Made by a program: the position numbers and the translations under genes
Notes under the pieces: model-generated
Databases searched by the model: none
Told to the model about the DNA's origin: nothing
What the model saw: only the letters and a program-made list of their open reading frames with translations
Source of the DNA: a virus
Direction: 5' to 3' (one strand)
Length of the DNA: 34,101 nt
IMG/VR virus record: IMGVR_UViG_3300032893_000204
Coordinates: 1 to 34,101 of that record
In this document: one piece after another, positions 1 through 34,101 of the stretch
Position numbering within the stretch: the first letter of the stretch is position 1
How the letters are laid out: each line of letters starts with the position of its first letter

Positions 1-126
1 ATAAGATTACCCCTTAGAATATGTTAGTTGTTGAGGTGCAACGCATATTAATAATCCACGCATCATTAGTAATACGAGGAACTTCAGCAAATTTATATCC
101 TACAGAAGCATTTAATGCTAATGCAC
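1..126. repeat. contig-end direct repeat, left copy
   Basis: These 126 bases recur identically at 33975-34100. The next base differs (c at 127, a at 34101). The left copy holds the 3' end of the capsid gene, and the right copy starts inside the start codon of the next gene, so the two ends join into one continuous operon. A length near a common assembly k-mer suggests a circular assembly overlap rather than a true phage terminal repeat, but the sequence alone cannot decide. Confidence 0.9.
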
Positions 127-623
127 CATCGTATATTGGTGGACGATAAATAAAGTTTGCTGAATAACCATCTTGCTCAATACATGCATATGCTTCTTGA
201 CCAGTACAGAATACGTTATATACATTCTGATTATTCATTGAAGCATTTGCCACAAATGAACCAATACTAGAAAGAAGGAAACGAAGATTTCTCACCGCAC
301 CCCACTCAGAAGGTAATGCATTGGTTGGATATGGATATTGTGCTTTTGGTGTAAATTGTGCAATGTTTTCAAGATCACCAGAAAGTCGCGCATTACACAT
401 TGCAAAATATGCATCACGAACAGGACTTGTACCAAACTTTAAATCACCATCAATATTATCAGTTATTGTATATGCATTATTGTTAAGCAATGATGCAATA
501 ACATTACTAATATCAGCAGCAGTCATTTCTGTTGGATTATCCGCATTGTCACCATTAACACAGTTAATAGCTGCCGCAGTAGCTGCAAGCATATCACGTG
601 TTAATTGATCCTCTGTTTGTCTG
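14..623 (-). CDS. major capsid protein, exon 4 (610 nt)
   Basis: Encodes residues 117-319, starting RQTEDQLTRDMLAATA and ending with a TAA at 16-14. It holds most of the capsid fold, including TGQEAYACIEQDGY. The AAGGGG that follows its stop is the ribosome binding site of the next gene, whose start codon lies across the contig junction. Confidence 0.88.
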
Positions 624-3133
624 CAAACTGTTACTTTTATGACCTATCTCTAGGCGGGGAAATTTCTTCGAATCTCCCTCAGATACTTTCGTTATCTGTT
701 CAGACTTTCGCATACTCTTTTCAGAGTCTCTCTCGTTAAGTCGTTCAGCGTAGCTAATTATTAGCCTTCGCCCTTGTTGCCTTAGCTTTCGCCTTAGGTT
801 TCCAAGTCAATTAGAGAGAGTTTTACTTCCCCCAGTTAGTTAAGGGAAACACCCAGACGGGCAGCAGCTTCGTTAAGAACCATTCTGTTACTTTATGACC
901 TATCGCTAGGCGGGGACTTTCTCAACTTATCCCTCTCTATATTTCTATAGAGTTCAGAGCACCGCATCCTCTTTCGAGGTCTTCTCGCTTGCTACGTTCA
1001 CGCTGCACGCTTTCACTGCTTGCGCCTTGTTGTCTTCAGCTTTACCTGCTAAGAGTTCCAAGTCTATCAGAGAAGATTTATAGACCCCATTATTCACATT
1101 TATCAATTTTCTATACATCATTTCGCGAAAATTAGTTTGCTCTTCAGTCTTTTTATATCGCCCACATTGAGCAACATATCCTTCACAAAACGAAAGTAAA
1201 ATTTCAGCAGCATTTTTCTTATACATCAAATAAGGAAGAATATTTTTTATAACAGAAGAAACATCTTCTTTTGTATAAACACCGAATCTATAATAAAACT
1301 GTTGTTTAAGCTTTAATGCTTTTACCAAAAATATAGATCCATACTTACAATTTCTTTCAATGAAATTTATTGCCCTTGCATTTACTAAACTCAATAATAT
1401 GCATGGCGAATATGTTCCACTTTTTTCTTTTTTTATAGAAAATGATCCATCAGTATCAAGAAGACCTGCAAGATACGGCCAGAATAATTCATTAGAAAAT
1501 TTCTTTTTCGTAACTTTTAATCGTGAAGACATATCACGACTTGCATTTAAAGATTTAATTTTTGTATATATTTTTTCTCTATATATTAAATCTTCATCAG
1601 TGAGTTTTTTGCCTCTCACGAATGGATTTTCTTCTATAAAACTGATCAATTGTTGAGCCTGATCATGTTTATTATGAAGATATTCTGTTATTCCTGTTAA
1701 AAATGGATAGCATAAATTAGATTTTTCCAATTTCCAGCGATATTCTAATTTCTTTTTTTCAAAACCAACTCCATTTTCTTGTGCTATACGATTAACAACA
1801 ATTAAAGATCCACCAAATGAATCTTTTAAAAATGAAGGCAATATAGAATTCGCCTTAGAAAACTGAATCATGGGGAAATACAATGGAGACCTAGCACCTA
1901 CATCATGTTTTTTACATAATGATATGCTTCCGTCCCCGTCTATTAATCCTGCCACGTATGCCATCTTTTCTCTTTCTTCCATTTCTCATTCCCTTAAATA
2001 TTTATACATCTCTATAAATATCTTATAGGAATTTTTTACTGCTGTCAATTGTTATGCTAGTATTGTTTTAGGGTCTTGATTTTGCAAAGTAACTTGTTCG
2101 TTCAGTAGTATATACGTTCCATAGAACTGTATTTTTGCATCTATATCGACAGCTGTTAATACTTGTGCAGGAGGCGTAACACCAGTATTTCCCAACGGAA
2201 CCATTGCTGTCTGTAAAGGATTGTAACGACGCATTCTGAGCGTTGTACCACCATTACGAGGCATAGTTTTATGCATTGCTGCAGTTTTGTGAATCATGTA
2301 CGGCACTGGTACGCTCAAGAGTTTTTGGCTAAAACTCTGTTGACTTTCTTTTACTTTCAAAGGTTAGCCACCTTTTACTGACCATTTCTGGCGGGATCGG
2401 CGCTTCAGCCAATCCTCTTATAGTTTCCTATAAGATAAGACTATCGCTTGCACTCTCGTGCCCCGGGGACTTAGTCGTTGCACCTACTTTATTACCATTC
2501 AACTCACGCATTTTTACATACATGTCTTGTCGGTAATCTAGCTCTGATTGAGTAAGGCCTTTGTATCCAGGATTCTTTTGAGCTTTTAAATATTTAGTAC
2601 ATTCTAATAAAAATATTGCTCTATTTTTTTTAATCCTGAGTTTAGGAATAACTCCTTCCAAAAATGAAATAATTTCATCTTTGTTAGTTAAATACCAATG
2701 ATATATTGGTTTTGAGTTTGGCCTACTTTTTCGAGCGCCATCAATGACCATACGTCCAAATTTCATTTCATTCATTATGTAATCAATGGCTTCATATTCT
2801 ATCATTCCAATTTTTACACAAGGCAAATAAACAATTCCCCAGTTATCAACTCTTTTGGGGAAATTTAATGCACGGTTAGTGCTTCTATTATTTGTTTTTC
2901 TATTGTGTCTTTGAATCATAAAACATCCATCTGCATCCATAATTCCTGCGACATATGACCAATCATGCGTTTGGCTCTGGTTATCTTGCATAATATCCCT
3001 TTCACTGTTGTACTGCATTCAGTATAACATAGATCTAATATTATGTTTAGACTTTCCATGTAATCACCCTAGGTTTTATTCCGGCTCAACCGTGAACCGG
3101 AGCTGGTAAGAGCGACGTGGTTGTTATTGCCAT
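14..3133 (-). CDS. major capsid protein, N4-gp56 family, split by three group I introns
   Basis: Spliced gene: join of 3133-3096, 2343-2070, 880-843 and 623-14 on the minus strand (38+274+38+610 = 960 nt, 319 residues plus TAA). The joined product builds the head shell. N-terminal MAITTTSLLPAPV comes from exon 1, the SFSQKLLSVPVPYMIHKTA and RRYNPL region from exon 2, VLNEAAARLGVSL from exons 3 and 4, and the C-terminal TGQEAYACI and APPIY-like IYRPPIYDGAL motifs from exon 4. This order matches the N4-gp56 capsid family as I know it. Each exon alone is truncated, and only splicing gives one frame. At every junction the 5' exon ends in U and the intron ends in G, as group I splicing requires. 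The start has AGGAT 6 nt upstream. A scaffold-like gene lies upstream and another virion gene downstream. The exon boundaries are inferred, not observed from RNA. Confidence 0.92.
624..842 (-). ncRNA. group I intron 3 in the capsid gene (219 nt, no ORF)
   Basis: Self-splicing RNA of minimal size. Guide GGGGAAG at 832-826 pairs with the exon end UUUCCCU, with a U-G wobble at the splice site (P1). P3 is CUCUCUC near 820-814 with GAGAGAG at 734-728. P7 is GACUU 742-738 with AAGUC 707-703. P8 is ACUCU-GAAA-AGAGU at 727-714. A 3' hairpin CCUA-GAGA-UAGG at 654-643 has a GNRA loop. The intron ends in G at 624. Its core and 3' end closely resemble intron 2 without the endonuclease gene. Confidence 0.88.
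843..880 (-). CDS. major capsid protein, exon 3 (38 nt)
   Basis: Encodes VLNEAAARLGVS plus two bases of the next codon, which the first base of exon 4 completes to Leu. It is stranded between introns 2 and 3 and would be invisible to ordinary gene callers. Its last seven bases UUUCCCU pair with the guide at 832-826. Confidence 0.85.
881..2069 (-). ncRNA. group I intron 2 in the capsid gene (1189 nt) with an endonuclease ORF
   Basis: The 5' exon ends AGACCCU. The complementary guide GGGGUCU is at 1088-1082, about 980 nt into the intron, so the endonuclease gene sits in the P1 loop. P3 is CUUCUC 1075-1070 with GAGAAG 986-981, different bases from intron 3 but still paired. P8 is CCUC-GAAA-GAGG at 979-968. 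The 3' hairpin is CCUA-GCGA-UAGG at 910-899. The intron ends in G at 881. The elements that intron 3 shows in 219 nt appear here in the same order. Confidence 0.87.
954..1982 (-). CDS. LAGLIDADG homing endonuclease, two-motif, in intron 2
   Basis: A 342-residue protein with two LAGLIDADG motifs: YVAGLIDGDG at residues 9-18 and YLAGLLDTDG at 170-179. Each keeps the acidic residue that binds the catalytic metal. Two-motif enzymes of this family act as monomers on long, near-palindromic sites in intronless alleles, here presumably the capsid gene junction of exons 2 and 3. The start has AAGGGA 8 nt upstream. From about residue 298 to the end the codons coincide with the guide, P3, P7 and P8 of the ribozyme, so the Lys/Ala-rich tail (LLAGKAEDNKAQ onward) is probably dictated by RNA structure rather than enzyme function. 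The function is inferred from family; activity cannot be judged. Confidence 0.9.
   Translation of the reverse strand: MEEREKMAYVAGLIDGDGSISLCKKHDVGARSPLYFPMIQFSKANSILPSFLKDSFGGSLIVVNRIAQENGVGFEKKKLEYRWKLEKSNLCYPFLTGITEYLHNKHDQAQQLISFIEENPFVRGKKLTDEDLIYREKIYTKIKSLNASRDMSSRLKVTKKKFSNELFWPYLAGLLDTDGSFSIKKEKSGTYSPCILLSLVNARAINFIERNCKYGSIFLVKALKLKQQFYYRFGVYTKEDVSSVIKNILPYLMYKKNAAEILLSFCEGYVAQCGRYKKTEEQTNFREMMYRKLINVNNGVYKSSLIDLELLAGKAEDNKAQAVKACSVNVASEKTSKEDAVL
2070..2343 (-). CDS. major capsid protein, exon 2 (274 nt)
   Basis: Encodes residues 13-104, the conserved N-terminal arm and first core strands (SFSQKLLSVP, RRYNPLQTAMVPLG, VDIDAKIQFYGTYI, ending in QNQDP). A stand-alone reading would give a 102-residue protein with a spurious start inside intron 1 and a tail inside intron 2. 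It ends in CCU, and the guide for this junction lies at 1088-1082. Confidence 0.88.
2344..3095 (-). ncRNA. group I intron 1 in the capsid gene (752 nt) with an endonuclease ORF
   Basis: Exon 1 ends UCCGGU. The guide GCCGGA lies at 3085-3080, eleven bases into the intron, giving P1 with a U-G wobble. P7 is GACUA 2476-2472 with UAGUC 2443-2439. A P9-like hairpin CUUAUAG-GAAA-CUAUAAG and a second hairpin GGAUUGGC with GCCGAUCC follow. The conserved 3' hairpin CCA-GAAA-UGG is at 2391-2382. The intron ends in G at 2344. The shared CCCGCC...GGUCA...UAAAAG block ties it to introns 2 and 3, although it is more distant. Confidence 0.85.
2428..2991 (-). CDS. LAGLIDADG homing endonuclease, one-motif, in intron 1
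   Basis: A 187-residue protein with a single motif VAGIMDADG at residues 14-22, so it should work as a homodimer. Asp19 and Asp21 are in the catalytic position. I start at 2991 because AAAGGG sits 5 to 6 nt upstream; an upstream in-frame ATG at 3018 lacks a ribosome binding site. Later family features include a basic RIKKNRAIFLLE helix and the LDYRQDMYVKM segment. The last codons (DSLIL then TAG) run through P7 of the ribozyme, so the frame overlaps the catalytic core. It is unlike the intron 2 enzyme in length and sequence, which suggests separate invasions. Confidence 0.88.
   Translation of the reverse strand: MQDNQSQTHDWSYVAGIMDADGCFMIQRHNRKTNNRSTNRALNFPKRVDNWGIVYLPCVKIGMIEYEAIDYIMNEMKFGRMVIDGARKSRPNSKPIYHWYLTNKDEIISFLEGVIPKLRIKKNRAIFLLECTKYLKAQKNPGYKGLTQSELDYRQDMYVKMRELNGNKVGATTKSPGHESASDSLIL
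3096..3133 (-). CDS. major capsid protein, exon 1 (38 nt)
   Basis: Encodes the first 12 residues (MAITTTSLLPAP) plus two bases of codon 13. Unspliced translation hits a stop three codons past the exon end. The last exon base is a U that would form the U-G wobble of P1 with the intron guide at 3085-3080. Confidence 0.85.
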
Positions 3134-3193
3134 ATCTATCCTATAAATAATAATGTTGACACTACTTTTATAGTCTGACGAGGACTAGATTAC

Positions 3194-3301
3194 GTCATCG
3201 AGGTGACGAGTCTCGGTACAGTCGACGAGGTGACGAATCTCGGTACAGTCGGTGAGGTGACGAATCTCGGTACAGTCGGTGAGGTGACGAGTCTCAATAC
3301 A
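3194..3301 (-). repeat. four 27-bp tandem repeats in the capsid gene leader
   Basis: Four adjoining units start at 3194, 3221, 3248 and 3275 with constant 27-base length and a few substitutions. They share the core GAGGTGACGA and lie between the predicted capsid promoter and the capsid start. On the minus strand they read through as a 38-codon ORF (3306-3190) of four 9-residue repeats, pattern x-T-V-x-R-x-V-T-S. Its ATG is about where transcription should begin, with no ribosome binding site. The unit differences are mostly amino-acid changing, so a protein-coding role is doubtful. A binding or RNA-structure role in the 5' leader is equally possible. Confidence 0.85.
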
Positions 3302-3311
3302 GTCATAAATC

Positions 3312-3340
3312 TTTATAACAGATGCAGAAGTCAGATGCAA
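3312..3340 (-). promoter_or_regulatory. candidate promoter for the capsid gene
   Basis: TTGCAT at 3340-3335, a 17-base spacer, then TATAAA at 3317-3312 on the minus strand. It lies just downstream of the scaffold gene and a strong hairpin, and about 170 bases ahead of the capsid start. It would let capsid protein be made in excess of the upstream proteins. Confidence 0.5.
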
Positions 3341-3382
3341 ATAAATCAAAATAAGATAATGCACAAAGGTGAAATTTAATAT

Positions 3383-3414
3383 CCCCCCGGAAAAGAGGGT
3401 GCTATTCCGGGAGA
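3383..3414 (-). terminator. strong hairpin between scaffold and capsid genes
   Basis: A 10-bp stem (3414-3405 with 3392-3383, core CCCGGAA/TTCCGGG, two G-U pairs) and a 12-base loop. It follows the scaffold stop by about 30 bases. The minus-strand 3' flank is AT-rich but not a clean U-run, so it may be a leaky terminator or a processing site. Confidence 0.5.
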
Positions 3415-3443
3415 CTTTGAAAAGGAGAGAAATGAAGCCTATA

Positions 3444-4160
3444 TTACCAGTTATTTTTCGCTTCCATCATTTCGCGATATAACTGAGCTTTGCGTTCAGG
3501 AGTAAGTACACCATTGGCCCACTCATTTGCTTTGTTTAACGGCGTTTCTCCTTGTTGTGGAGAGACAGAATTAGTTGCTCGTGGCTTTGAAGCATTACGT
3601 TGAAGTAAAGATTTTTCGTATTCTGATTGCGGATTATGCGGCTTTGCTATACCAAAGCGTTTAATAATATTGTATGTAGATACTGCTTTATTATATAAAT
3701 CTGGCGTTGCATGTAGCGACTGTGCTATCTCTGGATATGCATTCTTTAAATTTTCAATCGTTTCTGGTGTTACTACACTGTCAAAATCAGTAAATTGGGA
3801 ACGAATTCGTGATTCAATAGTGTACTGCTCATACTGTTTTAACTGATTTTTAATATCATTAAATTTTTTATCTACGTAACGTTTTTCCGTAAGATCATCG
3901 GGGGCAAGATTCTGATCTTCATCAACTGGCATTTGATGTTGTTGTTGCATTTGAACTTGTTGTATATAGCGTAAAGCTTCATCACGTTCACGCTCAGCTC
4001 TTTCAGCCTTATCCCTTAAAGCTAAAAAGTTGCGATCTCTAATATCTTGTTCATACTGTTCTTGAGACTGAATCGGTGTTTCTTCAGATTGTGGCTGCGA
4101 GGTTTCAGTTTGCTCATGAATCATTTCTGTCTCATGCTGTTGCATGTTCATTTCTTCCAT
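3444..4160 (-). CDS. scaffold-like protein
   Basis: 238 residues, acidic and Gln-rich. An N-terminal disordered stretch (MEEMNMQQHETEMIHEQTE, many E/Q) is followed by a coiled coil around residues 42-75 (ALRDKAERAERERDEALRYI), a middle helical region and a basic C-terminal tail (PERKAQLYREMMEAKNN). Such proteins direct procapsid assembly, and the positively charged tail usually contacts the coat protein. The gene sits directly upstream of the capsid gene, the normal place for a scaffold. An AAGGAG ribosome binding site is 5 nt before the ATG. Assignment rests on composition and position, as scaffolds are poorly conserved. Confidence 0.75.
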   Translation of the reverse strand: MEEMNMQQHETEMIHEQTETSQPQSEETPIQSQEQYEQDIRDRNFLALRDKAERAERERDEALRYIQQVQMQQQHQMPVDEDQNLAPDDLTEKRYVDKKFNDIKNQLKQYEQYTIESRIRSQFTDFDSVVTPETIENLKNAYPEIAQSLHATPDLYNKAVSTYNIIKRFGIAKPHNPQSEYEKSLLQRNASKPRATNSVSPQQGETPLNKANEWANGVLTPERKAQLYREMMEAKNNW

Positions 4161-4170
4161 TCTTTCTCCT

Positions 4171-4707
4171 TTAAGATGAAACTATTACTAACGATTGATT
4201 ATGTTCATTGTTTAACTTTTTTGTTTTAGCTAATAATGTTCCATCATAAAAATCAAGAACATATTGCAAGAGCTCTTTATATTCCGGATCAAGCATGAGA
4301 GCATTTTCATACATATCTTGACAGGAATTCTTATCGGGAATCGTCCATAGAAATTCTATTTTTCCTGTTTTTTTCTCGATTCTATAGACAGTTTGATCAT
4401 AATCAGGAGTCGGACAGCTAATGCGATCAATAAAATAAGCACGAATAACATTAGGAAACAACCTAAATCGTTGATTGAGAACCACTATATAAAAATCAGT
4501 AAAATATTTAGAATGTGCACGTTCTAGCGCAGCAAGAAACTCTTTTTCAAATGTTTTATATTGCATTTCTTGCTGCAACTCTATTGGATCATCAGTTTCG
4601 GGTTCTTTTGCAAGCAGTTCTTGTGATAGTTCCCCAATATTTTTTCGTTCAATTTCACCCTTTGTACGAAACCATGCTTCTGGGCTTTTTTTCTCTACCT
4701 TTTCCAT
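4171..4707 (-). CDS. hypothetical protein in the head gene block
   Basis: 178 residues. It starts MEKVEKKSPEAWFRTKGEIE after GAGGT, two bases beyond the previous gene's stop. The N-terminal half is helical and charged. The middle (YFTDFYIVVLNQRFRLFPNVI) looks like a folded alpha/beta segment, and the C-terminus is rich in Lys and Asn. There are no signal peptide, membrane segment or metal motif. Its place between small basic proteins and the scaffold suggests a minor virion or assembly protein. I do not recognise the family. Confidence 0.75.
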   Translation of the reverse strand: MEKVEKKSPEAWFRTKGEIERKNIGELSQELLAKEPETDDPIELQQEMQYKTFEKEFLAALERAHSKYFTDFYIVVLNQRFRLFPNVIRAYFIDRISCPTPDYDQTVYRIEKKTGKIEFLWTIPDKNSCQDMYENALMLDPEYKELLQYVLDFYDGTLLAKTKKLNNEHNQSLVIVSS

Positions 4708-4708
4708 A

Positions 4709-5086
4709 CTACCTCTTATTCTTCTTAGAACGCTTTGATTCCGAAATTGCTATCGCAATAGCTTGTTTAGGGTTAGTTACAATTGGTCCCTTTTTTGAAC
4801 CAGAGTGCAACTTCCCAGCTTTAAATTCTTCCATAACAATTTTTACTTTATTTTGCTTGCCAGCTTTTGATTTTGGCTTAGGATCTTTGTGATGTTTTGG
4901 TTGTTTTTCAGAGTGTTTTTTACCGTGTTTTGGTTGATCATCAAGACGTTTTAATAATGATTTATCACGAGAAATTTCTTCTTTAAAATCCTTAACATCT
5001 TCCTTAACATGTCGTGCAATCTCTTTTTTAAGGGAACTTTTTTTAGCTTTTTGAGAATCTTTTCGATGGTGCAGTTTTTTTTTCAT
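4709..5086 (-). CDS. small very basic protein with DUF6496-like C-terminus
   Basis: About 125 residues, extremely Lys-rich. The C-terminal 40 residues (VMEEFKAGKLHSGSKKG, then NPKQAIAIAISESKRS) match the short phage domain I know as DUF6496, of unknown function. The middle is low-complexity Lys/His/Pro (QPKHGKKHSEKQPKHHKD) and probably disordered. I place the start at 5086; an in-frame ATG at 5107 would overlap the previous gene by 20 bases, and neither has a strong ribosome binding site. The charge suggests DNA or RNA contact, perhaps inside the head. That role is inference. Confidence 0.75.
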   Translation of the reverse strand: MKKKLHHRKDSQKAKKSSLKKEIARHVKEDVKDFKEEISRDKSLLKRLDDQPKHGKKHSEKQPKHHKDPKPKSKAGKQNKVKIVMEEFKAGKLHSGSKKGPIVTNPKQAIAIAISESKRSKKNKR

Positions 5087-5087
5087 C

Positions 5088-5402
5088 TTAATAATCCCAT
5101 GTAACATATTTGAAATTCATGCCATGCTCTTCATAAAGAACTTTTGCTGCATCAAGAATTGAACATCCTCTTTTTTTTGCTTCAAAAGAAATAGTATCTC
5201 CATTTATAAAACATTTATTACAATGATAAATACCTTTTTCAGGATTGATAGTAATTATCCCCACCTCTTTTGAATCATTAGGAATACAAAAAGTACAGAG
5301 TCCTTTATAATAAGATGTTGATCCATCATATTCAAGTGGAATATATTTTTCTATCTGTTTTACAATTGATACACGATGTTTTACTTGATTAAAAATATTC
5401 AC
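5088..5402 (-). CDS. stand-alone DnaG-type (CHC2-like) zinc-binding domain
   Basis: 104 residues matching the N-terminal zinc domain of bacterial primase: a VSIVKQIEKYIPL helix and strand, C36-x2-C39, a loop, IYHC61-x2-C64, then a FINGDTISF turn like the GGDVIKF of DnaG and a helix SILDAAKVL. In primase the second ligand is His; here it is Cys39. No RNA polymerase or helicase domain follows. The start is GTG, overlapping the previous stop in GTGA, which indicates translational coupling. In DnaG this domain reads the template for priming. Here it sits among head genes, so it may be a reused zinc module or a priming accessory. Confidence 0.8.
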   Translation of the reverse strand: MNIFNQVKHRVSIVKQIEKYIPLEYDGSTSYYKGLCTFCIPNDSKEVGIITINPEKGIYHCNKCFINGDTISFEAKKRGCSILDAAKVLYEEHGMNFKYVTWDY

Positions 5403-5752
5403 ACTTTACCTTCACGTTTCATCTTACGTTTTTTGAGTTCAGGAAACTTACGATATACAGCCCTTTTTATCCCCTCTGGATCTGGAGCAAGGTGGCTCCT
5501 TGCTAAAGCATTACGAGCATGTGCAAGATCGTTGATAGGAAAACTGTACTTTGAAGCACCACCAGCTTTACCAGCAAAGTCTTTAGGCTTAACGTTTTTA
5601 TATTTGCCTGCTGAAGAGCTTCCTGGCTTTTCGCGCATTTTTTCTTCAACACCACGTTTTACTTTAACGCCTTTTGCAACAGTAATCTTTTTTTCTTTTT
5701 TTACTGGCTCATGCTTTTTTTTAGGCTTCACTACTACTCTTACTTTTGCCAT
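5399..5752 (-). CDS. small basic protein with a conserved C-terminal motif
   Basis: 117 residues. The N-terminal 60 are Lys/Val-rich and low complexity (KPKKKHEPVKKEKKITV). The rest reads DFAGKAGGASKYSFPIND, then ARNALARSHLAPDP and a terminal Lys/Arg tail. The SFPI...AR.ALARSH pattern recurs in short phage proteins and resembles DUF6582 from memory; function is unknown. GAGGAAAG lies 2 nt before the ATG. It ends in a coupled GTGA with the zinc-domain gene. It is probably a nucleic-acid-associated or internal virion protein. Confidence 0.75.
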   Translation of the reverse strand: MAKVRVVVKPKKKHEPVKKEKKITVAKGVKVKRGVEEKMREKPGSSSAGKYKNVKPKDFAGKAGGASKYSFPINDLAHARNALARSHLAPDPEGIKRAVYRKFPELKKRKMKREGKV

Positions 5753-5761
5753 TACTTTCCT

Positions 5762-5800
5762 CTTTAAAAATAAGGGAGATGGTCGGTATGCATCTCCCTT
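5762..5800 (-). terminator. rho-independent terminator in the head gene block
   Basis: Stem AAGGGAGATG/CATCTCCCTT (5800-5791 with 5781-5772) with a 9-base loop, followed on the minus strand by ATTTTTAAAG. It sits 11 bases past the 50-residue gene and ends about 10 bases before the next ATG, so it likely lowers rather than abolishes downstream transcription. Confidence 0.7.
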
Positions 5801-5810
5801 TGATAGTGAA

Positions 5811-5963
5811 TTAACGTGCTCGACGTTCTTCTTCTTTTAAAAGCTGTTTAGTCAATCGCTTATGCTCTTCTTGCGCTTTTTTAGATTCCTTTGTTTGTGG
5901 GATACCTAAAAGAACAATAGCAATCTTCTTAGCTTTCTTGGAAGTTCTTAACATGGTAGGCAT
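5811..5963 (-). CDS. small basic helical protein (50 residues)
   Basis: Start ATG at 5963-5961 with AGGAT 6 nt upstream, TAA at 5813-5811. It begins MPTMLRTSKKAKKIAIVLLG and continues as a Lys/Glu/Arg-rich helix (SKKAQEEHKRLTKQLLKEEE). It falls exactly into the gap between the His-rich gene (stop at 5971) and the terminator, in line with its neighbours. No family recognised. Confidence 0.65.
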   Translation of the reverse strand: MPTMLRTSKKAKKIAIVLLGIPQTKESKKAQEEHKRLTKQLLKEEERRAR

Positions 5964-5970
5964 ACTAATC

Positions 5971-6315
5971 CTAATACATGCTTTTTGCTTTATGACGATT
6001 TGCTAAACCAACATCTTCACTTTGCTGCATATCAATACCAGACATCGTATCATCAAGGTTGGTATGTAAGTATGCACGTCCACGAGGATATTCACGATAT
6101 ACAACATGCTGTGGCAGGTTTGCAATAGCACGATGATCTTCTGAAATCATCATTCCTGCACGATGTTCCATTGCTCTTTCACTTGGCTCATATACTGAAC
6201 GACCACCATGATATCCATCTTCTAATCCATCTGAATGATGGCGAGAATGATGTGAAGAATGATGGCGTGCAACTTTATGATGCTTCGCTTTACTACTGTG
6301 ATGACGTTTTGCCAT
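5971..6315 (-). CDS. His-rich small protein downstream of portal
   Basis: 114 residues when started at 6315, where a near-perfect AAGGAGG sits 6 nt upstream; an in-frame ATG at 6357 is poorly placed. The N-terminal 30 residues are almost all His, Ser, Lys and Arg (MAKRHHSSKAKHHKVARHH), with about a dozen His in all. The rest is ordinary (ANLPQHVVYREYPRGRAYL). The His cluster could bind metal or DNA. Position between portal and scaffold suggests a minor head protein. No named family recognised. Confidence 0.78.
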   Translation of the reverse strand: MAKRHHSSKAKHHKVARHHSSHHSRHHSDGLEDGYHGGRSVYEPSERAMEHRAGMMISEDHRAIANLPQHVVYREYPRGRAYLHTNLDDTMSGIDMQQSEDVGLANRHKAKSMY

Positions 6316-6376
6316 GACTGGCCTCCTTAGTAACTGCTTACGCTCTCTGCGCAGCAAGGTTGAAAAATACCTCTAA

Positions 6377-8467
6377 CTAGCCCAATTGCTGTTGAACCTC
6401 AGGGGCCTGTTGACCCATACCACCCATGGATACAATATCCATAAGCTCCTGTTGATTCTGTCGTGACCGTTGCATAGCCTCAAGTTCTTCTTGTCGTTCC
6501 TGTTGCTTTACCAATTGTGACAACTGAATCAATTTTTCTAATTGTTGAATATCTGCTGCATCAAGCTCTTTTAATGTTTTTGCCATTGCAAGCATTGCAT
6601 TCATGTGCTCTTTTTCAGAACTTGCTTCGCGTTCTCGAGCCAGAGCCTCATTTTCTTGAACACGACTGATACGCTCAAGACCGAGTCCTTGATCTGCAAT
6701 AGCTTGTGCTTGAGCCAACTTGGATTGTGCTTGTTGGAGTTCAAGCTGGGCTTGCGCCTGCGCTTGGGCTTGCTGAGCTTGAGCTTGTTCTTGTTCTCTA
6801 ACTTTTTCAATGAGTTCCTTTTTATTTTGAAGCGTTGCTGCTTCCAGAATAACATCATTCGGTATCGGTACACCCATTTCACGAAGCTGTAAAAGCTGTG
6901 CAAATTGCATTTGTCGCTGCGTAGTAGTATTTAACCCCTCTTCAATCGCAGCATCATACCGACCAAATTTCTTATTGTAAAATTCTTCTGTTGGTTGTTC
7001 ACCCAAAATTCTTTGAACTTTTCCCGGTGTAAAGTTTGCTTGAATAACTTCCATCAAAACACGGCCAAGAAGTTTTTGGGAGTAATCTAATTGATCAAAA
7101 AGATTCTGTAAGGTAGTAAGTCCAGCACCTTGACGAAGCATGGAAAGAATACCTGCTTTATCATCTATGGCACTTCCTAGCAATTCTTCGTTAACACCAG
7201 AAATCTGTGTTACTTCATTTGCTAAGGCATCTGCAAGCTGGAACATTGATGCAGGAACTTGTGGCGGTTGAATCTGTTCAACATCAGACATCTGTGCTTC
7301 TGATTTTAATGCAAGCCCACGGCCTTGACCGGTAAGGAATATATCTTTTGGATTAACAAGTGCATCTTCTTTGTATTTCCACCCTGAATTTATTTGCGAC
7401 TCAAATATATCAGCTGCAATAATCATTCGTCTGTTATACAGGTATTGAGCATCGCGAAGACCACGTACAATACCTTGAACACGCCATGGAAAATACGGCA
7501 TTTGTGGATTATAGTACCCTAATACCGGAACAAAAGGATAACTATCAATTCCAAGGGGGTTAGGACCATCATAAAGCACTCGTCCTTGAACGACAATTGC
7601 CATTCTGACCGTTGGTATTTCCTGCTCTATCGATGTTACCTGAGGGAAATATTGCTTAAATTCACGCAATGATGCAGTATCACCTTTCCATTCCATGCTC
7701 TCGCCTGTTTCAGTATCAACGATCATGGTCTGTAAACGGAAATCACGATAGAAGAACTCATCATAGGTTATCAGATTGTTCATGGTAAAGTTATAGGTCT
7801 CGGGCATGAACTGAAATTTTCCATCACGATTCCCGTCGCCAGTAAGGTTAAGGATGAAGTCTTTATGTTCTGGCATTAAGGAAATAGCTTCTTGTTTTTT
7901 GAGATATGAACGTTTCCAGATGCCGTTACAGTCTGAAAGGTCGGTCTTTCTAAAAAATGGATCAATAAGAAAACTGTTATATGAGCATGCATCTACTTTT
8001 ATGTTACCGGATATAGGGTCATTACGATAATCAACCCATACTTGAAGGAGATTCATTCCTGTAACTAGAGTTCCATGAAAGGCATGAGAAACAGTCTCTA
8101 AGACACCTTCTTGTTGCTCTAGCCACATTAATATCTTTGTAAATTGATCGGCAGTCTCAGCACTTCCATTTTCTATGGGAGTTATAATAGTGGATTTACG
8201 GTTTCTGCGCTGATATCCACTAATCATATTCACCACGCGACGAATACGATTAAAGGTAAACTGACGACGCCTGTTTGCAGGTAATGAAGCATAGAAATCA
8301 TTCCATAAGGTTTGATCCCCACATTCAAAACGAGTGTCCGTATCACCTTCTTGCCAAAAGCTTTGGTTTATAGAAATAGAATCAGAATAAAAAGATTCCA
8401 TACGCGTCAAGACTGTTTGGTCTTGATCGGTATAATATGCAGGATTGAGCCTTGGAAATAAGGGCAT
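6377..8467 (-). CDS. portal protein, P22 type
   Basis: 696 residues, near the size of P22 gp1. Twelve copies would form the DNA entry ring at the head vertex, binding terminase and then the tail adaptor. Portal-like segments include FDQ-like QTLWNDFYASLPANRRRQF near residue 55, RRVVNMISGYQRRNR near 75, YNSFLIDPFFR near 185, and GPNPLGIDSYPFVPVLGYYN with RDAQYLYNRR near 305-345. The C-terminus is a long Gln/Ala-rich helix (QAQAQQAQAQAQAQLELQQA), like the portal barrel or crown helices. GAGGAA lies 8 nt before the ATG. It follows the terminase genes on the same strand with a 276-base gap. Confidence 0.9.
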   Translation of the reverse strand: MPLFPRLNPAYYTDQDQTVLTRMESFYSDSISINQSFWQEGDTDTRFECGDQTLWNDFYASLPANRRRQFTFNRIRRVVNMISGYQRRNRKSTIITPIENGSAETADQFTKILMWLEQQEGVLETVSHAFHGTLVTGMNLLQVWVDYRNDPISGNIKVDACSYNSFLIDPFFRKTDLSDCNGIWKRSYLKKQEAISLMPEHKDFILNLTGDGNRDGKFQFMPETYNFTMNNLITYDEFFYRDFRLQTMIVDTETGESMEWKGDTASLREFKQYFPQVTSIEQEIPTVRMAIVVQGRVLYDGPNPLGIDSYPFVPVLGYYNPQMPYFPWRVQGIVRGLRDAQYLYNRRMIIAADIFESQINSGWKYKEDALVNPKDIFLTGQGRGLALKSEAQMSDVEQIQPPQVPASMFQLADALANEVTQISGVNEELLGSAIDDKAGILSMLRQGAGLTTLQNLFDQLDYSQKLLGRVLMEVIQANFTPGKVQRILGEQPTEEFYNKKFGRYDAAIEEGLNTTTQRQMQFAQLLQLREMGVPIPNDVILEAATLQNKKELIEKVREQEQAQAQQAQAQAQAQLELQQAQSKLAQAQAIADQGLGLERISRVQENEALAREREASSEKEHMNAMLAMAKTLKELDAADIQQLEKLIQLSQLVKQQERQEELEAMQRSRQNQQELMDIVSMGGMGQQAPEVQQQLG

Positions 8468-8743
8468 AGGATCATTCCTCTTTTAAAATTGAGCTTCACT
8501 ATCATCCCGATTTTAAAAGAAGAGTGGAATGGTTGCAACTATTTGTTATTGCAGTATCTCAAAAGTTTTACAATTTTTTATCTATTCTTTAGATACAAAT
8601 GAAAATAACATTGAAATAAAATTATAATTATAAAAGATGCAATAAGTGAATGCTGAAATTGTGTCATTCCCATCCAAAACGTATTAAATGAAAACTAATC
8701 ATTAACACTATTCCCAGTATTACCTGTAAATGCCATGGAATTA
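8468..8743 (-). other. non-coding gap upstream of the portal gene
   Basis: 276 AT-rich bases with no supportable ORF. Two copies of TTTTAAAA (8481-8488, 8511-8518) form an inverted repeat with their CTC/GAG flanks around the portal ribosome binding site. A TATAAT at 8632-8627 on the minus strand could be a -10 element, but I see no good -35 at standard spacing. Confidence 0.4.
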
Positions 8744-9265
8744 TCATACAGGTCCCGTTGCAACACCACCCAATATTCCACCAGCTACTGCACCCGCCAT
8801 GCTTGCCATTTCAATCTGAGGAGCAAACCATGCTTCAAGGGTAAGAATAGTTACCGGCGCAGCAGGTCCCGTTAGTGCCCCTGCAACTAATATTGCACCA
8901 TGGCCTGCTACATATACCACAGCTTTTCCAATCCATGCTCCAGCAGTAGCACCAAACAATCCACCACCTAGCAAACGACCCTCAAGTGATAATTTATAAT
9001 TATCATCACCGATTTGCTTTAGTTGAATGTATGATCCAGCAGCTAAAATGGACGTTAATTGCTCACGCGATAAACCACGCAATTCTTTGTCGGTATTGTA
9101 AACTTGTACTTTCGCATCATTAACGTAAAATTTCCCATTGTTCTTATGGAGAACTTTTACATTTCCTAATCCTTGCGGAATGGAAAGATGCTCTTTTTTA
9201 AGTTCCATTGCCGACAAACTACTACATAAAATAAGCGAAAGTGATAAAAGATATTTTGAAATCAT
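8744..9265 (-). CDS. secreted Gly/Ala-rich membrane-active protein of unknown function
   Basis: 173 residues. The N-terminus MISKYLLSLSLILCSSLSA followed by MELKK is a clear signal peptide with likely cleavage after LSA. A small polar domain follows (residues 25-95). The C-terminal 80 residues are Gly/Ala-rich and hydrophobic (LLGGGLFGATAGAWIGKAVV, then GAILVAGALTGPAAP), able to form two or three membrane segments. AAAGGGAG is 4 nt before the ATG. A signal peptide protein between terminase and portal genes is unusual and may act on the host envelope: exclusion, lysis or host modification. No family recognised. Confidence 0.8.
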   Translation of the reverse strand: MISKYLLSLSLILCSSLSAMELKKEHLSIPQGLGNVKVLHKNNGKFYVNDAKVQVYNTDKELRGLSREQLTSILAAGSYIQLKQIGDDNYKLSLEGRLLGGGLFGATAGAWIGKAVVYVAGHGAILVAGALTGPAAPVTILTLEAWFAPQIEMASMAGAVAGGILGGVATGPV

Positions 9266-9324
9266 TTTTCTCCCTTTCCAAGATACTGCATAAAGTAGTA
9301 TATAATGATTTCAATTATTCTTCA

Positions 9325-9480
9325 TCACTTATCTTTAAATATATTCAATTGTCCCGGAACATCTGAAATATTTTTACAATTACTACAATAATGTTTCTTG
9401 CAAGGACATTTCCAGCAGATGAACAAAGACTGACATCGTGAACATGCATTGTAGATATCAATTTTCTTCTTCTTTTTCAT
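9325..9480 (-). CDS. 51-residue Cys-rich zinc-ribbon-like protein
   Basis: ATG at 9480-9478, TGA at 9327-9325. After a lysine run it shows C13-x2-C16, C22-x2-C25-x-C27, H30 and C32-x2-C35, enough ligands for one or two zinc ions. It lies 7 bases after the stop of the coiled-coil gene and ahead of the secreted protein gene, on the same strand. The ribosome binding site is weak (GAAAGAA), so it may depend on read-in from the gene before. No family recognised. Confidence 0.6.
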   Translation of the reverse strand: MKKKKKIDIYNACSRCQSLFICWKCPCKKHYCSNCKNISDVPGQLNIFKDK

Positions 9481-9487
9481 GCACAAT

Positions 9488-9769
9488 CTATTCTTTCACA
9501 TCCAAAACAGTAACAGTAAATCTATTATTAATAAAATATTGAAGATGCTTCATATTATCTTCTAGTTGAGATATACGTTCTGACAAAGAAATGCGTTCCC
9601 TACGTTCATCTGAAAACAGTGAATTACATTTACATGCTTCTGTGATTTTTTCTTTTATATCATCACGGTCAAATAGTTTATCGATAAAACTCACAATTAC
9701 TTTACCTAATTCTTTCTCTTTTTTTTTCTTTTCAGCTTTAATTTTCTTAATATATTTTTCAATATTCAT
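9488..9769 (-). CDS. small coiled-coil protein
   Basis: 93 residues. A Lys-rich N-terminal helix (YIKKIKAEKKKKEKELGKV) is followed by a short CKC segment at about 46-48, and a heptad-like coil SLSERISQLEDNMKHLQYF. AAAGGG lies 7 nt before the ATG. It starts 11 bases past the large terminase stop, so it belongs to the same operon. It may be a small structural or packaging accessory; function is unknown. Confidence 0.7.
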   Translation of the reverse strand: MNIEKYIKKIKAEKKKKEKELGKVIVSFIDKLFDRDDIKEKITEACKCNSLFSDERRERISLSERISQLEDNMKHLQYFINNRFTVTVLDVKE

Positions 9770-9780
9770 CGATCTACCCT

Positions 9781-11133
9781 TTAATAATAATTCGAAACAT
9801 CATCCCTAAAAAATGAAGGCATAGCCTGATGGCCATTGACTGCTTCTTGATACATCTTATCAAGTGCTTCTGCAGAAAGTCCATCACGAGTTTTCATATG
9901 ACCGACACAGAGATATCTAATAGCATCAGCAGCATGAGAATAGATATCATGCAGCGGTGTTGCCTTATATACTTTCTTGTCAGAGTCATATTCACGACGA
10001 TAGTTCTCTAAAGCTTTAATTAATTGTTTACATCTTGATTCATCGATGTAAATTTTGGCTAATGCCGCACGAACAGACTCAATGCCATCCATTAGGGCTA
10101 TATTGGGAACAACAGTGAAATTAAGGCCCATTTTCTTCGCAATCTCTATTCGTGTCATGCCGGTACCAAATTCCTTTACGCCAATATCATGCGGTGCTAA
10201 ATGGATGCCATAAATATACGGCTTTGAATTGATAAGCTTTACGTAATGTTCTAAACCTTCTGAAGATTTTTCATAGTAATCTATGATTCGGATAGTAGTA
10301 CCAAAGTTCTGGAAAAAGATAATAACAGTACTGTCTCTTACACCAAGATCCCATGCAGTATGCACTTTAAGCGTTGGTTCCCACGGAACCTGATTAATCT
10401 GAAAGTTGAGTCTCATTCTATCAAGTTGTGTTTGATAAAATGATCCAGAAATACCTTGATCAAATGAGCAGTAGTATTCTTGTTCTACAAGGTCTTGAGA
10501 TATTTCTCCCCGATCAACGTCATTTTGTATCTGTTCTACACTTACATGGTGTGTATCATTTACTGTTAATCGATACGAAAACCATACATCAGGGTTCTGT
10601 TGTGCTATTTTCCAGAGCTCATAAAAATGATTACGCCCACGAGGAGTGGACTGAAATATCGCCCACCCATCATTAGCGCGCAAAATAGGTAGTGAATATG
10701 CATATCCTTCCGGAGATTGAAGTGCATATTCACTAAATACAATACCACGAGGATTAGTTCCAACAAGGGTATTATCAAAATTATCTGATCCTATAACTTG
10801 TATATACGAGCCATTGACTAATTTTATTCGCATCATGGCTTCATTTTTAGACTCTATAAGTTCACGTGGAATATAATCAAGGATACGCTGACCATCCATG
10901 GTAATCTGATCCCACAGAATACGACGACCCGAAGAAAAGGTAGGAAAGACATAATAATAAGAACCAACCTTCTTTAATGCCTCTCTATATATTATGTTAA
11001 AACAAAGAACGTCCTTACCGGAACGCCGAGGCATAATAAGAATAAGGCGCTTATATTTCGCCATCGCATCCCAGATAGGACGCTGATATTCACGTGGAGT
11101 AAATGTGAGGCCAAGGTCAATTGTCTGTGTCAT
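9781..11133 (-). CDS. terL: terminase large subunit
   Basis: 450 residues, the packaging motor. The ATPase half has Walker A MPRRSGKD (residues 34-41), Walker B IVFSEYA (131-137, catalytic Glu135) and coupling motif QSTPRG (161-166). The nuclease half has TAWDLGVRDST (Asp262, Asp267), IRIIDYYE (Asp285) and the late SHAADAIRYL (Asp403). All key residues are present. The enzyme cuts concatemeric DNA and drives it through the portal by ATP hydrolysis. It has its own promoter copy at 11201-11229. The AGAAGAAA ribosome binding site is moderate. Small terminase, portal, scaffold and capsid follow the usual head-gene order around it. Confidence 0.96.
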   Translation of the reverse strand: MTQTIDLGLTFTPREYQRPIWDAMAKYKRLILIMPRRSGKDVLCFNIIYREALKKVGSYYYVFPTFSSGRRILWDQITMDGQRILDYIPRELIESKNEAMMRIKLVNGSYIQVIGSDNFDNTLVGTNPRGIVFSEYALQSPEGYAYSLPILRANDGWAIFQSTPRGRNHFYELWKIAQQNPDVWFSYRLTVNDTHHVSVEQIQNDVDRGEISQDLVEQEYYCSFDQGISGSFYQTQLDRMRLNFQINQVPWEPTLKVHTAWDLGVRDSTVIIFFQNFGTTIRIIDYYEKSSEGLEHYVKLINSKPYIYGIHLAPHDIGVKEFGTGMTRIEIAKKMGLNFTVVPNIALMDGIESVRAALAKIYIDESRCKQLIKALENYRREYDSDKKVYKATPLHDIYSHAADAIRYLCVGHMKTRDGLSAEALDKMYQEAVNGHQAMPSFFRDDVSNYY

Positions 11134-11200
11134 ACATTTCTTCTAAAAAACGAATTGTCAAAGATCATTTTTCTCATGCTAAACCTCATTCACTATTTAT

Positions 11201-11229
11201 AGTGTATCATCAATATATTAACAAGTCAA
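11201..11229 (-). promoter_or_regulatory. promoter of the large terminase gene, second copy of the early promoter block
   Basis: TTGACT at 11229-11224, 17-base spacer, TACACT at 11206-11201, minus strand. The 37 bases 11205-11241 are identical to 14716-14752 on the plus strand. A palindrome CACTATAAATAGTG (11204-11191) overlaps this -10 and the start point and is missing from the other copy. The near-palindrome TTAATATATTGA lies in the spacer of both and is a candidate operator. Confidence 0.75.
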
Positions 11230-11273
11230 TACTTTTATTAACATTATTATAAATATATTTAATATTCTATTCT

Positions 11274-11600
11274 TTAAAAAGAAATACTATCTACAATCAT
11301 ATTAAGTTTTTCCACAATAAAAGAAATATATGCTTTATCAGCAACACTTATTTCAGACATATCAATATTCTTTAGCCATTTTACGCCAAGACTATAGATA
11401 AGCATGCGATCGCTGTCAGTATATAAATGAGGATCATCAGCAATAAATAAAAGATCATTATGATAGGGAAATACTACAGTACGATCTTCAACAAGATACA
11501 CAAAACACGGTTCATTTTCATACTGTTTATGGTATAGTAAATATCCAATTACTCCACAAACAATGGCTATAATTACTGTTACTGCATACCAATTCTTCAT
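11274..11600 (-). CDS. small single-pass membrane protein
   Basis: 108 residues starting MKNWYAVTVIIAIVCGVIGY, chosen because AGGAAG sits 6 nt before this ATG at 11600; a longer frame to 11732 would run through two hairpins. One N-terminal transmembrane helix (residues 5-24) is followed by an acidic, mostly soluble domain (YLVEDRTVVFPYHNDLLF, then ADKAYISFIVEKLNMIV). It sits between the two terminase genes, where a membrane protein is unexpected. The N-in anchor plus outer domain is compatible with a spanin-like or superinfection role, but nothing specific supports either. Confidence 0.65.
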   Translation of the reverse strand: MKNWYAVTVIIAIVCGVIGYLLYHKQYENEPCFVYLVEDRTVVFPYHNDLLFIADDPHLYTDSDRMLIYSLGVKWLKNIDMSEISVADKAYISFIVEKLNMIVDSISF

Positions 11601-11620
11601 TATTCTTCCTTTTTTAAATT

Positions 11621-11657
11621 CTATCCCCATATCATTATTAAAATGGCATGGGGATAG
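11621..11657. other. inverted repeat before the small membrane protein gene
   Basis: CTATCCCCAT (11621-11630) and ATGGGGATAG (11648-11657), a perfect 10-bp stem with a 17-base loop. On the minus strand it ends about 10 bases before the ribosome binding site of the 108-residue gene, so it could modulate that gene. No U-run follows on either strand. Confidence 0.55.
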
Positions 11658-11722
11658 ATAGTGTGTAGTAAGGGAGCAAGGATTTTTTCCATAAAAGGGA
11701 AAGCTCATGTTCTTTTTCAAGT

Positions 11723-11757
11723 GCATCCTCAAGTAAATGTCAAAACCTTGAGGATGC
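11723..11757. other. inverted repeat after the small terminase gene
   Basis: GCATCCTCAAG (11723-11733) and CTTGAGGATGC (11747-11757), a perfect 11-bp stem with a 13-base loop, beginning 20 bases past the small terminase stop. There is no U-run downstream on the minus strand, so it is probably not a simple terminator; transcript end protection or processing is possible. Confidence 0.6.
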
Positions 11758-11776
11758 GAGTAAAGGGAGTGCGAGG

Positions 11777-12241
11777 CTACTCTTTATTATCTACCATTTT
11801 ATAACCTGATGAGTCAACAAGTTGTATAACAGTTCCAGAATTGCTGCCATATCCTGCTATCTTTTCAGCAACTAATTCTCGCAATTCTTGTTTCTGTTCT
11901 TTTATTACTTCATCAAAACATGGCAGATACATTTTGCTAAACTCCGCCATCTTATAATCACCCTGCCATTGATCGCGAATATTTTTTGCAACTGCATCCA
12001 TTGCCATATCAAGTGCATGTTGCAGACTAGGATTCTCTTTGGCTTCTCTTTTAAGCTGCTTGTATGAAATATGCTTCTTTTTACAGAAATCGCTTATATG
12101 AACAGACTTCGTTTTTGATGCCCATTCTTCAAGCTCTACATGCAATCCGCCATCCTTATCTATCTTTCCACGCGCGCGTAGCTTATGATTGGGAAAGAGC
12201 TCCTGTCGCGTCATTCCCTCAGGAATTCTTATTGATGCCAT
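11777..12241 (-). CDS. terS: terminase small subunit
   Basis: 154 residues. A helix-turn-helix-like segment at about 48-67 (HISDFCKKKHISYKQLKREA) is followed by helices (PSLQHALDMAMDAVAKNIRD) and the KMAEFSKMYLPC region, an arrangement typical of small terminases that recognise the packaging site and stimulate the large subunit. The C-terminal tail (SSGYKMV) may contact the large subunit. AAGGAG lies 5 nt before the ATG. It overlaps the RusA-like gene by 23 bases. The large terminase gene follows after one membrane protein gene. Confidence 0.75.
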   Translation of the reverse strand: MASIRIPEGMTRQELFPNHKLRARGKIDKDGGLHVELEEWASKTKSVHISDFCKKKHISYKQLKREAKENPSLQHALDMAMDAVAKNIRDQWQGDYKMAEFSKMYLPCFDEVIKEQKQELRELVAEKIAGYGSNSGTVIQLVDSSGYKMVDNKE

Positions 12242-12626
12242 GTCTCTCCTTTTGAGGCATACGTTTACTAAATCTAATTATTGTTTTTGCTTCAGGACAT
12301 TCATAATACTTTGAAGCATTGACATGCGTCACAATATACTCATTTTGATACACAATTCCCCGCATAATATCATCAAGATACTTCAAAAGGGATGATATTG
12401 CTGGTTTGTTAGAAGCGTATCCCCTACTTTTTACAAATTCTCTATCAAAATAAAATTCAACATCGAGATCATACAACCCATTTAACAAGGGCTTATCATT
12501 ATGCTGATTACGTAACTGCTGTTGTTGGTTTAAACGATTAAGATTAAATTCGTCCAGTACTTTTCGTGCAGATTGAGATTGTTTTACAATAGATACAGGA
12601 GTCCCCATAATGGTATACACTATCAT
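12219..12626 (-). CDS. RusA-like protein lacking the catalytic aspartates
   Basis: 135 residues with the RusA Holliday-junction resolvase layout: an N-terminal G-TPVSIVKQSQSARK strand and loop, central DLDVEFYFDREF, then KPAISSLLKYLDDIMRGIVY, and a YYECPEAKTIIRF final strand. In active RusA the segment reads like P-D-I-D-N-L-L-K and later Y-D-D; here the first two Asp are Ala and Ser, and the third position reads Q-N-E. The enzyme may be inactive, rebuilt, or misaligned by me. RusA proteins trim branched DNA before packaging, which fits a place just ahead of the small terminase. Its start overlaps the previous stop by four bases (ATGA). Confidence 0.55.
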   Translation of the reverse strand: MIVYTIMGTPVSIVKQSQSARKVLDEFNLNRLNQQQQLRNQHNDKPLLNGLYDLDVEFYFDREFVKSRGYASNKPAISSLLKYLDDIMRGIVYQNEYIVTHVNASKYYECPEAKTIIRFSKRMPQKERHGINKNS

Positions 12627-13525
12627 TTTTTGCTCCTCTTATACTCTTCCCATTTTTCAACACAGGTTAACACATCATGTAACTTTTGACTAACAGGTAC
12701 CCATCCTTTATCCGTATCTTTATGTCCCCATCCGTTTGCATGAAAATACTTTTTGCGTTGAACATTAGACATATCTCTAAAAATATGCGGATGAACTACA
12801 CCTTTTGGCATAACCCAAGAACTTGGAGCTATAGTTTTTGTGTAAGAAGATGGTCCGTTAACAAAATCATGCTCAAAACTCTTGACTTCATTCTTCATTT
12901 GTTTATTTTTTAAAGAATTTATTAAAATAACATCTCTTAATTGTGAAACATTTCTCTCTGAATGCAGTTTTTCAGCATTCGCTGATGACAATAAAAGCAG
13001 TGAGAATAAGCCTGGTAATATAAAGCGTAACTCAGGAAGATACTTAACTAAGTAGTTAGCGGCTATAGCATCCTTCAAAACGGGCCCTAACGAATAATAA
13101 TTGGTCTCCTTAACAAACTGATCAACCGAGATAAGGCCAAGCTGTTCTAGGCGAACTGTGAGCCTAGATATTGTTTGATTAGATTTAAAGCCAACCGATG
13201 CCTTAAAGTAATCACGAGCTTTGTTGGATAAGTTATTACCACTTTTTATAATCTGTTTAACAAGGATGCGAGTAACTTTTAAATTGCGAGCAGTAAAAGC
13301 ACTCAATAAAGAACGAATACTTAATCCTTCCTTATGACTAATTTCTTGAGGTTTGAGATTATTTAAAGTTGACAAATAATCATTACGAGTGGAATTAGTT
13401 CTCTTAATTCTATTTTTTTTATTTTTTAAGCAAGATTCTGCTTGACTTGTTAAGAAACGAGGAGTAATCTTATCATGATTATCCTTGTTTTGGATTTTCG
13501 TTTGATTGTTTTTGCTTGGTGGCAT
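12623..13525 (-). CDS. winged-helix-like protein with an internal hydrophobic segment
   Basis: 300 residues, not recognised. The N-terminal 100 are basic. Residues about 103-147 (RDYFKASVGFKSNQTISRL, then EQLGLISVDQF and NYYSLGPVL) look like a winged helix as in phage replication initiators or regulators. Residues 166-184 (LRFILPGLFSLLLLSSANA) are strongly hydrophobic and end in an ANA signal-peptidase-like box, odd in mid-protein. The C-terminus has an aromatic/His cluster (VVHPHIFRDM, YFHANGWGHKDTDKGW). It starts the RusA-terminase run and lies beside a structured gap with inverted repeats, so a replication or regulatory role is possible. Confidence 0.65.
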   Translation of the reverse strand: MPPSKNNQTKIQNKDNHDKITPRFLTSQAESCLKNKKNRIKRTNSTRNDYLSTLNNLKPQEISHKEGLSIRSLLSAFTARNLKVTRILVKQIIKSGNNLSNKARDYFKASVGFKSNQTISRLTVRLEQLGLISVDQFVKETNYYSLGPVLKDAIAANYLVKYLPELRFILPGLFSLLLLSSANAEKLHSERNVSQLRDVILINSLKNKQMKNEVKSFEHDFVNGPSSYTKTIAPSSWVMPKGVVHPHIFRDMSNVQRKKYFHANGWGHKDTDKGWVPVSQKLHDVLTCVEKWEEYKRSKK

Positions 13526-13544
13526 AATGATCAGCTTTCTTTCG

Positions 13545-13579
13545 GTTCAGCGATAGATGGGGATCTAAGAGCGCTGAAC
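13545..13579. other. nested hairpin in the leader of the winged-helix-like gene
   Basis: Outer stem GTTCAGCG (13545-13552) with CGCTGAAC (13572-13579). Inside it AGAT-GGGG-ATCT (13555-13566). On the minus strand it ends about 20 bases before the ATG at 13525, so it lies in the mRNA leader and may control translation or mark a replication element. Confidence 0.55.
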
Positions 13580-13606
13580 ATATAGTTTTGAGGCGAAAAA
13601 ATTATA

Positions 13607-13637
13607 AGAGCTAACAACTGGTTAGCTCTATTTTTTT
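13607..13637. terminator. rho-independent terminator, plus strand strong, possibly bidirectional
   Basis: AGAGCTAAC-AACTG-GTTAGCTCT (13607-13629), then A and seven T on the plus strand. On the minus strand the stem is followed by TATAATTTTTT, a weaker tract that could end the transcript of the HTH and Cys-rich genes. No plus-strand gene lies upstream to need it. Confidence 0.7.
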
Positions 13638-13722
13638 CTCATTGTTTTTTCAAAGTATATCTTTTTTTTAAGATACGTAAAGTCCAGACATTTGGTATAG
13701 CACAAGAAATTGTGTTATCTTG

Positions 13723-13749
13723 AGAACCTAGTTTTCTAGGTTCTTTTTT
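13723..13749 (+). terminator. plus-strand terminator overlapping the end of a minus gene
   Basis: AGAACCTAG-TTTT-CTAGGTTCT (13723-13744), then a run of T to 13749 and another seven T after one G. On the minus strand the same stem holds the stop codon of the 168-residue gene and lacks a U-run. A second hairpin CACAA-GAAA-TTGTG (13701-13714) precedes it. Together they look like the 3' end of a short plus-strand RNA. Confidence 0.65.
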
Positions 13750-14234
13750 GTTTTTTTGTTCTTTGATGATACGTCAATGTCTTTTATAATGTCCATAACT
13801 CCTGGTTCACATCTATCACAAAAACAATAATTTAGAGCAAAATTTGTTCCTATAGTTGTAATAAGAGCTATACTATTTTTGTCTTCTATAGGTTTGCAAA
13901 GATCATTAATTAGAAGAAGACAGTATGATCCAGGACATAAGTCTTCTTTAAAAGAAGGCCATCTTTTAATAAGATCCTGTTTCATTTGCTGTATTACCTT
14001 TGGTTTTTTTGGAAATAGATAATTTGAAGTTTTTTTACATTTACTACAGTCACAATACATATCAGTCATACACCCTAACATAATTCGTATGTCATAAGCT
14101 GATTCAATAAATAAACTCATGGGCGTTTCCTTTGCAATCTGAGTCATTATCTTACCGAATGCCTGACCAGGACATAGTTTGCTTTTGTTTTCCAAACTAT
14201 ATTTTTTATATTCTTCTCTATCAAACTTTTGCAT
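13728..14234 (-). CDS. early protein with two C-x-C-x2-C motifs
   Basis: 168 residues. Two short Cys clusters, YCDCSKCKK around residue 60 and YCFCDRCEPG around 140, could bind metal together or separately. Between them are KEDLCPGSYCLLLIND and other scattered Cys. There are no membrane segments, and the C-terminus is Lys/Asn-rich. AAAGGGAT lies 6 nt before the ATG. It overlaps the 69-residue gene by 14 bases and ends that early leftward operon. The same motif recurs in the neighbouring 69-residue protein and in the 117-residue protein at 16338. Function unknown. Confidence 0.72.
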   Translation of the reverse strand: MQKFDREEYKKYSLENKSKLCPGQAFGKIMTQIAKETPMSLFIESAYDIRIMLGCMTDMYCDCSKCKKTSNYLFPKKPKVIQQMKQDLIKRWPSFKEDLCPGSYCLLLINDLCKPIEDKNSIALITTIGTNFALNYCFCDRCEPGVMDIIKDIDVSSKNKKTKKNLEN

Positions 14235-14430
14235 TATTTATCCCTTTACAGCATTCACATTCACAATTACGTCGCTTATTTTTTCTCGCTTCATGACCTT
14301 GTTTTTGTAGATCCAAAATATAATCAGAAGGTATAATCTGAGAATTTGTCATTGATTTTATAATTTCATCTAAAACATGCATATGACTTACATGCAAACA
14401 TTTAGTAGATTTATTGTGACTGCTTTTCAT
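14221..14430 (-). CDS. small early protein with a C-terminal Cys cluster
   Basis: 69 residues. A helical body (HVLDEIIKSMTNSQIIPSDY) is followed by the basic GHEARKNKRRNCECECCKG with C-x-C-x-C-C. The start at 14430 overlaps the HTH gene by 20 bases, and an internal ATG at 14382 is an alternative. It is the middle gene of a three-gene leftward operon with overlaps at both ends, implying coupled expression. The Cys cluster is like that of its downstream neighbour. Function unknown. Confidence 0.65.
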   Translation of the reverse strand: MKSSHNKSTKCLHVSHMHVLDEIIKSMTNSQIIPSDYILDLQKQGHEARKNKRRNCECECCKGINNAKV

Positions 14431-14641
14431 GCTTTTTATCTTCCAAAAACTTCTTAACAGTTAAAATGACCTTGATGTTAGAGCTTTGTTGTTCTCCTTT
14501 AATGCCTAAGAACTTCTTCAAAGAATTGAATGAAATACCCAATTCCTTACACAAAGCAGTATAGGTAATAGGGTTTTCGCACATGTATTTAACTAATTCA
14601 TTCGCTACTACTTTTACGTCACAATCTTTTAATAAATTCAT
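14411..14641 (-). CDS. small HTH regulator
   Basis: 76 residues from the ATG at 14641, preceded by AAGGAA at 4 to 5 nt; an upstream in-frame ATG at 14680 would lie across the promoter. The helix-turn-helix spans roughly residues 24-48, with YTALCKELGISFNSLKKFLG as helix 2, turn and recognition helix. A basic C-terminal helix follows. It is the first gene leftward of the divergent promoter gap, the classic place for a Cro- or repressor-like switch protein, and may bind the operator-like TTAATATATTGA in the opposite promoter. Confidence 0.75.
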   Translation of the reverse strand: MNLLKDCDVKVVANELVKYMCENPITYTALCKELGISFNSLKKFLGIKGEQQSSNIKVILTVKKFLEDKKHEKQSQ

Positions 14642-14671
14642 ACAATTTCCTTTTAAGTAATATATACATAT

Positions 14672-14699
14672 ATTATACATTCTTTTAGAGTAATTACAA
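14672..14699 (-). promoter_or_regulatory. leftward early promoter for the HTH operon
   Basis: TTGTAA at 14699-14694, 16-base spacer, perfect TATAAT at 14677-14672, minus strand. It lies about 30 bases ahead of the HTH start and back to back with the rightward promoter at 14728-14756. Confidence 0.65.
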
Positions 14700-14727
14700 T
14701 ATATTTATAAAGATATTAATAAAAGTA

Positions 14728-14756
14728 TTGACTTGTTAATATATTGATGATAATCT
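14728..14756 (+). promoter_or_regulatory. rightward early promoter with a candidate operator
   Basis: TTGACT (14728-14733), 17-base spacer, TAATCT (14751-14756). The near-palindrome TTAATATATTGA fills the spacer. Bases 14716-14752 are repeated exactly on the other strand at 11205-11241. It drives the gene starting at 14790 and the operon to 16691. Confidence 0.75.
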
Positions 14757-14789
14757 ATAAATAAGTAAACAATAACTAGAAAGGAAGAA

Positions 14790-15011
14790 ATGGAAAATAA
14801 ATACCCTTACGTCACTCTTCATGAAAGAGTTAGCAATCAATTAAATAGATATCTTTTTGACGAAGAAAAGCAACAATTGCTGGAAGATTTAAACATAACT
14901 GAGGCAGAAATAGCTACTTTCTGCGAAAAAGACCTTAGTCTTCTTTTAGATAATATAGATATATGGAAATACAATCATAGCGACTGGCTCGATCATAATA
15001 GAGATATTTAA
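14790..15011 (+). CDS. small acidic early protein
   Basis: 73 residues, first gene of the rightward early operon, with AAAGGAAG 4 nt before the ATG. It is acidic with aromatic residues at the end (LLLDNIDIWKYNHSDWLDH). There are no Cys, signal or membrane segments. Small acidic first-early proteins often inhibit a host factor, but nothing here shows a target. No family recognised. Confidence 0.7.
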   Translation: MENKYPYVTLHERVSNQLNRYLFDEEKQQLLEDLNITEAEIATFCEKDLSLLLDNIDIWKYNHSDWLDHNRDI

Positions 15012-15030
15012 ATTTCATAAAAGGGAGAGT

Positions 15031-15495
15031 ATGAATATCTATTTTCATATCAATAATCAATCAATTCGTTCGGTAGTAGAAAAAGCATCAATACATCGAG
15101 CATCAATAAAATGTCCGCGTAATGTGTTTTTGTGTGAAGATAGTATGTGTTGTGCGTTAGCATTACCATGGTTTTGTAGTGAAGAACAAAAAGGAGAAGA
15201 CGTGAATAAAATACTAAAAAGATTGCGTAATTTTAAGCAATCTTTGCATCCATCAGATATGTGCAAAGATGAAAAAGAAAAAGCAGTAAGTCTCGGCAAA
15301 AGTCATACCTGTATTTGTAGAGAAGTACGTGAAATGGAAAATCAAACAAAGATAGATGAACTTGTATGGAAAATGGTAGGAGTAGCGCATGAAATAATAG
15401 GCATGGACAAAGAACTGAAAAAATATTATCCAGAGATGATCTTTTTTTTAAATTACCTTGTATCTAAATATCCAGCACTAAAGGAGAAAAAATGA
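15031..15495 (+). CDS. Cys-rich early protein
   Basis: 154 residues, AAAAGGGAG 4 nt before the ATG. Eight Cys lie in the first 100 residues (FLCEDSMCCALALPWFC, then HTCICREV), and the rest is helical (WKMVGVAHEIIGMDKELKKY). It is possibly metal-binding. Its stop overlaps the next start by four bases (ATGA). Second gene of the early operon. Function unknown. Confidence 0.7.
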   Translation: MNIYFHINNQSIRSVVEKASIHRASIKCPRNVFLCEDSMCCALALPWFCSEEQKGEDVNKILKRLRNFKQSLHPSDMCKDEKEKAVSLGKSHTCICREVREMENQTKIDELVWKMVGVAHEIIGMDKELKKYYPEMIFFLNYLVSKYPALKEKK

Positions 15496-15743
15496 ATGCA
15501 TTTTTAGTTGTTTTATTATTAGCTGCTAACATTGTAATAGAAACAGAAGACTGTAATGGAAGGAAATTATTAACCTATAAAAAACATAAACAAACGCTGA
15601 TTTACTTTTTATTAACAAAAAATGCAGCAGAATGTGCCAGGCATTATCAAAAACCTTTGGCTGAAGATGATGAAGAATTAAAAAGAATAGAACAATTTTT
15701 TCTAGAAGAAGACACTGATGGAACTACAATCACTACAGCTTAA
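15492..15743 (+). CDS. small early protein with hydrophobic N-terminus
   Basis: 83 residues, AAAGGAG 6 nt before the ATG. MNAFLVVLLLAANIVIETED is hydrophobic and may be a signal peptide or anchor, though it lacks N-terminal basic residues. The rest is helical and acidic at the end (AEDDEELKRIEQFFLEED). It overlaps the genes on both sides (4 and 26 bases). Function unknown. Confidence 0.62.
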   Translation: MNAFLVVLLLAANIVIETEDCNGRKLLTYKKHKQTLIYFLLTKNAAECARHYQKPLAEDDEELKRIEQFFLEEDTDGTTITTA

Positions 15744-16323
15744 TGAATTATTTGCAGCACTAGCGAAAGCTCAGGGCGAATATAAAATTGCTGAAAAAAA
15801 CAAAGACAATCCCTTCTTTAAATCATCATATGCAGGATACGAAGATCTTGTAGAAGCAACACGGCCTGCATTAGAAAAAAATGGATTGTCGGTAAATGCG
15901 CGTATTGTAACTCGTGAAGGACAAAAGTATTTCCAGTTGATTCTTGGTCATTCTTCTGGTCAATATATGATTTCAGAAATTGATGTATCTCCTCCAAAAA
16001 CCGATATTCAATCTCAGGGAAGTTATAGAAGTTATCTTTTACGTTATGCATATAAAGAATTAACAGGTGTTGTTACCTCTGATGATCCAGATGATGATGA
16101 TGGCGAACAAGCAATGGAAAGAAACCATCCTCAAAAACAATCGCTTGTACAAACAATAACCATAGAGCAACAAGAAATATTAGAAAATGAGCTCCAAGAT
16201 GATCATGATTTAAAATATGATATGCTTGCAAAATTACGTATATCATCCTTAAATCAGATTCCTAAAAGCTCTTTCAATGCAATTTTAACTCGGTTGAGAG
16301 AAATTAAATCACTCAAAAAATAA
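15718..16323 (+). CDS. erf: ERF-family single-strand annealing protein
   Basis: 201 residues. The N-terminal ERF domain is clear: LNELFAALAKAQGEY, NPFFKSSYAGYEDLVEATRP, ALEKNGLSVNARI, then GSYRSYLLRYAYKELTGV at 101-118 (the G-x3-Y-x2-RY motif) and an acidic VTSDDPDDDDG at 119-129. A linker and a small C-terminal helical domain follow. ERF proteins form rings that anneal complementary single strands, used to circularise or concatenate incoming phage DNA. The start overlaps the previous gene by 26 bases, with a weak AGAAGAAG ahead. A RusA-like protein on the other arm may act in the same pathway. Confidence 0.9.
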   Translation: MELQSLQLNELFAALAKAQGEYKIAEKNKDNPFFKSSYAGYEDLVEATRPALEKNGLSVNARIVTREGQKYFQLILGHSSGQYMISEIDVSPPKTDIQSQGSYRSYLLRYAYKELTGVVTSDDPDDDDGEQAMERNHPQKQSLVQTITIEQQEILENELQDDHDLKYDMLAKLRISSLNQIPKSSFNAILTRLREIKSLKK

Positions 16324-16337
16324 ATTAAAGGATAGTA

Positions 16338-16691
16338 ATGGAAGCTCAAAAAAAAGAATGCACTATACCATTTTCTTTGCAACAAATAGAAGAATCGTTG
16401 CAAAATATTATGGAATTATCAGCAAAAAATAGTGAAATTCCTGCTGAGGTAATGAATCAATTTAGAAGTTATTCAGCAGGATTTTTCAAAAAATATGGGA
16501 AAGAATGCAGTTGTGATGCATGTTATGCAATGGTAAGTAAGCTTATTACTATTATTATGAGTAAGATTAATGTAAAAGTACTTAATCCATATGAAATTAA
16601 TATATCATCCATTAGTTTTGACATCAATGAGCATGTTCCATCACTTACTGTTGTCGTAGAAGGAAACAATGAGGAACCAGCAAAGTCATAA
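16338..16691 (+). CDS. early protein with a C-x-C-x2-C motif
   Basis: 117 residues, AAAGGAT 5 nt before the ATG. The N-terminal half is helical (FSLQQIEESLQNIMELSAK). At about residue 54-59 KECSCDACYAM shows the same C-x-C-(S/D/E)-x-C pattern as two leftward early proteins. The C-terminal half is beta-like (INISSISFDINEHVPSLTVV). It is the last gene of the rightward early operon, before a strong terminator. Function unknown. Confidence 0.7.
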   Translation: MEAQKKECTIPFSLQQIEESLQNIMELSAKNSEIPAEVMNQFRSYSAGFFKKYGKECSCDACYAMVSKLITIIMSKINVKVLNPYEINISSISFDINEHVPSLTVVVEGNNEEPAKS

Positions 16692-16748
16692 TAGAGTTTG
16701 CAAAAAGATGATGTTACACTAAAAAACAACTCCATTTATTTTTTACGC

Positions 16749-16791
16749 ATCCCCCTGGTTTTACTTCTTTTTATTCCCGGGGGGATTTTTA
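16749..16791 (+). terminator. terminator of the rightward early operon
   Basis: ATCCCCC (16749-16755) pairs with GGGGGAT (16780-16786) across a T-rich 24-base loop, followed by a T-run. It separates the early operon from the tail operon, which starts after a GAGGAG site at 16850. Confidence 0.75.
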
Positions 16792-16849
16792 TTGCTTCTC
16801 TTTTTTGATTCTTATACCCTGTGAAATGATATAAAAAAGAGGAGAAGCT

Positions 16850-17845
16850 ATGGCAAATTCATCATTAGATGCAATAAGAACAAAGGTAAGACGTTTAACA
16901 CGTTCACCTTCTCCTGCTCAGCTTTCTGACGCACAGTTAGATGAATATATCAATACGTTCATTCAATATGATTTTCCTGAACATTTAAGAACATTTACGT
17001 TGCGTTCAACATTTACGTTCTTTTGTCAGCCATTTATTGATACGTATGAAACAAGCGTAAATCCTGCAGATCAGTTTTATAACTGGAAAAATATTTATAC
17101 CACTATTCATGAACCAATATTTATTGCAGGAAATAGGGCATTCTTTTCACAAGACAGAGATCAATTTTTTGCTATCTATCCCTTAACAAACTTTTTGAAT
17201 CAAGAAGCAACAGGTGATGGAGTTACTACAGTATTTAATGGGATATTGAATAGCTTTAACGGCGGTCCTGCTTCGGTAACACCTGTTTTGCGTAATCAAG
17301 TCATGTTTGATTCGATTGATGCAAATGGTGTGGGGATGCAAGTTCATGATGATGGATTAGGTAATTTAATTGGGGATGGTAATGGAAATATTAATTATCT
17401 TACTGGTGCTTATAACCTCAACTGGAATATCCCTCCTGGCGTCGGCATTCCTATAAATAGCCAGACAGTTCCGTATCAGCCTTCAAAACCATTGTCTTTG
17501 TTGTTTTATGACAGCAAAATAACATTGCGTCCTGTGCCTGATCAATCATATCGTATTGATATGGAAGTATATGTACGTCCAACAGAATTATTAAATGCCA
17601 ACCAATCTCCACAATTAGAAGAATGGTGGCAGTATATTGCATACGGTGCAGCAAAAAAAGTATTTGAAGATCGTATGGATATACAAAGTGTTCAAATGAT
17701 ACTGCCAGAATATAAAAAACAAGAAAACTTAGTTATCAGAAGAACAATTGTTCAACAAACAGGTACCCGTTCAGCAACTATTTATACTGAGCAAACACAA
17801 TTAGGAACCTTTGGAACCGGTGGATTATTTGGACCAGGATGGTAA
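16850..17845 (+). CDS. head-tail adaptor / tail connector-like protein
   Basis: 331 residues, first gene of the tail operon, with GAGGAG 5 nt before the ATG. The helical N-terminus (LDAIRTKVRRLTRSPSPAQL, then SDAQLDEYINTFIQYDFPEH) resembles the gp4/gp11-type adaptors that sit under the portal in short-tailed phages. A beta-rich insertion with GDGVTTVFNG lies near residue 123. The conserved late helix QLEEWWQYIAYGAAKKVFED at about 260-280 is followed by YKKQENLVIRRTIVQQT. It likely joins portal to nozzle. The family is judged from memory of podophage adaptors. Confidence 0.65.
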   Translation: MANSSLDAIRTKVRRLTRSPSPAQLSDAQLDEYINTFIQYDFPEHLRTFTLRSTFTFFCQPFIDTYETSVNPADQFYNWKNIYTTIHEPIFIAGNRAFFSQDRDQFFAIYPLTNFLNQEATGDGVTTVFNGILNSFNGGPASVTPVLRNQVMFDSIDANGVGMQVHDDGLGNLIGDGNGNINYLTGAYNLNWNIPPGVGIPINSQTVPYQPSKPLSLLFYDSKITLRPVPDQSYRIDMEVYVRPTELLNANQSPQLEEWWQYIAYGAAKKVFEDRMDIQSVQMILPEYKKQENLVIRRTIVQQTGTRSATIYTEQTQLGTFGTGGLFGPGW

Positions 17846-17846
17846 C

Positions 17847-18464
17847 ATGGCAAATTATGATAATAATATTGTAAATCCGGATGATTTGTTGAGTGATTCT
17901 CAATCTGAGATACAACAAAACTTTCAGGCAATATTAGACCTTATTAGCGTTAATCATTATCCATTTGGTGACCCTAATGCAGGAAAACATCAGTTTATGA
18001 CTCATCTTGCAAACCGGGGAAACATAGGAAGAGTTAATCCGGCTACTGAAAAACTTTCATATGGAAAACGATATGCGCCGACCAATAAAACTGAATGGTT
18101 TGCTTCAACCAATGCAGCTTCTGGTTTTCTTTTGTCTGGACGCAATGACCCATTTCAGCAGCCAACATGGTCTATGATTGCTGATAAAGGAATTGCGGTA
18201 GTAACCATGACTGTAGTTGCAGCTCGTGGTCCTTTACGGGTTATTTTTCCTGCAGGTCAAGGGATACCAACGTTTTCTAACGTATTAAATGTTCAGCTAT
18301 CTATAGAAAGTAGTGGTATTGCTTCTCCAAATAATGGGAGTGCATATATTACTGCGTTTGATAGGCTTGGTGTTGACGTGCAAGTATATTCAAATGTGGC
18401 AGGAAATATGAATGCTTTTGGTTTTTTTGTAATGGCAATAGGAACAATTGGTCCCGTTTTTTAA
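17847..18464 (+). CDS. tail fibre-like protein, paralog of the next gene
   Basis: 205 residues. I start at 17847 after AGGATGG rather than at an in-frame ATG at 17811 inside the adaptor gene. The N-terminus has the pattern SEIQQNFQAILDLISVNHYP, then GKHQFMT, shared with the next protein (IHDNFADIETLIQVNHVGF, then GKHKFVTF). The NF..I..LI.VNH...GKH pattern is frequent at the start of small phage tail proteins. The C-terminal part is beta-rich. It is probably a minor tail or fibre component. Confidence 0.7.
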   Translation: MANYDNNIVNPDDLLSDSQSEIQQNFQAILDLISVNHYPFGDPNAGKHQFMTHLANRGNIGRVNPATEKLSYGKRYAPTNKTEWFASTNAASGFLLSGRNDPFQQPTWSMIADKGIAVVTMTVVAARGPLRVIFPAGQGIPTFSNVLNVQLSIESSGIASPNNGSAYITAFDRLGVDVQVYSNVAGNMNAFGFFVMAIGTIGPVF

Positions 18465-18473
18465 GGAAATAGA

Positions 18474-19061
18474 ATGGCATATGATAATAATGTTCCTCAA
18501 GCAACACAAACAATATCTGCAACACAGCAACCTATACATGATAACTTTGCTGACATTGAAACATTAATTCAGGTAAATCATGTTGGCTTTAATGTTGCTG
18601 ATGAAGGAAAGCATAAGTTTGTTACATTCCCTGTTCAAGCAGTAACACCAGTTCCAGCAGCAGGAGATATCAATTTTTTTTCTCGAACATCACCATACAC
18701 TGCTAATCCTGAGCTCTGTTTATCCAGATCTGATGGATCTGTTACTGAAATGTCCGCAAATTTTAATAATGGATGGGCATTTACTGCTTCAGGATTACTC
18801 TTAAAATGGGGAACAACGCTCATTCCAAGTGTAGCGACAAATGTTGTATATCCCGTGGCAGCAAATATACCAGTATTCTCTCAAGTGTTTTCAGTATTGA
18901 TTACTGTTGCGTATCCTTCTGCGGTCGATGAAAATAAAAACGTAACACTCATTGGGTTTGCTAATCCATTATTCTTTACTGCAGTGGGAACGCAAAGAAC
19001 TGCTACAGCTCCTTATGTAGGCAATGCAACCATTTATTATCTTGCACTAGGAAAGGTATAA
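18474..19061 (+). CDS. tail fibre-like protein, paralog of the previous gene
   Basis: 195 residues, AAGGAAAT 4 nt before the ATG. It shares the N-terminal NF..I..LI.VNH...GKHKFVTFP pattern and beta-rich C-terminal half with its upstream neighbour, so the two probably arose by tandem duplication. The C-terminal sequences have diverged (WAFTASGLLLKWGTTLIP), as expected for surface tail parts. It lies between the adaptor and nozzle genes. Confidence 0.72.
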   Translation: MAYDNNVPQATQTISATQQPIHDNFADIETLIQVNHVGFNVADEGKHKFVTFPVQAVTPVPAAGDINFFSRTSPYTANPELCLSRSDGSVTEMSANFNNGWAFTASGLLLKWGTTLIPSVATNVVYPVAANIPVFSQVFSVLITVAYPSAVDENKNVTLIGFANPLFFTAVGTQRTATAPYVGNATIYYLALGKV

Positions 19062-19062
19062 A

Positions 19063-21285
19063 ATGACCGCAAAACGATTTATGATCGCTCCTTTTGAAGA
19101 TGGTCTTGAAACTGATGTAAAGCCATGGCTTATTTCCGATAGTGCATTTGCAAAGTTAGAAAATGCTTATCTTTACTATGGAGTAGTTCGTAAGCGTTTT
19201 GGTGGAACCTATATGAATACCTCAATCAATCCTTTGTACGGCCAATTATATTCACGACTTGGTATGCACATAGGAGATACTGATGGCTCAGGAAATGCTA
19301 CTATTACTACTATAGAATTTTCTGGTGGGAATGTTGGTCAACTGTTTGGTGTAGGAACACAAACAACGGGTCATGAAATATTTACTATCACTTCTGTAGT
19401 TGCCGGACCACAACCAATGCTTGCTACCGGTGCAGGAAATGGAACATTTGATTCAGCTACCGACACGGTTGATATTGTTGGATCTATCCCTAATGCGCCT
19501 GTTTATTGGTATCCTGCTTTTCCGGTAATGGGATTGCCAAATTTTATATCAGATCCTAATACCGATGAAGAATTATTTGGATTTGATACACGATTTGCGT
19601 ATCACTATGTTGATGCAGGTAATGGAAGGCGATGGGAAAGATTAGGAACGATAACATTTAATGGCAATGACACTGATTTTTTTTGGTCTATAAACTATCG
19701 TGGTGCTTTGGCAGATAATTATCTTCTGTTTACCACTAATAATGTTGATAATATTGTGTATTGGGATCCTTCAGCTGTAACATGGAATAATTATACTCGT
19801 GTTTATTCTAATACTCCTGGAGAAACCATAGAAGGTTGTTCTGTTATGGCTTCATTTAAAGAACGACTATTATTATTTAATACTTTAGAAGTTGTAAATG
19901 TTCCACCTCTTACATTAAAACGTTTCCCTAATCGTATTCGATTCTCACAAGTAGGTAATCCTCTTGCAGTTAATGCGTTTAATACAAATACTACACCAGG
20001 TGGTAGTTTTCTTGATCTTCCTACGACAGAAGCAATTATTAGTGTCAATTCTTTGAAAGATAGGTTAATTGTATTCTGTCAGGAAAGTACCTGGGAGCTT
20101 GTATATACCAATAACAAAGCAGATCCTTTCAGGGTTCAACGTATTAATAATGAACTTGGTGTAGAATCACCGTTCTCAACAGTTCTTTTTGATAAAGCAG
20201 TACTTGGCATCGGCCAAACGGGTATTCATGCGTGTAACGGCACAAATGTTGAGCGTATTGACGAGAAAATACGTCAGCTTATATTTCAGATCAACAATGA
20301 TAATGATGGACCTGATAGGGTCTATGGTATTCGTGATTATGCGAATGAATTGGTGTACTGGACATATCCTGATCAGCAAGATAACCCAATATTTCCCAAT
20401 AAGGTATTAGTCTATAATTACCGTAAGGGATCATGGGCGATCAACGATGATAGTATTACGGCATTTGGTAATTTCTTCCTCCCACAAGATTTGCAATGGC
20501 AACAAGTACAAATTCAATGGCAACAGGCAAATTTTTCATGGAATAGTGCAAGTCAGCAATCTCGTTTTAGGTCTATCATAGCGGGAAATCAAGAAGGGTT
20601 TACGTTTATCGTGAATGCTGATGTTTCTCGAAATGCTGGTGTGTTATCAATAACTGATATTAACTTTGCTACCCCAAACATCCCACAACTGGAAATCATT
20701 AATCACAACCTAAAAGCTGGTGATTTTATTTATATTGAAAACGTATTTGGCGTTAATGTTGCGGATTTTAATACCACTATCTTCCAGGTAATAGGAGTCG
20801 TGAGTGATGATATCATTCAATTGTCACGACAATCTATTGGTGGTGAACAATACAATGGTGGTGGTGTTGTGACACGAGTAAGTAGAATAAACATCCTCAC
20901 AAAGCAATATAACTTCTTTCAACAAGATGGAAGAAATGCCTATGTGTCAAAGGTAGATTTTAATGTTGATCGCACTGCAAATGGTGAAATAGCAGTAGAC
21001 TACTATACTTCAACATCTAATCAATCATTAGTTACTACCGGATCTACGACTGGCACATTATTGGGAACTGCGGTATTAGAAACGACACCGTATTTAACAA
21101 TAACCTATGAACTTTTACAGTCTCAGCTATGGCATCCAATTTATATTCAAGCAGAAGGCGAGTATATTCAGATAAGGCTTTATTTGAATAATGACCAAAT
21201 GTTTGATCCAAATATTGCTTTTGATGATTTCGAATTAAACGGTATGATAATTTATGCGGAGCCTACTTCAACGCGTCTTCAATAA
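19063..21285 (+). CDS. large tail hub / nozzle-like protein
   Basis: 740 residues, the largest protein in the window. It begins IAPFEDGLETDVKPWLISD and SAFAKLENAYLYYGVVRKRF, a pattern I know from podophage tail tubular B / gp10-like tail needle-knob base proteins, where it precedes beta-propeller repeats. Propeller-like segments follow (DRLIVFCQESTWELVYTNN, RVYGIRDYANELVYWTYPD, KVLVYNYRKGSWAINDD). A later FCCH-like domain is visible (PQLEIINHNLKAGDFIYIEN). It likely closes the tail under the adaptor. The exact equivalence to T7 gp12 or P22 gp10 is not settled by sequence. Confidence 0.7.
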   Translation: MTAKRFMIAPFEDGLETDVKPWLISDSAFAKLENAYLYYGVVRKRFGGTYMNTSINPLYGQLYSRLGMHIGDTDGSGNATITTIEFSGGNVGQLFGVGTQTTGHEIFTITSVVAGPQPMLATGAGNGTFDSATDTVDIVGSIPNAPVYWYPAFPVMGLPNFISDPNTDEELFGFDTRFAYHYVDAGNGRRWERLGTITFNGNDTDFFWSINYRGALADNYLLFTTNNVDNIVYWDPSAVTWNNYTRVYSNTPGETIEGCSVMASFKERLLLFNTLEVVNVPPLTLKRFPNRIRFSQVGNPLAVNAFNTNTTPGGSFLDLPTTEAIISVNSLKDRLIVFCQESTWELVYTNNKADPFRVQRINNELGVESPFSTVLFDKAVLGIGQTGIHACNGTNVERIDEKIRQLIFQINNDNDGPDRVYGIRDYANELVYWTYPDQQDNPIFPNKVLVYNYRKGSWAINDDSITAFGNFFLPQDLQWQQVQIQWQQANFSWNSASQQSRFRSIIAGNQEGFTFIVNADVSRNAGVLSITDINFATPNIPQLEIINHNLKAGDFIYIENVFGVNVADFNTTIFQVIGVVSDDIIQLSRQSIGGEQYNGGGVVTRVSRINILTKQYNFFQQDGRNAYVSKVDFNVDRTANGEIAVDYYTSTSNQSLVTTGSTTGTLLGTAVLETTPYLTITYELLQSQLWHPIYIQAEGEYIQIRLYLNNDQMFDPNIAFDDFELNGMIIYAEPTSTRLQ

Positions 21286-21299
21286 AAGAAAGGATAGCG

Positions 21300-21767
21300 A
21301 TGAAATATTTAACACCTCTGCTCGCGATAACATGCCTGAGCGCTATGGATGTTCATATTACTATTGTTGATCGAGAAGATCGTAAAACATCACAAGATTC
21401 TGCTGCTTCAGTTTCAGAAGACATCTTAAAGCCATTCATAAAAACATATCTTAAAAAAGATAACGAACACATCGAAGCACGAATTTTACCCCATTTGAGC
21501 GAAAAATTTGATGAATTTCCTGATGAACTAAAACTATTTAAAAATGCTATAGAACAACCCCAAAAATTTGAGGACGTTATTCATCTTTTTATAACTGATG
21601 CGTTAGATGATGCATTTAAAAAACAAGATGAATACTTCCAAAAATACAAGGAGGATCAGGAAGACAAAATACGCAATGCTCGTTATGGATTGGCTACTGC
21701 TATATTTGCGGGAATATTTAGTACACTTACAGCAGTTCTTACAACATATTTCAGTATTCACCATTAA
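21300..21767 (+). CDS. secreted protein with C-terminal membrane anchor
   Basis: 155 residues, AAAGGAT 4 nt before the ATG. Signal peptide MKYLTPLLAITCLSA with likely cleavage before MDVH. The body is helical and charged (residues 40-120, KKQDEYFQKYKEDQEDK near its end). A C-terminal transmembrane helix ARYGLATAIFAGIFSTLTAV follows. It may be membrane-anchored from the periplasmic side, like a spanin-type or envelope-modifying protein. It shares the LSA-Met-acidic cleavage context with the protein at 8744. Its stop overlaps the convergent next gene by four bases (TTAA). Confidence 0.7.
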   Translation: MKYLTPLLAITCLSAMDVHITIVDREDRKTSQDSAASVSEDILKPFIKTYLKKDNEHIEARILPHLSEKFDEFPDELKLFKNAIEQPQKFEDVIHLFITDALDDAFKKQDEYFQKYKEDQEDKIRNARYGLATAIFAGIFSTLTAVLTTYFSIHH

Positions 21768-22303
21768 CTTTCTTTCAAATACTCAAGAATAATGAAAGCA
21801 CTGGTAAAATCAGAATAATCGATAGCCGTAGTTATAGATACATCAGTATCATCAACAACAAGCGCAATATTGCTATTTAAAACAGGTGTAGCAAAGGGTA
21901 ATGGTAAATATATATACGGCACAGAATCTTTCGTTGCACACCCATAAATACGCGTGAATCTAAAATTAGCATCAATGCCAACTATTCCATGTAGTTCAGT
22001 GTCAGTTCCCGCATTGGGTAATGGTTTATTCCACCATACAACTTTCCTATACACTGCGCGTGGCTCTTGTTGTGTACTATATACTGACCCTACTGCTGAA
22101 AAAAAATACTGGCTATTGGCAAACTCATTTAAAAAATAATATCCCGTATCCTTCATGTTCATCAAAAGAGAGATATTATTTACTGTTTGCGTTAATTGAA
22201 CGAGAAATTCTTTAAGACCTGGCTCTTTTATCTCAAGTTGTTCTATGTCATATACTGCTGTTGTGGGAATCAATGCCGAATCTGGCACAGGATAGTCAGG
22301 CAT
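21764..22303 (-). CDS. probable tail protein on the opposite strand
   Basis: 179 residues, minus strand inside the plus-strand tail block, with AAAGGAT 5 nt before the ATG. The N-terminal part is helical (IKEPGLKEFLVQLTQTVNNI), then beta-rich with YYFLNEFANSQYFF and LHGIVGIDANFRFTRIYG. Composition resembles small tail or fibre subunits. Reverse orientation within a tail operon suggests separate timing or a later insertion. No family recognised. Confidence 0.68.
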   Translation of the reverse strand: MPDYPVPDSALIPTTAVYDIEQLEIKEPGLKEFLVQLTQTVNNISLLMNMKDTGYYFLNEFANSQYFFSAVGSVYSTQQEPRAVYRKVVWWNKPLPNAGTDTELHGIVGIDANFRFTRIYGCATKDSVPYIYLPLPFATPVLNSNIALVVDDTDVSITTAIDYSDFTSAFIILEYLKES

Positions 22304-22380
22304 AGTGATCCTTTGTGTTCACAATGAATATAACTCATACTAATCTGGTAGTAATCATACTTAAAAAGAAAGGAAATGTA

Positions 22381-23346
22381 ATGCCACAAAAATTAAATAT
22401 GGCTCCCATTTTTCCGGATGTAAAATATACTGCAGGCCAACCCCGATTAAATTATTTACCAACAAAAACAGAAGGCCAGCAATTTTCACAAATGGCTGCA
22501 ATGGCTCCTGCTTTATATAATTTATATAGAGGCTGGAATGCTCCTGATATTGGACCTGTAGTTCAAGAAGAACAAAGACGATTTCAACAAGAAACATTAC
22601 CATCCTTAATGGAGCAGTTTGCAGGTGGCGGGAGTCAAGGTGCATTATTACGTGGTTTGCAAGGAGCGCAAGGTGATATTGCAACACGACTAGGTGCCTT
22701 AAGACAGCAGCAACAGTTTGAATTGCAAAAAGAACGTCAAGGATTGATTCCTCAACTTCTTAATCTTGGCCTTTCACCCATGGCTACTCCTCATTTAACT
22801 GATGAAGAAATTCAAAATGTACCACAGCTTTTAGGATCTCGTATTGCACAAGGACCTGTAGGAAAAGAGGTAGGAACAATAGCAAAAGGAGCAGAAGATC
22901 TTACAGGTCAATTATTAAAAGGTGGACGATATATTGCTAACGAGTTGTCAGATGCAGCAAAAGATTACTTAAAATCAAAAGGAATTACCTTACCAACGCC
23001 TCCTAAAACACCTGCAAGTTATGAAACAAGTGGAGGCATAGAAGCACTTAACAAAAGAATTGAAGATACTGCATTAGCTGCTGGAATTAATCCACAAGAA
23101 GCATCCCAATTAAAATTTAGCCCTGATCTTCAAAATGTATTATTTGAACGACATAAGCCATTACTAAAAGAAATAGAAAATATTACACAAAGAAGTGATT
23201 TTGAAAATTATTTACCATTTTTCAGACTACTTCCACAACTTAAAACTGTTGATGATGTAAAACAATTTATAAAAATGCTGAAATCATGGACTAATCGAAG
23301 AATGAAAAAGAGATATGGTAAATTAGAAAAAAAGTTAGGGCAGTAA
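22381..23346 (+). CDS. internal virion / ejection-type protein
   Basis: 321 residues starting at 22381 after AAAGGAAA; the upstream in-frame ATG at 22315 has no ribosome binding site. It is Gln-rich in the first half (QFSQMAAMAPALYNLYRGW, RRFQQETLPSLMEQF, RLGALRQQQQFELQKERQGL), with helices throughout and a basic C-terminal tail (SWTNRRMKKRYGKLEKK). It is the first of four consecutive helix- or Gly/Ala-rich genes at the place where short-tailed phages encode proteins ejected ahead of DNA. Assigned by position and composition. Confidence 0.6.
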   Translation: MPQKLNMAPIFPDVKYTAGQPRLNYLPTKTEGQQFSQMAAMAPALYNLYRGWNAPDIGPVVQEEQRRFQQETLPSLMEQFAGGGSQGALLRGLQGAQGDIATRLGALRQQQQFELQKERQGLIPQLLNLGLSPMATPHLTDEEIQNVPQLLGSRIAQGPVGKEVGTIAKGAEDLTGQLLKGGRYIANELSDAAKDYLKSKGITLPTPPKTPASYETSGGIEALNKRIEDTALAAGINPQEASQLKFSPDLQNVLFERHKPLLKEIENITQRSDFENYLPFFRLLPQLKTVDDVKQFIKMLKSWTNRRMKKRYGKLEKKLGQ

Positions 23347-23347
23347 A

Positions 23348-24070
23348 ATGGCTAGAATAATGCGCAGACCGCCAATGTTTAATGCCACTCCTGTTTCTCC
23401 GCAGCCTATTTCTACTAACTGGCAAGATACATTATATCAATATGGACAGCAATATGGACCTTATGTTTTACCAACATTACTATCAGGACTTGGTGGTGCA
23501 GTAGGTTCATACAATGCACAAAAATTTATTCAACAACCACAACCAGCTCAACAGGCACAACAACCTACACAACAACAACAACCACAACCAGCTCAACAGG
23601 CACAACAACCTACACAACAAGAACAGCCACAACAAGCTATACCAGCACAGAATACCAATCAAAATCAACAAATGGGCATGTTTGATCTTTTATCGCAGCT
23701 CATATCTCATCGTGCCGATATGCTTGGCGCAAATATACCTTCATATCCTTCTCGGTTATTTTCACAAGCTGTTGAAGCATCAAATTCACAACAAGGTTCA
23801 CCACAGGGACCACCAAAATATACATCTACAGGACCACAGTTTGCATTTGATCAATTGGTTGGTGGAGGTGCACAGTATAATCCATTGTCAGCGCTTGGTG
23901 ATTTTTCTCAACCGCAACAGCCTCAAAAAGAATGGTGGAGAACAAGCGCTAATCAATTGGGTGGTTTACTTCAAGGACTTGCACCATTAGCAGGAACATA
24001 TGGAGGTCTACCAGGTATATTGGGTGGAGCAGCATTAGGAGCTACTGGTTATGGATTACGACAACTGTAA
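23348..24070 (+). CDS. Gln/Pro-rich ejection-type protein
   Basis: 240 residues. There is an aromatic N-terminal helix (WQDTLYQYGQQYGPYVLPTL), then a low-complexity Gln/Pro/Ala stretch at about 60-105 encoded by a 45-bp tandem repeat. The C-terminal glycine-rich hydrophobic segment (GLLQGLAPLAGTYGGLPGIL) is able to enter a membrane. TAGGG lies ahead of the start, one base after the previous stop. Likely second protein of the ejection set. Confidence 0.6.
   Translation: MARIMRRPPMFNATPVSPQPISTNWQDTLYQYGQQYGPYVLPTLLSGLGGAVGSYNAQKFIQQPQPAQQAQQPTQQQQPQPAQQAQQPTQQEQPQQAIPAQNTNQNQQMGMFDLLSQLISHRADMLGANIPSYPSRLFSQAVEASNSQQGSPQGPPKYTSTGPQFAFDQLVGGGAQYNPLSALGDFSQPQQPQKEWWRTSANQLGGLLQGLAPLAGTYGGLPGILGGAALGATGYGLRQL
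23534..23623 (+). repeat. two 45-bp tandem repeats in the Gln/Pro-rich gene
   Basis: Two units starting at 23534 and 23579 encode QPQPAQQAQQPTQQQ and a near-identical copy. The period is 15 codons, so copy-number change keeps the frame and would lengthen the flexible linker. Confidence 0.8.
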
Positions 24071-24079
24071 AGGAATGTC

Positions 24080-24523
24080 ATGAAACAGGGATTATTAGAA
24101 AAATTGTCACAGCTTGCAATGAAAAAAATACTTCCTATGCTACCTGCCGCAGGAGCAGCTATTGGAACAGCAACAGGATTACCATTTGGAGGAATGATTG
24201 GAGGTGCGGCAGGAGGACTTGCAAGTAGTGGAATTAATGCATTACTTTCTGGCCTATCGCCACAAAACCAAAGTCATTTTCAAGGGTTAGGAATAAATCC
24301 CCAACTTTATGGATTAGATCTAAGACAACCGCAGCAACAATCGGCTGGGCTAGAAGCGTTGTTACAAGGAACTGGAAATACATTAGGTAATCTTGCTGGT
24401 AATGCATTCGGATATGGTGTTGAACAGTTAATACCACAAAGTGAATCAGAAACCATAGAAAATTTATTAAGACTCTTACCGCCTGATGTGATAAAGAAGT
24501 TTTTAGATGCTCAACATTTTTAA
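24080..24523 (+). CDS. Gly/Ala-rich ejection-type protein
   Basis: 147 residues, AAAGGAAT 4 nt before the ATG. A short basic amphipathic helix (KQGLLEKLSQLAMKKILPML) is followed by a glycine-zipper-like hydrophobic stretch (GLPFGGMIGGAAGGLASSGI) and a soluble C-terminal part. Glycine-zipper segments are typical of small phage proteins that cross membranes on infection. Third in the ejection-type set. Confidence 0.6.
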   Translation: MKQGLLEKLSQLAMKKILPMLPAAGAAIGTATGLPFGGMIGGAAGGLASSGINALLSGLSPQNQSHFQGLGINPQLYGLDLRQPQQQSAGLEALLQGTGNTLGNLAGNAFGYGVEQLIPQSESETIENLLRLLPPDVIKKFLDAQHF

Positions 24524-24538
24524 TAAAAAGGAATAGTA

Positions 24539-26125
24539 ATGGATGGAATTGGATACACGCGAAGAAATCCCCAAAATAACCTTTTAAATCTTTTTGCACA
24601 AAATGCATTAGCTGGTTTTGGAAGCGCAGTAGGACAACATGCAGGACATGGACTTGGAGCACTTGCAGGACTTGGCTTTGAAAAACTTGGAAAAGCAACT
24701 GGATTACTTGGACCTAGTAAAGAACTTATCGATATTCTTTCTGCTCAAGGAATGAATGAAAATCAAGCTCGTGCTTTTTCAGAACTTGATCCAAGAGCAC
24801 AACAACAATTATTGCAAAATCTTGGAGCAGCAAAACAAGCTGAGCAACAAAGGCAGGCATTAGGAAACATTGAACAATTATCACAAAAACCATCTGCGCA
24901 ACAGGCTATTTCTGAACAAGATCAGGAAAAAATTGCTAAAAAACCTGCTACCTTCTTCCAAGACGAAGAAATGCCTTCGAGCCAGGAAATGTATCTTACT
25001 CTAAAAAAAGCAGGAGTTGATGACAAGACTGCAAAAGATTTTATGAAAGAATACAATGCTGATCGCAAAGAGTTTTTAAAAGAAAAACGAGAAGATATAA
25101 AAGAATCAAAAGAATACGCAAAAACTATAGATAAAGATGCTTCTACGGCAAAAGATAGCAATAAGCGTATACTTCGACAGTTTGAGATCTTAAAAGAAGG
25201 AAAATTGCCTGGTGCAGTTACAGGAACCTTAAGTGAAATGCTGGGCAAAGTAGGTCTTAGTCTCCCTGCTCTTATTAATGGTGATGCTGAAGAATTCAAA
25301 AAACTTTCTGCAGAATATGGAAAACTTATTACTAATTATTTTCCAGGAAGAGTTACCAATATCATGATTGAACAATTTATGCAGACTGTTCCTACATTGC
25401 TTCAATCTGATGAAGGTCGTCTTCGTGTAATGAACAATCTGTATAATTTAAATGAAGCAGCTTTAATTCATGAAGCTGTCAAAAAAGAAATTATAAAGGA
25501 AAATGGTGGTAAAATTCCACGCCATCTTCAAGAAGAGATAATGGAACGCGCCGAAGAACAGTTAGAATCTCTTGCTGAAAGAACTATAAAAGGTGAAAGT
25601 TCAATCCCTGGATTTGAACAAGCAATGAAATCAGCTGAAAAACGTGTATCTAAACAACGTGGAGCAGCAATTGCAGGTGGTTTACTAGGTGCAATTCCCG
25701 GAGTTCTTGCAGCAGGATCAGGCGCTCAAGCAGGGGCTGCCCTTGGATCAATAGGAGGACCTATGTCGGCTCTAGGTGGGGCGGCATTAGGTGGATTAGC
25801 ACCACTAGCATTATCCGGATTATTAGGAAGCGCTCTAGGTGAAAGACTTGCAGGATTTGGAAATCCTGATTATGAACGTGATATAAATAATTTACGAAAT
25901 TTAGCATCATCCAAAAAACAAACAACAAAACAAAAACAACAAGAATTAGATAAATACTTAGCATCACAATATAGACATTTTACACATGGAGAACCTTCAA
26001 CATTATCTGGATTATTAGGTACATTAGGTAAAATTCGCTCAAGGTTTAGAAATGCTGATTCTAAAAGAAAACAAGAAGAATTAGATAAATACTTAGCATC
26101 ACAATATAGACATTTTACACGATAA
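24539..26125 (+). CDS. large ejection-type protein with C-terminal repeats
   Basis: 528 residues, AAAGGAAT 5 nt before the ATG. The N-terminal glycine-rich region (GFGSAVGQHAGHGLGALAGL) is followed by a long helical middle with coiled-coil character (EYNADRKEFLKEKREDIKES) and a second glycine-zipper region near 375-430 (AAIAGGLLGAIPGVLAAGSG). The tail has QELDKYLASQYRHFT occurring twice, 45 residues apart. It is probably the main injected protein that lines or opens a channel in the cell envelope. Position and architecture support this; no sequence family recognised. Confidence 0.6.
   Translation: MDGIGYTRRNPQNNLLNLFAQNALAGFGSAVGQHAGHGLGALAGLGFEKLGKATGLLGPSKELIDILSAQGMNENQARAFSELDPRAQQQLLQNLGAAKQAEQQRQALGNIEQLSQKPSAQQAISEQDQEKIAKKPATFFQDEEMPSSQEMYLTLKKAGVDDKTAKDFMKEYNADRKEFLKEKREDIKESKEYAKTIDKDASTAKDSNKRILRQFEILKEGKLPGAVTGTLSEMLGKVGLSLPALINGDAEEFKKLSAEYGKLITNYFPGRVTNIMIEQFMQTVPTLLQSDEGRLRVMNNLYNLNEAALIHEAVKKEIIKENGGKIPRHLQEEIMERAEEQLESLAERTIKGESSIPGFEQAMKSAEKRVSKQRGAAIAGGLLGAIPGVLAAGSGAQAGAALGSIGGPMSALGGAALGGLAPLALSGLLGSALGERLAGFGNPDYERDINNLRNLASSKKQTTKQKQQELDKYLASQYRHFTHGEPSTLSGLLGTLGKIRSRFRNADSKRKQEELDKYLASQYRHFTR
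25941..26120 (+). repeat. 45-bp exact direct repeat at the end of the ejection-type gene
   Basis: Identical 45-mers at 25941-25985 and 26076-26120, 135 bases apart, each encoding the LDKYLASQYRHFT tail. The second copy ends just before the stop, so the protein ends with a duplicated tail. Confidence 0.85.
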
Positions 26126-26141
26126 ATAATACTGATTATTT

Positions 26142-26315
26142 TTATGAGAACGTTAAAGTATTTACAAGAAATTCATAAAAATAAATAATATCTTCTGCTA
26201 TAATAATTGCTATTAGAAAAATTATACTAAAAAACGTAGTAGAAAATTTTATTAATAAATATCCACACAGTATTCCATATGCTATGGTGGATATTTTTAT
26301 TTCTAATTTATTCAT
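26142..26315 (-). CDS. 57-residue membrane protein, coupled to the preceding gene
   Basis: ATG at 26315-26313 overlaps the stop of the 80-residue gene in ATGA, TAA at 26144-26142. Two hydrophobic helices (ISTIAYGILCGYLLIKF and FFSIIFLIAIIIAEDIIYF) have little else around them. The coupling and matching topology suggest it works with the 80-residue protein. Holin/antiholin is possible, but no lysis enzyme is seen nearby. Confidence 0.65.
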   Translation of the reverse strand: MNKLEIKISTIAYGILCGYLLIKFSTTFFSIIFLIAIIIAEDIIYFYEFLVNTLTFS

Positions 26316-26554
26316 TTTTTACGTGTTTTCCATAATGCATGCAATATTATGCCAATTTTATATGTTTTCCATAATGAATATAAGGCTGTACCAATAATAA
26401 CAAATAAAAGCAGTGGATTTTCTTGAAACATAGGTGCCATCATTGCAAAAGGAATTGATAAAAAACCTAAAATTGCAGGTCCACATTTAATAAGAATGTG
26501 TGCTATAATGATTGCAGTAACTATTTCACCGATTGAATTATTCTTTCTTTCCAT
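26312..26554 (-). CDS. 80-residue membrane protein, holin candidate
   Basis: AGGAAG lies 6 nt before the ATG. Two transmembrane helices (IVTAIIIAHILIKCGPAILG and LLLFVIIGTALYSLW) are followed by a basic tail (HALWKTRKK). Size, two helices and a charged C-terminus suit a class II holin, but many small phage membrane proteins share this. It lies in a minus-strand island with the RHH regulator just upstream and a coupled 57-residue membrane protein downstream. Confidence 0.7.
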   Translation of the reverse strand: MERKNNSIGEIVTAIIIAHILIKCGPAILGFLSIPFAMMAPMFQENPLLLFVIIGTALYSLWKTYKIGIILHALWKTRKK

Positions 26555-26566
26555 GATATCTTCCTA

Positions 26567-26752
26567 TTATTCTTGCGACGAGAACTTGACCTTGTTATTC
26601 TCTTCAAGTTTGATTCGCAATACTATACTTTCAAAAATATACTGTCTTAAAGTAACTCCTTGCTCCTTAGCTCTTCTTTTTATGTCTTCACGTTCTTGTG
26701 GCGTAACATCACATACTAATCGTGCGGTATTTACATCTGTTCCAATGTGCAT
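26567..26752 (-). CDS. ribbon-helix-helix regulator
   Basis: 61 residues, AAAAGGAT 4 nt before the ATG. A strand (TARLVCDVTPQE) is followed by helix A (REDIKRRAKEQGV), turn and helix B (TLRQYIFESIVLRIKLEE): the Arc/CopG-type layout that binds DNA as a dimer through the strand. Immediately upstream lie two TTGTACAA palindromes one helical turn apart, overlapping its own promoter, as expected for autorepression. It probably controls the two membrane proteins downstream and may affect the divergent fibre operon. Confidence 0.8.
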   Translation of the reverse strand: MHIGTDVNTARLVCDVTPQEREDIKRRAKEQGVTLRQYIFESIVLRIKLEENNKVKFSSQE

Positions 26753-26781
26753 ATAAATCCTTTTATTATGTTTATATTATA

Positions 26782-26810
26782 ATTGTACAAATTTTGTACA
26801 AACATGTCAA
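26782..26810 (-). promoter_or_regulatory. RHH gene promoter overlapped by twin palindromic operators
   Basis: Perfect TTGACA at 26810-26805, 17-base spacer, TACAAT at 26787-26782, minus strand. Two perfect palindromes TTGTACAA at 26783-26790 and 26794-26801, centres 11 bp apart, cover the spacer and -10. This spacing lets two RHH dimers bind the same DNA face. Confidence 0.8.
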
Positions 26811-26881
26811 ATTATTCTTGTGTATGGTTTTTGCACTGGTATTGTGGAGGTAGAAAAACTTTTTTTATAAGGAGAATATGT

Positions 26882-28861
26882 ATGGGAAATTTTAGACAAC
26901 CTATTATTGCAGCAGGTTTCACTGCACCTTTTGTGCAAATTTCACCCGATCCAATTTCAGCACAAAGAGCTCCACGTGCAAATGATGAAGCATTTGATGG
27001 ACAGATTTGGATTGATAATTCAACTAATACAGTTTATATATGTGCTGGTGCTGATCCAAATGGTACTGTATGGGCTATTAATGGTGGTGGTACATTTACT
27101 GGCGCTAATCTTACCGTAAACCCTGGACCTACATCAATCACTGGTAATTTTGCTGTGCAATCAAACACGGGAAGTGCAAGCGCTATTACTATGGGTACTA
27201 ATGGTGCAGCAACAGAAAAGATAACTATCACAAACACACAAGGTACATCAACAGACGCTATTTCTATTACCTCCCTAGCTGGTGGATTAGATTTAATTTC
27301 AGCTGCACCAGGATCGCAATCTGTTCTTATTTTAGGCGCAGGTCCCGCATCCGGTGTTACGGTTGCATCAGGAAATGGTGGCATCACTTTAGACTCAACT
27401 GATGACATTACTCTTACTGCCGCAGGAAATGTTGTTATTAATCCAGGATTAGCAACAATCTTTGAAGTAGCTTCTGGTGATTTAACACTAAAAGCAGATA
27501 CAGGGTCAGTCATAGTTGATGGCGGTGAAGCGGTTGCCGATGCCGTAAAACTTAATGCATCTAATGCTGCTGGTGGAATAACAGCAACTGCAGGAACTGG
27601 TGGATTTAATGTTTCCACGACTGGAATTGTAGCTATTGAATCTGATGATACAACAGGTTCTGATATTCAACTTACTGCAAATACTGCTGGTGGTGGTATT
27701 GATTTGACCGCTTCAACTGGTGGGATTGTTGCGACATCTAGTGGTGCAATAACTCTTGATGCTTCAGCAGCTTCACATTTCAGCGTTGCAGGCGGTGTTT
27801 ATGATTTAACATTATCTTCAAACCTTGGCCGCGTTATTGTAGACAGTAATAAAGCAGCAGGAGATTCTATCTTTCTTGATGCATCAGCGGTAACCGCTGG
27901 AGTAAAAATACAAGCAGGTACTGGTGGTATTACTGAATCATCCACTGGTGTAGTAAACATTAGTAGTACCGCAGCAACAGGTACCGATATGAATATAGGT
28001 GCAGCTAATGCTGCTGGTGGTGTAACAATAACATCAGGAACTGGTGGAACTGCATTGGGATCAACTGGAGGTATTGGCGCAGTTTCATCAGCTGCTTCTG
28101 CAACTGCTATTGCCCTTCAAGCTTCTAATGCTGCTGGCGGCGTAGAAATTACTTCAGGTACTGGAGGATTTGATGTTGATACAACTGGTGCATTATCATT
28201 AGATGGTGCAGCTGCATCAAATATTACCGTAACAGGCGCTTTTGATTTAACAGCAAGCTCAACTGCAGGAAGAGCAATTCTTTCCAGTAATAAAGCTGCT
28301 ACTGATTCTGTCTTACTTTCAGCTACAAATGCTGCTGGTGGTATTAATGCTCTTGCAGGAACAGGTGGGATTGGTTTTGGATCAACCGGCCAAATTGCAA
28401 CAATATCCTCAAAGGCTGCAGTTGATGCAGTTTCAATTGAAGCTTCGGATGCTGCAGGTGGTATTGAGTTGGTATCTGGAACTGGTGGCATATCTGCCTC
28501 TACTAACGGAACACTAACCATGAACTGCAAGGGTGATGCACTCTTAAAAACAACAGGAAATTATAATATTCAGCTTCAATCTACCCTTGGTGGTGTTGTT
28601 GTTATAGGAAGCGATGCAGCTGATGATGCGGTAATTATTAGCGCAGTAGATCCTGCTGGTGGTATTACATTAGATGCAGGCCCAACACCAGGTGTAACGC
28701 TTTCAAATGGCACACAATCAGCACAAATATTAGTGGGAACTGGTGATCCTAATGGTGTTGTAACAGCTTTACAAGGATCTATATTCTTACGTACTGATGG
28801 TGGTGCAGGTACATCCTTATATACAAATACAAATGGAACAACCGGATGGTCGGCAGTATAA
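26882..28861 (+). CDS. repetitive tail fibre protein
   Basis: 659 residues from the ATG at 26882, with AAGGAG 7 nt upstream. The N-terminal domain (FVQISPDPISAQRAPRANDE, then GQIWIDNSTNTVYICAGA) may attach to the tail. The middle 450 residues are Gly/Ala/Thr/Ser repeats of about 40 residues (pattern NAAGGI..-.GTGGI..-STG.I), likely a beta-solenoid or triple-stranded shaft. The C-terminus (NGTQSAQILVGTGDPNGVV, QGSIFLRTDGGAGTSLY, TTGWSAV) is a module common on phage fibres and repeated in the gene at 30980. It is probably the main host-contact shaft. It starts the fibre operon opposite the RHH regulator. Confidence 0.8.
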   Translation: MGNFRQPIIAAGFTAPFVQISPDPISAQRAPRANDEAFDGQIWIDNSTNTVYICAGADPNGTVWAINGGGTFTGANLTVNPGPTSITGNFAVQSNTGSASAITMGTNGAATEKITITNTQGTSTDAISITSLAGGLDLISAAPGSQSVLILGAGPASGVTVASGNGGITLDSTDDITLTAAGNVVINPGLATIFEVASGDLTLKADTGSVIVDGGEAVADAVKLNASNAAGGITATAGTGGFNVSTTGIVAIESDDTTGSDIQLTANTAGGGIDLTASTGGIVATSSGAITLDASAASHFSVAGGVYDLTLSSNLGRVIVDSNKAAGDSIFLDASAVTAGVKIQAGTGGITESSTGVVNISSTAATGTDMNIGAANAAGGVTITSGTGGTALGSTGGIGAVSSAASATAIALQASNAAGGVEITSGTGGFDVDTTGALSLDGAAASNITVTGAFDLTASSTAGRAILSSNKAATDSVLLSATNAAGGINALAGTGGIGFGSTGQIATISSKAAVDAVSIEASDAAGGIELVSGTGGISASTNGTLTMNCKGDALLKTTGNYNIQLQSTLGGVVVIGSDAADDAVIISAVDPAGGITLDAGPTPGVTLSNGTQSAQILVGTGDPNGVVTALQGSIFLRTDGGAGTSLYTNTNGTTGWSAV

Positions 28862-28868
28862 AATAAAT

Positions 28869-28904
28869 GTTCCCCTTATCAAAACATATAAGGGGGACGC
28901 TTTC
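28869..28904 (+). terminator. hairpin after the fibre shaft gene
   Basis: Stem GTTCCCCTTAT (28869-28879) with ATAAGGGGGAC (28888-28898), 11 pairs including one G-U, 8-base loop, then GCTTTCTT. The T-tract is poor, so termination may be partial. Just after it GGTAACGT occurs twice (28907-28914, 28919-28926). Confidence 0.55.
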
Positions 28905-28975
28905 TTGGTAACGTCATAGGTAACGTTAAAATGAATATAAAGTAATGAATATTTATTGCAATAAAAAGGAGAATC

Positions 28976-29320
28976 ATGAGTCAGTCTACAACAGTTAAAT
29001 GGGATGCACTTCGATCACTTGCGTTTGGTGCAATTGGTGGTGCATATGCAGCCGTGGGAACACCTTTTCATGCCCCTGCACGTATTCTTATTATACAAAA
29101 TCTTACCGATACATTATTAGTTGTATCTTTTGATGGAGTTACTGATAACTTAGCACTCCCTTCTGGCGGACAATTAATAGTAGATTATATGTCAGATCAA
29201 GCATCTTTTGTGGGATATTTTATGCAATCTGCTGGAACGCAGGTATACGTAAAAGATGGTGGTGTTGCACCAACCGCTGGTTCCTTTAATGTATCGCTTA
29301 TTTATGGAAAGGGAGATTAA
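28976..29320 (+). CDS. small virion protein of the fibre operon
   Basis: 114 residues, AAGGAG 6 nt before the ATG. It is beta-rich with KWDALRSLAFGAIGGAYAAV, then IIQNLTDTLLVVSFDGVTDN and GTQVYVKDGG. This type of short protein is common near phage fibres, possibly as a decoration, adaptor or fibre-cap subunit, but I know no defined function. Its stop shares a base with the next start (TAATG). Confidence 0.72.
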   Translation: MSQSTTVKWDALRSLAFGAIGGAYAAVGTPFHAPARILIIQNLTDTLLVVSFDGVTDNLALPSGGQLIVDYMSDQASFVGYFMQSAGTQVYVKDGGVAPTAGSFNVSLIYGKGD

Positions 29321-29871
29321 TGTCACAACTGTCATCAACCATTCTTGGAGCACCGCCATTTTCCGGACCAGTATTAACATTAACAGGTGATATAGGTACG
29401 CCTGCAACCGTAACACCTTCTGCAGGTAATATAAATATATTCGGCGATCCTAATGGATTTATTATTGTTCAAGGAAATGTAACTCCCAATAACCATACGT
29501 TAACTATAAAATCTAACCAAGTAGTAGGAACTACTACTACCAATGATGCTACTCCAACGATAGTAGCTCCATTAATATTAGATCTTACAATGGGAAATAG
29601 TTCTGCATATTTAGTTCAAGTAATTATTTTATGCACTAGGTCTGATTACACCAAAGCCTCAAGTGGAAGTGGCGTAGTATCAGCAGTAACTGATGCATTT
29701 GGAATATCAAAAATTGTTGGTGGTCAAAATATTAATTTTTCACGATTTGATAGAACATTTATCCCTTCCGCACAATTTATTCTTACGGGAAATACACTAC
29801 AAGTGGAAGTAACAGGACTTGCAGCAACTCAAATAAATTGGCTTGTAGTTCAGCAGCATATAATAATTTAA
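29320..29871 (+). CDS. beta-rich fibre operon protein
   Basis: 183 residues starting in TAATG after AAAGGGAG. The N-terminal half (TLTGDIGTPATVTPSAGNIN, IFGDPNGFIIVQGNV) is a short repeat-like beta region often seen at fibre starts. The C-terminal half (NINFSRFDRTFIPSAQFILT) looks like a compact beta sandwich. It is likely a fibre tip or accessory subunit coupled to its upstream neighbour. Confidence 0.7.
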   Translation: MSQLSSTILGAPPFSGPVLTLTGDIGTPATVTPSAGNINIFGDPNGFIIVQGNVTPNNHTLTIKSNQVVGTTTTNDATPTIVAPLILDLTMGNSSAYLVQVIILCTRSDYTKASSGSGVVSAVTDAFGISKIVGGQNINFSRFDRTFIPSAQFILTGNTLQVEVTGLAATQINWLVVQQHIII

Positions 29872-29882
29872 AAGGAATATAT

Positions 29883-30968
29883 ATGGCACAAATAGGATTT
29901 ATATCGGAAGGTGATACGGTTTATACTTTTTTAGAAGGTACATCGGGATCTACTGCAGTTGGTGTTGATTCTGATGATGGTAATAAATATAAAATATCAA
30001 CAAGCACAACTCTTACAACAACAAATAATCCATCGACAAACCCTAATATTATAATTGATCCAGCACCCGGAGGAAATGTAACAATCCTTCCTAACATACC
30101 TGCAGGCAAATTAGTCCTTAATAATGGTAATTTTGATATACCTGAAACAACATTGTTGACTAATGGAATAATATCAATGGATGGAAGTCCATTTCTCCAT
30201 ATTGGTGTTGGTGGAACTACAAAAGTAAGTACTTATCTTGGTATCAATTCAGGAGTAGGTGTTACTACTGCATCGAACAATACTGGTATTGGACAAGCAT
30301 CATTAGTGGGAGTCACTTCAGGAAGTTATAATACTGCATTAGGAACAAGTGCTGGAAGTAACTTAACTACTGAATCAAGCAACATTTTAATCGATCACCC
30401 TGGTGTTTTTGGCGATAATAACACTATTCGTATTGGACAATTTGGTTCTGGAAATGGACAACAAAATAAATGCTACATAGCGGGAATTGCTGGAATTAAT
30501 GTTGGATCAGTAGCAACAGTAGTTACCGAAAACTCCAATCAACTTGGTACAGCGACAATTACCGCAGGAGCTGGAATATCGGTAACACCGGGCGCAAATA
30601 CAATAACTATTGCAGCTACATCAAGTGGTTCTCTAACATGGAATTATGTTAATGTTGCTGGACCAATAGCAATGGTAGCTAATAATGGATATATCAATGA
30701 TACAGCATTTGTTAACACGTTTACTTTGCCTGCTACCGCTGCTATAGGTGATACATTTAGAGTAACACAAATTAATGCGGGTGGTTCATGGAGTATTTCT
30801 TACAATGCAGGACAAACCATAAAAATGGGTACTGCTACCACTACCGTAACAACAGGAAGTCTGGATTCAGCAGCAACTACCCAGGGAACCTGTGTGGAAA
30901 TAATTTGTACCATTGCTGATACGGAGTTTCTCGTGATTAGCTCAATGGGCAGTGTAACCGTTATTTAA
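29883..30968 (+). CDS. fibre protein with a trimeric-head-like repeat region
   Basis: 361 residues from 29883 (AAAGGAAT upstream); a longer frame from 29838 lies inside the previous gene. The N-terminus resembles the previous gene (NIIIDPAPGGNVTILPNIPA). The middle (TTASNNTGIGQASLVGVTSG, SYNTALGTSAGSNLTTESSN, NTIRIGQFGSGNGQQNKCYI) is the phage and adhesin head-type repeat I associate with trimeric fibres. The C-terminus (IGDTFRVTQINAGGSWSISY) is beta-rich. Likely a receptor-contact fibre. Confidence 0.75.
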   Translation: MAQIGFISEGDTVYTFLEGTSGSTAVGVDSDDGNKYKISTSTTLTTTNNPSTNPNIIIDPAPGGNVTILPNIPAGKLVLNNGNFDIPETTLLTNGIISMDGSPFLHIGVGGTTKVSTYLGINSGVGVTTASNNTGIGQASLVGVTSGSYNTALGTSAGSNLTTESSNILIDHPGVFGDNNTIRIGQFGSGNGQQNKCYIAGIAGINVGSVATVVTENSNQLGTATITAGAGISVTPGANTITIAATSSGSLTWNYVNVAGPIAMVANNGYINDTAFVNTFTLPATAAIGDTFRVTQINAGGSWSISYNAGQTIKMGTATTTVTTGSLDSAATTQGTCVEIICTIADTEFLVISSMGSVTVI

Positions 30969-30979
30969 AAAGGAATAGT

Positions 30980-32056
30980 ATGTCAACAGTTCAAAGCTCA
31001 ACTGGCTCGCTCTCTCTAGCAACAGGAGATTTAAATCTCACTACACAAACAGGAACGATTACATTAGAAAGTGATAGCAGTTCTGCAACAGCAATTCAAA
31101 TTAATACTCCTGATGCCGCAAGTGGTATGTCATTTACGTGTGCTGGATCAACAGGATTCAGTTTTAATGGAGTAAATGGTGGTTTTTCAATAAATACTGC
31201 AGGTCTTGGTGTTAATGATAGCGGTTCTACCAATATCACATCAACCAATAATTTCAATGCAACAGGTACAGGAAATGCTAATATAAAAGCACATAATGGA
31301 GTCTTAACACTAGAGGCAACGAATGGATCATCAGGATCTGATGTTGTAATCAATGCAGTCAATGGTGGATCTGCCGTAAATGTTGGAAGCGGTGGCTTTA
31401 GTATCAATACAAATGCAATTGTACCCGGTATTGTTTATAGTAATGGAACTCAATCTGCTCAAGTATTGGTTGGAGCAGGGGATCCTAATGGTGTAGTCAG
31501 CGCGTATCAAGGATCATTATTTATTAGAACAGATGGCTCAGCTAATAGTGTTTTATATTCAAATAATAATAATACTACCGGATGGACTGCAATTGCCACC
31601 GCATCAAGTTCACTTGCTAAATTTCAAGCATATCTTTCTAGTAATGCAAGTAATGTAACTGGTGATGGAACTGCATATACAGCAATTTTTGACACTACTA
31701 CATTTAATATTGGCAGTGGTTATGATACCATGACGGGAGTATTTACCGCTCCTACTACTGGTAATTATTTATTTACATCAACCATATTACTGAATGGGGT
31801 TACCAGTTCATCCGTATTTACTGGTGGAAATATATCATTAATAACAACAAGTAATACGTATAACTTTGTAGGAAATCCTGGAAAATGGTATGAAAATTCA
31901 ATAAATGATGCATCATTTTCGTTAACAACGCTCGCACCTATGTCGGCAGGAGACACGGCATCTATTCAAGTTACTGTTACGGGAAGTAGTAAAACTGTCA
32001 GTCTTGCTGGTAGTGCAAGTCCAAGTACTGTCTTTTCAGGAACGTTATTATCATAA
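30980..32056 (+). CDS. fibre protein with a C1q/TNF-like head domain
   Basis: 358 residues, AAGGAAT 5 nt before the ATG. The N-terminal half is a Ser/Thr/Asn/Gly-rich shaft similar to the gene at 26882. Then comes the shared module NGTQSAQVLVGAGDPNGVVS, QGSLFIRTDG, TTGWTAI. The last 140 residues (FQAYLSSNASNVTGDGTAYT, FDTTTFNIGSGYDTMTGVFT, APTTGNYLFTSTILL) match a C1q-like jelly-roll domain, which trimerises and can bind receptors. It is the last gene of the plus arm, ending at a bidirectional terminator. Confidence 0.82.
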   Translation: MSTVQSSTGSLSLATGDLNLTTQTGTITLESDSSSATAIQINTPDAASGMSFTCAGSTGFSFNGVNGGFSINTAGLGVNDSGSTNITSTNNFNATGTGNANIKAHNGVLTLEATNGSSGSDVVINAVNGGSAVNVGSGGFSINTNAIVPGIVYSNGTQSAQVLVGAGDPNGVVSAYQGSLFIRTDGSANSVLYSNNNNTTGWTAIATASSSLAKFQAYLSSNASNVTGDGTAYTAIFDTTTFNIGSGYDTMTGVFTAPTTGNYLFTSTILLNGVTSSSVFTGGNISLITTSNTYNFVGNPGKWYENSINDASFSLTTLAPMSAGDTASIQVTVTGSSKTVSLAGSASPSTVFSGTLLS

Positions 32057-32059
32057 AAT

Positions 32060-32079
32060 AAGCCCGGAATTCCGGGCTT
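32060..32079. terminator. bidirectional terminator where the two arms converge
   Basis: The palindrome AAGCCCGGAATTCCGGGCTT is flanked by AAAATA on the left and TTATTT on the right, so it has a stem and T-tract on each strand. It lies between the stop of the plus-strand C1q fibre gene (32056) and the stop of the minus-strand gene at 32083. Confidence 0.9.
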
Positions 32080-32082
32080 TAT

Positions 32083-32496
32083 TTATTGAATCAATGGCTG
32101 ATGATCAACTCGCTGCAATGTAGGAAGTGTATTATATTCTGCACCCCAAATATTTTGAGCAACTTCACCAATATTAGTGCACTGCGGAAACTGTAGAGCT
32201 CCCGCAGGAACTGCAAAAGGATTAAAGAGGGTGCTATCTATAGGCATTGAAAATGTTGTGTTAGAAAGCACTGTTATTGCTGCATATTTTTGATTGATTT
32301 CTGGCATACCAAAAGATGGTACTGCATGATCACCCGTAAATGCAGGAATATTTATACGAACAATATCACCCGTAAAATAGTTATGATCAAATGTTGTCGT
32401 TATTACCACAGGATTTGATTGAGAAATAACAGCAATTTGTCTCATTGCAGGCTGAAATTCTGGTTTTTGCTGTGCTCCACTATTTGGTGCAGGCAT
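32083..32496 (-). CDS. small virion protein with an FCCH-like beta domain
   Basis: 137 residues. AVISQSNPVVITTTFDHNYF, then TGDIVRINIP, FGMPEINQKYAAITVL and NTTFSMPIDSTLFNPF form the short beta domain (H-x-F/L-x-TGD-x-VR...E-(I/L)-N...) known from phage virion proteins and named FCCH after ubiquitin E1. The same domain occurs twice in the 329-residue protein at 32987, so the two may interact or share ancestry. It is last gene of the minus arm. Confidence 0.72.
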   Translation of the reverse strand: MPAPNSGAQQKPEFQPAMRQIAVISQSNPVVITTTFDHNYFTGDIVRINIPAFTGDHAVPSFGMPEINQKYAAITVLSNTTFSMPIDSTLFNPFAVPAGALQFPQCTNIGEVAQNIWGAEYNTLPTLQRVDHQPLIQ

Positions 32497-32504
32497 ATAC
32501 TTCC

Positions 32505-32918
32505 TTATCGATATTCAGCAGTTAATACAGATCCAGTTTCTGAAAGGTCAATACCATCGGTAAATTCTAAACTATGAAAGCCCATGCGTCTAACTTTTTG
32601 CCCTATACGTACTGATGCTTTTCCTGCAGGATCTTGTTCATATTGATGAACCGGATACCAACAATTTTTATTAAGATGAATCGCTACACCTAATGGTATT
32701 TCATACACTTCATTATCTTTAAACGTATAATGCTGTACCGGATCGCCTTTGAACTCTAAAAAGGGGAATGAAATTTCTCCGCCAGGAACTTCATAAAATT
32801 TAAAAATACCTTTTACCTTTTGACGATGTTTATCACGAAGGTAATCAAGTTTTGATTTGAAACTTTTTTCAGAAACAATTGTTTTTTCAGTCATTTTATC
32901 TACGTTAGTTTTTTCCAT
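32505..32918 (-). CDS. small conserved-looking virion protein
   Basis: 137 residues, GGAG 7 nt before the ATG. A charged N-terminal 30 residues is followed by a beta domain: KGIFKFYEVPGGEISFPFLE, YEIPLGVAIHLNKNCWYPV and RRMGFHSLEF. I have seen similar short proteins downstream of N4-gp56 capsid genes but know no function; decoration or head completion is plausible. It lies between the two FCCH-domain genes, 8 bases from the next. Confidence 0.7.
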   Translation of the reverse strand: MEKTNVDKMTEKTIVSEKSFKSKLDYLRDKHRQKVKGIFKFYEVPGGEISFPFLEFKGDPVQHYTFKDNEVYEIPLGVAIHLNKNCWYPVHQYEQDPAGKASVRIGQKVRRMGFHSLEFTDGIDLSETGSVLTAEYR

Positions 32919-32941
32919 TTGTTCTCCTTTAAAATTTGTAG

Positions 32942-32971
32942 TCTCCTCCTAAAGGCGCCTTTAAGAGGAGA
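32942..32971. other. long hairpin between virion genes
   Basis: TCTCCTC-C-TAAAGG (32942-32955) pairs with CCTTTA-A-GAGGAGA (32958-32971), a near-perfect inverted repeat with one mismatch and a two-base CG centre. It sits between the 329-residue gene and the next gene. On the minus strand ACTACAAATTTTAAAGGAG follows, without a strong U-run, so processing or attenuation is more likely than full termination. Confidence 0.6.
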
Positions 32972-32986
32972 AATAAGTACTATAAA

Positions 32987-33976
32987 TTACTGATTGTCAA
33001 CTGAAAATGATGTTCCAGCTTTCCAATAAATAACATCACCATTTTCCCCAGCAGGACTCAATTTACCTGCTTGAAGAAGCATTCCGATTTCTGCAACATT
33101 TTCTACTGCATCACCAAGAGGACTAACACCAGCAAAATTAGCTTCTGCGGTATTTTCTCCTACTGGAACACATTGAGCTGGAGTGAATGCAACATCTGCT
33201 GTTAATGGGAATGCAAATGCCGTAAATCCACTTGTATCAATATCAACAGTAACGGTGTTTAGCGCTAGATCAACAGCTAACACAGTACCAATCAAGTTAT
33301 TAATTTCAGTCATTCCATAAGCAACTGCAGTAACTACAGGAATCTTGAAACGAATTTCTTGACCAACAGTAAAGTTATGAGGTGCAGAGAACTTAACAAC
33401 TGCTTGTTGTGCTTGAGTAATGCTAGTAATCACACGTTGGCGAGGCACATAGATACCTTCATTGCTAATCTTATAGAATCGAGAACTAGCGTTAGCAGGA
33501 TTTGCGGCAACTACTTGAGCCATCCATGAAAGATCAAAGGTATTTGCGTCCCGATATGTTACTCTAAAATCAATACCGTCAAGCTGCAAAGCGCCAGTCG
33601 TTGAAACTAATCTGACGATATCACCAGTGATTAACCCATGACCAACAGAAGTAACACGTGGAGGATTATCATGAGAAATAGCAGTCACTGCTGCAGCAGA
33701 TCGAGTATTTACTGCAAGAGATGTATCTTGATAATAAAAACCAGTTCCTGCAGCAAGTTGATCCATTATAGGAACGGCAGGGTTAGAATATGCAAATCCT
33801 CGGCCCTGAGGCATTCCTACTTGCCAGAAAAATTGATATCCAGCACCAATATCAGCACCAGCAGCAGCTTTTGTTGCATTGAATACTTCAATCCAATCAA
33901 CACCGCCTCGTAAACTAATAAGTTTTGCAGTTTCATCTGAGGTAAAACTACCTTGGTAAATTATTGTATTATCCAT
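32987..33976 (-). CDS. virion protein with two FCCH-like domains, downstream of capsid
   Basis: 329 residues. ATG at 33976-33974 crosses the circular junction; the AAGGGG ribosome binding site overlaps the capsid stop region in the repeat. The N-terminal 90 residues (LRGGVDWIEVFNATKAAAGA, GYQFFWQVGMPQGRGFAYSN) form a unit of their own. Then two beta domains: SHDNPPRVTSVGHGLITGDI near 100-150 and FSAPHNFTVGQEIRFKIP, YGMTEINNLIGTVLAVD near 195-250. Position right after the capsid gene and expected co-expression suggest a decoration or head-surface protein. Confidence 0.75.
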   Translation of the reverse strand: MDNTIIYQGSFTSDETAKLISLRGGVDWIEVFNATKAAAGADIGAGYQFFWQVGMPQGRGFAYSNPAVPIMDQLAAGTGFYYQDTSLAVNTRSAAAVTAISHDNPPRVTSVGHGLITGDIVRLVSTTGALQLDGIDFRVTYRDANTFDLSWMAQVVAANPANASSRFYKISNEGIYVPRQRVITSITQAQQAVVKFSAPHNFTVGQEIRFKIPVVTAVAYGMTEINNLIGTVLAVDLALNTVTVDIDTSGFTAFAFPLTADVAFTPAQCVPVGENTAEANFAGVSPLGDAVENVAEIGMLLQAGKLSPAGENGDVIYWKAGTSFSVDNQ

Positions 33977-34100
33977 AAGATTACCCCTTAGAATATGTTA
34001 GTTGTTGAGGTGCAACGCATATTAATAATCCACGCATCATTAGTAATACGAGGAACTTCAGCAAATTTATATCCTACAGAAGCATTTAATGCTAATGCAC
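33975..34100. repeat. contig-end direct repeat, right copy
   Basis: Identical to bases 1-126. The final base of the window (34101, a) breaks the match with base 127 (c), so the true unit is about 33,974 bp if circular. Confidence 0.9.
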
Positions 34101-34101
34101 A

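Follow-up and report, generated by a model that had tools for sequence, protein, structure and literature searches.

Two outward-facing copies of a putative host-type promoter in an uncultured phage with an inverted tail block

The divergent early promoters of lambda-type phages, pL and pR, share operators, and the promoters of T7-like phages are long repeated blocks. Cluster A mycobacteriophages carry about 24 stoperators, asymmetric 13-bp sites that are mostly intergenic and are not promoters, and short repeats recombine in other phages (PMC5712189). The window studied here, meaning the whole stretch of DNA analysed, looks like a complete virus record; it is 34,101 bp long and has a direct terminal repeat of 126 bp. 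It resembles the Cluster A operator/stoperator system in having related elements of regulator size at more than one place in the genome, and repeats able to recombine, but differs in that the elements appear to be two full promoters (PMC5712189).

The initial annotation had described a 37-bp block that is identical on opposite strands. The block is real and slightly larger than described. Positions 14716-14752 (plus) and 11241-11205 (minus) match at 37/37 bp, and this core lies within an inverted pair spanning 66 bp at 92% identity, the longest inverted repeat in the window and the sole one with E<=1e-6. The 25-mer TTGACTTGTTAATATATTGATGATA occurs twice in the window against none expected from 100 dinucleotide shuffles. 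All five mismatches in the 66 bp fall outside the core (p = 0.013 for random placement), which weakly suggests constraint, or correction between the copies. The region had no blastn match among cultured phages and the window had no match in an Rfam scan. Searching by blastn with an 86-bp block alone gave weak, A/T-rich matches to Staphylococcus and Streptococcus phages, which we judged to be chance or generic promoter similarity. The two copies are as follows.

14698..14763, plus strand: promoter block, Erf-side copy; core 14716-14752, -35 TTGACT at 14728-14733, -10 TAATCT at 14751-14756, predicted start ~14763
11194..11259, minus strand: promoter block, terL copy; core 11241-11205, -35 TTGACT at 11229-11224, extended -10 TGaTACACT with its hexamer at 11206-11201, predicted start ~11194

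Each copy does place TTGACT 17 bp from a -10, as had been claimed, the -10 being TACACT in the terL copy and TAATCT in the plus copy. With a sigma-70 matrix the terL copy, with its extended -10, ranks 3 among all window sites; the plus copy ranks 21, and its -10 agrees with the consensus at just 3/6 positions. A scan for hexamers near TTGACA and TATAAT, 16-18 bp apart, found TTGACT-17-TACACT with the TG extension (11229-11201), matching at 9/12 positions. The plus copy, TTGACT-17-TAATCT, is weaker at 8/12 and is missing from the consensus-scan list. Both copies have an A/T content of 93% between about -65 and -36, compared with 64% for the genome, as would be expected of an UP-type region. Counted in steps of 10 bp, the copies agree at 10/10 positions over -63..-54, 7/10 over -53..-44 and 10/10 throughout -43..-14, then at 8/10 over -13..-4, 6/10 over -3..+6 and 1/10 over +7..+16. 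As the similarity fades near the predicted start, the duplicated unit covers a predicted promoter and stops near the putative start of transcription, which argues against an element acting in the RNA, such as an antitermination site. The block looks like a complete host-type (sigma-70-like) promoter, from about -66 to +1, present in two outward-facing copies.

It is extremely improbable that the copies are promoters for a phage-encoded single-subunit RNA polymerase. A long repeated block is what the T7-like phages would lead one to expect, but there are two copies only and their sigma-70 hexamers are good. PF00940 had no match in the window or in 11 relatives, in a search whose control was uninformative, and the largest ORF (740 aa) matches a virion structural protein family. 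This structural protein had no match in the cultured-phage collection.

The copies face outwards into the following features.

14790..16691, plus strand: Erf module downstream of the plus copy, encoding proteins of 73, 154, 83, 201 (Erf) and 117 aa
16747..16790, plus strand: predicted intrinsic terminator (dG -17.6 kcal/mol, z -3.4) between the Erf module, which it ends, and the tail genes
9781..11133, minus strand: TerL, the large terminase, whose gene opens the packaging/capsid arm; from here the arm extends leftwards, across the record ends, as far as 32083

Erf, an annealing protein, is encoded by one of five genes that follow the plus copy. Downstream of the terL copy come terL and the portal, scaffold and capsid genes, a series that continues across the record ends to 32083. 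The claim that the block drives both arms holds, as a promoter prediction, for the first genes of each arm. It does not extend to the tail genes, which are parted from the plus copy by the predicted terminator at 16747-16790 and so would need read-through or another promoter.

Reading by eye, we saw two further features of the leaders. The leader of the first tail gene holds an inverted repeat, GCTTCTC...GAGAAGC (16795-16849), that includes the ribosome-binding site and might limit translation. A 19-codon frame at 11131-11190 (minus) runs from the predicted start of the terL transcript, and its end overlaps the terL ATG; the frame may encode a leader peptide or be there by chance. Within the packaging/capsid arm, the major capsid gene (35-3133, minus) lies in four pieces (3133-3092, 2342-2070, 892-842 and 622-35) separated by three inserts, one with an HNH-type ORF (2428-3018), one with an ORF matching both HNH and LAGLIDADG (954-1982) and a third without a long ORF. 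No Rfam intron model matched these inserts. By tblastn, the capsid gene is interrupted by more than 150 nt in 44 of the 104 relatives in which it is spanned.

Searches with the portal and tail proteins identified a large uncultured family, and we mapped the window's genes onto the loci of about 110 relatives. In all of the 94 testable relatives the first tail gene (window position 16850) is on the same strand as the capsid-arm genes and follows them. Portal and the first tail gene (tA) are co-directional in 50/50 relatives, and TerL and Erf are on opposite strands in 16/16. The whole tail block is inverted in the window alone, giving two divergent arms, and a single inversion explains the layout.

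16850..32056, plus strand: tail/fibre block, inverted compared with 94/94 testable relatives
32060..32079, either strand: predicted bidirectional terminator where the two arms converge

One breakpoint would fall in the interval from 32079 to the gene that ends at 32083, and the second in that from the Erf-module terminator (~16790) to 16850. The sensible terminators predicted at the new junctions make a real genome more likely than a chimeric assembly. Ten full or near-full relatives follow a common plan, and none has a comparable inverted promoter pair. Among relative loci of 9 kb or longer, none contains an inverted repeat at E<=1e-6, and a search for duplicated sequence in the 400 bp ahead of terL, covering 31 relatives, yielded short matches only, of at most 41 bp. 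A TerL search of genome contigs returned no match, and an Erf search of IMG/VR a single distant one.

The relative G005 (L103) has its fibre genes on the Erf strand and no duplicated block, which shows that relocation does not require duplication. The link between duplication and tail inversion is a correlation in one genome (n=1). We offer only tentatively, as possible but on the unlikely side, a reading in which the inverted tail operon lost its upstream late promoter and selection favoured copying the whole 66-bp promoter, a regulatory repair by duplication that would leave both divergent arms on one switch. The fibre-gene move in G005 is a second, partial relocation within the family, and the divergent region of that genome has back-to-back promoters whose -35 boxes form TTGACATATATTGTCAA.

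The region ahead of terL differs between the window and its closest relative, L003, which is 81% identical in TerL and portal. There the upstream gene overlaps terL (-20 nt) and no promoter lies between them, while the window has about 640 extra bp (11134-11776).

11274..11600, minus strand: 108-aa ORF with an N-terminal hydrophobic stretch, between the gene in the terS position and the terL promoter; absent here in L003
11777..12241, minus strand: gene in the small-terminase position; in L003 its relative, 31% identical, overlaps the start of terL

In 27 of 33 relatives terL begins no more than 39 nt from the upstream gene, which leaves no room for a promoter there. The relatives also differ within TerL itself: in L003 (717-3101) the TerL gene appears to hold an in-frame, intein-like insert after ...YSHAC, and at the 5' ends of L025 and L026 such an insert appears to end before ...NSIVG / ...NSGKD. 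The window's TerL is without one.

Promoters resembling the block were found in two relatives, L071 (34/41 positions) and L047 (31/41), compared with a maximum of 27 under a Markov null, and both head leftward operons in divergent regions. In L071, TTGACT-N17-TACACTATAAATAGT stands at the head of the leftward arm, which holds Erf in the full contig G016; in L047, TTAATAAAAGTATTGACA-N16-TAAACT heads a two-gene leftward operon between RusA and TerL. Given these positions, and the lack of room ahead of terL in most relatives, the Erf-side copy is probably the original and the terL copy its derivative. Searching IMG/VR with a degenerate promoter pattern recovered L071 again and two unrelated phage contigs without homologues of the window (L216 and L217), which fit TTGACW-N17-TACACTATAAATAGT. 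The motif thus has generic elements, and part of the similarity may be general promoter convergence. The block's conservation in relatives, which the initial annotation had proposed to check by motif search, is partial: the 37-bp unit is not conserved, as its exact 27-mers have no match in IMG/VR and L003 is without a terL promoter, but the promoter architecture and parts of the sequence are shared.

These comparisons also bear on whether the terL copy is a recent by-product of duplication or recombination, a moron-like cassette of the 108-aa ORF and a promoter with no shared regulation. The overlap in L003 set against the extra 640 bp in the window, and the position of the terL copy downstream of the extra ORF, both fit such a cassette. 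However, the placement of all five differences outside the core hints at constraint, and the terL copy is the better promoter of the two and keeps the TACACTATAAATAGT of L071. We consider a cassette of this kind quite unlikely.

The block and its surroundings also contain dyads.

11191..11204, minus strand: dyad CACTATAAATAGTG, covering the -10 and start in the terL copy and degenerate in the plus one; mostly present (ACTATAAATAGT) in the leftward promoter of L071
14658..14675, strand not assigned: dyad TAATATATGTATATATTA over the -10 and start of the predicted HTH-gene promoter; candidate autoregulatory operator

The element said to be peculiar to the terL copy, CACTATTTATAGTG, lies exactly at 11191-11204, where it spans the -10 and start; the plus copy lacks it. 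The proposal that the dyad adds an extra control on the packaging genes was not borne out, as L071 has TACACTATAAATAGT in the promoter of its leftward, Erf-side arm. Similar 6+2+6 dyads number 15 in the window, so that the dyad is by itself unremarkable. Because the TACACTATAAATAGT of L071 survives in the terL copy but not in the plus copy, CACTATAAATAGTG is more likely an ancestral promoter feature that was lost from the plus copy.

The spacer shared by the two copies holds TTAATATATTGA, an imperfect dyad with 5/6 pairs. When up to 2 mismatches are allowed, we count 24 occurrences compared with 14.8 expected; the dyad is thus not distinctive outside the block and is common in this A/T-rich genome. 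Two relatives have perfect dyads at the same spacer, inside it in L047 (TCTTATATAAGA) and over it in L071 (TACATATGTA), which differ in sequence and phase. This difference may reflect regulators of different specificity, although chance in A/T-rich DNA could also produce it.

The simplest candidate for a regulator is encoded between the two copies.

14411..14641, minus strand: 76-aa HTH protein, candidate regulator, predicted four-helix and Cro/XRE-like; first gene of the TerL-direction arm
14672..14699, minus strand: predicted HTH-gene promoter, TTGTAA-16-TATAAT, divergent from the plus copy

The gene lies beside the divergent region, its identity coming from fold prediction and a family search with weak matches. 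The predicted fold has four helices (pLDDT 78), and its best structural matches are SinR, HipB, C.Esp1396I, P22 c2 and 434 Cro, all weak (E 0.15 and above). An iterated profile search found distant relatives of the protein in about ten family members. At the loci inspected their genes share the strand of TerL, and most of them closely follow an A/T-rich divergent region. It is plausible that one regulator acts on both copies. Elsewhere in this region, a stem with T-runs on both strands (13607-13629), between a 168-aa gene and a replication-like gene, may end the HTH operon. Several small proteins encoded at 13728-14430 and 15031-16691 have Cys-rich motifs (CDCSKCK, CECECCK, CSCDAC) and belong to no clear family.

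A regulator of this type raises the possibility of a pair like lambda pL/pR, in which the HTH protein represses both arms through the shared spacer dyad and establishes a quiescent state. Such a pair would account for outward promoters flanking a region with an HTH gene, for a spacer TTAATATATTGA that is identical in both copies and a dyad over the HTH gene's own promoter, and for the resemblance of the model to SinR, HipB, P22 c2 and 434 Cro; longer, perfect dyads lie in the spacer of L047 and over that of L071. The structural match is weak, however (best E 0.15), and the window's own spacer dyad is imperfect and of a common kind. Tyrosine integrase (PF00589) is absent from the window and from 11 relatives in a search whose controls were positive in 14/14 cases, so that lysogeny is not indicated. 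We regard such a jointly repressed pair as unlikely.

It seems fairly probable that the promoter was duplicated in the lineage in which the tail was inverted, and that both arms could share one on-switch. The ancestral copy would have headed the leftward Erf operon, in a divergent control region next to the HTH gene, and the second would have been placed ahead of terL, where most relatives presumably rely on read-through from the upstream gene. Host RNA polymerase would use both copies, and the shared spacer might be the target of a DNA-binding regulator, for which the 76-aa HTH protein is the simplest candidate, so that both arms would be switched together. The arrival of the terL copy may also have been connected, perhaps in time too, with the inversion of the tail, by which a single late operon would have become two divergent arms.

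The initial annotation had also pointed out that the two copies could recombine. Their length (66 bp, 37 of them identical) and the Erf-type annealing protein encoded by the phage make this possible, and 13-bp repeats yield deletions in relatives of mycobacteriophage D29 (PMC5712189). Recombination between them would flip the 3.4-kb early region and would separate terL from its upstream gene. Yet RusA and TerL share one orientation in the window, as they do in all relatives that yielded both, so that no flipped isomer was seen, and the searched proteins include no invertase or site-specific recombinase. An invertible segment is highly improbable.

Three family members, L193, L194 and L195, are the only ones found in genome contigs, from bins assigned to Simkaniaceae, Methanomicrobiales and Parachlamydia. 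Two of the three point to Chlamydiota, which may, on the basis of binning alone, be the host. We found no direct literature on divergent late arms with inverted promoters, or on tailed chlamydial phages.

Late operons of phages are rarely broken, because their parts must be made together. The parts of this locus are ordinary, and the rearrangement becomes clear, and open to testing, through comparison with 94 relatives. Here the virion genes form two divergent arms and an entire promoter appears twice, a layout that could show how regulation is restored after rearrangement. The analysis also gives a first map of the control region for a large uncultured phage family, possibly one infecting Chlamydiota.

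Among known systems, the nearest is the window's own uncultured family (L003, L025, L026, L035-L195), which shares its gene modules, its divergent Erf and TerL arms and relatives of its HTH gene. The closest members are 58-81% identical to the window in TerL and 55-81% in portal. The family differs from the window in that its tail genes are co-directional with the capsid genes and the gene upstream of terL usually abuts it; nor was a duplicated inverted promoter seen in it. Cultured phages, namely the podoviruses BcepMigl, BcepIL02, DC1 and KPP25 (portal ~23-24% identical over 66-78%) and Stenotrophomonas and Pelagibacter phages (TerL 37-43% identical), are too distant for the promoters to be compared. 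As with lambda pL and pR, the window has outward promoters on either side of a control region containing an HTH gene, and a single regulator could govern both. In contrast to lambda, no integrase or lysogeny module was found in the window by the PF00589 search, and the entire promoter, not the operators alone, is duplicated, with one copy heading the packaging/capsid arm.
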